DNA of 64,000 bases, taken from positions 1 through 64,000 of the forward strand of contig JAJEKV010000394.1 of NCBI GenBank assembly GCA_021234155.1, read 5' to 3'. The number at the start of each line of letters is the position of its first letter. The first letter of the stretch is position 1. Shown here piece by piece: positions 1-64,000 of the stretch. This DNA is from Isoetes taiwanensis (lineage: Eukaryota; Streptophyta; Lycopodiopsida; Isoetales; Isoetaceae). The notes below the pieces were generated by a model. That model was not told the DNA's origin. It did no database searches and saw only the letters and a program-made list of their open reading frames with translations. Both the position numbers and the translations under genes were made by a program.

Positions 1-3000
1 TGAAGTGCATGATAGCCCCATATCTTGCACATCGGGTTTTTCATAAAAACACAGGCTAAGAGGCGATTCTTTTGGCCAGGAATGAAGCATATTCAAAGAT
101 ATGTATACGTCACTGTGTCCAAAAGTAAAGGCTATAAGAATGAAGCCGGCCGAGGTGAGCTCCAACCTTTGGACATTCCCAATAATAAATAAGAATGTAT
201 CGGCTATGAATTTCATTTGTAGGGTTACCACTTTAAGAGCAGGGGTATGATTCAATTTATGTGGTGGTTGATAGGCTAACTAAGAAGCTCATTTTTCTTC
301 CAACGAATTTCTGTATTTTAGCAGATATGGATATTTAACAAGTTGTTTACTGAAGGAGATGATTGCATGGAGTTCAAGAACCATAACCTCAAGGTGAGAT
401 GGTAGGTTTATTGGACAATTTTGGCAAGGCTTGTTTCAAAGGCTTTGGTAGAAACTAATATGAGTTCGACTATCATCCAGACGAGATGGACAAGCGAGAA
501 GGACCAACCAGGTTTGAAGACATGTTGAGAATAATGTAATGCACGAACATCTAATAATTAGGATTATATTTACATTTGTGGGATTTGCTTATAACATACC
601 CTGCAGATTAAATTAAAATGAGTCCCTTTGAGGCAAATATGCATGTGAATTCGAGATTGTTGTTTCGCCAATAGAATTAGGCGAGACCTGTAATCTAGTA
701 GAAGCACTCTATGAGAATGATTAAGTGTTGCTTTGGTATATGGCCAGAACTTCGCCATAACAACAAAGTGAAATAGACAAAAACAATGGCGACAAAAAGA
801 GCACTTTAGAGTTTCAAAATGGCGAACAAGTATTTTTTGAGGAGTTGAAATCAAAGCAAGGAGCTTTGAAGTTTAAAAACAAAGAGTTTGCCCCAAAGAT
901 ATCTGAGGACCATTTCAATCATTAGAAATGGCAAAATGACGTAAAAGTTCAATTACGAGCAGCGTGAAAGCTAATGTGTTCCATGTCGATCTTAGCAAAT
1001 ATATACTCACGATCATCTCTGTACCAATTCAGGGGATCGCAACAGTAAAGTCTACAGCAAGCGGAGAATCATAAAAGAAAGAGTCTAAAGTTGAGAAAAG
1101 AAAAGAATGAATTAGCCATTATCGATAAAATTGGGAGTTGCCCCGAAGATGCCATGGAGATGCAGATAAGAAATAGATGAAGAATACGAGGAACTGCACC
1201 CTTGAGAACATGGGTTGAATTCTCGAGGGAGATTTGTAGCGATCCCTAAGGTATGGCCCCTACAAGTCAGGTTAGTGGGTTGGACAAAATAATAGTAACA
1301 ATAGTAATAAAGGGAGTTGGAGAGGGGCGTTTTAGAAAAGGGCAGTGGCCTGCTTGAGACAAAAAAAAGGGAAGAGAGTGTGGCAGGAAGGAGAGGGAGG
1401 AAAAGGAGAGGGAGAAAATAATTTAAAATTGGAAATCAAGTCAGATCAAATTTTACTACGCTCTTAATCCTAGGTAATTTGTCGCGATGATGTGAATCTT
1501 GAGAAAAAAAAAGTAATCTTGGGATGGTTTCCTTAAGTTCAAGAGTTTTACGGTTTCTTTGATTCTTCAAAGTTCTAATTCATTCTTTGTTAAGCGGTTT
1601 GATGCTCTCTAATATTTGTATAAGATGTATAATGGGTTTGGTTGTTAAAAGGAAAATCTGGTGGCCAATACGTAAATTTCTCATGTAAATGAACGAGTTA
1701 AGATTATTCTTTCCAAAGATCCTTCTTAGCGGTCTTTCTTACGAAATGTTAGAAGTTCTTCATCACGTCCTTACGTTTTATGTCTTGGCTACCCCAAAGC
1801 GTGAAACACGACAAATGGTGGAGAGCCACAAGATAGAATCTTTCAATCATAGATAGAACCACTGGCACGCTGCGCCACGATGCTTACCTAAGGTAGACTC
1901 CGATCCATGCCTTAAATAAAAGTACATCTCTCGGAGGTTGCGAAAATCTGGTCGCCGGCCAGTTTTTAAGGACAAGATCAAAGTTTGGCGACGGAAATAA
2001 GGAAGACAGCGTGATCTGGTTTCGTTAAATTAAAAGCGAAAGTGGTATTAGAGGTATGAATTACCGCCATGTTTACAGCGCGCAGAGGCAAACTAATGGA
2101 GCGGTCCAAGGAATTAAAGTGGTTAAAATATACTTTTGGATTACACCTAATGTTGTTTTGCGTTCCAATAAAAAAAAAATAGGTCAGGCATATGCAAAAG
2201 TTAGAGTAGGCGAGGAAGGAGGAGAGTCTAATGGCCCCTGGTGAAGGCCGAGTCCCCTTCCTGGCAGCAGTTTCATCCACTTCTTGGAGGTTTTTCAAGA
2301 GATTTAAGGAGGCAAACGTGGGAGATATTTACATCATTGAAAGCCTTTCGATAGCTTTCAAATGCAGGAAAAAGTGCTGTCTGCAAGCAGTCTTGAAGAG
2401 AAGTTATGACAAGTGAGGACCCATAAATAAGTGGGGGATGGGCCCATAAGCAGGTGGTGGATAGGCCACGTTATCCTTAACATCAAATCTGTATGATCTT
2501 TATTTTTAGCGACTGCAACATATGTTCAAAGGAGAGTTGGCGATAGCGAATATATCTCTGTGAAGGAGAGAATACCCTATAAATGCACAAGTTGGATGGG
2601 TTAATGGAAGGCTCTTTGGTTTTCAAATGGCGGTCGAAGGGACAGAATCGATCTAAGTCCTTTATTTACTTTTCCTATCTTGCACACTTTTCCGATAACA
2701 TTTTTCTTCTTTTCACTGAAACGCTTATTTTTTTGTGAGGGCTAAAGCAGTGTAAAAAAGTATTCGGAACCAGCATAACAATAGGAAACAAAGCGAAGAA
2801 AAGTTCATGTGTATTTAATAACAATGTAGTCAAAATTCAAAAATAGTCCGGTTCGATTGGTGGATGCTCTATTCGGCTGCGGCGTGCACCTGCTTACCAT
2901 ATGGAATGTGTAAGATTCAGAAGGTTGCCACAAACCCGTATCTAGAATCACCGAGAACTTTCTTGGGCGCTGGCGGTATTAATGATCGTGCGCCGAATTG

Positions 3001-6000
3001 ATCGCTCGAGCTAAAATTCTTGAAAATAATTCTACCTCACCTGATTGCATGCAGATGTTACCATCATAAATTCGAGGACATAATTTTATTAAGATGGGTG
3101 TGAAATATTTTTAAAAATAAGCGGGTGCCTGCCAATTAGGTAAAATGCGCGTCATGTTTTTTCTCTATTCTACAACATTCAAGATTAGCCAAGGAGAACA
3201 TGAGCGTTTAAAATTTATTGATGAAGTGAAAAACTGATGTATTTTTGAATAAGATGTTGATAGATATTGACCCCTGTCTGAGCACATGTATATTCCATGA
3301 CTTGAGCTGGTATTGGGATGAAGATATTTTCTACTTGGCCTTACTATTATTGTTACTTTGTGTTGTAGTTGTTGGGAATTTATAATAGTGCTAAGATTGA
3401 AATTCTAGCTCAAATTAGAAATGGAGCTGGTAGGAGAATGCTTCAATTTAGCGTTCCCAGAAATTTTTGGGAACGTTACATACATGAAGACCAAAAGTCG
3501 AGTTCAAAGTGAATTGCCTTTGATGTGAGGGAATGTAAGCCTTAAGGTCCAAGCTTCAAATGTAAACCATATCCATTTATTTTGTTCAATTTGACAAAAT
3601 TTATGGTGATAATAACAATTTGGATTTGGTTCTGCAGATACGTTGATGTGATCAATTTGGAGTTACCAAATCTTACTTAACTATAGTGAAGCCATCATTT
3701 TTTGTCAACCCATTGCAATTAGCGCTGTCATTAAACATTTGGCATGTTCAATCTTACCTCGTAATTATAAAGTGAGAGTGCAAAGGTTGGCTATGTAATA
3801 ACATGTACTTTGAAAACACCCCAAAACCGGCAAAGTATGCATGGAATGAGTAGGTTCGTTGCATTGGTTAAACAAGATATAATGTTGTTAAGCATGGAGA
3901 ACAATAATCTTAACTAAACTAATCAAAGGCCGAATGCGCGCGTCAGCCTGGCAATACTAAATATCTTGCAAAATCGGTTTTAACATGATGCCTCGCATGG
4001 TAGGCCATTCCCTAGATTCTTGTTAGATTTGCCATCATAAAAGTAAGTTATTAGAAGGGCAGGAGATGCGGCATTGTACGGCAGACTGGGAAGGGCCGGT
4101 ATGCCGGAAGCAAAGGATGCGACCCAAAGTTATATGCAAGCTAATATGGCGAGTTAGGGCATGATTGGTGCAGAAAGATTTACCCGATGCTCTCTAAAGA
4201 TCATTCCGCAGTTCTAAGACAATATCTTCTAATTTACGAGGGCATTAAAAGCTTTCAGCTCGCCTCTTCTAGCGACGATGTGGCTCTTTCCAGTCCGGGG
4301 TTTCGAGGGGCCCATTTAAGAATCTTGCCACACTGGCGTTGCAGCGGCATTTGGAGAACTCATGCGGTGGATAGCATTCACCATACTGACTATTGAAGCA
4401 GCCATGCCGGTCATTGTCTATATTGTTTGCACCTCATTAGAATCATCAACCAAATATGAAGGTTGTCCACGCACCTTCATAAATTAAGTTGTTATCAACA
4501 ACTAACTGCGTCCAACACACCTTGCCAGTACGGCATGCTGCTCATCCATACCGATATGTTTCCCGATTGGAACCAAAAAGCTTGATGGGGAAGCTTTTAC
4601 CATCATGATGATGACCACCCGGTTGAGAAAATGTTGATTATGCGGCAGGGGTTGGCGATAGGAAGCGAAACATTTCTTGAAGAGAGGGATGGCTAAACCT
4701 CCATAGAAATTTGGTAAATGCGTTAAGATGACCGATGTGCTAAAAATAAAGAAGTTCAAGTCGAACGTTCAAACCCTTATTGTTAAATAGTAGAAGGTAT
4801 GCTCGCCGCTAGGCCTGCGATAAACCGGAATGGACTCCATAGCATGAGTTCTTGATGAAAGCGCTTTCATCTGGCTACGGTATCCTTTCTTTGTGTTCAC
4901 CATCCCTGCTCTATTATACAATGAGCTGGCTGGTTTTAGTTTTGCAGCTTCGCGTCTCATGTGACTTTCACTTTTGATTTTCAGTTGTATGGCCTGAATT
5001 GCCACAATAGTAGGAGTGCAGCGTAAAAACAAGCTAGCGTCCCAAGCAGACCTTGATTACAGGAACAAAAAGCCACCTTATGAATAAAGGTTGATGGTGA
5101 TCGTATTGTATGGGAAGCAGAAGAAAAGTAAATTCTGTAGAAATAGGTGGCAGAGCGGTGAAGCATTTCGGGGATAGAAGAGATGCTTGCAGCTCAAGAA
5201 GATGCTACTTGATGACCTATTCGATCCAATAAAGCAAGAACTTAAGTGAAGTCTTGATGCACAAAAATGTGGCATGGAACCACAGGGGGTATTCAATTGT
5301 TCCCATGAAAACAGAATGAGCTTCATCTTCTTCCAAAAGCCAGGGTAAATCCGAGGATACTATTGGGCACTATCTAGAAGTGAACTCATAGCCAGGGTGT
5401 AGAAACCCCGCGACATTACACACAGGGAGGTACTGGAATAATCATGACATTGGATTGCTAAATATGAAATCGATGTATGTTATTTTTGGCTTCACATTGG
5501 CATGACATGTGGACACTCCAAATTGCCGGGAAAAAGCTGCACCTAGAGTTTGAAGCAGCCACTTGCTATGAGCCAGATCTTAACACAATAAAAGAAAGGG
5601 AGATTTACTTGGGAATACTTTAGCAGGAGGCTCAGGTGACGGGGGTTCAAATCCCTCTTTTTCTCAATTCTGAATTTAATTGGCTATGATAAATCATATA
5701 AAAACTCTGTTTGTTTCATTAAAATAAAAAATTGTTTTATATTGACCCCTGTCAGTAAAAGGTGGTATAGGGATCCCTTCATGGTACTTTCAAAATTCTA
5801 AAATGCCCTTGGGTCCCGAGAAAAAGAGAGGTGTTGTAGATTTCTCTCTAAAAAAAGTGATGAGAAATGTCAGGAAAAGATTAAAGGTCGTGCGGTAGGT
5901 TCCACAAAAAAAACGAAATGACCAGAAACTCTCCTAGGCCTTGACTTTCGTTAATATTTACAGATTTTTTGAACTTGTTTATTCATACCAAAACGAAGAT

Positions 6001-6822
6001 TCACTATTCAATATTGAAATAGGGTGAAAGCTTTCTTTGCTTGCTTAACCGTCTCTGCATGGTGATGCATTGGTAAAACAAATAACTTCGAATAAGGTTA
6101 GAGTTCCTAATTTAAAATTTTCAGAGGGTTGGGGCAGATTCGCAGGTTTTCTTTTCTTTCCTGATTTTTAAACGCAATATTTTTAATAACGAACTCGCGA
6201 GTTTTCAACAGCGACTTTTGAACACGTTTTGTGCAAGTTTTCAGCAAGGTTTCAACCTAGTACAGGCGCAGTTTTCCCAACAACCGAGTTTTCAACCCAC
6301 GGTGAAACGGGGATTTTTCAACAACAGGTTTTGGCCCGCACCTAGAAACGAGTTTATTGCGGCGCAGGTCCAAGGTTAATATTTTGCATAAAATACCTCA
6401 AAAACAGAGCTGTTAGATAAACCGCATTGCAACAAACCCTCGAGGCATCACGGTATCTGCGAGAAACAATTAAAACCCTCTTGCGTACAAGCAAAATTAT
6501 CTACCTAAATAGAGCTAAAAGTAGCGCCTTCTGAACACTACGGTGTACTGTAGGAATCATCCACGCATCCTTTACAAAGCAGAGGAAGTTGAAAAGATAT
6601 TTCAAAGAAACTTACAAAAACTCTAGAAACTAAAGCTAAGTTTAAAAGAAACCTTTACGCTCCAAGAGATGGGTAATAGGAATATGCGATACATCTATCG
6701 CTGAAGAATCGAAGAAACAGAGGCGAGCACCATAAAAACCTCATATGAAACAGAAAAGACCAAACCGACCTTCATAGCGCCTCTTCGAGGCAAGGTGCTT
6801 CACCATCCTTCCGGCTGGCTCG
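1..6822. other. AT-rich intergenic DNA, no gene recognised
   Basis: I see no convincing exon on either strand; all open frames are short and of biased AT-rich composition. Small features: a purine-rich patch at about 1,365-1,430; a 15-nt match (ATATTGACCCCTGTC) near 3,263 and 5,740; a pol III B-box-like GGTTCAAATCC at 5,644-5,654 without a clear A box; and a cluster of GTTTTCAAC-like motifs at about 6,190-6,350. None amounts to an element with both ends. Confidence 0.6.
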
Positions 6823-7279
6823 ATGGAGCTCGGAGGAATGCGCCACAGCGCCCTCGGCGGAATCATGGCCTTGAAGAAGGAGAAAAAACTTCGAGAAGGC
6901 AAAGGGGAGCAAAAAAAAGTGCTGGCTGCAATGTGGGAGGCGGTCGAACGGTCAGCTTCAGGTGTGCGATGACGATCTGGCTGCCATGATCACGGAGACC
7001 ATAGTCCGCACGGGCGGTCCCAGCAGCGTTCCCCATACATTCTTGTTTATCCAATGGGAGGTCGCCGTAAACCGACGCTTCTTGAACGAACTCTTGCGTG
7101 TCCTTGAGCGATCACATTGGCTATGGTGTTGGAGAATTTTAGTTTTCCCAAACCTCTCTGTTGGCCAGAGCAAGAAGCAAGGATTCCGGAACCTCTGCGG
7201 CAGAAAATTATTTAATGCAAAAAAAAAGCCCAGCCGGCGTCTTGGCACATTTTATGCCATTTGGCGTCTGCAGCAGTAG
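6823..7279 (+). pseudogene. Unidentified coding relic in two frames
   Basis: A 49-codon frame runs from ATG 6823 to TGA 6970-6972. It has a Lys/Glu-rich stretch (MALKKEKKLREG at residues 15-26) and then an amphipathic segment (AAMWEAVERSASG). At its end a second frame opens near 6,962, beginning CDDDLAAMITETIV, and stays open to about 7,279. The amino-acid texture carries smoothly from one frame to the other, which suggests one ancestral coding stretch with a frameshift around 6,965. GC content is clearly higher than the flanks. I do not recognise the family. It could instead be a captured or retroposed gene fragment whose carrier is no longer visible. Confidence 0.3.
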
Positions 7280-8014
7280 GCAAAATCAGCGGCGTATTAG
7301 TAGATGCCAATCTAGAATGAAGTAACCACCTAAAAATGAATGGCAGCCCTAAAGGGGCAGGGGCAATCGAATCTGCATGTTATAAGCGAGAAGAAGAAAT
7401 ATGAAAATTGGAAGCATTACCATGCGGAGAGGAAATATAGAAATTTGGCGAATTTATAGGATACCAATAAGGTATGAGACTTACACGATACGGATGTACA
7501 GACATTTGTTTTGATGCAAAAGCTGGAAATGAAGTGTTTGTAGCAAGGTTTTACTATGGAATCCATTTGTTCTCGGTATTTTACCTGAAACAAATATTTG
7601 TAGCATCTCATTTTGCACTCTTGTGGTACGGCTTATACTAGCCTAAAAAGGCATTTTAGAAATTTATTGGATTTTGGAAAAAATTTCATGAGCAGTACTG
7701 CTTGAGCTTGCTTCATGATCCGGTTAAACCCAAAAATGGCGGGTACATGTTATTAAAAGGTGGAACTAGCGATTTGCTCTCTAAGGCGGTTATTACCATG
7801 GTTTTCCAGGTTGGAGCTTTCACAATTTTTTACTCTGGCATAAATAAAAGGTAGAAATCATGGATTCACGCCATATCATAGTAGCGATGGGTGGCTCTAT
7901 GTGTGGCTCTATTATACTTATTACATACAAACTCTAGGTCTTTACATACGGGGGCCATACTAATATGATCTTTTGCTTCATGGCTTTTTCGGATCCTTAC
8001 TAATATAGAAACTT
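7280..8014. other. AT-rich DNA, nothing recognised
   Basis: No exon-like stretch, repeat unit or element terminus was found here. Confidence 0.5.
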
Positions 8015-8239
8015 GTGATGCACGGTTTTGAATGGCATGGGACGAGGTTCTTTGGAAAAACAATCCCGGACAATATTATCGAGAAAACAAAGTGCTTACT
8101 TGAGGAAAAGGGCTATTATGTCGAGATTCCATGTGTGAAACGACTACTACATTCATCACGGATCCTGCAAATGTCGAAGCCCAGGACTTTGGCTCGTATT
8201 TTGGATAATGGAGCTTCAAAACATATTTTGGAGTGCTAA
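8015..8239 (+). pseudogene. Possible Ty1/copia gag-pol relic (protease-like motif)
   Basis: A 74-codon frame ends with ILDNGASKHI (about residues 62-71). This resembles the retropepsin motif of Ty1/copia polyproteins, where D-S/T-G-A-S is followed by His; here the second position is Asn instead of Ser/Thr, which would be inactivating. The preceding residues do not show the CCHC zinc knuckle expected just upstream, and the frame stops soon after. No LTRs, primer-binding site or reverse-transcriptase motifs were seen nearby. The call rests on one short motif, and chance similarity is possible. Confidence 0.25.
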
Positions 8240-9204
8240 AAGGGATACGTCTGTTTGCTCTAGTAATTTGAAAACATAAACATGTAGTTACTATAAGGTT
8301 ATATGCTTTAAGCAGCGTAATGATCAAATTGATGATTACACTTTAAAATCGTTACTATTTTGCTATTGCTACACCTTGTTTGCAACTTAGAGTGCATAAA
8401 ACAAATATGTTGTATAAATATGTTGCCTCGCAGCTTTTGGATTTGAAAAGATTCTCAAATTATATTTCCATCTCTCTTTTCTGTTAAAAACTTTCAGGCA
8501 AAAGATACAATTCGGTGATAAATTGATAAGAGACCCAATGTACCTTTTGGCCCCTTGCATCTAGGGATTCACAATGTTTGCATGATTGTTCCTCCAATTG
8601 TGTTTACTTTTTGTGGAAGTTGGCTTTAGCGTGAAGGATGGAATTTTGAAAAGGACATGCACAGGCCACTTGGAGTTTGGAGTTGTCTATATATTGGAAT
8701 ATGGGTTAGCGGTGGTGGCCTACATAAAGAGAGTGATTCAAGTAAACACAATTATTTTAGATAATTGATACATTGAAACATGTGGTATGGTCCTCTTGAC
8801 TCAATTTATATATGTTTGGATAGCTTACTTGATTGATAAGCTAAAGTCAAGTTCGGGCAAAATTTCAAACAATTATACGAGTTCATAGTATATATGTACG
8901 AGATTCATTGAATTGATTAATCATTGTGAGTGTGAATGATTACTTCTTATTTCTTATGGTTTTAAGGAATAAATAATGGTCTTCAAATTACTTAGGCTTT
9001 GGGAGAAGATGTACTAGTCTAGGCCGGCTTGTTCGATTTAGATATTAGAATGTTAATCTCGGGCAAGGGATTGACTGAAAAGGAATCCGGTCTAGGTTTG
9101 CTAGTTAAGTAGGATTTTTTTTGTATGAAGGGTTTTGATATAGAAAACGAATTATGTGCTCCAATTTTCCATTTAAATTGCCAATCCATGTTCAGTGGTC
9201 ATGA

Positions 9205-9345
9205 GGAGGATTATCTCAAGGCGAAGAAGTTATTGGACATGCACATGATCATTTAGAAATTAGAGGTTTGGCACTTCATTTACATCTAGATGATGATGAG
9301 ATAGATGACATTGAGCATGATCTAGGTGAACAAATTGATGTATGA
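9205..9345 (+). pseudogene. Short acidic C-terminal coding relic, unknown family
   Basis: An open frame of about 46 codons ends at TGA 9343-9345. It is rich in His, Asp and Glu (GHAHDHLEIRGLALHLHLD followed by an acidic DDDEIDDIEHD run). The composition differs from its AT-rich neighbours, which translate to low-information sequence. It looks like the end of an old coding exon, possibly transposon-derived. No diagnostic motif allows a family name. Confidence 0.25.
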
Positions 9346-9887
9346 ATAATCAACATTTGTAATCTTATTGCAATTACTACTATGGTTTTATATCATTTGA
9401 TATTGAGTGTTGTCTTTCCAAATTTATGCGTCTCCAAATTATGGGGGCTGCCGCTAAATTCCTTGTAAATCTTGAGAACCTAGAGGTCCTCTTCTTTGCT
9501 ACTCGCCCCCTGAGAGATCATCCTTCAAGGGTGACTATATGTTGAGATCGACTTCTACAAGAGCTTAACCAGATTGAGTGGCATTTGTTTGCACCTTCTT
9601 GCAATTTTTATGAATTCATTTTACTCATCATATAAAGAGTAGTTCCAGAGTTTTAATATATATATGTTATATACATTACAAAGCATCTCAGATTTGATGA
9701 GTCTTGCCTTCCTAATAAGGTTTGCTTTTTGTCCACATCACAAGAAAATTTACCCTCTACCATTTTAATTCCCCTTCATCCAACTAGTTCTTAGGATATC
9801 CAAATCATTCATGAATCGTGCCAAAGTAATATCCCTTGGTGCAAGATTACTATATCTTAGAAAAGGAATACACAACACAATTTTGTT

Positions 9888-10130
9888 GAAAATACTAGAT
9901 ACAAAGTTGGATGACATTCTCAAGAAGTCTTTAGGAAAATGTTATAGCGACTTAGTTATAATGTTGTTTCAAAATTGTTGCATTTACGTCCACTCTAAAT
10001 TGGACAAATGCTCCTCCTGATTCGTTTGAAATATTAGATAAAAATTTGGATACCATTTTTGTTACAAGTCTTAAGAAAAGTTGTTACATCTTAGTTATAA
10101 TATTGTTCAAAAGTTGTTGCAATAACCCTT
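9888..10130 (+). repeat. Diverged tandem duplication, period about 142 bp
   Basis: Two direct copies (about 9,888-9,985 and 10,030-10,125) share the order AAATA.TAGATA, TTGGATRCCAT, AAGTCTT.AG.AAA, TTAGTTATAAT and TTGTTGCA, at roughly three-quarters identity by eye. The first copy lies in a 69-codon open frame; the second does not keep it open. Confidence 0.55.
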
Positions 10131-10140
10131 AAATTAGATA

Positions 10141-12032
10141 AAGAAGTTGGCAAAAAGGATGACTTTGCCTTGGACGGGGATATTTGACACTATGCACTAG
10201 ACATAGAATTTGACGTATAACACTTTTACCCTTTGTGTCAAGATAGTAGCAATGACACAAAATTGTTACTGACATATGGCTCGTCACAAGGGTTGACACT
10301 ATACCCCCATCCTCTTGTAGTGTCATAGCTTGCTTCCCATAAAAAGGCTTTGTTAGTGATATAAAGCGAGAATGAGGCGATTGTTATGACAAAGACCCTT
10401 AGAGCGTGTATACCCTAAGAGGCGTGTGACAATGAGTTGTGAAGCTCGGATAGAAAACAATTGCTTCAACGATCCTTTGTGTCAAAAGAATGGACACCTT
10501 CTCCCACACACTCCAAAAGATTGGAAAGCTATTACAAGCCAAAAGGCAAGAACCAACAAATGTCTCAAAGAATATAGCACATAATTGACATATTCATATC
10601 AGCCTCTTGGCTAGAAAGTCTTAGCTCATTCGCTTTTATGGCGTAGGACATATCGATGGTTTTCTTTAAAGAAAAACTCTTACATTCCTCGTGATACATT
10701 CCCAAAACATATCATAATTGTGCTTGTGTTGGATTCGCAAAAGAATGCTCATTATAAACTTATAATGACTAGGGATGGAATGCTTCAAACTTCAGAACAA
10801 TCCTTTATGAAGTCCTCAAATCTCAAACACATTACTTTGTAAGAAAAAGAACATCGGGAAGATAATACGAGTTTCTAATGTTCTTAAGATGTTGAGGAAG
10901 AGGAATAATGCAAGATGATATAGGACTAGTGCCATCGGTTTACCACCTAAATGGAAACTTTAACTTACCTTTAAGCAGAACAAAAATGAACATTGGTTTG
11001 CGTAAACAATATCGATTAACCGATCGCCTCAATTCTCTTATTTTTGTTGGGAAAAGACCACTCGGAGATCGTTTTCATTTTTGGAAGATAGTCAATTTAT
11101 TCAAAGAACGCTAATTTTAGCGTTGTTGGTTTGGAATAGTAACTAGGATAGCGTTCTTACCACTGACCTTATGACCAGCTTGAAGAGGAAATGACAAAGT
11201 GACATGAAACTTTAAGTACGCTAATTATCTTATATCTCATATCGCATATATATATGGTGTTTATATGGAATTTGAGAAAACCCTATTCTTAGGTGCACCC
11301 TCACAGGAGTTTTTAAGTTGAACAGAGATCTAAACTTTTAAATAATTGAAGAATCACGTCCACGCATAAAACAAATAGTGGGATTTTGGTTCATTTCAGC
11401 ACATGTTATAGTGGTTCTAGATTATGGTAAGGAGGAAACGGAGTTGTTTATTTTTGATTGGTTGTGTTATTAAGTGAAATAACAAAACAAATCGCAGATT
11501 TAGTGATTTGATTTGGTATGGTTCAAGCAACATATTATTGGGACTCCCTCGTCCCTGGCTCCTCATTAGGGTTTTGCGCAGATTTTCTAGATGTCTTGGA
11601 AATGGAAGTGGTGTAGTCCATGTGTGTGGGATGTATTAGGTTTTGCATTTAGCTCTTCTCAGATGATTTCATCTTCAAATTCTAGCGGCGATATTAAATC
11701 TTCCCATGGAGCTTGTACATACGGTTTGTCATAGGTTTGAGAGGAGGGTTCAATTCCCGCCGCCATTTCTCAGCAGCTAGGTCAAATAAAAGTATAATGG
11801 TGGAAAACATTTAGCATGGTCCGGAGAAAAGCACATATCAAATGCGGGATAACATAAACCTTGATGGATTATTCCTATAAATATTTTATGACGTGAATGG
11901 CCCATTGTTCAATGAGTGCACAATGGCGTGGTGGCATAGAAAGCGCCATCGGATCTCGCTGCTTGGCACCTTCAACACCCCTGGACAAGATGGACATAAT
12001 GGCGACACATGTGGATAAGAGTGTATGAATGG
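10141..12032. other. No gene recognised
   Basis: AT-rich sequence with scattered short open frames. A B-box-like GGTTCAATTCC lies near 11,747 in a GC-rich patch (GGTTCAATTCCCGCCGCC), but I could not find an A box or fold a tRNA around it. I see no mobile-element ends. Confidence 0.5.
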
Positions 12033-12540
12033 TTATTGCAGAGGGACCCTTTTCGGCGTACTTGCGGCTTGCTTCCGCGATAGTGATTCAAACTTTATTA
12101 CCACCACTCGGGCGACAGAACGGTTGGTATGTGATCTATGATGACATCCAGCCTGAGCAATTTGGGCATCGCTGATACTGGTGGAGACTTCCGTACGCGA
12201 ATAGGCTTTTCGTGACCAGTTTGGCCTGGCGGGAACATATTGCGGCTTAAATGAAACTACTGGATGCGTACGCCAGGATTGCCAGAGCACGTTCGATTCA
12301 CGCTATGGCGACGGTAGCCGGTCATCCCGATATCTTTGATTCTCCCCACCCAATGATCTCCACCCGGTGGCGAATTATAATAAAAGGCTTCATGGCAAAC
12401 CGAAGGAGAACGGGGAGAAGCTGACTTGGCGCAGCATTAATTAAATTACATCTTGGTAGGTGGCGGGGATACTTTTGCCCATCACACCTGAGGTTGGGAC
12501 AGCGATGAGAATGAAGAAGGTGAATCACAGGGGTCATCAA
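12033..12540 (-). pseudogene. Continuation of a degraded minus-strand coding relic
   Basis: GC-rich sequence with overlapping minus-strand open frames (12,322-12,540 and 12,033-12,290) lies downstream of the better-preserved relic at 12,874-13,414. Frames are broken and no motif is recognisable. I include it because base composition and strand match the neighbouring relic, suggesting one older gene or element. Confidence 0.25.
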
Positions 12541-12873
12541 CCCTCTTCAGCTAGGCTAACCGTGAGCTATCAGGATCCGTGCTTGGAATACCTTTCGCTT
12601 ACAATTGCGCTTGGACTCGATCATGTCTGAGAGGCCTATCTGCAGAGATAACTTTCTGAGAACTGACTAGAGAATTTCAGGCTCCCGTTTAACAACAGGC
12701 CTTTAATTGAAATACATACCTTCCTCTTCTTCGCTGAGAACCCTGTGCGGGAGGCCTGCTACAAAAGGCCTTCATATAGCACCACCGAGAGCCGATGGTT
12801 TGTCGATGAACTTGGTACTTGCTTGATAGTCACTGCCGACTTTAGTACAAATTTATCAAACAACAATAAAGAC

Positions 12874-13414
12874 TTACGACCCATTCTGCGACATCATGGA
12901 AATGTTTTTATACTCTTGATGTGCCCCAGGCATTCGGAAGGTCACTAGAAGCGCTGGCTGGAGACTATCTAAGGGCATTGGTACAATACTGAAATCTGAC
13001 TTCTGCCAAATCAGCTCGAAATCGACTTGAGTACCCTCCACGGTCAGTCCGCCACTAGTAATCCAGAGGGTGCTCAGGAGCTTCGCGGCGTCGCCAATGG
13101 AAAGGTACATACAGTCACGGAATGGAACCACCGGCATTTGCCAAGTAGGCGGGAGCCACAGGCGAGTCTCCTCTGGCGGGTTGTTTCAATGAAGGCGCGC
13201 CCCAGAGGCTTTCCCGATGTGGACCACGGCGAGTAGTTTCCATCTAAAGGCCGAGGTCCATATTGTCCGGCCAACTCGCCTACGATCATGGTGTTGGTTA
13301 ATACCATTTTTGCGCTCTTGGTGACAGCAAACGGCAGGCAAGAAAGCAGGGAGTCGGGGCCCTCATAGGGTTTGAGCTCGACCCTTGCCGTGATATATAT
13401 TTTACCTGCGGGCC
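12874..13414 (-). pseudogene. Frameshifted coding relic, family not identified
   Basis: Reading leftwards on the minus strand, an open stretch of about 80 codons (about 13,410 to 13,160) shows well-mixed residues including GKIYITARVELKPYEG and SAKMVLTNTMIVGELAGQYG. The frame shifts near 13,150 and a second open stretch continues to a stop at 12,874, including GDAAKLLSTLWITSGG and DFELIWQKSDFSIVPMPLDS. Hydrophobic alternation and codon texture are those of a real globular protein, unlike the surroundings. There is no ATG context I trust, and no conserved catalytic motif. Cellular, transposon or endogenous-virus origin are all possible; I cannot choose among them from the sequence. Confidence 0.45.
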
Positions 13415-13694
13415 TTGATAGAATATGGCGGCGGGACTGTCTTTTGTTGCTTTAATAGGCTTGCAGCTTTTGACACGGTTCTTAGGGAGAAGTTATGGAA
13501 GATCCCGATTAAGGTCCCAGGAGATTCTGAGAATCGTTATGCGTTGCACAAAACATAATTTGGCCGATACTTACCGTCAAGTCCAACATAACATGATAGT
13601 GTTAGAAGGGTCCTTAAGATTGCCCACTCTCAGCGGTGTTTGGCACCGTATATTATTGGTAGAGGTTGGCATTGAAAGAGGTGGAGGGGCTTAA

Positions 13695-16310
13695 TGTACC
13701 CTGTATAGGCGGCTCATCTAGCGAATCGGCGGACCTTAGCTCACATCCCGCCGACATGCGCTGAAAGATTTGGATGCTCTCGACACTTTTGCAGGGCCAC
13801 CGGAATACGCTGCGGATTTGGCTAAGGCCGAGGTGCTCCTCATCTCGTGTTACCGCCTTTGCTTACTGATTTTTCTAATCCGTCCCTGTTTCGATCCATT
13901 GGTACTTATAGCGAGAACACTAGACCAAAGACCCTAGTGGAACCGGGCTTTGGTTTTGCTTCAAATATCAAAGATTTACGATTTGTAGGCTGATTTTGAG
14001 CTGGAAGCCGGATTCTAAACCACCTTTAAGGTTCATTTCTTCTTTTAATTACTTTACATTTTACTTCTGATGATTTATCTCAGGACGCGTGCAAGAGGCT
14101 TTGAATATTTTAAGCAGTGGTCCTGTCAATCGTGTACATTTATAATGGTAGCACAATTCTTCAACCATATCGGCTGCTCGATGGGCCCGATTGTGAAAGA
14201 AAAATACATGGGGTAGATGGTGTTTTGGTTGACTCTGCAATTTCATCGAGGTTTGACTTTTTATTTTAAGATTGTTAAGACCAGAGCTTCAATGTAGCTA
14301 GTTCAAGATTACTAAATGTTAGGGCTTTTTGATCCGAGAAAGCTATGATCTGCTACCTAGAAAAACTTTAACACTGGGTTCTTATCTTCAATTTAATTAA
14401 GATCAACCATGCTGCGAGATTGTATAGACCTACTATAATGGTTTTCGTTCTTTGTTGCAAAGTTTGGCCTTGTAAATGTTTTGGCCGCAATTAGAAAAAG
14501 CTTGCAAATGATAATCTAACTTTTGTAACTTTTATTATATAAAAAACTTTTGTTTAACATCATATTAAAACAAAACCTAATTCCATGCAAGATAGTATTG
14601 CATTAAATTATTTTTTGAGCTTTGAGTGGTGAGCAAGTAGAGTGAGGAAAATGTTGTGAGAGCATGTTTGAGGTAACACTATAGTCAAAGCCTATAACTA
14701 TAGGCTATAGTCTTTTAATTAGTCAAAGTCTATAACTATAGTCAAAGTCTATAACTCTTCAGGACGACATTTGGACATAAGATGCACATTGTAAATGATG
14801 AATTGGAGTCATCATTCTCGATATACATTAAGATCACACGCTTTAAAAAGTTGTAGTGAGACACTAATGTTGGAATATAATATGTGAATATTACGATTGT
14901 TATGAAGCTTTGGACACTAACATTATCAATATCATTGAATTAACTACTACTATTGTAGTATCGTTTCTAGCAAAATGTAACATCAGATCTTACATTGTAA
15001 TATTATCTCCAACTTTTTCTACCCTTAAACAAAGTTGAAAACTTGTTAATGATAGAACCAAGTCCCCTGTTCCATGCCATTGTGGACTCCATGTTTTGTC
15101 AATAGCTGATGTCTAAATGCTCAAAAGTCACTTGGATAAATATCATGCATTTGAACTACATTCTAGGTATTTTGTTGTTCTAAAACAACGTATCTACCCC
15201 TAAGTTGCACAAAGTAACACCACGGTTATAAAATCACTACCACAAATTCACATGCAAATAACTGTTAATTGTAATCTCGGCTTTGTTCCAATATTTTTGG
15301 CCCATAATTACATAAAATCCACTACCACGATTCACAATACGCAAATAAACTTGAATTAGTTGTAACCTTGGTGCCTTGTCCCAATATTTTGCAACGGCAT
15401 TCCTCTATAGAAGCGGCGGTGCTTAGAAATCTTGGGGCACATGTAGGTGGAATACAATATAGTACAAATAAAATCATCATGAATAATAAAATTAATTGGG
15501 CATTTATCCTTTGTTTCCGAGGTATATGTTATCTTAGGGCATTAAGGTTGTACAATAGTAGTACAAAATAAAATCATGTATGAGCAAAGAATTGAAGGGT
15601 AGTTTGCATGATTGTAATTGAAGCTAACCATATAATATCATTACAAAGGATAAGAGAGGAGCAAATCTTGCTTAAAGTAGGAACGATGAATGAAAGTAGG
15701 AACATCAAGTTCAAAATTACACTTGCAATATTACCATTTGGTAATGATGGCATAACCATAATTGTGGGAGAAACATTGTATATCATACATGTCTATATCG
15801 CATCGGGAGCAACGATGTCCAACCTTATTATCCTAGGGAATCTAAGAATGTTTGGCACAACTCTGGGGTGCATTGCATTTAACAACAATATAGATGGTAA
15901 TACTAATAGTTCACTCACCTATATTTTGCGGTAGATAGACATTTTAAATAAGATATCTTGGCACAAATACCCCTCTAAAATGGGTTGTGATCCCAAAAAC
16001 TATGATTATTAGTAGACCGGTTGTCGATGTTTGGAACTACAGAGTTTTGTCAAGGTTCCTCTTTATTCAACTAAACTGCACATTGGAGCAACAATTGTCT
16101 TAGGTTAGGAAGTGGAAAGCTAGTATTACAATTGAAGTTGATGCAGGACGTCCTGGCAGTTGTTCCAAATTGCCTAGAAAGATGCAATTCTCTCAAGTTC
16201 GACTGGACACCAGGTAGACAAAAAAATGAGGAAATTTTCAGCCTTTATATTATAAAGGATAAGGCCACTTTCCCCTCACTTTGAAATTCAGTTTGAGGTC
16301 TCCTGCCTTT
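13695..16310. other. AT-rich DNA with short repeats, no gene
   Basis: No coding exon recognised. A local cluster of the unit AGTCAAAGTCTATAACTAT, with inverted variants, occurs at 14,689-14,757. The rest is low-complexity AT-rich sequence with short open frames only. Confidence 0.5.
14689..14757. repeat. Short direct/inverted repeat cluster (TATAACTATAG units)
   Basis: At least three copies of a unit resembling TAGTCAAAGTCTATAACTA are packed in 70 bp. The first contains the self-complementary CTATAACTATAGGCTATAG region, so the segment can form small hairpins. Confidence 0.5.
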
Positions 16311-17611
16311 GCTGAAATTCCAAGGGCGTACTTTTTCAACATCCTTCTGGGAGGGAAGGCAGAAGGAAGCAACTGCAGACAGGAAGAAATTTCTCAGATC
16401 GGGGATAGCGGGTTGCCAGCAAGAACCTGGTGAATTGTATAAACTCATGGACCATCAAGTAGCAAACCCGCTTGCAAGCCAATCATTTTACGACTAAATC
16501 CCTTTGTGTTAGATTAGATTACTCCTTGGACCACATTACCTGCCTTTCATATGTAGTCCAGTTCTTAACTTGCATCCTTGAAATGTACCAGCCGTGAGAC
16601 TCGTGAGCTGGGTATCAAACCCAGGAGATCCTAATTTTGGGATCAAACTTGCTCTTTGGAGGTGCAGGTAGCAGACAATGTAGGTATAAATTAGCGGCTA
16701 TCTTTTAGAACTTGGCTAAAGTTTAGACTGGAAATTAGGATTCTGGCAATTAATCATGTTTTAGCCAGCATATCTACATGTATTCAGCTTCCCAGCATAC
16801 GTCAATTTCATAAAGTGCAGCTCAAATTGTATTACTCATGTAACAAATTCACTTTTGCAGAGACCAAGCTTGGCATACAAAATCACAAGACAATGGTGAC
16901 ATGTTGACCTTACTGACATTTATGCTGCAGCACTCTCATAAATAGGGATTGATGTCTTGCTGAAATTCCAAGGCATGCTTTTCAACATCCTTCTGGAGGG
17001 AAGGCAGAAGGAAGCAACTGCAGACAGGAAGAAATTTTCAGATCAGGGACAGCCAAAGTTGCCAAGCAAGAACCTGGTGAATTGTATAAACTCATGGACC
17101 ATCCAAGTAGCAAACCCTGCTTGCAAGCCAATCATTTTACGACTAAATCCCTTTGTGTTAGATTAGATTACTCCTCTTGACCACATTACCCAAGCCTTTT
17201 CATGTAGTCCAGTTCTTGCACTTGCATCCTTGAAATGTACCAGCCGTGAGACACGCAGCTGGGTATCAAACCAGGAGATCCTAATTTTGGGATCAAACTT
17301 TTTTTTGGAGGTGCAGGTAGCGAACAATGTAGGTATAAATTAGCGGCTATCTTTTAGAACTTGGCTAAAGTTTAGACTGGAAATTAGGATTCTGCAATTA
17401 ATCATGTTTTAGCTCAGCATATCTACATGTATTCAGCTTCCCAGCATACGTCCAATTTCATAAAGTGCAGCTTCCAAATTGTATTACTCGTGTAACAAAT
17501 TCACTTTTTGCAGAGACCAAGCTTGGCATACAAAAATCACAAGACAATGGTGACATGTTGACCTTACTGACATTTATGCTGCAGCACTTCTCATAAATAG
17601 GGATTGATGTC
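16311..17611 (+). repeat. Tandem duplication, unit about 648 bp
   Basis: Copy 1 (16,311-16,956) and copy 2 (16,959-17,611) both start GCTGAAATTCCAAGG and end AAATAGGGATTGATGTC. They align end to end with many 1-3 base differences (for example GTAGCAGACAATG against GTAGCGAACAATG). The short indels break the open frames seen in each copy. No transposon ends flank it, so a segmental tandem duplication is the simplest reading. Confidence 0.85.
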
Positions 17612-18525
17612 GATCAGGCTTTTCGGCCTTCTGATATAGTCCCACAGAAGAGTACAAAACCTCAGGAATGACAGATCTCTCTGAAGGAGAAGAAAGGCAG
17701 ATGTCTCAACCAATCAAAATGGCTTCTTACATGAAGAAACAAAATCGCATTGATGGCACAGCTCATTGATACTCATAGGCTTAACTCTTTAGGAGGCCAC
17801 ATTGAGGAGCAACATGTTACAGGAATTTAAGATGCCACTTGCAACTTGATGCCTTTCACCAAACGAGCCCACAACATATAGCATTGCCATTATAAATAGT
17901 GTGAGAAATGTAAAATATCATACCTTGACATTACAAATATAAGAGCAGATGAAATGTTCATCTACAAACAATCATATTAATCAATGCTCCTAAAAGATGG
18001 AAAATAAAACAATGAAAATAAAGACAATGCAAAAAGCTAAAGCCATACCAAGAGATAAAGCTTGATGCTGCCCTAAACCTTGCCATAGGTGAATGCAAAG
18101 AACCTCAACATCTCAAGGACGACAGCATTTGGCAAAATGTCAATTGTAACTAGGCATATCAGATGCATTCTTTTGTAAGCGCTTGCAGATTTTTGATAGC
18201 ACGCAGCAGGACTCTTTCAACTTGATAGACAATGGCAAAGGCATTCTTCTGCACCAGAACTAATTAACTGGCCCTTCTAAGCAAACATCAAAGAAAAATA
18301 ATGTAAGTGGGCGGAATGCATATAATTCATAAGCAAAATGCAACTTACAAAAACTACCTGTCTCGTCAACAATAAAACCAGATTAGCAAGACCTCCAGAT
18401 TTTATGTCGGTTTGTAGATGCATGCACATGTCTTTTCTCAGAGTATCTTTGAAGTCTCAGAAGAGCAAAGGAATTTTAAAGTCATCTGCTCCGGAAGTCT
18501 CAGAAGTCCAAATCTGGAACTGGGG

Positions 18526-18708
18526 TTAACTGAAGATCATCATTCTACTACTCAAGATATCTTCTTCATGCAAAGGGGAGCCGTTTGAAGAAGAGCCCAC
18601 GGCCAATAAAGACTGCTGCCTCCTGCGACAAAGCATCCGAAGCCTTTTCACAAAATAGACAGCCGATTTGCCACGATTTGCCATAGCCGATTCTTTATCT
18701 GCCTCCAC
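18526..18708 (-). pseudogene. Captured exon-like fragment in a truncated Helitron
   Basis: A minus-strand frame of 60 codons reads like real protein (AVYFVKRLRMLCRRRQQSLL, then GSSSNGSPLHEED). It starts at GTG rather than ATG and is preceded on the minus strand by a possible splice acceptor (CCACAGTAG). It lies just downstream, in element polarity, of a Helitron 5'-type subterminal sequence at 18,901-18,975, which suggests a captured host fragment. Family unknown. Confidence 0.35.
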
Positions 18709-18900
18709 AGCCTACTGTGGCATACTATGGGAAATGAAGCATGTCGATTCGGTTGCAGGAAGAAGAGAGAACAGAGGAAGAGAAAATTGCAATGGAAACA
18801 AAAACCCTAGCATCTCGGCCTTTAGGACAGCTCGGTGATGTGAAGCCGCCTCGCCTCATCACATACCGGGGAAGCCTAAATCTAGAACGAAACTAAAAAG

Positions 18901-18975
18901 GGCTATCTCGACCATCCAATGTTTAATCAAATCTTAACCGTCAGATCTAGGGCGTGGTCCATTACTTGCACTAAA
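18901..18975 (-). mobile_element. Truncated Helitron 5' subterminal region
   Basis: On the minus strand this reads TTTAGTGCAAGTAATGGACC followed by ACGCCCTAGATCTGACGG. That is the block found just inside the 5' ends of Helitrons D and F, and of E in the other orientation. The terminal TCTTATATTATAA itself is missing: the sequence diverges at 18,976 into AAAAAAAGCTTGCCC. No matching 3' end was found to the left, so this is a fragment. Confidence 0.6.
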
Positions 18976-21630
18976 AAAAAGCTTGCCCAAGTGGAAATCA
19001 CTTTGTTAAAAGGCATCTTGCATTTTATGTAATCTGTGTTTGCGTTGTTCCATGAATTAAACGTTGATTTTAACTTTGATATCTTCAAACTTAGCCAAAT
19101 ACTCTCAATTTAATTCAAATTTAGATATGACCTTACTTACGATGAACTTCTATAACTTTGGACTAGATGCATACCGCCGTTTTGGCAGAACAATTAAAAG
19201 GTGAATTTCAAACAACATGTGCATTATAGATATTAATATTGGCAATAACTGTTGCATGTCAAAACCATCATCCAAGAATAGCGCCCATCATCCGCCAGAC
19301 ATTTTCAAGAAAATTTCATAACAAGAAAGCTTTGAAAGGTATAAATCTTTCACCATATTCCAACAATGTTCAACATCTTGCTTCATAAGGCTGCCATGAT
19401 ACACAAATTGCACCTCATATTTTTAAGAGGGCTTCAAACATGACCATCGTGACACCCATCACGTAAAAAAAACCACAAATCATGGATTTACCCCCGTGAG
19501 TCAAACCGCACTAAAATGGGGAGAGCTTTTTTTAAAATGGGAGTTTTTTTTAAATGGGAGCTTTTTCCATTGGTTGGGAAAACCTTTTTTTCGGGATCGC
19601 TAAAGAAGGGCAAATGTAGACTTTTAAAGCGGTTGCATGTCTCAGGCTTGTTCGAATGGATCCATGAGGAACAAATTTGCCGAAGATGGCGAGGATCGGT
19701 GACGACACATACATTTCATCAAAACCATTGCTTCAAAATGAACATATTGATACATGACATTAAGCGGCTCACCTCTTTGTACAAACCTGACATACAAATC
19801 TGCCCAGGCACGCAGTTCCAGCTGGGAACGGCTATATGAAAGTTCTTTCGGCACAATGCAATTGAATCAAAGCGGATGAAAATAGAGCAGTAACGGCAGC
19901 AGAAGAAGGCGTCGTATAGGATACAATAATCTCCAACAATATATAGCGGCACAACCCGCGGAAATTAAAAATAAAATTTAACCTGCGTCGAAATGGCCCC
20001 GAAAAGGAGTTCGGCGGAGGCAAAAAATAGTCCCAAAAGCTGGTTATATGCCATCATTTGGCATGTGAGAGAAATCACGGCCCTAAGGATGAAATGAACA
20101 ACAAACAAACCATGGCGATGGCGTCAATCAAAACATTATAAATTCTTTACTCTACACGTGATCACGTCCAGACGCCCACATATTCTTTCGCCCGAGTCGC
20201 CCGAATGCAGTAATTTAAGTGCCAATTTTTTTTACAACGAAACATTAATAGGATAAGAAAATATTCAACATTTATTTTCCTTCCCACCATTATCGCCTTG
20301 CTACCTCATCACGATTAAAAAGTGCCTTACACTTTGCCAGATTAAGTTGATTAAGTTATTTTTTAACACCAGTTGGTTAGCTTCTTAAAAAATATTATAT
20401 TTCTAAAGTTAATTACTTTGCATTAGCGAAACCCACTTAAATCCTTTGCTAAAATAAGATTAAATTATTTTTAACTTAATGGCAAGTAAAAGGACTTGCA
20501 TATCTTGGTTGGTTAGTTCAACATTCTGTAGACGTTACTTCATATATCTATAAGTTAAGCAACTTATCATCGCAAATAACAAACACTTTTCATCAAATTC
20601 TTTTGTACAGTGTTTTGGTCATACCAATTGGTTTTATTATTTGGTATAATGAATTGTAGGATATAGAAGGTAATGACGTAGTTTGGTTTGTTGCAGTGTT
20701 CATGTCACTTGGATTAGTTCTTTGTACATGATAATCCATTTCAACCAGTGTTTATCAACGGTTTATGGCTGGGTTATATATATCGAAATTTTATTTGTGA
20801 TTTGTATTCAACAGGACAAAATTCTTCATGAACAAAAAGGCCTTGTTTTATCTTTTAAGAGTTCGGTATGGCATAGATTTGCGAAATACATTTGGTAGAA
20901 TAAACGATATCTTCTTCCTTTATATTTACATCTCATGCATTATTATTTCAAAAAAATGAAAGGTACAAAAGGGCATGAGCACACAAATTATCATTAGATT
21001 CCATCTCAAATGAATTTTCTTTGTAGTCAGAATTCATATAAAAGCATTACATTCATCTTTCTTACTCATCACAACAAGAATTTAAGTAAACTACCATAAA
21101 CTATCGCTTCACGTATATGTATACTCACCGGAAGATAGGCGATCCCCGCGAAAAATATATTCCGTGGCATCAACATGTAACAAAGATACCAGACATTCTC
21201 AAATATCTATGACATAATTAGCACCCGTTGAATAATTGGCGAGTCCTAATCGATGCAATCTCTTTTTTTCTAAGATGTAACCGTGTAAACTTCGCCAAGT
21301 GGTTCTAACATTTCCAATCCAAGAGTTGGTAGATATAATTCCTCGAGCGTACCGGATTCAAAGGTTGGTGAACAATACGAACACAAGACTCGGTGTCTAC
21401 CACCGCTAGTAAAGGCAAAAACGGTACTTAATGTGTAGTATAAGATTGCATCTTTATGAACCCAAAGCGGTGATTTGTCCTCCTGCATGTGCCTCAAGAA
21501 GATCCACTCCCACAATACATTATGTATGATAAAATAAATATCGAGAAAGGGTGTGCATTATCAATCACTAAAACAAAATTTGTTACATGTAGCTTCCTAA
21601 GATTTTACTTACAAGTAAGGCAAACATCGA
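18976..21630. other. No gene recognised
   Basis: AT-rich sequence. At 19,515-19,570 the unit AAATGGGAGYTTTTTT occurs three times in a row. Open frames around 19.5-20.0 kb exist on both strands, overlap one another and show no motif. I see no element ends. Confidence 0.45.
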
Positions 21631-21760
21631 GGAGGGGCTTTGGCCCGACCGGTGGTCAAGCCTAAGAGATGCCAATGCCATGGCTAGTGCCCCGGATCGA
21701 TACTCATGGCATTGTGGACTAGCATTTTGAATTTTATGGATATCTTTGTAAAATTATAAT
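21631..21760 (+). repeat. Candidate tRNA-derived SINE head
   Basis: GGGGCTTTGGCCCGACCGG at 21,634-21,652 resembles the 5' head and A box of tRNA-related plant SINEs. GGATCGATACTC at 21,694-21,705 is a B-box-like match about 40 bp further on. The spacing is acceptable for an internal pol III promoter. No clear tail or target-site duplication was found, so the 3' limit is arbitrary. Confidence 0.35.
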
Positions 21761-22219
21761 GGGGCTTAGTAAAATTTTCATATTATAAACTCACATTATA
21801 CTCATTCTCCGCTTTTGCAAACTATTACCATCATGCAACTTGGGGCCGATGCAAGATTTTTTTAAATTATCTATATCTTTCATAGATCCAATGATACTAA
21901 ACCTAACCATAGTGATGTACGGATTGTAGAGAATGGTTTTCAAGTCTGATTTCTACCTTCTCATAATGACATGCTTCATAAAAGTCCATTGCAATCCTTG
22001 GGTTTCACCTAGGCATATGGGGATACCACATCAAGGGTCCAAGGGTCAGTGAAACCCACAGATATCGACTTTTGGAGGTGGAAAACCCCTACATCGTAAA
22101 TAGGAAAAGCCAATTTCAAGCCCTTTCCGTAGATGTACTTCGGACTATCCTAATTTTTACATATCCCTACTCGATCTTGTACTTGAGTTTGTGCTTGTGC
22201 ACCCTACCCCTATGTCTGA

Positions 22220-23175
22220 GAATAAATAAAATTTCAAAAATGTTTTTAATTGACATTTCTCATCTCTCGGTCCTCGCATTTCCACAGGGTTCTCTACGCC
22301 ATCACGACATTACAAGGGGTAATTCTAAGGAGCCTTTGCAAATTATGAACATGATTTAGGAGCCCTTGCAAAAGACAATATGGGACAATACATGCTAAAA
22401 AGGACAATACATCATGGTAAGATCAATACCTCAAATTATACATCTATAATAATCGCACCCTAATAGATGATGGTAACAAATGAATGTTAAAAACTATGAC
22501 TTTTGATGAGGTCCCATTTTCTCATTCAACGATTTTTATGTTTTACGCATGTTGATGCACATAAATTGATAAGTAGCTATGCATTTGGGTTCTTTGCAAA
22601 AGACTTAAATCAATGTCTATCACGATATGCCAATTATAATAGACCAATCAAAATTTTCATAAGCACAAAGCGAGATTCATGCCAATTGTAATAGACCAAT
22701 CAAACTTTTATAAAACACAAGCAGTTAAAGAAAAGCATTAAAACAAACTGATATGTTGAAATACATTATTATCATATGAGCGAAAAATATACATTCCCAA
22801 ATTAATTTGATTTGCGATTATTTCTCATCAAAGATCCCTCACCAAATGCTCCCAGTGCTTGTTGATCAAGCGAGCAACTAAGGGATAAATAAAATTTCAA
22901 AAATGTTTTTAATTGACATTTCTCGTCTACATTTCCACAGAGGTTCATCTCGGTCCTTTGCAAATTATGAACATTTCCCTTGGGTTCTTACATGCATGCG
23001 ACATCACAAAGGGTAATTCTAAGGAGCCTTTGCAAATTGCTGAACGATATGCCGTCAAAATTTGGAGTCCTTAGACCAATGAAACAAAGACTCAAGTCTT
23101 TTTTCTTTTGCATAACAGAACTAATGTCAATAGAAAAGATAAATAAAATTTCAAAAATGTTTTTAAACATAAATT
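22220..23175 (+). repeat. Interleaved dispersed repeat blocks
   Basis: The block AATAAAATTTCAAAAATG with TTTTTAA occurs at about 22,226, 22,887 and 23,142. The block TTCTAAGGAGCCTTTGCAAA occurs at about 22,322 and 23,018, with a shortened relative near 22,950. The order is partly shuffled, as in repeatedly duplicated and deleted segments. Not coding. Confidence 0.6.
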
Positions 23176-25737
23176 GCTCAACCTCAATGGCAAATTATGA
23201 AATGTAACTAATGGAGAGGCTGGCAAATTAAATTGAGGCACTCTACTTGAACAACAAAAGCCTCTATAACAAATGGAGGTTAGCATACCACAGCGAATCA
23301 ATAGCAAACAATATGAACATAAAATCAAAATATCAATGAGCATATGAAAACCTCGGACTTGTTGTGCGAGTACGTGAATAAAAACCTCTATATAAGGAGG
23401 GGTTAGTCGTGCATGCCATACTGGACAAAATATGGCGTTAAAAAAACAATAAAGTTATGAAGAAGGAGGCACAAAGGCCGAGAAAAAACATAAAAAGAAA
23501 GTACATGAAACAAAAAAAATTGCGAGAGGATCCTAATAATGGCCATCATGGAGGCGGAAGACGGTTATAAAGATAACCAAAGGTATAAGTAGCGACATGA
23601 ACCAAAACCCAGCGAGAATCGAGGAGATGGAGGAGGAAACACAATAGTTCTTAAGATGGTGCGGTTGTAAGAAAAAAGCTTACGGAGGAAAAGAATGCGA
23701 ATAGGCAATTGGGCGGTTTGGCATTAAGCGGCAAGGCAAATCGATCGACCTATTGGGGTCCCCAAAGAGTGTCAAAGTGGAGAGCGCCCCGGGAGGACAA
23801 GGAAAAGTGTCCGGATTGAGGGGAGGCAGGGATAGGTAATCCCGACCACTCATTCGAAGGCCGAAGGCGAGGAATAGGCTCAATAGAGATAGAAAAATGA
23901 AAACACATCAAAAAAAATTTCAAAGCCATGAATTGAAGATCCAGGAGAAGAAGAAAGTTTCTTTGGGCAACATTCACGGTGTGGAAACCACATTTTCATG
24001 CTACATACTAAAAGAAATGTACATAAAATTCTGATGCGGAAACTAAAACTATGAAAAAAAAAAATCAATAGCTAAGAACACCAAATGCAGATCATTCTAC
24101 CATTGACACTTCTAGCTCATGTCGGTCGAAAAACAAATCCTACTGTTTTAACCCAAATGTCTCCACAGCACCGCTGCATTACCCTCATGCAAAGCAGGTT
24201 GCACATACAATGGAGAATTATGCCAATGAGAACACCGCAAGCATGCATGTAATATCTCAACGACATAATAAAAGATCCATTGACAATGAGAAGAGGATTA
24301 CACATCAAATGTATCATACAAAATAATAAATCGGGTCTACATTATTCATAATCTTCAAGTGTTCCTTTAATTACATTAGCACAATTCTGCGCATCACAAT
24401 CGTAAAAATTGTAAGAAGGCCAACATGCTTTTCATTTTATCGGGATGTAGGTTGCCATTACCTTATTATGCGATTAATCTTTGTCATTGGATATACATGA
24501 AATATTTTTAAAATAGTGGGCATAACCCGGGACATCATCGGCTCAAATATTATCTAAGGTTCATTGCCATTGCCGTGTTCGAGCTCGAGAGGTCGAATAA
24601 CCAGACATTAAAAGTGACCTCGTAAAAAGGTCACTTTTAATTTTTAATTCATTTATTATTTTTTGGGTTAATTTTACATTAAATTTGTTAACCTAATGTA
24701 ATCTAGATGAAGATAGGGATTTTAGGTTAAAAAATACCTAACTTGTGGTGTGAATGTAAAAACCATTAAAAGCTTAGCGCAATGCTAACTTAGCGGCGAA
24801 AAGCGAAGGTACCCTAAATACAACACATTGAGCGAATAAGATCAATCTATAGAAGTAGACTTCGATTTGAAATCAAAAAGCCCCAAATCTTACGCCACCT
24901 CATCCCACAACATTGATTGCGAATTGATATGCGTGGCGGATCTCAACCATTCATGCGACACATTCCTACCCAAGATGATATATAGTGCCACATCAAGGTG
25001 GTACTTAATATTGTTGACTTTTGATCGATGCCAGCCGAGATCATATTCCTAAATCCAACGGCCCAAATCAAAAGCCCCAAATAAGGGGGCTGCTTGAAAT
25101 TGATTGAGGTGGCTCCATCAGGCGGTCGATCTCGCCGCGTTCGGCGGCCATGCATACCCATCTCTACCAATAAGGGGGCGGGTTGAAGGATTGTGGCGTG
25201 GCTACATGTGGGCCGTTGGATCACGAAATTTGGGCCGGTCCAAAAGCGACACCTTTTATGATTCAATCATCTAGATAGGGCGAAAAACGCTGCATGGAAC
25301 AATTACAGACGCAACTCAGATTATTCCAGCAAGGGAAGTGTTTTAGCATATTCGAGGAAAAACCTACAAACATAAAATTTAGATTTGGTGTTTATAATAA
25401 GCACATGAGCGTCCTTATTTTCTTAAATTTATCAACTACTTTCCTTTTATTAAAAGGCTTAGAATTTTAGAACAGATACCAATATGTGGAAGAGTCTAGC
25501 ACATTATATGAGAATGCGGAGGTTAGACCTTTTTGTTCCTTTGTTAGCAAAAGGGTTACGCTAGATTCTGAGAATAATCCACCTTTAATTTATCTAGGAA
25601 AATAAGCATAGAATTCCATGTATCTAAGGAAATTTAATTTGGCCTTCCATGTGACCATACATTTTACCTTTTGAAATGTTTACGGACAATGCCACTATGT
25701 CATATAATTGTTCCAAGTGGTACAAGCCTAATAACAA
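23176..25737. other. No gene recognised; one perfect hairpin and an old repeat block
   Basis: No exon-like stretch. Contains the hairpin at 24,608-24,640. At about 25,053-25,085 it contains the block CCAACGGCCCAAATCAAAAG, which recurs twice at 39.8 kb. The region ends at Helitron A. Confidence 0.45.
24608..24640. repeat. Perfect 13-bp inverted repeat (hairpin)
   Basis: TTAAAAGTGACCT (24,608-24,620) and AGGTCACTTTTAA (24,628-24,640) are exact complements around the 7-nt loop CGTAAAA. It is not followed by CTAG, so it is not a Helitron 3' end. It is transcription-terminator-like in shape, but its role is unknown. Confidence 0.7.
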
Positions 25738-27557
25738 CTAGTAATGGTGGTGCGTTCTTTGGCTAAATGTGGTTTGTTTTGTGGATGGAAACCTATTCAG
25801 CTTAGACTCATTAACCAAGTCCATCATATCTAGGCTATAAGAGGGTGTGCATTTGATAACCTTCCCCTTTGCTCTATCCACGCATATCCTTTTCCCTCAT
25901 TTTCTTACACACTTTCTTTTTTCCCTTTTCTTATTTTTCCACCGCAGACATTTACTTTTCTCCTTCTCTCTTTTTTTTTTTTTCTTTTTTTTTACCCTCT
26001 TCTCCCTCCTCTTTTCCTTCCTTTTCTCCTTCTCATTTTTCCCTTTTCCCTTTCCCCTTTTTGGTGACTTTTTCCTTCCCTTTTCACCTTTCTCCACCCT
26101 TCCCATTTTTCTCATGCTCTTTTTTCCCCTTTCCTTTTCCCATTCCTTTTGCTTTTCTCTTTTCCTTCCCTTTTCTCATGCCCTTTTTGCATTCCTTTTC
26201 CCCACATTTTTTTTTATGTTTTTCTTCCTCTCTCACCCTCTTCTTCTTTATCTCATGTCTCTTTTTCCCATTTTCTTCTTCCTTTTTCTCATGCCTTTTT
26301 CCTTTCCTTCCCCCCCCCCTCCTTTTCTCTTTTTCCCTTTTCCTTCTTTTTCATCATTTTCCCATCCTTTCCCTTTTTCAGGTGCCCTTTTCCTCTTTCC
26401 TTCTCCCTTCCTTTTCTCTTTCCTTTTCCTTTCCCTTTTCCTTTTTTTTTTCCCATGTATTTTTCCATTCCTTTTTTTTTTTTTTACTTTTCTTAGCCTT
26501 TCCCTACCCTCTTCCCCTTTTCCCAGATCCCTATTCCCTTTTTCTTTTTCTTTTCCCTTTCCTATGCTCTTTTCCCTTTATTTTACCCTTTCGCACCCTT
26601 TCCCTCTTCTAGTTTTTCTGTGCCTTTTTCCCTTCCTCTTTTCCATTTTCCTCCTTATTCCCTTGTTTTTTTTCTTTCCCCTTTTCCCTTTCCCCTTCGC
26701 CTCCATTTCCCTTTTCTTTTTCCTTCTTTTTTCATCCTTTTCTCTTTTTTCCATGCCCTTTCCTCTTTCCTTTCCACCTTTTTTTTTTCCTTCTCTCTTT
26801 TCCTTTTCCATTTTCCCACCCTTTTCCATTCCATTTTTTCCACCTTTTTCCCACATGCCCTTTTCCTCCTTTTCCCACCCTCTTCCCTTTTTCCCTTTTC
26901 CTCTTTTCCTATTCCATGTTTTCATTTCTCTTTTTTGTTTTTGCTTTTCCCCTTCTCTTTTTCCACCTCTTTTCCCTTTTTTTTTTCCTTTCCTCACCCT
27001 TTTCCTCTTCTCGTGCCACTTTCTTTCTCTCTCATTTCCCTCTCCCTTTTTCCTCATGCCCCTTTTCCCTTTTTTGCCTCCTTTTTCCTTTTAGTCCCTT
27101 TTCTATTTTTTCCATGCCCTTTTTTCCCTTCTCTCCATCATTCTTATCTTTCCCTTTTCCTTAGTCACCCTTCCCGAGTCTTCACCTTTTTCCGTTGCCT
27201 ATTTTTCTTCCTTTTCCTCCCTTCCCCTTTTCTTTTTCCTATCCCCATCCTCATCCTTTCCCCTTTTCCTTTTCATAGTGTCCTTTTTCCTTCCTTTTTT
27301 CTCCCTTTCTTTTTCTTTCCTTTTTAATTGCTCTTTTCCTTTCCTTTTCCCTTCTTTCTTTCCCTTTTACCCATGCCTTTTTGCCTCTCACTTTGCCCTT
27401 TTTTCGCCATTTCCCTTTCCTCTTAAAGATGGAGCATTTTTCGAGTGGTGGTGGGAAGTTGTGCGATAAATCTCGGCCTTGAATGCAATCAGGCGATCTC
27501 AACTATCTAAATTAGGGTTTGATTGAAGACATTCAGCTAAAACTTTATAATATAAGA
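25738..27557 (-). mobile_element. Helitron A (minus strand, homopurine cargo)
   Basis: On the minus strand the element begins A|TCTTATATTATAAAG at 27,557. It ends ...ACCATTACTAG|T at 25,738, after a degenerate 3' hairpin region (GCCAAAGAACGCACC). The A|T insertion site without duplication and the TC/CTAG termini are diagnostic of Helitrons. Length is 1,820 bp. The interior from about 25,865 to 27,425 is almost pure pyrimidine on the plus strand (purine on the element strand), so very long open frames through it are composition artefacts. No Rep or helicase coding. It is nearly identical to Helitron B, in opposite orientation. Confidence 0.85.
25865..27425 (+). repeat. Homopyrimidine tract inside Helitron A
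   Basis: About 1.56 kb of CT-only sequence, broken every few tens of bases by CATGCC-type interruptions (CCCATGCCCTTTT and similar). It behaves as a degenerate tandem repeat of CCCTTTTC-like units. The long frames here translate to Phe/Ser/Pro/Leu strings and should not be annotated as proteins. Confidence 0.95.
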
Positions 27558-27684
27558 TTACGGAATAGCAAAAGAGAAAACAAAGCAATGCCAACTAGGT
27601 TTTTAGGCCCATAGGGTTACATGGTTGAGGGGTTTCGACCCCTTGTGGAAATTTCCATGAACATTTCATGAACTAGGTATCTTA
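27558..27684. other. 127-bp spacer between divergent Helitrons
   Basis: Ordinary-composition DNA containing the small hairpin AGGGGT-TTCG-ACCCCT near 27,634 and the palindrome GGAAATTTCC. It is flanked on both sides by the A|TC insertion junctions of A and B. AACTAGGT occurs near both ends (about 27,593 and 27,671). Confidence 0.6.
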
Positions 27685-29493
27685 TCTTATATTATAAAGT
27701 TTTAGCGTATGTCTTCAATCAAACCCTAATTTAGATAGTTGAGATCGTCTCGATTGCATTCAAGGCCGAGATTTATCGCACAACTTCCCACCACCGTGAT
27801 TGGCCATGCTCATTTCGATCTCTTAAGAGGAAAGGAAAATGGCAGAGAAAAGGGCAAAAGTGAGAGGCAAAAAGCATGGGTAAAAGGGAAAGACAATCAG
27901 GAGAAGGGAAAGAAAAGGGAAAAGAGCACGAAAAAAGGGAAAGAAAAGAAAGGGAGAAAAAGGAAGGAAAAAAAGGACACTATGAAAAGGAAAAGGGGGA
28001 AAGGGTGAGGACGAATAGGAAAAGAAAAAGGGGAAAGGAGGAAAAGGAAGAAAAAATAGGGCAACAGCAGGAAAAAGGTGAAGAGGAAAGGGTGACTGGC
28101 GGAAAAAAAAAGGGGAAGATAAGAATGATGGAGAGAAGGAAAAAGGGCATGGAAAAATAGAAAGGGAAGGAAAAAAAGAAAAAGGAGGCGAAAAAAAGGG
28201 AAAAGGGGCATGAGGAAAAGGGAGGGAAATGAGAGAGGAAGAAGAAAGTGCCACGAGAAGAGGAAAAGGGTGAGGAAAAGGAAAAAAAAAAAAAAAAAAA
28301 AAAGGGAAAAAGAGATGGAAAAAAGAGAAAAGGGAAAAGCAAAAACAAAAAGAACAGAAAACATGGAATAGGAAAAGAGGAAAAGGGAAAAGGGGAAGAG
28401 GGTGGGAAAAGGAGGAAAAAGGGCATGTGAAAAAGGTGGAAAAAAATGGAATGGAAAAGGGTGGGAAAATGGAAAGGAAAGAGAAGGAAAAAAAAAAAAG
28501 GGTGGAAAGGAAAGAGGAAAAGGGCATGGAAAAAAAAGAGAAAAGGATGAAAAAAAAGAAGGAAAAAGAAAAAGGAAATGGGAGGCGAAAGGGGAAAGGG
28601 GAAAGGGGAAAGAAAAAAGAACACGAGGAATAAGGAGGGAAAATGGAAAAGAAAAAGAAAAAAGGGGAATAGGGATGGGGAAAAGGGGAAGAGGGTAGGG
28701 AAAGGCGGAAGAAAAAATAAAAAAAGTGGAAAAAGGGAATGGAAAATACATGGGAAAAAGGGAAAAGGAAAAGGAAAGGGAAAGGGAAAGGGAAAAGGGA
28801 AAGGAAAGGGAAAGGAAGGGGAGAAGGAAAGAGGAAAAAAGGGCACCAAAAAAAGGAAAAGGATGGGAAAATGATGAAAAAAGAAGGAAAGGGAAAAAGA
28901 AAAAGGGAGGCGGAAAGGGGGGAAGGAAAGGAAAAAAGGCATGAGAAAAAAGGAAGAAGAAAATGGGAAAAAAGAGACATGAGATAAAGAAGAAGAGGGT
29001 GAGGAGAGGAAGAAAAACATAAAAAAAAGGTGGGGAAAAGGGAATGCAAAAAGGGCATGAGAAAAGGGAAGGGAAAAGAGAAAAGCAAAAGGAATGGGAA
29101 AAGGAAAGGAAAAAAGAGCATGAGAAAAATGGGAAGGGTGGAGAAAGGTGAAAAGGGAAGGAAAAAAGCCGTCAAAAAAGGGAAAGGGAAAGGGAAAAAT
29201 GAGAAGGAGAAAAGGAAGGAAAAGAGGAGGGAGAAGAGGGTAAAAAAGAAAAAAAAAAAAGAGAGAGAGAAGGAGAAAAGTAAATGTGCAGGAAAAATAA
29301 GAAAAGGGAAAAAAGAAAGTGTGTAAGAAAATGAGGAAAAAAGGATATGCAGGATAGAGCAAAGGGAAGGTTATCAAATGCACACCTCTTATAGCCTAGA
29401 TATGATGGACTTGGTTAATGAGTCTAAGCTGAATAGGTTTCCATCCACAAATGTTCCCAATATTTGCCCAGCAACGCTGGGCACCATTACTAG
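27685..29493 (+). mobile_element. Helitron B (plus strand, homopurine cargo)
   Basis: Starts A|TCTTATATTATAAAG at 27,685 and ends at CTAG 29,490-29,493, after the perfect hairpin GCCCAGC-AAC-GCTGGGC (29,466-29,482) and the spacer ACCATTA. Length is 1,809 bp. From about 27,830 to 29,345 it is nearly pure purine, with GGGCATGA-type interruptions. No protein-coding capacity for rolling-circle transposition, so it is non-autonomous. It lies head to head with its sister A, and its 3' end directly abuts the 5' end of Helitron C. Confidence 0.92.
27830..29345 (+). repeat. Homopurine tract inside Helitron B
   Basis: About 1.5 kb of GA-only sequence built from GGGAAAAGG-like units with periodic GGGCATG(A/G) interruptions. 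It is the mirror of the Helitron A tract. Open frames on either strand translate to Lys/Glu/Arg/Gly or Phe/Ser/Pro strings and are artefacts. Confidence 0.95.
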
Positions 29494-29518
29494 TCCTATA
29501 TTATAAAATTATAGTGTA
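29494..29518 (+). mobile_element. 5' terminus of Helitron C, interrupted
   Basis: TCCTATATTATAAAATTATA followed by GTGTA has the form of a Helitron 5' end, but stops after 25 nt at the CTAG of minus-strand Helitron D. The remainder resumes at 37,660 (TGAGCTAAGATG...). Its 5' base sits immediately after the last base of Helitron B. I could not identify its 3' end. Confidence 0.7.
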
Positions 29519-30502
29519 CTAGTAAGGGTACCCAGCGTTGCTGGGTATAAATTTGGGACATGTAAATGATAGGCCATCAATGCTTGCAACTCAAAAGGTG
29601 CAATAAATGATAGGGCAGCAATGCTCTCAACTCGGAAGGTGTCCCTACTTATGTTCTAAGAATTTTGCTTTAACTACCCTTTTAAAGCTTATTTGAAAGC
29701 TTCTGCAAGATCATTTATAGAAGGGTGTGCCCTTTTAAGGCTAGATGCTTTTCATATTTCAAAGTTTCTATAGGATCATTTGTAGAAGGGTGTGCATGGT
29801 AGGCTATGCGCTGAGGTTGAAGTCAAGGTGCAAAAGTTACCTTGTTTATTAAATAATTGTGTATGTAAAGGGTCATTTATAGTGGCATCAAGGTTTAGAT
29901 TTTAGTAAATCATTATAAACACTTACATTTCTCAACAAAAAGAACTAATTAGCCTTCACTTGGCATGGACTATCTATCTTGTTAAATTGGGATTTTCCGG
30001 TCTGACTAAAAACGTTTTTGGAATTTTATATAACTTAATTTCCTAAGATTTTGAGGGGGTTCTCTGCCGGAAAAACTTTCAGGTTCTCCAAAAATCAGGA
30101 AGGAATTTCTCCATACTTTATTGGCAAATTTCCCCCTTCTGCATGGCGGCGTGCATGCCACGATTGCTGATTGGTGGTTGGAAGGATTCTGTGCAGTTCC
30201 GGTGCATAAGGCAGAAAGACGAAGGCCCGGATTTGGAGAAGGGAGGTGCCGATTCGGGCTGGACATAAAAGATGGAAGAATTATTGGATTGCAGGTGCCG
30301 ATTTGGATTGCAGTAGAAGATTGCTCCATATGCATCCAAAGAACATAAAGCTCTGGTATTTTACTTAGTTTTCAACAACTTCTGGACTCATGCGAGATGC
30401 CCACGTCCCATTTTCTGTGTTGATGTTTTCTGATTTGCACAAACAGAAAATTCTATGAAATACAAGCGTGCAGGTATTTTCTTTTATTTGATTTGGTTTC
30501 AG

Positions 30503-30610
30503 ATTTCATCTACAGTCTCAGAAGCAGCCATTGTGTACAAACCTCTGGAAAATGAGAGCTGTCTGCTGGTACTTACTGGTTTAATATTTTTGGCTATTTG
30601 CATTTGCTGG
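30503..30610 (+). pseudogene. Captured exon with hydrophobic segment
   Basis: This 108-bp segment is bounded by TTTCAG and GTAAGT and is open through 36 codons (starts ISSTVSEAAIVYKPLENES, ends GLIFLAICICW). The last half would be membrane-spanning. Both splice sites are near consensus. It lies antisense to Helitron D, so it is probably captured host-gene sequence. Host family unknown. Confidence 0.45.
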
Positions 30611-30733
30611 GTAAGTGGTCTGCTTATAATTTTCTATGTTTTTTAGCTTTGGGGATAAAGACATCGTGTGGAAAATTATGAACCTTCATTCCTTGCTCCT
30701 ATGTTGTCCATAATGACATCATTTCATTTCCAG

Positions 30734-30800
30734 GAAGCCCCTTTGTGGAGTCAGCATGCCTTTCAGCAGCTCGGTTTTTTCTGTTCTGTCTTCAGGCAAG
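30734..30800 (+). pseudogene. Captured exon, next in the same series
   Basis: A 67-bp piece preceded by TTTCCAG and followed by GTTCTT. In the frame continuing from the 30,503 exon it reads EAPLWSQHAFQQLGFFCSVF. It is likely part of the same captured gene fragment. Confidence 0.35.
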
Positions 30801-31576
30801 GTTCTTCAGGTTTTTGAGCTGATAGTGGGATAGAAGGTATGAATGTATGGTGTAGCAGGTAGAGTTATTCTTGATAACATTGATAAGGATTCAAATTTGG
30901 CATTATGCATGATCAGGTGTATCCCCCGATCAGTGACGGCGGCGGCCATACGAGGAATATGAATTGGATGATATTGTTAGCGAGTCAATTAACAGAAGCA
31001 AGAGGCGTAGCTGTTCACCATCAAATAGTAAAGGTATAGACCAAGGAGCTATTAAAAGGTATTGTGGAGCAAAAGCTTATGGGATCAGAATGTTCTGAGT
31101 TGTATTTCCGAACCATAGCTTTCCTATGGATGTATCAAGTTTTACACAAATTGACACCCAACATTGGATATTGGATATGAATGTTTTTGTAGGTGAGAAG
31201 TTGTTTTATTTTTAGATCTATTTTCTATTTATTGCAATATTTATTGATTATTTCTTAAAATGTTCTCTCTCAGGTGAGGCATATGACCAAGTGAATGAAA
31301 TGTGCATATTTCTTCTTAATAGCTTTTACGCCACCGAGAAAAAGCCTTGGCGCTTTATGTCCAATCACCGGTTCAACATTCCCGGTATTGTGGTCTTTGT
31401 TTATACTTCTTGCCCATCTGCGGTATTATCCCCTGTTATGGCCTAAGCCCGGTGGGGCGATGCAACTAAGCGCATCGAGATCTGATTCCGGAATCTGCTA
31501 AAATTGGTATTCTTTGCAGAGGATATAGCATCTCTTTTCGCACTCAACATGGGGCAATATCATCGTGTGGGAGCGA

Positions 31577-31790
31577 CTTGCATTAAAGGTAGGCGAGAAT
31601 CTGTTCAATTATATGCAATCATTTAAGATACTACGAAAAGCAACAAGTTAGTTGTTCCATTTGATATTCTTGACAAATGGTTCAATTTGCATTAAAGGTA
31701 GGGCAGAATCTGTTCAATTATATGCAATCAATTTGATACTACAGAAAGCAACAAGTTAGTTGTTCCATTTGATATTCTTGACAAATGGTT
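31577..31790 (+). repeat. Tandem duplication of about 110 bp in captured sequence
   Basis: GCATTAAAGGTAGG.CGAATC through GACAAATGGTTCAA occurs twice (about 31,577-31,684 and 31,689-31,792). The second copy keeps an open frame; the first has small indels that break it. Confidence 0.8.
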
Positions 31791-31851
31791 CAAGAAGTTC
31801 CAGGAACGTGCAAAGCGGGATCCTGATTATCTTAACCAGTTTACCACATGA
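31711..31851 (+). pseudogene. Captured coding fragment, unidentified
   Basis: A 46-codon open stretch (including DTTESNKLVVPFDILDKW then FKKFQERAKRDPDYLNQF) stops at TGA 31,849-31,851. It is Lys/Asp/Phe-rich and well-mixed, like a real exon. It lies in the same orientation as the 30.5-kb exons and the chromodomain-like exon at 32.5 kb, so all may come from one gene. No family motif seen. Confidence 0.4.
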
Positions 31852-32510
31852 GTTACTAATATGCTGAGGCTATTGGTTAGGGGTTCACTTGGTATAGGAA
31901 TTGTTTCCCACAACAATAGGCTCATCAAACAGTTCTGAGCCTTCCTTTGGGAACTATAATCAGCATTGTTATTGAAAACTGTTAAAAACAGATCTCTTGA
32001 TTTTGCAATGGGTGTTAATTTTCAGTGGCTCTGTTGCTCCAGTGCTTTATATATGTTTCTACTTTCTTCTCCATGTAAAATAGTTTTTGAGCAGCTCTAC
32101 GAATTGTTCCGTCCAAAGAATCATGTTGAGAGTGGCATATGTCCCAAGTATAAGGACATTCCAGAAACCTTTTGCTAACTTCACAGATGTCTAAGGATTG
32201 ATTAAAAGTGCATATGGTATTGTTGCATGGCATCTTTGTTATCTGTGTTTTAGGAGGTTTATATTGGATCATCTTCGACATTTTATAATATAAGCCTTAT
32301 GAATGGTATATGATAGGTTAGATTAGTCTTGATCACCTAGCAGCAAGATCATGGTGTATTTGTTTGGGAGGTTTATATTGGATCTTCTACATCCATAATA
32401 TAATAAGCATGTCGTAAATTTTGCTATAAGACAATGTAGATTGTGAAATTATGTGCCTCCAGGAGCATATTATCTTCAGCTTAACTCATGGGTGGTAGCC
32501 TGTTGTACAG

Positions 32511-32642
32511 GTGTTGAAATGGGATCCGGAATGGATAGAGCCACATCGGGTGCTTGGAAAACGGAAGTTTGTAAAAGGAGCTGGGAACATATGGAACTCT
32601 CAAGAAAACGGGGAATGGCTTTTTAAGTGGAAAGGTCTTTGA
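32511..32642 (+). pseudogene. Captured chromodomain-like exon
   Basis: After the acceptor TTGTACAG, 43 codons read WDPEWIEPHRVLGKRKFVKG and later NGEWLFKWKGL, then TGA. The E-(W/Y)-L-x-K-W-K-G-(L/W) core is the diagnostic chromodomain strand, where aromatic residues bind methyl-lysine. The upstream WDPEW...HRVLGKR segment resembles the approach to chromodomains in plant chromatin-remodelling or silencing proteins. The stop right after WKGL removes the C-terminal helix, so this copy is a fragment. Captured by Helitron D in antisense orientation. Confidence 0.55.
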
Positions 32643-34074
32643 AAATTTGCTCTCTTTCTGGTAAGGGCACTCCATTTCATTGTTTCTTTCTTGGGATCTT
32701 CAGGAAAACGTTATTTGGTTATCATGCTACTGAAACCTTTTGGTTAGCTTCTGATCAAGGTTTGAACAGTTTGTAGTCCTGCTATTTTATCACATACAAG
32801 AATCAATCATCATAACCTCCACAATCTTCCAGGTACAAGTTATTTTAGATTTTGGAAGATAGGATGTGTTCTGAATCATCTTGCGTTTTGTAGTTTCATT
32901 CACTAGAATCTTACAATCTTTCAATTCACATGCTACTATGTATTTGGAAGATTTGCTTACAAATACTGATGGCCCTTTGGTTGTTTCGCATTTTCATTCT
33001 TCACAATGCTCTCAACATACTTAAATATTTTTTCATATTCTTGACAGGATTGGTTGAGCCGTAATAGAGTCAAACGGCTAACATGTCAACTGGGACTATG
33101 CTGGGAGGGTTTTGTAAGCCATCCATCCTTTCAATATCGTTCACCATCTTGACATATTGTAAGATAGAATATTGGCATTTTTACTTTCTTCCTGTCAAAT
33201 TGTCGTTGTAGCACTCTTTTCAAGCTTTAGGACTCCTTGAATAATGATTGTCTTATTTGTTCCTTCTGTTTCCATCTACAAGGGTTGCTTTGTTGCATCT
33301 TGCACCATGTTCTTGCATATGGAGCAGCTCTCTCTGTAGACACTAGCATCTTTTTGTACACATCTCTTATGCTTCTGTACACACTAACATATTGACTGAG
33401 GGTGCTGGCCTAAATGTACCGACTTTAACTGAAGTTGACATCTTTCATTAAACATATAGCACTTTTTTAAGTCTTGACAAGATCACGTGCTTGCCATGTT
33501 GTTGAGGTGAGATTTGAAATCAAAATCATAATCCAAATAATAAATCTATGTAAGTATTTTTGGCACTATTGCAGGAATGTCATGTTGAAGCCTTCAAACC
33601 TTTTTAGATGTGCTTTTACTGAAATTCAATTCCATGTATGTTTGTTATAATATTTGTTGCTTCTATTTCTTACCTTTTATTTTCACCTTGGTCGCCCTGC
33701 CACACAATATTTAACATAGTCACTCTAAATTGAGCCCGCATGCATCACAACCCTGTTCGACAATTCGTCGACAAAGCCTCCTCATAGAATACGACCTTTA
33801 ATGGTGAACTTGCTATGATGTCTGCGCTCATTAATGAACACTTAGTAGGTGTTGTTTGAATGGTTGCAGAAGCCATCAAACAGTGATGACAATTTTATTG
33901 TCTAAAATAGTGGAAAGATTTTTGTTCAAATGTAAAATGTGTTATACTTTGTGTTGAGATTTTACATGAAAATTGTGCCTAACATTAACAAAATTTCAGG
34001 TGTACTATAACTACTCTCCATCATTGGTTATAATACAAGAGGTACATGGCTTATACATAACTTTACACTTTACA

Positions 34075-34620
34075 CATGTCTATGAACTTCCAAATATATT
34101 GCTTCAGTGATTTATTAGTATATTCACAAACATTAATGCACACCTTAACAAAATACATTATTAGCACTAGATAAAAGAATCTCAAGTGATAAACAACACA
34201 AGGTGAACATAAATTGCATACGTATAAATATCCTATCATTATTGAATTGATCATAAAATGTCAATGACATGTGTCTTAAGAACTTCCAAATTTATTGGTC
34301 CAATGATTTGTTAGTATGTTCACAAACGTTAATGCACACCTTAACAAAAGACATTATTAGCACTAGATAAAAGAATTGCAAGTGATAAACAACACAAGGA
34401 GAATATAAATTGCATATGTATATAAATACCCTAACATTATTAAATTGATCATGAAATGTCAATGGAGTGGCATCTATTCAACATGTCATTAGGCATTTTG
34501 CAAGTCAAAATTTCAATGCACACTTTCAATAAAATACATTATAAGCACTAGACAAAATACATTATTAGCACTAGACAAAAAGATTGCGAATGATGAACAA
34601 TGCAAAGAGAACAAAAAATG
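34075..34620 (+). repeat. AT-rich tandem repeat, unit about 190 bp
   Basis: CTTCCAAATWTATTG...AACAACACAAGG blocks recur at about 34,085 and 34,275. A shorter third copy lies near 34,500-34,600, where CATTATTAGCACTAGA(T/C)AAAA recurs. It sits upstream of the orphan Helitron 3' end at 35,130 and is non-coding. Confidence 0.75.
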
Positions 34621-35102
34621 CACATGTATAAACCTCACGTTACATATCCAAAATGGAGTGGTATTATTCCACATGTCATTTAAAAAGACTTAAAACATAC
34701 CACATTCAGATATATTTTATTGATGTTTAAAGCGGCCTCCATCATAAACTTATAAAACAAATGCTTCATGCGACAGTCTATGGTACACTTTCAATCATTT
34801 ACATACTATAGATGCCCACCTCATGTGATAAAGTTCTTTCTCCCATCTCAATTGCAATTCCAATGACAAATAGGAAAGTGCATTTAGCATGCCTATGAAC
34901 TCCTTGCTCTCAACTCACATGCAATTCCAGAGAAAAAGAAAACAATTCATTTGGCATGCCTATAAACTATTTACTCTTATTTCACCATATATATCAACAC
35001 AAATTGCTCAAAGCCTCATTTCAACTTCGTATTGACTATTTGAACTCACCATACATTAATACCAGTTCCAATAGCCAATAGGCCCTTCAAGTTGTTACCA
35101 AC

Positions 35103-35130
35103 GCCCGGCAACGCCGGGCACCATAACTAG
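35103..35130 (+). mobile_element. Helitron 3' terminus H (orphan)
   Basis: Perfect hairpin GCCCGGC-AAC-GCCGGGC (35,103-35,119), spacer ACCATAA and CTAG|T, in plus orientation. It lies inside minus-strand Helitron D, so it should close a nested plus-strand element. No TC...TATATTATAA start was found between 29.5 and 35.1 kb. Confidence 0.75.
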
Positions 35131-35414
35131 TATAGAAAGGTTTCAGTTGCTATGCCATTACATAATCATATTTTAAACACTCAACTGGGCCAGCAGTGAT
35201 GTGCTCAACCTTTAGCTGGAACATGGGAAGATAGTAATTGGTTTCAATTTCATTCGGAACTGTCTATCCTGCGAAGGAGAGGACATTTTCAATAATAATA
35301 AAGTAGTTGAAAAACGTAGTTAAATTAAAAACACGAACACCTAATTGAAACAAATGGAATAACATGTACTATTATATCACTACTTTGGGGATATGAGAGT
35401 GTATTAGTAACATC

Positions 35415-35610
35415 AACTTACCATGAACAAAATCTCATTCGTGAGCACCAACCACGACTTTGCAATTTTAGTTGCTAAAGCATCTATACCGCGTATTCCA
35501 AAAAAGAATCGCCATAAACTTACCATGAACAAAATCTCATTCGTGAGCACCAACCACGACTTTGTAATTTTAGTTGCTAAAGCATCTATACCGCGTATTC
35601 CAAAAAAGTC
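35415..35610 (+). repeat. Near-perfect 102-bp tandem duplication
   Basis: AACTTACCATGAACAAAATC through CGTATTCCAAAAAAG occurs twice with a shift of exactly 102 bp and almost no substitutions. Because 102 is a multiple of three, the open frame repeats a 34-residue unit (NKISFVSTNHDF, then AKASIPRIPKK). The duplication is recent. Confidence 0.9.
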
Positions 35611-36599
35611 GCTCTGTAGTTGAACTAAAGATCTTCGAAGTTATATGTTGTCTATTAACAAAAAAAAGTTCTTGAGATCTTTCTTAGAGCAACTTGGTGC
35701 TTGGTTATCAAGGGCGTGCTAAGCATGTAGATGAGGATAATAGTGTGGGAAGACTGGAAGACTTAAAAGCTGCATCATTATGGTGAGACTTGTGCAAAAA
35801 AATGTTGCACCTTGCCATGCTTGCAGCCTTCTTTGTATAAGCACTGCCATAGTTGGCATATTGATTGCATATTGCATTTTGAAGCATTTGACAACTACAA
35901 TTATATCGTGTTCTAGTAACCTCTCAGACATACAAACAAAGTTTAAAAACTCTGAAGCAAGTTTTGATAGGCCTGGCTGGGTGTTCACGGCAAATGACGC
36001 ATTTCCTTGCAAAGAGAGAGAGAAAAACTTTCCATGAAATACTTTAGCTTCTTATGTCTTCAAGCTATATTCTTCATGCTGCTACATGATGACAAATAGA
36101 CCCAATTTGGGCATATGTCATAAACTGCTTGCTTGCTTATGCCTCAACAAAGCGGTATTGATGGGATCTGGGTTCCATAAATACCTACAATATACAAACT
36201 GCTTGATAAGATGCCTGCTGCAACTAAAGTTAAACATAAATCATGTGACTGAAAACTTCAATCTCCTAACAGTCTAGGTACTTTTTACCTTACTTAGCCA
36301 TGGTCTATTGGTATCAAGGTATCAAGGTACATATAAGACGTGGATGAAACACATGCCACATTCAGAAAAGCACATGGTATTTCATCAAACATCTGTGTCT
36401 TATGCTTTAAATGCTGTAAGAAATGGAAAGTGCATCTCGAAATGGCCTGCTCCAGGCAGTTTCCTCTTCCATACCATTAACTTTGTGGAAGTACTCAAAC
36501 TTTCAAGCTTTTTTTAAATCCTCTACATGCACAGGTTTGTTTGCATCTCTTTGCTCTGCAAAAGCCATTTTCAAAATAATATTTTGGGGCAACCAGCTA

Positions 36600-37260
36600 A
36601 TCTGTGCTGCAGCAACAATGCACAGGGAATTGGAAAAACGCAATGGAGAGCTAGCAGATAAATGGGCAGATCAATGGAAACATACCTTCTGTTGCACGCA
36701 TCCGCTTCTCTGCTCTGCTCTGGCTATTTCCCTTGCCTTTGGTGTGGACAACCAGCAGACCACTTTGGTGTGGCAAAGGGTCCTAAGAATTATACAGCGA
36801 CACATCCCTTCTGCTCAACAACAAATGGCCACTTGGAGCATGGCAGTTACAGGCTTCACCATTGATCAAAGGGACAACCGGTGGAAATGGGATGGATCGG
36901 GATGCTAACTCGACCCATCTTATGAATACATAAATAGCGCAGAGGCCTCCATTGGCGACCTAAGCACCAAGATACTATGGAGCTACCGCAGAGCATATAC
37001 CATTTGGACAATCCGGAAAACTTACACGACCAAATTCATGAAGGAACCGATACTCCGGTGAACATTAGCCCGATGGAATTATGGACCCGACTAATTTGGC
37101 GCAAAGAACAATGCATGTGGAATTGGAAAAACGAATGGAGAGCTAGCGATAAATGGGGGCGATCAATGGAAACCTACCTTACATTTGCACGCATCCGCTT
37201 CGCGCTCGCCTCTGTTTTCGATAGAAAAGGTAAGGACGTTTTCTCTTGAGGCGGAACCCT
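36600..37260 (+). repeat. Direct duplication inside Helitron D (36.6 and 37.1 kb)
   Basis: The stretch around AATTGGAAAAACG.AATGGAGAGCTAGC...GATCAATGGAAAC at 36,630-36,720 recurs at 37,115-37,205. Differences are largely CAG or CTG in the first copy against CG in the second (AGCTAGCAGATAAATGG against AGCTAGCGATAAATGG). Confidence 0.65.
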
Positions 37261-38684
37261 AGAACTCGAGATTTGTTTTAAAAGGACCCTAGAGCTTTCT
37301 CGGCCATCCAATCCAAAGGGGCAAGTGATATTGCCATCGCTAGAAGCTCTGTATCTTATATTAATGAACGTTCTTGGTGAGAAAATGCTGGATAACAGAG
37401 CGGCAAGATGGTAAAGTAGGCAGGTATCTCCGATCCTCATCCTCGATCAAGCACCCTAAATTTGCCTACCTAAATTGAACCCTAAATTGAAATCGGCTAT
37501 TCTTGGGGTTTACGTGCCCTTTTTTTTTTAATATTTTTTGGACGTTACTTTTTTAGCCTTTTTTACGCCACTTTTTAGCCCTAAGATTGCATCATGAAAT
37601 CTCGGCCGTCAAATTTAGGGCGTGGTCCATTACTTGCACTAAAACATTATAATATAAGATGAGCTAAGATGAAAAATCTTTTAAGCCTTTTGAAGTTGGG
37701 TTATATATCTTATTGGGAAAGTACGTCTTTAAGGTTTTTGAAAAACATGGGGACCTTTTTTATGGAACCACTACATATTTCTTGGGGGGTGCTTGGCTAA
37801 GCACCTACGATTTACTTACATGGTGGGCCCTTTATATCTCAAAGATTTACAACTAAAAAAGATATCTTCGTCCTTTGTTTGAAATAACTATTGTTTGTAA
37901 ATATCTCTCCTATATGTGACGAAAAGGTACAAACCTGTATTAAACTTTTATGACCCATGAGAGATAAAAAGGCTACCATGCAATATAAGGACGGAACGAT
38001 GGACGAAAGCTTTTATGGCCTTTTTTTGGCATCAAGACCAATGTGTTGGTAAGTCTAGCTATTTCGAAATTATAAGCCACTTGGGTGCATGAAAGCATTT
38101 GAGACTTATATTATTCACGATAAGGGGTATTATATTATTTTTTAGAAAAAGCCATAGCAATGGTCATTTTGTACATGTAAAATCTCGATTTAGGTCTGTT
38201 AGAATTTTGAACGCAGCCAGTCTACCCTAATCCGTCACGAGGTGAACGACCAGCAGATAGGTAGCCGCCCTTCTTGTATTAGGCCACCATGCATGATGAT
38301 GGAAGTTTAGCTGGCACTTTGCTCGGAGTTTGTTACAGATATGGAGTTTGTTACAGATGTTTTCAATCTGCTTCATCCGATCATTTATATACAGAAATAG
38401 GCTGAAGAATGTACGAAAAACAGCTTTCCCTTATTTTCCATATATACCAGGCTAAGCCTGGTTGGCTCTTACGAGGCGTTCTGCTACGAAATGTAAAAAG
38501 GTGAGCCACCTTTTAGGGTTCTGGTGTATAAATAATTTACTAGGACATTATCCCTTTGCATATATCTCAGTCCCCGTTCTTGTAGCCGCTGGTTTACTCT
38601 CCTTTTGTAGCGGATCACTTAATGTGGTGGTTCTCTGTCTGGCTGAGTGCCCTAGATGGGCAAGCATGAAGGTATCCCAAACAG

Positions 38685-39091
38685 GGGTTCTACAAGAGCC
38701 ATGCTCTTGGACTTGATAAGGAAATCTGGGCTAGATTTAAGCTCACTCTGCAAAACGGAAGGAGAATCTATTGCACAGCCTACTAAAGCATTTCTGGAAA
38801 AAATTGTTGAAAGATATGGGTTGGCTTCATCAACACCACTGCCTACTGTCAAGGGAACCTCTGGATTTCCATCAACAGGGGTTAAGAAATTCTTTACAAC
38901 AACTGGGGAAACGTCCAACAAAGGAGCTGCTTGTCCTGAGATCACCAGAATAGCAGACATCTCTGATGCTGAGGATAATATTGCAAATACCAATGGAGAT
39001 CCGGATGACAATGTTCACTTTCAGCCAAACCAGGTCCCTCTTACATTAAATACTCATTCAGATTTGCAAATGGAGATGCCTCATATTACAA
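38685..39091 (+). pseudogene. Captured exon, plant-type, unidentified
   Basis: Preceded by CCCAAACAG and followed by GTAAAT, this 407-bp piece is open through about 135 codons. It begins GSTRAMLLDLIRKSGLDLSS and continues with AFLEKIVERYGLASS, a Thr/Ser-rich linker and an acidic ADISDAEDN segment. The frame also extends upstream to an ATG at 38,656. It looks like a low-complexity linker exon of a nuclear protein. Family unknown. It lies on the same strand as Helitron C, whose cargo it probably is. Confidence 0.5.
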
Positions 39092-39804
39092 GTAAATTGG
39101 TGCTAGTTCATTTTGCTTCTGCATGGTTTCTTACCTTCATAAAATCTAAGTTTATACTCTTTAGCATTAGAACTGGTTTCTATTGTTTTCTTTAATGTTG
39201 TATACTAGATCATCTGAAATTTGGACGGTCCAAACGACGGGAAACTTGCATACCAGGTACAATTCTAAAAGGGATCCTTTCATCTCCATTGCTCAGTCAT
39301 TTAACACGGGCATATGAAATGCTGGGGGGAGTAAGAACGGTGATCCAAAGCTCGAAATAGAGAAATCGGCAGGCAGTGGAAACAGAAATCAAGCATAAAC
39401 CTTGTGGGTTGCACAAATGCTCTGGTGCCACAAATCGAAATGCCCTGGTGCTCCAAATCGAAATGCCTTAATGCCAAAATGGAACTGTGAACCTTGAGAA
39501 TGGATCGTGTCAAAAATCGTTAGAAACCCTTCCAGTTGTGAAAAACAGAAGCTAGAGAAATAAAGAAGAGGCGCCCACCTGATAGCTACCATTCAATTTG
39601 GCATGCTGCTGTAAAAGACAGTTCGTTGGGTAGCATAGCTGGGGCTGGGGGCCAAGAAAAATCTCGCCTAGAAATGACATACGGGGCGCATTTGGAAAAA
39701 CACATGAGGGTAGTTAGTTCTTCGAAATCTTTTAATCTAGCCAGAGATCGTCTGCGTAAGAACCACCGACATGGCGAAATGAGTAGAAATCGATTTTCCC
39801 CAAA

Positions 39805-39865
39805 TATCCAACGGCCCAAATTAAAAGCCCTAAATCCAACGGCCCAAATTAAAAGCCCCAAATAA
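39805..39865 (+). repeat. Short tandem block, CCAACGGCCCAAATTAAAAG
   Basis: Two direct copies occur here, 28 bp apart, and a third variant lies at about 25,053-25,085. Such ATCCAACGG blocks are frequent in plant Helitron and MITE subterminal regions, so they may mark an older element. Confidence 0.6.
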
Positions 39866-39931
39866 AGTTGGCTCTATCTGGACCATCAATCTTGCACATT
39901 CAACAGACGAAATCGATTTGAAGTAAGCTGG

Positions 39932-40028
39932 CCCCTTATTTCTAGAGATTTTGGTGTCACCATATGGGTCGTCGATCTCGTATCTGGACGACTCACACGG
40001 TGACAACAAAATTCCTAGAAATAAGGGG
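39932..40028. repeat. 97-nt foldback with 30-bp arms
   Basis: CCCCTTATTTCTAGAGATTT (start of the left arm, 39,932-39,961) pairs with the right arm 39,999-40,028 at 27 of 30 positions. The 37-nt loop contains a second stem, GGGTCGTC against GACGACTC. It could be a MITE or a small-RNA hairpin. A TATA-rich segment (TTATATAATTGTATATATAT) follows directly at about 40,034. Confidence 0.75.
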
Positions 40029-40131
40029 GGTGCTTATATAATTGTATATATATACAAGTCTTTGTACTATGTAGGGCCTGTACGAGTTAGGGACTGTACA
40101 AATCCAACTAGAAGCAAAATACAGAGATACA

Positions 40132-41535
40132 TCTCTTAGATTCTATTGGATTCTCAAAGATTCTCTTGAGATTTCCATAAACTCCTTAAGATTCTCTTCA
40201 GATTTTTCCATTATTCCTTAAGATCTTGAGATCCCAAGATTTCTCTAGATTCTTCAAGTTTCTATGTAGATCCTCCTACGTTCTTCAAGATTCCATCAAG
40301 ATTCCCCTAGATTCCCTTATATTATCAAGATTCTATGTAGATTCCCTAGATTCATTTAATTTTGATAAAGATTCACCTAGATTCCCCTATATTATCGAAG
40401 ATTTTATGAAGATTCCCTTGGATTCCCCTAAATTCTCAAAGAATTTTCTAAGATTCCCATAGATTCCCATAGACTCTATTGAGATTGCCCTAGATTCCCA
40501 AAGATTGTCTCAAGATTCACCTAGACTCCCCATGATTCTATGTAGATTCTCTTGGATTCCTTTTAGATTCTATGAAGATTCCTTTAATTCTTATGAGATT
40601 TCATCAAGATTCTTAAAGATTCCTTCAGGATCATATAAAGATTCTCTTAGATTCCATTAAGATTTCCCTAGATTCTTCTAGATTCTCTTAGATTTCAAAG
40701 ATTCTCAGAAGATTCACATTGACTTCCCAAGATTCTATGTAGATTCTCTTAGATTCTCTAAGGTTCTATCAATATTCCCGGATTCTCACCATAGATTCTC
40801 TCGAGATTTCCAAAGATGCCCCAAGATTCCCATGATTCTATGTAGATTCTCTTGGATTCCCTTGGCTTATATAAAGATTCCTTTAGTTTCTCCATGATTT
40901 CATCAAGCATCCCCTAGATTCCTAAAGATTTTATGAAGATTCCTTTAGATTCCTTTAGATCATAGAAAGAATCCCTGAGGTTCTCCAAGATTCCATGAAG
41001 ATTCTCCTAGATTCTCTCAAGATTCATATAGTTTTCTCAAGATTCTATGTATATTTTTCAAGATTCTCTAAAATTCTATCAAGATTCCCTAAATTATCAA
41101 ATATTTCTATGAAGATTCCTAGGTTCCCATAAATTCTTTCGAGACCCCCACATTTCTAAAGATGCCTCAAGATTCATCCAGATTCCCCATGGTTCTATAT
41201 AGATTATCTTGAATTCCCTAAGATTCTATATAGATTCCTCTAGATTCTCCATGATTTCATCAAGATTCCCAAAGATTTTATGAAGATTCTTTTAGATTCC
41301 CCTAGATTCTATGAAAATTCCTTTAGGTTCTCCATTATTTCATCAAGATTCCTGGGATTCCCTCGATTATTAAAGATTTTATGAACATTCCTTTAGATCA
41401 TATGTAGATTCCCTTATGTTCTCCAAGATTCTATCAAGATTCCCTAGAATCTCAAAGATCCCATCAAGATTCCCAAATATTTTCTCAAGATTCACATAAA
41501 TTCCCAAGATTCTATGTAGATTCTCCTAGGTTCTA
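40132..41535 (+). repeat. GATTC-rich degenerate satellite field
   Basis: About 1.4 kb in which AGATTC/AAGATTC recurs every 10-20 bp. Longer motifs such as TTCTATGTAGATTC and CCTAGATTC appear many times, but without a fixed long period. One strand is strongly biased (few GAATC). No coding potential: open frames are runs of Phe, Arg, Leu, Ile and Ser. Confidence 0.9.
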
Positions 41536-41658
41536 AGAGAATAATTGGCATAGGAACGTTTGAGGCCAACACTCAACAGGTACTTGACATTCCTAAAACT
41601 GCATGAATCAGTTGTGCTTCTTGTCAAATCATTCTGCTCTATAAAGCGTTGCCACAAC
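41526..41658 (-). pseudogene. Captured terminal exon, minus strand
   Basis: The minus strand reads TTTTACCACAG then an open frame LWQRFIEQNDLTRSTTDSCS and SFRNVKYLLSVGLKRSYANY to a stop at 41,526. The acceptor is good and the texture is protein-like. A second minus-strand exon lies at 42,037-42,110. Family unknown. Confidence 0.45.
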
Positions 41659-42036
41659 CTGTGGTAAAACATTAAAAAATATTTATTTAGCATGAAATGC
41701 TTTGCATATAGCAAGACAAAAGAAACCTTAGCGAACCACAATATTAGATCATAAAGCATACCTTGCAACACAGATTAATCATCTGTTCTCAGCCAAAAAC
41801 ATTGTCGACAAAAGTTCTTCGCGGATTTTCCTGGCTTGTCTGGCCTAGCATGCATAAATTGTTAAGCGAAACGCATGAGAAATGAACATGATTAATTTAA
41901 AGAGAGTAGTCATCTTTTCCTAAAGAAAAGGGATATAAGCAGTGATATTCTTGGCAACCCAATTTATGATTTTAAAGGGCCGCCATCCTGCCAGATTGCA
42001 GTCGGATTGAATGGAAAGAAGTTTAGGTTAACGTAC

Positions 42037-42110
42037 CTCTTTGTTTGGCAAAGAAGATATGCACAGAATGGTCTGTAAAAGCTCCACTTTTGAGTTGCTC
42101 CTTTTCAACT
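42037..42110 (-). pseudogene. Captured internal exon, minus strand
   Basis: Bounded on the minus strand by CTGGCAG and GTACGT. It reads LKRSNSKVELLQTILCISS followed by LPNKE. It is probably an upstream exon of the fragment ending at 41,526, captured together with it. Confidence 0.4.
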
Positions 42111-42761
42111 CTGCCAGTTGTAAAACGAGTCCCACATTTAGACTATGATTTTTTCTTCTATGTTCTAACAAATTCTATATTTAATAAGAACAACATAGAT
42201 GCTTGTCTGCTTCAAAAAGTTTGGGCATGTTCCCTTTGAGTGCCCAAGTTGGAACATAAAGGAAAACAAGAGCTACAGTCTGCCACTCTATGAGGAAGAT
42301 GGCACGCAAATACAGCCTCTTTAAGATGCCAAGTTCTTTTGCAAAAGAAGTACGCACTCTACCTATGCCACATTCTGTTCCAGTGAGCTGCTATTTTTCT
42401 TTCATGTTGCAGACCCTCTTTTCAGATTGAAGCCTGATGATGTTTGCTAAATGAACTGCAGTGAAAGGCACACAACGCATGCAGATTTGCTATAATGGTA
42501 TTTCTAAACACTTTCAAATGAGATCTTACATTTTTTAGTTACGCACCCCCACCTCTCGTATAAATTTATACAGACAGAGTTCTTAACTACTTCCATTGTA
42601 AACTATGTGCTAAGTATCTTATATTATAATGTTATTGTGTAAGTGTTGGACCCAGCCCTAATTTGGACGCCCCAGATTTGATCAAGCCAATGGAGGAGAT
42701 GATGCCACGTCATTTTTTTAATAACTTGGTTTTTTTTTTCTAGGGTTCGTGAATCAGAGCT

Positions 42762-42893
42762 ATGGCACCCGAAAGCACTGCGGGCCGAAAGCAGATGCCG
42801 GGATCGGCTAAGGCTAGAGTCCAGGCATGTCGGAGATTGAATGTGGATGCTCTTATCTCGAGACCAAAGCGCCGTTTGCAATATTGGCAATGA
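42762..42893 (+). pseudogene. Possible captured first exon (43 codons)
   Basis: ATG at 42,762 opens MAPESTAGRKQMPGSAKARV followed by QACRRLNVDALISRPKRR, with a stop at 42,891-42,893. The basic, Ala/Arg-rich composition and GC-rich codons resemble a real N-terminus, unlike the flanks. The true donor may lie before the stop. Family unknown. Confidence 0.35.
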
Positions 42894-43841
42894 AATATTT
42901 AAAGCCTTCTATTTTTGCAGCAGATTGAAACATGTATCCTCTGGCGAGGATTTTTGAGGCTTCTTGAGCTTGGGTTAAGCGAAATTGAGCTAGAAACAGT
43001 TATTCATCCTTGTTTAGGGTTTTGCGGATCTTTTGAAGCCCGGTTGGCTATGCACGATGATCTTGGCAATGATGCATTGGTTACGCTTGGGTGCGTGGTT
43101 CTTTGCTTTTGATGGGATATTTCAAAAATTCAAAAATCTTCTATCTCGGGCCTTAGACCATGTATGGACCTAAGAGGTGTATGTATATTTCCATTGCGGA
43201 TACCATACGGGTGTTATATTTCAGATTCTCATCTGCGGGCTTGATGCTTGGAAGAAAAGCTATTGTGCAAATCGGAACTAAAGGTATGATTTGTATTACA
43301 TTCTTCTAGAAGCCAATTTTCATGTTGTGACTTATCAAAGGTTTTATGCTTGCAACACTTATTTAAGCTATTCCTCATATTTAAGCTATTGCACCATCCT
43401 TCGTGTGTGTGTTAAGTGTGTTCTGTGGTCTCGACTATCTATGCCGATTCACAAAGAAGAAAGCTTTTACTCGGGGCTATGGCAAATTTTATAGAAAGAA
43501 TTCCGATCATATTCGACGGACGGGGAGTTGCCGCGATTGCACTAAATAGCTTCAAATGAGATTGATTTTTTAGAATCGGGACAACAAATCTATCTCGAGA
43601 AATCTACTAATTGAATTCTTAGTCTTTGCCCCTTCTTTTCCCTGTCTCTATTTTACATTTCTTTTTTAATCTTTGAGACATTTTATGTTGCAGATGAATG
43701 GGATAATCTTTTGGAGACGATTTCACTATTCTTCAGAAGTTGAGATATGGGCTAAAGTCATAATTTAGTAGATGGATCCACTGTTGTTGGACACGCAAGA
43801 TACTTCATCCCCTTCTTTTTACTATTTTCTATTTACAAACA

Positions 43842-44445
43842 TTGCTTTCTTTTTACTATTTTGAATTGAATCTCCAAGAATGACCACATTCAAACATGTG
43901 ATTTACATTTGTATCTTGTCATGAGGGATTTGTAGCCTTGCATTAGAGCGATGTTAAGAGTAGTATGATGAAGGCTTTGTTGTGGGAAATTTTTACGGAA
44001 CAATGGGGCAAGTTCTTATTGTAAATATTTGTAGTTGATCTTTATGATGTTTGGGAAAAAGAAAGACAATCCCAGAAGCATGGAAGCATTTCTGGATGTA
44101 ATTAATCCGTCCGTGAATGGGGAGTAGATAAAAATGATGCACATGTTGCCTTCTTTTTACTATTTTGAATTGAATCTCCAAGAATGACCACATTCAGCAT
44201 GTGATTTACATTTGTATACTGTCATGAGGGACTGCAGCTTGCATTAGAATGATGTTAAGAGTAGTATGATGAAGGCTTTGTTGTGGGAAATTTTTACGGA
44301 ACAATGGGGCAAGTTCTTATTGTAAATATTTGCAGTTGATCTTTATGATGTTTGGGAAAAAGAAAGACAATCCCAGAAGCATGGAAGAATTTCAGGATGT
44401 AATTAATCCGTGAATGGGGAGTAGATAAAAATGATGCACATGAGA
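43842..44445 (+). repeat. Tandem duplication, unit about 304 bp
   Basis: TTGAATTGAATCTCCAAGAA through GTGAATGGGGAGTAGATAAA occurs at about 43,842-44,146 and 44,146-44,445. The copies differ at points such as GATTTGTAGCCTTG against GACTGCAGCTTG. Confidence 0.85.
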
Positions 44446-44638
44446 TGATGTAAATTGTTGTTGCAAATACACATGGTACTGGGAACGCCAAAAGAGTAAT
44501 CAGTGAATTGTAGTAGATAAAATGATGCGCATGAGATGCAAATACAAATGAAAGTGCTTATTGTTTATTATTTATGGTTAAGGTACTCTGGAACATAGAA
44601 GGGGTTGGCAAATAGTGCAGCGCCCAATTGGGATGAAG

Positions 44639-44788
44639 TTCGGATGATTCGGCTACAAATTTGGCCTCTGAAATGCATATGGATACCCTAGGTGTAAGTT
44701 GAAGTCTCCTAAGTTCGGATGATTCGGCTACAAATTTGGCCTCTGAAATGCATATGGATACCCTAGGTGTAAGTTGAAGTCTCCTGGA
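44639..44788 (+). repeat. Perfect 75-bp tandem duplication
   Basis: TTCGGATGATTCGGCTACAA through TAAGTTGAAGTCTCCT occurs twice with a 75-bp shift. On the minus strand this preserves an open frame that repeats RLQLTPRVSICISEAKFVAE. It immediately precedes the homopurine tract. Confidence 0.9.
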
Positions 44789-44861
44789 TGGTAGTATCAT
44801 CAGTATAATGAGTTGTTCATTACGAAAATTAAAAGAGAGGATTTGTACAATATATGCTCCA

Positions 44862-46550
44862 ATAGTCTAAGGGGAAGGGAAAAGGAAAAACGATGAAAGG
44901 GAAAAGGGAAAACGGAAAAGGGGAAGGGAAAAAGAAAAACGATGAAAGGGAAAAAAGGAAAACGATGAAAGGGAAAAAAGGAAAAACGATGAAAGGGAAA
45001 AGGGAAAAGGGAAAAGGAAAAGAGAAAGGGAAAAGGAAAAGGGGAAGGGAAAATGAAAAAAGATGAAAGGGAAAAGGGAAAAGGGAAACGGAAAAGGGGA
45101 AGGGAAAAGGAAAAATGATGAAAGGGAAAAGGGAAAAGGGAAAAGGGAAAAGGAAAAGGGGAAGGGAAAAGGAAAAAAACGATGAAAGGGAAAAAGGAAA
45201 AGGGAAAAGGAAAATGAAAACGATGAAAGGGAAAAGGAAAAGGAAAACGATGAAAGGGAAAAGAAGAAGGGGAAGGAAAAAAAAAAACGATGAAAGGGAA
45301 AAGGAAAAGGGAAAAGGAAGAGGGGAAGGGAAAAGGAAAAACGATGAAAGGGAAAAGGGAAAAGGGAAAAGGGAAAAAGGAAAAGGAATAAAGGAAAGGT
45401 AAGAGGAAAAAGGAAAGAGAAGGAGAAAAGGAAAATGGAAAGATAAAAGAAAATAGAAAAAGGAATAGAATAGGCGAGGGGGAAAGGGAACGAAAAAAGA
45501 GCACCACGAGAAGGGTAAGAAGTAAAGGTGAGAAAAGGAGAAAAAGGTAAGGGAAAATAAGAAAAGGTTGCAAAGTCTATGGGAAAAAGAAAAGTAAAAA
45601 GGAAAAGAGAGGGGGAAAGGGGAAAAAGAGAACTTGGGAAAAGGGAACGAGAAAAAGAGAAAAAAGGAAAGGGCGTGAAAAAAGGGGAAAAGAGAAAGAG
45701 TGAAGAAAGAGAAAAAGGAAAGCAAAAGAGCATCGAGAAAAAGGAAGAGGGGAAAGGATGGAAAAATGAGGAAAAAAGGGGGGGAAATTAGAATAGACAA
45801 AGGGTAGGGAGCAAGGAATAGGAAAAAGGAAGGAGAAAAGGGCACGAAAAAAAGGGAAGAGGGAAAGGGTGAGGAAGTAGAAAAAAAGAAAGGGAAAAAG
45901 AGTATGGGGAAAGGAAAAGAAAAAAAGAAACAAGAAAGGAGAAAGTGGAAAGGGGAAAAAGGGGAAGAAAATGGGGAAAGAAGGAAAAAGGGTACATAAA
46001 AAAGGTTGAGAAAAGGGAATGGAAAGAGGCATATGAAAAGCGAAAGGGAAAATGTAAAGGAAGGGGAAAGAGAAAGGAAAGGGAAAAAGGGAACATCGCA
46101 AAGCAAAAGGGTGGGGAAAGTATGAAAAGGGAATGGAAAGTTGAAAGGAAAAGGGAAGCGGAAAAAGGAGAAGGGAAAGAAAAAAAAAGAGCATGAGGAA
46201 AAAGGAGAGAGAGAAATGGGAAAAGAGATGGGGAAAAGGGCACGTGATCAAGAGGAAGAGGGTGGGGAAAGGAAGAAAAGGGCACATGAAAAGGTAAGCA
46301 AAAGAGAACGAAAAAAATGCATGAGAAACGGGAAAGAGAAAAGGAAAAGGAAAAGGAAGAGGAAGGGGAAAAGGAAAGGGAAAGAGAGTAGTGGAAAAAT
46401 GGGAAGAGCGGGGAAAGATAAAAAGGAAGGGAAAAAGCTGATAAGAAAAAGAGAAAGAAAAAAAGGGGAAGGGGAAAGGGAAGGCAAAGGGAGGGAGAAC
46501 GGGGTTAGAAAAAAAAAGGGAGAATAAAAAAAGAAAGAAATTAAAGGTTC
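44862..46550 (+). repeat. Homopurine tract inside Helitron G
   Basis: About 1.7 kb of GA-only sequence. The first 500 bp are a regular array of GGGAAAAGGGAAAAGG units separated by AAACGATGAAAGGG. The rest resembles the A/B tracts, with GGGCAYGA interruptions. Long frames on both strands are composition artefacts. Confidence 0.95.
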
Positions 46551-46599
46551 CTAATTTATGCCCAGCAAGGCATAAATTCCAGAAAATAAATAAGATGAT

Positions 46600-47564
46600 C
46601 TTTTTAAATGGACAAATTTGAGGTGACAGATTTTGTTGAGAAGCATTTCACTACCATCACGCATTGCAGAAGACTCACGTCAATTCCTCCTGTCCCAAGC
46701 AAGCACCTTGCTGCAATTTCTACTATGGCTTGCATTCTCGACAGCTGACTTTGAAAGCGCCCTTTAGAAGGCTCACCTTTCACCGCTATCTAAAAGTGGC
46801 TCCACAAATGCGCTAAACGTTTCAAGTTGCTTTTCATACCTATCGAGAAAAAATGTTCTAAGTTTAGGTTCCAGATAAGAAAATCAAGTAGATACGGACC
46901 TGCATACATGAAAATTAAACATAAGCAATAGACTATACTTGAACCCAGAAAACAACTCGGGTATTTCAGAAACATGTGGAAGAAAGGTACCCATTTGTTC
47001 ACGTCTTCCTAGGGGGAGGATATAATCAAAAGTATACTCCACATTAACTTTCCAATGCAATCAAGGAAATTAACAACTCCATGTTAACTTTCCAATGCAA
47101 TGGGACTAACTTGGGAGTTCTTTGTGATCAGACCAAGCCAGTCTTTGGATACTACTCAAACCAGGGGATTGACTAGGAAGTTATTTGTCATCAGACCAAG
47201 CCAGTTCATGGACACTATCTTACAGGGATTAAATGAACTTTGAATACACACATTACCTGGGGTAAAGTGCTGATATTTCAGATCGATTATGTTCAGCATC
47301 AGCGCCCATAAGAAGATAGCCACCATTGACACTTTGGCGAACGAGGAAGGATTCCTCGGAAGCAACTTTAAGGCCATGCTTATAAAGATCCAACTCCCTA
47401 CATGCAGACTGCAGGAAGAAGCCATTTTAAAGCTTAATTCTGGGGCTTCAAACTTCTTCTAATGAAGAACATCTGATAATAGATGGCCAGAGGAGGCTTT
47501 GAAGATTTACGGATACATTCATTCAATCAATTTAATTCAATTAACTTGGTGATTTCAAGTGTAC
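46600..47564 (-). other. CACTA 3' side or flank, with one exon-like piece
   Basis: Ordinary-composition DNA between the broken end of Helitron G and the transposase fragment. It contains the exon at 47,257-47,408 and a short duplication (TTAACTTTCCAATGCAAT at about 47,044 and 47,084; CATCAGACCAAGCCAGT-like at about 47,127 and 47,190). The left CACTA terminus was not found here. Confidence 0.4.
47257..47408 (-). pseudogene. Exon-like piece, unidentified
   Basis: Minus-strand CCTGCAG acceptor and CCCCAG|GTAATG donor bound 152 bp, open in one frame: SACRELDLYKHGLKVASEES then FLVRQSVNGGYLLMGADAEH. Both splice sites are good. It lies downstream of the transposase fragment on the same strand, so it may be a later exon of a CACTA gene or part of another captured gene. 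No motif identified. Confidence 0.4.
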
Positions 47565-47804
47565 TTACTGTAACAAAGCCGTAACGTATTTGGCGTTGCT
47601 CCATTTGAATTTGGCTTGAAGGTTTAATATCAATATAGATGTTGCCAATCTAGATACGGTTGCCCCTACATATAATACTTTGTGCGCCTCCTCCAATAAA
47701 TCTTCATGGTAGTCAATAGGAGTATTTGCTTCTTCGTCGAGGTCGTTGTCGAAGATCGGGTCGAGCGCATCTAACATATCGGCCATAAGTTCCTCAACCT
47801 CCAT
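47565..47804 (-). pseudogene. CACTA (En/Spm) TNP2-type transposase fragment
   Basis: The frame reads EELMADMLDALDPIFDNDLD, an acidic stretch, then LLEEAHKVLYVGATVSRLAT and LNLQAKFKWSNAKYVTALLQ. In TNP2-like CACTA transposases an acidic region is followed by a LYPGCKKFTKLS-like motif and NLKAKFGWSDKSFSELL. The matching order, spacing and NL.AKF.WS core identify the family; the usual G-C-K is altered here. Upstream, in another frame, is an acidic EHNDEDDEHNDED repeat (47,815-47,880), so there is a frameshift. A donor-like CAGTAAGT follows at about 47,575. The DDE catalytic region is absent from the window. It lies on the same strand as the SET-like gene at 48.2 kb. Confidence 0.7.
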
Positions 47805-48211
47805 GTGGCGACGCCGTCTTCATCGTTGTGCTCGTCGTCTTCATCGTTGTGCTCGTCCTCTTCGATGTTGTACTCTTCATCATATGTTGTCTTGCCGATG
47901 TTTGTACCATATTGCTCGATGTATTCTATTTACGCTAGCCGCAATGACTCTTGATGTCGCCAATTACGACGCTTGGATGTGGTCTCATATCCACTTTCGC
48001 CCGACTGATTGCGGATACAAAAAAAAATATATGTTACATGCATTGAGGCGTGGCTTGGTCAGTTCTTAAACATGTTGTAATATAAGAAATATAAATTTCC
48101 ACGTCTTAAGCAAGCCACTTATTGACGATAATAATCATATAATTTCATTCCACAAAATAATAATTAAATACATGGTAAGACTCCCACAAAGGACAATACA
48201 ACTTATACTAA

Positions 48212-48642
48212 TTATAATTCGAGTACATCATCAAAAAGACCTCCGTATTGGTCTAAGTATTCATCTTGAATGAACAATTCATCACCAACACGAAGACTCT
48301 TTATAGCATCTACAATAATATATCTCCCTTCAATTTTCCGCCTAAAGAAATCTTCTTGGTCCTTTTTTGCCTCGACGAAATCACAATTGGTAGCTTCTGG
48401 ATTCTCGATAGAGCTGTTAATAAAGGCTGCAAGGTTTCCATGTAATTGAGGACGACCATCAATGTATTTCAAATCTTTGCTGTTATCGGGTCTGGCTATT
48501 CTTCGTGCATTAGAATTTAGGCCATAGATGAGCATGCGCCACTGGTGCTTACTCAATTTATGCCAAGCCTCCGAGTTGTATTCAGGACCTACATATGGCA
48601 TCAAAGGAACACTCGTGCCATCTTTGACTTTTATATTTGTCA
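48212..48642 (-). pseudogene. SET-domain-like C-terminal half, split by Helitron E
   Basis: About 143 codons. Key segments are SVPLMPYVGPEYN, HGNLAAFINSSIENPEATNC, EGRYIIVDAIKSLRVGDELF and a C-terminal acidic tail ending at 48,212. The GN.A.FIN(S/H)...NC pattern followed by a beta strand and a (I/L)..GDEL(F/T) turn with aromatic residues matches the post-insertion half of SET lysine-methyltransferase folds, where the N-H/S and NC residues bind AdoMet. The expected terminal YDY-like tyrosine motif reads QDEYLDQY. The upstream edge coincides exactly with the A|TC insertion junction of Helitron E; the N-terminal half is at 60,084-60,479. This is probably a gene carried by the CACTA element. Confidence 0.55.
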
Positions 48643-48866
48643 TCTTATATTATAACTAGTTATGGTGCCCAGCGTTGCTGGGCTAAAGTTGGTAACATGT
48701 AAATGAGCTTACTGAATTGAATTTCGACTTGCATATGTGTTGCTAGTCTATAAAGGTCTTGTGTGCGTTATATTTTTTAGATTAGGTGCAACACCTTTCC
48801 ATTTAGATTTCAATTAAACTCTGATATTAGGTATTGAGTGATAAAGGTTGGGTCATTCAAGAGTTG

Positions 48867-48905
48867 AGGAAGGAAGGAAGGAAGGAAGCTTATTTTATCG
48901 TCCGG
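48867..48905 (-). repeat. Candidate non-LTR retroelement 3' tail, (TTCC)n
   Basis: On the minus strand the order is CACCGGACGATAAAATAAGC then (TTCC)4. The same GGACGATAAAA plus (TTCC)n arrangement occurs at 56,424-56,465. Two independent sites with one conserved 3' motif and a microsatellite tail suggest a LINE or SINE family. The body upstream is not recognisable here. Confidence 0.4.
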
Positions 48906-49941
48906 TGAGGGCCACCTTCAATGATTTTAATAATAAAATGGCTAGGCAAATCATAACATAGGTTAAAAGATTAATTGCAAGCTTGATAACAAAATGTATT
49001 TTTATACAACATTCTTGTTATTAAAACATTCATGGGGCCTAAATTTAAATAAATGCCCCCACAATAGAGCGTACATACATTTAAATGAATGCCTCCACAA
49101 TAGTGTAGTGCTATGATACAATGATTTCGATATGGCCATTCAATCTTTATCATATCACACATTAAAGGATTCAATTGGAATTGGATGTTTACACCAACTT
49201 CGAATAAATTTATCATATGTTTTGCTAAACCAAAATTTGAGTGTTGTGTTTCATCCTCTTACCAAGCATGCATGAAAAAGATTGCTACTTATTTTTCAAT
49301 GTAGGACTAAATTAGATGATTTGTAGTGGCCTTGCAAATGCAAAGCAACATTGGCATTGCAATGCTATTTTGAATGCGCAGCAATAAAACAACAGCAAGT
49401 TTTGAAACTCTAATAAGTGAATGATGAACAATTGTGAATGGACAATTTTTTGTTCACATATACAAATCCCGGGGGGTTCACCTAGATTATGGGGTATGAA
49501 AGATGTGAGTGCACCAAATGGGTTTTTATATTACATCTCTGGTATCGTATACATAAGAAAAATATAAGGTTTTTATAGTTTGAATGCCGTATGGATACCT
49601 AATAAGGAGTGTGGTTGCACCGGTTTGATTCATATTCAATAAGGGTCCATCAATGATGGGGACAATATGATATGGCTATGATAATATATATTATATATAT
49701 AAATTAATAGAGATATCGTATATGTATGGAAGGGGTTGTCAAGTAAAAGTATTTTGGGCAAGTAATTATATGATATGGGCTGCATTCTTTTACAAATAAT
49801 GTAGTCGTATACAAAGGGTTTTTTCATATCTCAGATACAATGGGTTTTTTGGCAACCTAAGGAACGCACATGGCATATATACCTATAATAGAGGTGAATC
49901 CCCCGGGATACAAATCAATCAAAGAAAACATTGAAGCTTAT

Positions 49942-52386
49942 TTTTAGAACAGAACTTTCTCTAGAGAGAATATAGATAACGTCCAAAAATAGAGCTTTAA
50001 TGCTTTAATAAATAAGAACATATGCTTGTAGTTTCTTGAGAAGGGCATTCCTCAATCTCTTTGAAATCGAACCCTGACTAAGGAAAGAGCAAGTACCAAA
50101 CGTAGACAACATTTATTAGGGACGTTTTGGCTGTGATGTTATAATCACATGCCAATGATTGTGACCTTAGCTGGCATGTCTTGATACGATTGGTGGAGCT
50201 AAAAGTGGAACTCTATGGATAACTGCAATATTCAAATGATGGACACCTGATAATATAGAAGTCATGAGCATAGCACATCAATCGCCTTTGGAATCTTTAT
50301 GCGGATCACGGCAGGAGCATATAATGTTGTATGGTCTTAACAACCACATGACCATATAAGAGAACTCGAAAAATTGATTCCCTCAAACCTTTAGTTCCGG
50401 GACTTCCATAATATGAGAAATATCATTTGGCAAATTTCTTCAAGCCAACTGCAAGTGTGCTCTAGTTTCACCGAAGTCTTCATTCTCATATAGTGCGCCA
50501 ATCGGAACCTCCGAGTAGCATAGTCATGTGATTTTCCCTCCGCGCATCGATGCACAATTCATGCTTCAGTGCGCATAATCTCAAGCACGGGAGGTAAATA
50601 TCTATAATGTGGAAGTCCGCTAAGGGAAAAATAAAAAGAGAACATGAGCATTAATTCATTTTTCTTTTGCAAGCATTTAACATATTTCGGGATTAAGAAA
50701 GGCAATAGAAGAATCATCCTTAATGAATACACGGATATATTAACTTGAGTAACTGATCAACAGACAGAATATGCTTTCAAGTATTCAATAACCATATGAA
50801 TCATAGAAAAATATTACTGGAAGCTTGGGTTAAACGACTAATACCTATCTTCGGTGAAACAATTTGCTGCTTGCAACATCAATGATGTTGATAATACGTT
50901 CATTAGTGGCTGCCTTCAACGGTGCTGGAACCTGAGGTAGATCTGAGTGGTCGCTAACCTCTATTGCACCAAAATAGCTCGAGTAGGAAAGTGGCATCTG
51001 TTGAAGCAAGTGGCATGTGTAGAAGAAATCATAAATGAAATATCCGATCTGATTGAAACGAAAATACTTCTACTTCATAGATCAGAAATGCAAGAAAGCA
51101 AGATTGAACTGAGTTCAAATACAATAGCGGAAAAATCCCTTATGTTTCTAAAGTGTTTTTTTAGAACAGAACTTTCTCTAGAGAGAATATAGATAACGTC
51201 CAAAATATAGAGAATATCAACAGCCGTAGCTAATGCTTTAATAAATAAGAACATATGCTTGTAGTTTCTTGAGAAGGGCATTCCTCAATCTCTTTGAAAT
51301 CGAACCCTGACTAAGGAAAGAGCAAGTACCAAACGTAGACAACATTTATTAGGGACGTTTTGGCTGTGATGTTATAATCACATGCCAATGATTGTGACCT
51401 TAGCTGGCATGTCTTGATACGATTGGTGGAGCTAAAAGTGGAACTCTATGGATAACTGCAATATTCAAATGATGGACACCTGATAATATAGAAGTCATGA
51501 GCATAGCACATCAATCGCCTTTGGAATCTTTATGCAGATGCAGCAGGAGCATATAATGTTGTATGGTCTTAACAACCACATGACCATATAAGAGAACTCG
51601 AAAATTGATTCCCTCAAACCTTTAGTTCCAGGACTTCCATAATATGAGAAATATCATTTGGCAAATTTCTTCAAGCCAACCTGCAAGTGTGCTCTAGTTT
51701 CACCGAGTCTTCATTCTCATATAGTCTGCAATCAGAACCTCCAGAGTAGCATAGTCATGTGATTTTCCCTCACAGACTGATGCACAATTCATGCTTCCAG
51801 GTCTGGCATAATCTCAAGCACGGGAGGTAAATATCTATAATGTGGAAGTCTGCAAGGGAAAAATAAAAGAGAACATGAGCATTAATTCATTTTTGCTGCA
51901 AGCATTTAACATATTTCAGGATTAAGAAAGGCAATAGAAGAATCATCACGAACGAATAACACAGATATATTAACTTGAGTAACTGATCAACTGACAGAAT
52001 ATGCTTTCAAGTATTCAATAACCATATGAATCATAGAAAAATATTACTGGAAGCTTGGGTTAAACGACTAATACCTATCTTCGGTGAAACAATTTGCTGC
52101 TTGCAACATCAATGATGTTGATAATACGTTCATTAGTGGCTGCCTTCAACGGTGCTGGAACCTGAGGTAGATCTGAGTGGTCGCTAACCTCTATTGCACC
52201 AAAATAGCTCGAGTAGGAAAGTGGCATCTGTTGAAGCAAGTGGCATGTGTAGAAGAAATCATAAATGAAATATCCGATCTGATTGAAACGAAAATACTTC
52301 TACTTCATAGATCAGAAATGCAAGAAAGCAAGATTGAACTGAGTTCAAATACAATAGCGGAAAAATCCCTTATGTTTCTAAAGTGT
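49942..52386 (+). repeat. 1,217-bp tandem duplication inside Helitron F
   Basis: Copy 1 (about 49,942-51,157) and copy 2 (about 51,158-52,386) align end to end. Each contains an open frame on the plus strand (50,947-51,192; 52,177-52,416) reading ARVGKWHLLKQVACVEEIIN then EISDLIETKILLLHRSEMQE, probably a captured exon of unknown family. The last roughly 400 bp of the copies are identical by eye. The first roughly 800 bp differ at many points, mostly CG against CAG/CTG. Confidence 0.9.
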
Positions 52387-52652
52387 TGGAAACAATCTGA
52401 TTTCTATGATATGTAAAATAGGGTAGATAGCCTGGATTTTACAACATATCAAAGATGTAAACCTGAAATTTGTTAGTCGGGTAATATTGTTGAGAGAATC
52501 CTGATAAACCCTCATGTATATATTCGTAAAATACAAATAGCTGCACCAATTCTTGCTCAAAGAGGTCGAAATGATAGTTGTGTACCTGGCAACTGGAAGA
52601 AGAGATAACTTCAATTTAACATGTGTTGTTTCTTGTTTCATGTCATGCCCAG

Positions 52653-52910
52653 CCAGATATTAGAGTGGCGGATTTGCAAATGCCCTATTGTCCAGAAGCT
52701 TTGAAATTGTTAAACAAAAATCATCCAGCACAACTCTTCTCTCTAGGTTCCTTAGCATTTACCCAACTCGACATTCTAAGGAAGCATAAATATCTATGGA
52801 GGTATCAAGTTGTTCAGGAACCTGCTAGAATAAACCTGCTGAACTTTGACCCTTTCGAAAAACCTGAGGCCATTGCCATAGCCAGAAGCTCTGTTTGTGA
52901 TACAAAATGA
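52653..52910 (+). pseudogene. Captured exon, unidentified
   Basis: After ATGCCCAG the frame is open for 85 codons: PDIRVADLQMPYCPEALKLL, then LGSLAFTQLDILRKHKYLWR, then NFDPFEKPEAIAIARSS, stopping at 52,908-52,910. It has a convincing globular texture. The 3' part (GAAGCTCTG...ATGCTGGATAACAGAGCG) is also present in Helitron D at 37,330-37,410, so the two Helitrons share cargo ancestry. Family unknown. Confidence 0.5.
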
Positions 52911-53577
52911 ATGTTCTTGATAACAAAATGCTGGATAACAGAGCGACAGGTTGCAAAATGCCTTACCAGACTCGATTAGATTAGGACATGGTTATGCCTT
53001 TTGCATCCCCTGTTTGATATGCTAAAAGCCCTTCACATGCTACTTGATATGTTTATCTGATGAAGGAGCGAAGAAGTTGACGAATTTTAGCTTCTTGCTT
53101 CGCCCTTAATCTTCGCCAGATCTGCAAGCTTGATCCATCAGACCCATCGGATGAGGAACCCTGCAAATGCCGCTTTTGAGAGCCATTTTTCTACCTGGCC
53201 GGTTGTACCAAAGGCCCAAGACCTCGAAATACCAAAAGCACCTCGGCCTTGATCATGCCAGAACCCGAAACCGCCAGGAAACCTCAGGCCAAGATGATCT
53301 TGATGGAATCCTCTCTCTTTGTTGCTCAGATTGAAGCTTAGACAACGCTAGTTCCATCAAAAGCTACCACAATCCTAGCGCCATTAGAACACTTGGGCAA
53401 AAGCTCGAAGAAGCAAGGCTATGCCTCAACTTCGACAAAGAGCAAAAGGTCGGAAGGGCGAACGACCCCTTTTTTTTCCTCGGCCCTCCAAAAATATTCC
53501 CGGCCGTTGGATTTCATCGGATCATCTCAGCCCTCCAAATTAGGGCGCGGTCCATTACACAATATTATAATATAGGA

Positions 53578-53645
53578 TAGGATGTTATGTAATGGACCAC
53601 GCCCTAAATCGGACGGCTGAGATCGTTCAATGAAATTGGACGGCT
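53578..53645 (+). mobile_element. Resumed 5' subterminus of Helitron E
   Basis: TAGGATGTTATGTAATGGAC followed by CACGCCCTAAATCGG continues the 13 nt at 48,643-48,655. It also mirrors the start of F across the junction, giving an inverted repeat of the subterminal block around 53,577. Confidence 0.8.
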
Positions 53646-53900
53646 TGGATGCTATGTTTTAACTTGCTTTAGGTTTTTCTGTTAGGTTTCTTATGCAAGA
53701 GCACCGTGGGCCGCCTGTTCTGATCCCTACTCTGGTTGATCAACTGCTGCTTATGGCTTGGACGTGGCGATGGCGGAAGCGAAGTCGGAGGTAACTGTTG
53801 CTAACTGTTCCGCCATCGAAACAGCAGCTGGTAGATCACAAGGGGCCATCGACTGGGAAGGCAAAGGGCAAAGGCTAAGGCTAAGGCAGGGTAATGGCTA

Positions 53901-54125
53901 ATGCATGGCGCAAACCAAATCCGGCTATCGATGCATCAGGCCAGACTTCTGTTGCCCACATCTCTTCATCTCATCAGAACGAAGCGCTATATTCATAGGC
54001 TTTTCACTTTGGAGCTAGCCGAACCTATCCTTCGTTCCTTCAGGCAATGCTGGAAAGCTCAAAAAATGAACGACAACCTTCCAGATATTCATAAGAATTT
54101 CCAAGTTTCTGTCAAATATTTTCAG
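53901..54125 (+). pseudogene. Captured exon in Helitron E
   Basis: An open frame that becomes protein-like from about residue 27 (RYIHRLFTLELAEPILRSFR, then KAQKMNDNLPDIHKNFQVSV) ends at CAG|GTATCT at 54,125. It is on the same strand as the element. No family recognised. Further downstream (54.2-55.7 kb) only AT-rich, intron-like sequence is visible, apart from a short exon-like GKMYKT.. stretch near 55.4 kb. Confidence 0.4.
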
Positions 54126-56259
54126 GTATCTTCTCTTTGATTTATCACCAGAGTAATTTACTTTGTTGTTTCGTTTGAGGAAACGACTGCATGTGCATGT
54201 ATAACAAGAATGCTACATTTCACTAGAGAAGTGTTTTTTGGCCAAGATCTTTGTTTCGAAGTTGAAGTGGTAAAGAAGGATTTGAGGTCGATGCCATGGT
54301 ATTGGACTAAAATCTATCCAAAATCTTCACTTTCTGACAGAAATAATCTGTAATGCTGCCGGGACCAAAAGGGGGAAATGGTTATTTTTCTGCAATGGAC
54401 CTGCGGAACAAAGGAACGGTAAATGAATTGTGCGGATTTTAGAATTTAAGAGACCTGGAAACATCGACCATTCATGCCTTTAGAAACTTTATTCACGTGA
54501 TGACAGAGAAATTAAAGATTCCGAAAGAGAGGTCCAAATACTGTTTGTTAGGCACATGGGAAAATGGTTCATAGATCATCCAAAATATGGGTCCACTTCT
54601 AATTTGAATAAGTAAAAGTATTTAGACGTCTATAAAATAGCATAGCAACACCGTACAAAGATGCAACGGATCTTCCCAAGCAGTTGATTCTTCATCGATT
54701 CTTAATGTGGGAATATAGAACGATATCCCATCCAGCTTTAAGGATGCCCATAACCAGAATCTTCACACAAACAAAGGATTTCAACTTCTGTGCTATTGAC
54801 GAGGCAAGACATAAATGCAGTTTCGTCCTTTTTCCATTTTCCTTCCACATTTAGAAACACGCAAAAAAATGCGCTTTTTCCACTTTGGCTATTTAGGAAC
54901 AAGAAAGCAACCTTGGATCGGTGCTAGAATCGTGATTCATTTCATTTCTATGGTCAACTATAGACGTTGATGGCAGACATATGGAAGTGTACAAAGACAG
55001 GTGAATATAGTTCACCGAACAGTTGAAAATATCAAGAATATATCCCTGTTTTTATTTCATCATTGCTAATTATCTGCATTTTTTTCTAATTCTTATGCTT
55101 CTTACTGCATCTAAGAGCTTTTAGAATTTTTTGCTTGGCTTTCATTGCTCAGGTTAATCTGGCATCTGCAGGGATATGACTCTGATCTGGCCCCTCTATT
55201 GTGGCCAAAAATTCTATAATAAACTCCTGTGGCTTTTCCATTAGCATTCATCAAAATAGTCCTAAACCATGGCTCTGTTTAGTTGCAAGACGTGGCATCT
55301 TGCAAAAATTTTATGCTTGGTGAAGCATGGCATTTCAAAATCTGGGAGATATTTATAGTTCCATTTTCAATTCAGTAATGTCTGTTTGTGTTTTTTCATC
55401 CCTAGATGGTAAGATGTATAAGACGGTAAGATGTATAAAGAGATGTGACTTCCATATACTTAGAATTCTCTATTATTTGCAGGCAGTGAAATTCTCTGGT
55501 CAGTCGTGTGAAATATAGCGTGTGAAGTAGCATGAGGGAGCGGAAGAGATGAGGCTAATGAGTATGCTGGTACCGACCATCTTTGTAAAGCGCTTTGATA
55601 AATCTCAAGAAGAGGAAGAGGTGTGCCTGTTACTTTATTGTTAATTTCTTAAATAAAATCTAATACAATGGTCCTTTTTCCCGATTTTAAAATTCTCAGA
55701 TCCGCACATCATATCTGAGACACTTCAATGATTGTGGTCCAATGTGTGCGATTAGGATTTCTATTGATCTGGAATATGGATGTATTAAAGAGCATGATAA
55801 ATTTTTTAACGAATATTCTTGAAGTTTTGAGTACTAATGCATTATTTGCAAGGGTATTTGGTCTGCACCTCCTGTGCTCCAGATGGTATAACTTTTGTCC
55901 ATTTTTAGAAACACTTGGCATGCATTTGTTGGCCACGAATGACACAACATTTTGCTTGACTGGATTCTTATATATTCTCGCTGTAATTTAATAAACATTA
56001 TAGCATTATGCCTCATAAAATACTTGCAATTTGTAGAAACATTGAATATGCTGTTTAATACAGAAATACATTTGTTTCCAGGTTGATATTGAATCTGGCC
56101 ACTAGGAGGGTATCCCCTGTTTAATGGATGCATTGAAAGCGGCCAAATTTTGCCTTGAGCAGTTACATTGGTGGGATTATAACATTTCTGGCAAAGAAAT
56201 CCCACCAAGAACAAGCACGCTAATCCAATAGCGTATAAGCATACTTGCTGATGTGGCCT

Positions 56260-56280
56260 ATATTAGTGGCCTATATTATA
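56260..56280 (+). mobile_element. Weak Helitron 5'-end candidate
   Basis: GGCCTATATTATAATGGCAC resembles the TCCTATATTATAATG start of other elements here, but lacks the leading A|TC. It could be the degraded start of the Helitron whose 3' end is at 57,992 or 57,672. Confidence 0.25.
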
Positions 56281-56423
56281 ATGGCACGTCATGTCACACT
56301 TTGATTAGTCCACCTGCCATTCCATTTTGGTCACCAGCTTAGAGTAGGATGGTGTTCAGTAGCAAGATATATTAGAGAATGAACATCAAAGCAACTAAGA
56401 ATGAACATGAAGAGAATGCATGT

Positions 56424-56660
56424 GAGGAAGGAAGGAAGGAAGGAAGGTACTTTTATCGTCCACGGAGACCAATCGGTCTATGGGACCCAATACAAAAACG
56501 CAGCAAGCGGATTACTGCCCGGATTAAAAAACCCCCGCCCCGAAGGGTTTTCGAGGGAAAAACCGTGGCAGCAATCAGCCTGCTGACAAACTGTGCTAAT
56601 CACATAAAATACAGAAACATCCCAATATATACAGTCATGCACCACCCCCGTAGTGCCTAG
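56424..56660 (-). repeat. Candidate LINE/SINE 3' region with (TTCC)n tail
   Basis: On the minus strand a GC-rich body (GGTTTTTTAATCCGGGCAGT and so on) ends in the small hairpin GACCGATTGGTC, then CCGTGGACGATAAAAGTACC and (TTCC)4-5. The composition is distinct from the AT-rich surroundings. It shares its tail motif with 48,867-48,905. No reverse-transcriptase sequence is present. Confidence 0.45.
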
Positions 56661-57003
56661 TCAGCGGACAGCCAGGCGGGGGCAAAGGGTAGAATAGCTA
56701 TATGGGACCAGCTTTTGAACACAGAGAAAAAAATATTAAACTACACTATTCATTTTGACTTTCATACACCGATATGTGCTCTACCTATTTGTCATATTTA
56801 ATTATTTGGACCTTATGTATGCAATAAAAATATATCGGATTCCATGGTCAATCATAACTTCAAGACACTAAATAGTTACACGTATATAGAAAAGTTCTAC
56901 AATTTGATATGAATATATTGTTTTGGTAAGTGGTTGTCTGTGATCTTGAATGTAGTTAGTATATGACACATGAATATTCTATGTTCCATACATGCTTTAA
57001 AAG

Positions 57004-57140
57004 GAAACCATTTAGATCGCACATTTATAGCTCAGAATCCAGTTCAGATAACCATCTAGATCGCACATATAACTCATGAAGAATCCAGTTCAGATAACCA
57101 TTTAGATCGCACATATAACTCATGAAGAATTCGGTTCACA
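57004..57140 (+). repeat. Three-copy tandem repeat, unit about 50 bp
   Basis: CCAT(T/C)TAGATCGCACAT, then AACTCATGAAGAATCCAGTT and CA.ATAA, is repeated three times with a few differences. Located inside Helitron E. Confidence 0.85.
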
Positions 57141-57643
57141 TAATTGCCTAACTCATTGCTTAACTTTGGCTCTTGATCAAGGAATATACTAGGTGATATT
57201 CTCTCTCTAAGAACTAAAACCTTTGAATACAATCAAGGCATAAAACATTGTTGGAATTAAGCAGTTAATATTTAGCCTACGTGTCTAAGCACGCACTTAT
57301 GACATTGACATAAAATGCCACTCATACGGTGGTACCCAAGCAATGCAACAATAATTCCGTCAACACAAGAATGTCATAAGGTTTGAGATAATCGGGCTGC
57401 TCCAAAACAAGATGTTTGGTCAGTCCTAACAAAGAACAGTGATTGAGTCACTGAAGGTGGGCAATTTGCTATAGTTAGTAAAGCACAAAGGTTTTGAGAG
57501 CCCTTACGCACAACTTAAACTTGGAGTACTGAGTTATGTGACAACCAATGATAATTTCTCTATGGATTTGATTAATTATATTAGATTTATGAAAAAGAGT
57601 CTGAGATGAACAAGTGCCAGTTCACACACAGTCCATAACTTAT

Positions 57644-57672
57644 GCCAAAGAACGCCGGGCACCATTACTATA
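57644..57672 (+). mobile_element. Degenerate Helitron 3' end (J)
   Basis: GCCAAAGAACGCCGGGC, ACCATTA, then CTAT instead of CTAG. It matches the E and A variant hairpins (AAAGAACGC) but is mutated in the terminal base. The 5' partner is unknown. Confidence 0.55.
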
Positions 57673-57965
57673 AGCATATATTTTTGTATCTCGTAAACAA
57701 GGCACCAAGAACCTTACCGCCTAAGTTGTTGTAGTTGCTTGGAGATAATATGGACGATGGCAACAAAATGAGAAAGGTATTATCTCACGATACCATCAGC
57801 AAGGAGGATTGTTGCATTACTGCTGACGGGTAGAATAGCCACATGGGAGTATTGTTTGTGTTACTCAGGTTTAAACAAAAATGAGATGAAGTAAAGTCAC
57901 AAACTATAAACACACTCCTTATATTAGAAACCAAAAGCCACAATCCTTATATTAGAAAACCTAAA

Positions 57966-57992
57966 GCCCACCGAAGGTGGGCACTTTTCTAG
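57966..57992 (+). mobile_element. Helitron 3' end (I), inserted in an exon
   Basis: Hairpin GCCCACC-GAA-GGTGGGC, spacer ACTTTT, CTAG|T. A related CTGAAGGTGGGCAATTTGCT stretch lies at about 57,451. Sequence directly after the junction is an open exon (57,993-58,174). Confidence 0.7.
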
Positions 57993-58174
57993 TGACAAAA
58001 ATGAAGATGTAGATGTATCAAGCAGAAAGTTAGGCAGAGAAGATTCATCATGCACCCAAAGCTTGGAACACCGTAGTGTTTCTTCACATGAGGATGATGG
58101 TATGAATGATGAAGCAAGTTTTCCTTCCAATTCTGGCTGTTTAAATCCTTGCCAAGCCAACAGCATAGAAAAAG
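57993..58174 (+). pseudogene. Exon interrupted by Helitron I
   Basis: Immediately after CTAG the frame reads DKNEDVDVSSRKLGREDSSC, then SVSSHEDDGMNDEASFPSNS, and ends AAAAG|GTACTA at 58,174. The Ser/Asp/Glu-rich composition is typical of disordered nuclear-protein exons. The left half of the exon should lie 5' of Helitron I and was not recognised. A minus-strand open frame over the same bases looks like a shadow. Confidence 0.45.
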
Positions 58175-58289
58175 GTACTACTTCAGTTCTGTAAGTTATA
58201 TTCAAGTTTAGTTTTTTTTGCATATTTGAGTCCAATGTCCTATTATCTTGGCTGATGATTTGTACTGATGATTTAACCAAACAAAATCG

Positions 58290-58395
58290 GGAACATAAAA
58301 TGATTATGGTACGTGTGCTTCTTCCCATCATATCAGAGATATCTAAACATCGAGATAAAATGATTATGGTACGTGTGCTTCTTCCCATCATAGGG
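58290..58395 (+). repeat. Direct repeat of 39 bp
   Basis: AAAATGATTATGGTACGTGT followed by GCTTCTTCCCATCATA occurs at about 58,297 and 58,357, separated by about 21 bp. Confidence 0.85.
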
Positions 58396-60055
58396 GGACT
58401 GTCATTTTAGTTAACAAGCTTAGCAGCTTAATTACTTGAGAATCAATGATCATATAGCTTATCTCTGGGTCCCATGACCTTATCTTTCATACCATTTAGC
58501 AAATGAGCACGCATACGGGGATAGCACCTCTCTTGCTTTTTCAAAATTTCTCATGCGACATTTGTTAGATGAAAATGCACTCTAATTGATTTGATTGGAT
58601 TTGTTGCCTCCGGACATGTGCCTTTACCATATCAATGCATCATTTGCAGAGGCCCCGAGGTTTAACACGGCAAAGCATACATAAACTTGTTCTTGCTTGA
58701 CACTAATGGAACTTTGTGATGCAACTATAGTGTAAATCATCTTGTTAAATTTGTACCAATTATCCGATAAATGTGATGGGGTGCGTGAAACAGGAAATCA
58801 TGCATTGAATATGTGCAATGAGCACTATAAACCCGGGTGACTTTCCATGGTAGAGGCTATCATCTTTGGTATGGAGACATGGAATAGAAAGGATAATATT
58901 TCTAACAATTTTTTGACCATGAATGACTCGTGGGCACAAGATAATGATGGTGCAACAAATTCAAAAAAAAATCTATCTTGTGTCCATAGTCGAAGATACA
59001 TATCGATATGGGGAGAAAAAAAACATCTCGTGTGAACGTCCTTTCGGGAGCAGAGGGTGGTGATGAAGCTATGCAATCATGCCAAAATGTGCGATTACCT
59101 GCATCGATGGCACTTGCCTTCCAATTCTTTGCAGCTTTCGAGAAATTTGAATGATCTGTGACATTGGTAGCGAAGGGCTTCCGGCAATTTAATGCAAAAC
59201 CAACAACAGACAGAAGCAATCCATCTAATTGCATAGTTTGACAAAAGTGTTCCGTTCATGGCATTCAGATGTTATCTTGCTATATGGATAGGAGGGGAAT
59301 TTGATAATTGGATGTGCTTTGTCGACGTTGCCTGGCATAAATACAATTTTACTCTAGGAGTTATAGACATATGTACAATACCTTATTAAAATTGACCGAG
59401 GGGGGAGGAATTGAGGGATTAGTGACGTAGGGGATATTTGCCGATGTTTGCCTATACAGGCTCTTGTGTGTCTATCCTAGGAGGCTCTTGTGTGTCTATC
59501 CTAGGCAATAAGATTGTGTTAATACCATCCATATGAAGACAAAATGTACGCATAAGGAGTTATGTATGTGATATTTAGTAATGCAACCATCACAAGTGCT
59601 TATCGTGCAAAACAATTAGAAGTCATGGTATCAATGCACACTTCAAGACTCTAGGTGCCGCCAAAAAATCTAGCGGAGCAAAGTCAATTGGCATTTTTTA
59701 GACTATTTAGTATGTGAACATTAAGGGTGTTGTGAGTGGGAGAGGTTGAAAGTTCATAATAATGCTTCTATGTCAAGAAAGGGGTCAATTGTTGTCTATA
59801 CTTCAAAAGTAGCTATAAGAAAGACTTTTTTTTTTTGGTTTCTGCTAGGCCTTTGTACTTGCATTGAATAGCATGTTTTGCATTGTCAATGCTAAATCTA
59901 GCTTTTTTTGCATGTTAAATGCGTAATTGCCTTTGTGCATTAGAACATCGTAGAAAAGCATTGAATATTGCACTTATACAAGTTTTTTCTTTTAAGTGTG
60001 CAATGTAAATCCACCAATAGTCTTTATTAGTTTGTGAACTTATGTTGATTTAATA
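58396..60055. other. Helitron E 3' part, AT-rich, no gene
   Basis: No exon recognised. A 27-bp direct duplication (GGCTCTTGTGTGTCTATCCT) lies at about 59,459-59,508. Short open frames at 58.8-59.2 kb occur on both strands and show no motif. Confidence 0.45.
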
Positions 60056-60083
60056 GCCCAAAGAACGCCGGGCACTTTTCTAG

Positions 60084-60479
60084 TAATATATAATCCCGCC
60101 GGCACGGGGACTGAATAGTTTTAATCAAGTGCTGCCTACCCCAATATGTAAATGGCTCCCCATAAATAATTGGCTTACCTCTAGGCCATATACCGAATTT
60201 TTTACGATCACTGTCTAGCAAATGGACTAGTTCCTGTGGAATGCTATTTTCTTCCACAGGATCTAGTACATTCCAATTGTGGTGAACGTTGTTATTTCCT
60301 AGAATCATGGCTACGCCATCGCCATTTAGGGAGTTCTATCACGTAATGGGATACTCTTTGCAGAAGTTGATGGCTTTCTCTATGAAAGCATTTATGGTGT
60401 CAATATCATCTGCTTCCAAGGACAACATGGCCCCAAAATCTACATATTGCTTCGAGCTCACTTCATTCTCAGTTTCTTC
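60084..60479 (-). pseudogene. CACTA-borne SET-like gene, exon 3 (upstream half)
   Basis: Begins after CTTAG at 60,480. It reads EETENEVSSKQYVDFGAMLS, LEADDIDTINAFIEKAINFC, then has two in-frame stops (TGA TAG, about 60,340). It continues in the same frame with LGNNNVHHNWNVLDPVEENS, LVHLLDSDRKKFGIWPRG and GEPFTYWGRQHLIKTIQS up to the Helitron E junction at 60,084. The downstream half at 48,642-48,212 continues the protein, with a one-base frame difference that falls at a C-run (60,106-60,109). The stops and frameshift mark a degraded copy or an assembly error. Confidence 0.6.
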
Positions 60480-60545
60480 CTAAGAAAATGCAAGTAAAAT
60501 AAGTTGAGATGTCGATTCAAATCGTGCGTGAGTAGTTGAGCATAC

Positions 60546-60701
60546 CTCGTTGGAATATCCGGCATGTGCATCCGAGGAGCAAAGTGGATTTATCGACCAT
60601 TCACCGTATTTATCAACGTGATCGATGATAGTCTTTCTCATCCGTTTTATTTGTCCTTTGCACATCGCGCAATTGCAATAAAGCCGCTCTGTCAAGTACA
60701 A
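60546..60701 (-). pseudogene. CACTA-borne gene, exon 2 (Cys-rich, transposase-associated-like)
   Basis: A 156-bp phase-0 exon with acceptor TTTTTTTCAG and donor GAG|GTATGC on the minus strand. It reads LYLTERLYCNCAMCKGQIKR, MRKTIIDHVDKYGEWSINPL. The CxCxxC cluster, basic residues and H..KYG..W order match the transposase-associated domain at the N-terminus of many plant CACTA proteins (CPC..C...V..HL...G). This exon and its two neighbours all have phase-0 boundaries, which supports a genuine gene model. Confidence 0.65.
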
Positions 60702-60764
60702 CTGAAAAAAAGTTTATTAGGATACAAAGTTGGCAATCATTGAAAACATGTTTCTAGTACATAC

Positions 60765-60944
60765 GTCCGGGCATTCATTTAAATTGCATGCCACTAAGGT
60801 CGCGGGGAAGACTCGGAATCATTTGGGTCTAAGTGGACTATTTGTGGCAATTGTTGGAGTAACATCTTTGCGCCGATCGCCATTTAACAATCTTGCGGCT
60901 TTTTGTTGCATTTTACGTTCATGGTCGGCCTGACGTTTGTCCAT
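60765..60944 (-). pseudogene. CACTA-borne gene, exon 1
   Basis: ATG at 60,944-60,942 opens MDKRQADHERKMQQKAARLL; the frame runs 60 codons to GAC|GTATGT at 60,765. One in-frame TGA interrupts it at codon 42 (about 60,820). The start is a basic, Gln/Lys-rich helix followed by a Thr/Pro region. It is the first exon of the gene continued at 60,701 and 60,479. The upstream region holds the CACTA 5' repeats, as expected for a promoter-proximal end. Confidence 0.55.
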
Positions 60945-61005
60945 GTTGTTTACTACAAGCAAAAAATGTTAATAAAACTAATTTAATGTATTAATGTGAC
61001 TTTAG

Positions 61006-61430
61006 ATCTAATTTGATTGAGGGCCCCTGAACTCGATACATCTAGTCCTCTCCATTGAGGATGGAGCCGGCCCGATACCTTGATCACGCAACCCTAAACC
61101 CATATTGTAATGTTTAGCAACCACTAATTGTGGGGCTGAACCCGATACACCTAGTCCTCTCCATTCGAGATGGGCCGACCCGCATACCTTGATCATGCTA
61201 CCCTTCATACAATTTGTAATATTTATAGACAATATGATTGAGGTAGGCCTGAACCCGATACACGTAGTCCTCTCCATTCGGGATGGAGCCGACCAGTACC
61301 TTGATCAAGTTACCCCACACTTTTTTAAAATTTATAGACAATATGATTGAGGTAGGCCTGAACCCGATACTATAGTCCTCTCCATTCGGGATGGAGCTGA
61401 CCAAAGATCCGGATCAACCTACCCCACACT
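61006..61430 (-). repeat. Four-copy tandem repeat, unit about 110-120 bp
   Basis: CTGAACCCGATAC followed by TAGTCCTCTCCATTCGGGAT recurs at about 61,029, 61,137, 61,252 and 61,360, with linkers containing TATAGACAATATGATTGAGG. It lies between the first exon and the terminal repeats of the CACTA element. Confidence 0.9.
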
Positions 61431-61624
61431 TTTGTAAAACATTTTTAAAGAACTTTTTGCTTTAATCAATATCTATGAGGAATTAATGGTAAGAACATGA
61501 TAAACTTAGTGTTAATGCAAGATCTTACCTTATGAAGAGAGAAAAACATTACCGCCAAGAACTCTCAAGAGGTTGACTACAACAACAATGAAATGAAGAT
61601 AAATACCCTCTCGGGTTCCCGCCA

Positions 61625-62058
61625 AAAACATCGTCGATCATCGACGTTCAACACCACGTAGGCATGCCACGCAGGCGACCACGTCGGCCTCGGCCAGACC
61701 ACGCATTCCACGTCATCTCGACACAACATCGATCATCGACGTTCCACGCCACGCGCACAGCCACGCTGGCACTGGGGGACCACGTAGGCATCGGCCAGGC
61801 CACGCATGCCATGTCATCATCGACACAACGTCGATGATCGACGTTCCACGCCACGCGCACAGCCACGCGGCCGTCGGGCGACCAGGTAGGCATGCCACGA
61901 GGCCAAAGGCGACACGTCACTCCAACTGAGCGTCGATGATCGACGTTCAATGGTCACCGGTCGACGTTTGACTGGTCAACGTAGACGATCGACGTTGACC
62001 GTCGATTGTCGACCTGTTTAGGTCGATAATCGACGGACAAATGTCGATTATCTACGTT
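61625..62058 (-). repeat. CACTA subterminal palindromic repeats
   Basis: The self-complementary motif GTCGATNATCGAC (full or near matches) recurs at about 61,631, 61,729, 61,830 and 61,932. Half-site versions (TCGACG, GTCGATTGTCGAC) are packed in 61,955-62,055. CCACGCCACGCGCACAGCCA is itself duplicated between them. Such arrays are where TNPA-like proteins bind in CACTA elements. Confidence 0.75.
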
Positions 62059-62059
62059 G

Positions 62060-62072
62060 ATCCCTTGTAGTG
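62060..62072 (-). mobile_element. CACTA terminal inverted repeat (one end)
   Basis: On the minus strand the element begins CACTACAAGGGAT at 62,072. CACTACAA is the plant En/Spm terminal signature, and the subterminal repeats and transposase-related genes follow in the right order. The putative 3-bp target duplication outside is ATT (62,073-62,075 on the plus strand). The opposite end was not found in the window. Confidence 0.75.
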
Positions 62073-64000
62073 ATTTGCTTAGAAAATTGTTTTCCAAAGG
62101 CAGTTTGCAGTTGTTCATATTCAATAAGCAAGCTTGCATCAGGTGCATTGCAAATTGTTTTCCTCACTTTACAGAGTACATTTGGTCTAATAGTGCATGC
62201 ATCAAGACATGAAAGAGGTATTGCATGGTGTATTTGGTAATCTTTCATTGGCAAGAGGTTTAAATTTGTTGCAAGTTGTATTTGTTAATCTTTCATTGGT
62301 AAGAAGTTTAGGCTTATCCCTACTCAACAACGCTATAAATTGTACTCCTCTCTATAGCTTATGAGGGTCTTTTTTTATTGGTGGTGTACAATAAAGCAGT
62401 CCAGGACATAGAGTGCTGGTTGCCCTTCAAGCTACCCTTCATTGCCCTTCAAAAAATACTGGGATGTTCTTTAGTTATGTATAACATAATGAGCATATTG
62501 GTAATGTGAAGCCCTAATCACACATGTTACCTATGAAGGTGCTGATTTAGTGCTTGAATTTCGTTTTTTTGTACACCACTAGCAAAAAAACACCCATGAT
62601 GGCATTTAGCTCCCAAGATCTCCCTCGAACAAGCCTTGCATAACAATACAGATAATCTAATTCTATGTTTGGCGTGGAGGTTCCTCTTGAATGGAAAAAA
62701 AGGGATTGGGCTATAAGAACCTTTCAACTTTAGCTCGCAAAGGTTCCAATTGTACTAAAGACATTAGTAGAATATGTTGATAGTCTTATTGGCACTCGTT
62801 ATGCAGTTGACTATAATATACGACTAAGAAGCAAAAAATAGAATTTTAATTTGCACAACTTTATATTAGCACCCAAAGATTTAAGTTGTTTTTCAGCTAA
62901 TTGACACATATGAATTCATCTCTGCGCGCATGTACCACAATTATCCAATGTAACTGCCCAATTTTTAATGTCAATACTCAACATTCTTGATTTCAAACGA
63001 AAAATGGCAAACCATATTTATTGTATAACATCTACCAATAAAATAACACATTGTTTTGATGAAATTATTGGTACAAATATGCATATTTTCCAAGGGGCCC
63101 ATGGCAATATCTTTAAGTTGCCAACCTAAAACATTAGCCCCTTCAACATTTCGAATAAAAATAGGAATTCTAGTTTCGCATAATATGCATGCTCATATCC
63201 AAAGTTCGACCGAGGCTAAAAGGTTAACCTAGGTGAAATCAATTGGGCGTCAAAGCCATCAAATTGGACCTTTGGACCCAGTTTTATTCCATGAATCTTA
63301 AAATCAATCTCTGACCTTTGTTCTGTTTGATGATTCTCCAAATTTTGTGTGGCAATTTCCAAATTTGGCCTGATAATAGCTAAATCAGACCAGCTTTACC
63401 TTGCTCGCTGCCTCCAAGCATGGACAAATCATTTTTGGTGTCTCCAAACACCTGCACAAGGATTTACAGCTCAGGAAATTTTGTAACAGGAGGGGTTCTT
63501 TTTTGGGAAACAATGTCAATCGTCTAGTTCAAACGGTCAATCTCAGCCATCTAATTGAACTTTTCAACCACTTAATTATTGCCATGATCCTGGTTGCCTA
63601 AATTATGGGCATCACATTTTCAATGCTTCAATTTTTGTCAATTCAAATGTTGATGTTAGTGGAACCACTATTAATTTTGGGCCATGTAATGCTTACCCAA
63701 CCCCACATTATTGGCCTCCCAATGTTTTTGTGACTCAAAATGTATGGCTGGTCTATTATTATCGCAATGCAAACCCTCCCCAACTATTTAGAAAATTTTA
63801 GACAAATTGCATCAATAGTCCCAATAATGCAATCCTCCGTCCCACAAGAGTACAGAAACATGCTAAAGCTTGAAACACAACTATCACATATGCAAAACCA
63901 ATGCAACAAAGGAAAGAAGCCTATCTGTGACACTTTAAATGCGAAAACGAACAATTGTTTCCTAGGTAAACGATTTGTCGGGCAGTCTTGCTGGAATTTT
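62073..64000. other. No gene recognised
   Basis: AT-rich flanking DNA. Only short open frames on both strands without motifs. A partial repeat, TTTGGTAATCTTTCATTGGCA against TTTGTTAATCTTTCATTGGTA, lies at about 62,232 and 62,281. Confidence 0.45.

Follow-up and report, generated by a model that had tools for sequence, protein, structure and literature searches.

A composite Helitron in Isoetes taiwanensis that carries a head-to-head pair of purine-rich Helitrons and probably formed by terminator bypass

The window analyzed here, a 64,000-nucleotide stretch of Isoetes taiwanensis contig JAJEKV010000394.1, contains two Helitrons arranged head to head. Helitron A lies at 25738-27557 on the minus strand (1820 bp) and Helitron B at 27685-29493 on the plus strand (1809 bp). 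Both belong to a family with a purine-rich body, and their matching 5′ ends, in opposite orientations, are separated by a 127-bp spacer (27558-27684). Each element has A/TC at its 5′ end and CTAG/T at its 3′ end (in end and junction sequences, a slash marks the element boundary or insertion point). The ends and hairpin of B are intact; the hairpin at the 3′ end of A is not intact in the assembly. A previous reading of this locus from the sequence alone had described the same pair, with the same spacer, and the coordinates and ends bear this out. That reading had also described the arms as almost all pyrimidine and all purine. On the plus strand, the left arm is rich in pyrimidine and the right arm rich in purine, but the description is too strong, as the bodies of A and B are 91% and 92% purine on the element strand. 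Nor are the arms nearly identical, as had been claimed: when they were aligned globally and the differences counted, 1470 of 1746 aligned columns agreed (84.2%), with 276 substitutions (187 transitions and 89 transversions) and 35 gap openings, while within a joint alignment of 22 copies of the family the identity is 87.2%.

The pair had further been called a homopurine/homopyrimidine mirror suited to intramolecular triplex (H-DNA). The arms are instead inverted repeats of one another, and the longest exact mirror arm within a body is 12 bases in A and 13 in B, against means of 11.2 (A) and 11.6 (B) and a maximum of 15 in shuffled bodies (20 shuffles each). The exact mirror symmetry of the bodies is no greater than in the shuffles, and the H-DNA reading draws no support from it. 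The longest purine runs are 70 bases in A and 92 in B, and neither these runs nor the exact mirror arms exceed the shuffled maxima. A further purine-rich tract on the plus strand (44869-46539) has low-complexity matches to both arms; it was considered as a third arm and rejected, the ends of the A and B family being absent by eye. Elsewhere in the window are a degenerate array with many GATTCY-like units (40132-41534) and four direct tandem duplications, at 49941-52387 (~1.2 kb, 95%), 16309-17611 (~0.65 kb, 94%), 43842-44442 (~0.3 kb, 94%) and 44636-44785 (~75 bp, 100%).

The family to which A and B belong is abundant. A 27-base pattern of its 5′ end, with up to two mismatches, counted 631 copies genome-wide and none with the reversed control, and a DNA query made of the spacer and both 5′ ends gave at least 82 matches (40 of 863 candidates scored). 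We sampled the family through 19 regions fetched around 5′ ends, plus L004 and L005. Among 23 elements measured, 22 have a body purine content of 0.89-0.92; the exception, L013 (0.79), is longer and contains a second 5′-end match. In all 23, the purine-rich strand is the element's own strand. At the ends, A/TC is present in 19 of 20 copies, CTAG/T in all 20 and the exact hairpin in 17. This count excludes L001A, L001B and L014, in which the 3′ end is broken or absent, while L007 and L010 are absent because the fetched stretch held no complete 3′ end. We found no paper describing a homopurine Helitron in the literature searched, which does not prove absence elsewhere, and the purine-rich family may be more unusual than the composite element in which the pair lies.

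That composite, which the sequence-only reading had overlooked, is an 11.9-kb insertion of which the pair forms the 3′ third. Sequence matching the left flank of A (25300-25737) is present at four places, counting the window itself. At one of these, C931:475,564-475,977, the match stops exactly at 25737 and the sequence from window position 37660 onwards directly adjoins, so that the junction reads AATAACAA/TGAGC with A/T restored; the window at the same junction has AATAACAA, then CTAG...TAAGA, then TGAGC. Because C931:475,977 joins 25737 to 37660, positions 25738-37659 constitute one insertion of 11,922 bp, hereafter composite Helitron H, lying on the minus strand from TC at 37659 to CTAG at 25738 and inserted at A/T. 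Read on that strand, TC follows A at its start and CTAG precedes T at its end. The flanks of the window and of C931:475k are 88.8% identical on the left (1176 bp) and 96.4% identical on the right (273 bp), and C931:475k probably never carried the insertion, as opposed to losing it.

On its own strand, the composite begins with Helitron C (29519-37659, minus strand), which has its own 3′ CTAG with an intact hairpin at 29519. The element is found elsewhere with the same ends. At eight loci with the C 3′ end, taken from 53 matches listed, the flanks beyond the end all differ and A precedes the end on the plus strand; read base by base, the end is CTAG at six loci and TTAG at two. The matches begin at 29517 in four of the eight and at 29503-29510 in the others, at most 16 bases past the end. 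At six loci with the C 5′ end, taken from 45 matches listed, T lies directly beyond it in every case; L048 has a variant 5′ tip, and L038 has the window's own right flank beside the C 5′ end, with 9 extra bases. Another Helitron-like 5′ end on the plus strand, at 42619, resembles the 5′ tip of C. On contig C278, the window's right flank adjoins the 5′ part of C, but the sequence left of 35190 is unrelated; C at L038 (C278:86200-95800) contains a 3-kb insertion that begins and ends with direct repeats (98.6%).

Nested in C is Helitron E (29973-35130, plus strand, 5158 bp). A copy of C on C123 has both ends and lacks E, reading GGACTA/TATAG at the site of E, and compared with C of the window its 3′-end 454 bp are identical, its middle is 96.8% identical and its 5′ part 91.4%. 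Within E, positions 31702-31851 match the Hikeshi C-terminal domain (PF21057, E 3.1e-6, 27.4 bits against a cut-off of 27), likely a captured gene piece. This was the only match to pass the cut-off in a Pfam scan of eight fragments, seven inside the composite and one outside. Two other kinds of similarity, to a rhabdovirus model (E 0.079, below cut-off) and to two different designed proteins in the PDB (E 0.011), were dismissed as chance. Since the longest stop-to-stop frame among those listed in 29494-37660 is 162 aa, and none of the seven fragments from this interval contains a Helitron domain in the Pfam scan, the interval is non-autonomous. Between B and C lies a 25-bp tip on the plus strand (29494-29518), cut off by C, which from its TC start and its likeness to other 5′ tips is probably the start of a Helitron of a further family, D. 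The tip has 216 copies genome-wide with up to one mismatch, against none for the reversed control, and the CTAG of B directly abuts its TC.

A, B, C and the composite all have canonical Helitron ends, with TC at the 5′ end, CTRR at the 3′ end, insertion between A and T, and no target duplication. A hairpin shortly before the 3′ end is likewise characteristic of the A and B family. The 3′ ends of B, C and E fold (-13.1 for B, -11.0 for C), against -0.5 for A, one of the three exceptions among the 20 copies; the composite's own 3′ end, as assembled, therefore lacks the hairpin. Its absence from A could reflect later loss, a misreading or termination on CTAG alone.

A second copy of the arrangement lies at C931:821,027-833,346, which aligns to 25418-37604 in one colinear 12.8-kb alignment at 84.5% identity. 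Its right flank resumes at 37819 (81.3%), with the TAAGA/TGAG right junction recognizable, and its left junction is not clean. We take C931:821k to represent a duplicate or alternative version of the locus that bears this one insertion, rather than a second transposition, and one insertion site of the composite is known. Differences between copies cluster over short stretches, frequently at CG or C-A/T-G motifs (judged by eye on the printed alignment), and probably represent context-dependent base-calling error. Such error, if real, restricts how far any identity value can be trusted, and likewise what can be said of the missing hairpin of A, and because the clusters look like base-calling noise, arm identity was dropped as a measure of age.

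An inverted chimera produced in assembly might be suspected where mismatches between copies cluster in a manner suggesting base-calling noise, yet the same 12.8-kb arrangement is present on a second contig, and a foldback should yield near-identical arms, whereas A and B differ at 276 substitution sites; we regard this explanation as extremely unlikely. The sequence-only reading had offered two origins for the pair: a single aberrant rolling-circle event that copied through the origin, producing both arms together as sisters, or two linked insertions. In keeping with a common event, the two elements come from one family and have matching 5′ ends, and if the 631 copies are assumed to be evenly placed, only ~0.008 pairs would be expected to face head to head across no more than 127 bp. 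A genome search with exact ends for the same arrangement, with a gap of 112-142 bp, returned the window alone; such a search misses degraded copies, and the pair on C931, found otherwise, was among those missed. The spacer, however, is an internal piece of a dispersed repeat, X, matched by all ten X copies fetched, which were picked from 85 matches listed and from the hits of the earlier search with the spacer and 5′ ends. These copies are 79.6-92.1% identical to the spacer; seven of the ten matches extend to at least position 118 of its 127, and one spans positions 6-51 (46 bases) only. Sequence of X continues leftward in all ten copies and is recognizably alike rightward in about six, and X copies exist in which neither A nor B is present at the spacer edges. 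The inferred insertion point is A/T for A and likewise for B. With the spacer thus derived from within X, the pair is consistent with two distinct insertions at A/T, and the second of the two options is the one that gains support.

Comparison within the family argues in the same direction. In the 22-copy alignment, which omits L013 and L014, B is 88-95% identical to each of 18 other copies, above its 87.2% identity to A, and A is nearer to seven other copies than to B. A and B are thus, on this alignment, not each other's nearest sampled relatives. A non-consensus state is common to both in 40 columns, of which four are absent from all 18 reference copies (one under a stricter pair-exclusive count), while 234 columns depart from the consensus in A but not in B, and 192 in B but not in A. 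The family tree is star-like and does not join A and B; forcing them together costs 5.6 log units, just short of rejection in the AU test (p 0.062). Nor does the tree join the arms at C931:821k with their window counterparts. Those arms have 30 exclusive columns in common with each other, against 21 (A) and 13 (B) with their counterparts, which might be read in favor of sister arms; this pattern is probably noise in the C931 stretch. Taken with the spacer, the greater nearness of B to 18 other copies and the few exclusive columns leave a single aberrant event very unlikely as the source of the pair.

The reading that we prefer, at a probability of roughly 0.8, is that the composite arose when transposition of C bypassed C's own terminator and ended at the CTAG of A, carrying along the independently inserted A and B. 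In this sequence of events, A and B, two non-autonomous Helitrons with purine bodies, would have inserted independently, in opposite orientations, at A/T sites 127 bp apart in X. A Helitron of family D would have come to lie next to B, and C, either already containing E or acquiring it later, would have landed on the minus strand within D, 25 bp from the D 5′ end. Rolling-circle transposition would then have begun at the 5′ end of C (37659), run past its intact terminator (29519), and copied the tip of D, the reversed B, the spacer from X and finally A, before stopping at the 3′ CTAG of A; the 11.9-kb product would have inserted at A/T, the present site. On this model, one event accounts for all of the boundaries. 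The sequences themselves show the element boundaries, the origin of the spacer in X, C elsewhere with the same ends, a copy of C that lacks E, and the insertion-free site; what we infer is in which order the events took place, the donor locus, and bypass as the process. The locus has the features of a bypass product: an intact internal 3′ end (29519), flanking DNA, an outer terminator (25738) and a matching insertion-free site. Past 29519 in the direction of C, the terminator of A is the first correctly oriented one among the Helitron terminators recognized. The 5′ tips of C and of the A and B family are closely similar (TCTTATATTATAAtGTTTTAG and TCTTATATTATAAaGTTTTAG), and the hairpin CCCAGCAACGCTGGG is common to B and C; with tips and hairpin this alike, a single transposase could serve both C and the A and B family. 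Rep-domain matches are plentiful in the genome, at least 150 lying above the PF14214 cut-off (150 of 1813 candidates scored). A search with one pattern, combining an A-type 3′ end with the left part of X, found no donor locus; its sole hit, C974:19384409 (three mismatches), was rejected because it shares only the 3′ tip and has no match to X. Besides this negative search, several observations weigh against the model: the missing hairpin of A, the unclean left junction of the C931:821k copy and the failure of the tree to join its arms with those of the window, the single composite insertion site known, and the sequence at C278, for which the model does not account. The composite might also have been built up in place, with C first at the site and A, X, B and D arriving later by no shared transposition. 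Nested and neighboring Helitrons are common here, E within C being one example, and more same-strand 5′-end matches occur in L006, L013, L014 and L019. Such a build-up is nevertheless improbable, given that X shows no termini of its own at this locus, although the insertion ends exactly at the 3′ CTAG of A, and that the insertion-free site restores A/T across all 11.9 kb.

The elements and the mechanism are already known, and an event of this kind is uncommon but described; the window presents a clean new case. For Helraiser with an intact end, capture of flanking DNA is reported in ~11.7% of events (PMC4778049). As in the bypass described there, the event proposed here would begin at the element's own 5′ end, pass its 3′ end and use a later terminator, moving flanking DNA. 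It differs in two respects: the terminator used is that of another Helitron family, and the DNA carried along, 3.8 kb, is mostly an inverted repeat. Adjacent Helitrons in maize (PMC2267711) similarly show a CTAG/TC arrangement with a G/T junction, here formed by the CTAG of B directly on the TC of D. The maize pair is head-to-tail in the body text and head-to-head in the abstract; A and B, by contrast, are divergent and lie 127 bp apart. For the composite FoHelis of Fusarium (PMC5148889), the proposal, as here, is that one Helitron inserted into another and that the outer termini then served for transposition. Those elements are non-canonical, fungal and have several 5′ ends, whereas the composite of the window has A/TC...CTAG/T ends and a matching insertion-free site.

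The locus thus offers a natural case, with a matching insertion-free site, in which a Helitron apparently passed over an intact terminator of its own in favor of one from another family, and it shows that dense Helitron clusters can become larger composite elements. It also sets right the tempting assumption that such a facing pair arose in one event. A further idea, which we consider improbable, is that the strand-fixed purine body performs a function in the element and that bypass ending at a terminator of a different family regularly serves to swap 3′ ends. If true, the purine body might ease strand displacement or form R-loops during rolling-circle copying, and the Helitron families of this genome would regularly trade 3′ ends through bypass. 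The purine-rich body in itself raises a testable question, namely which sequence rolling-circle elements need or tolerate.
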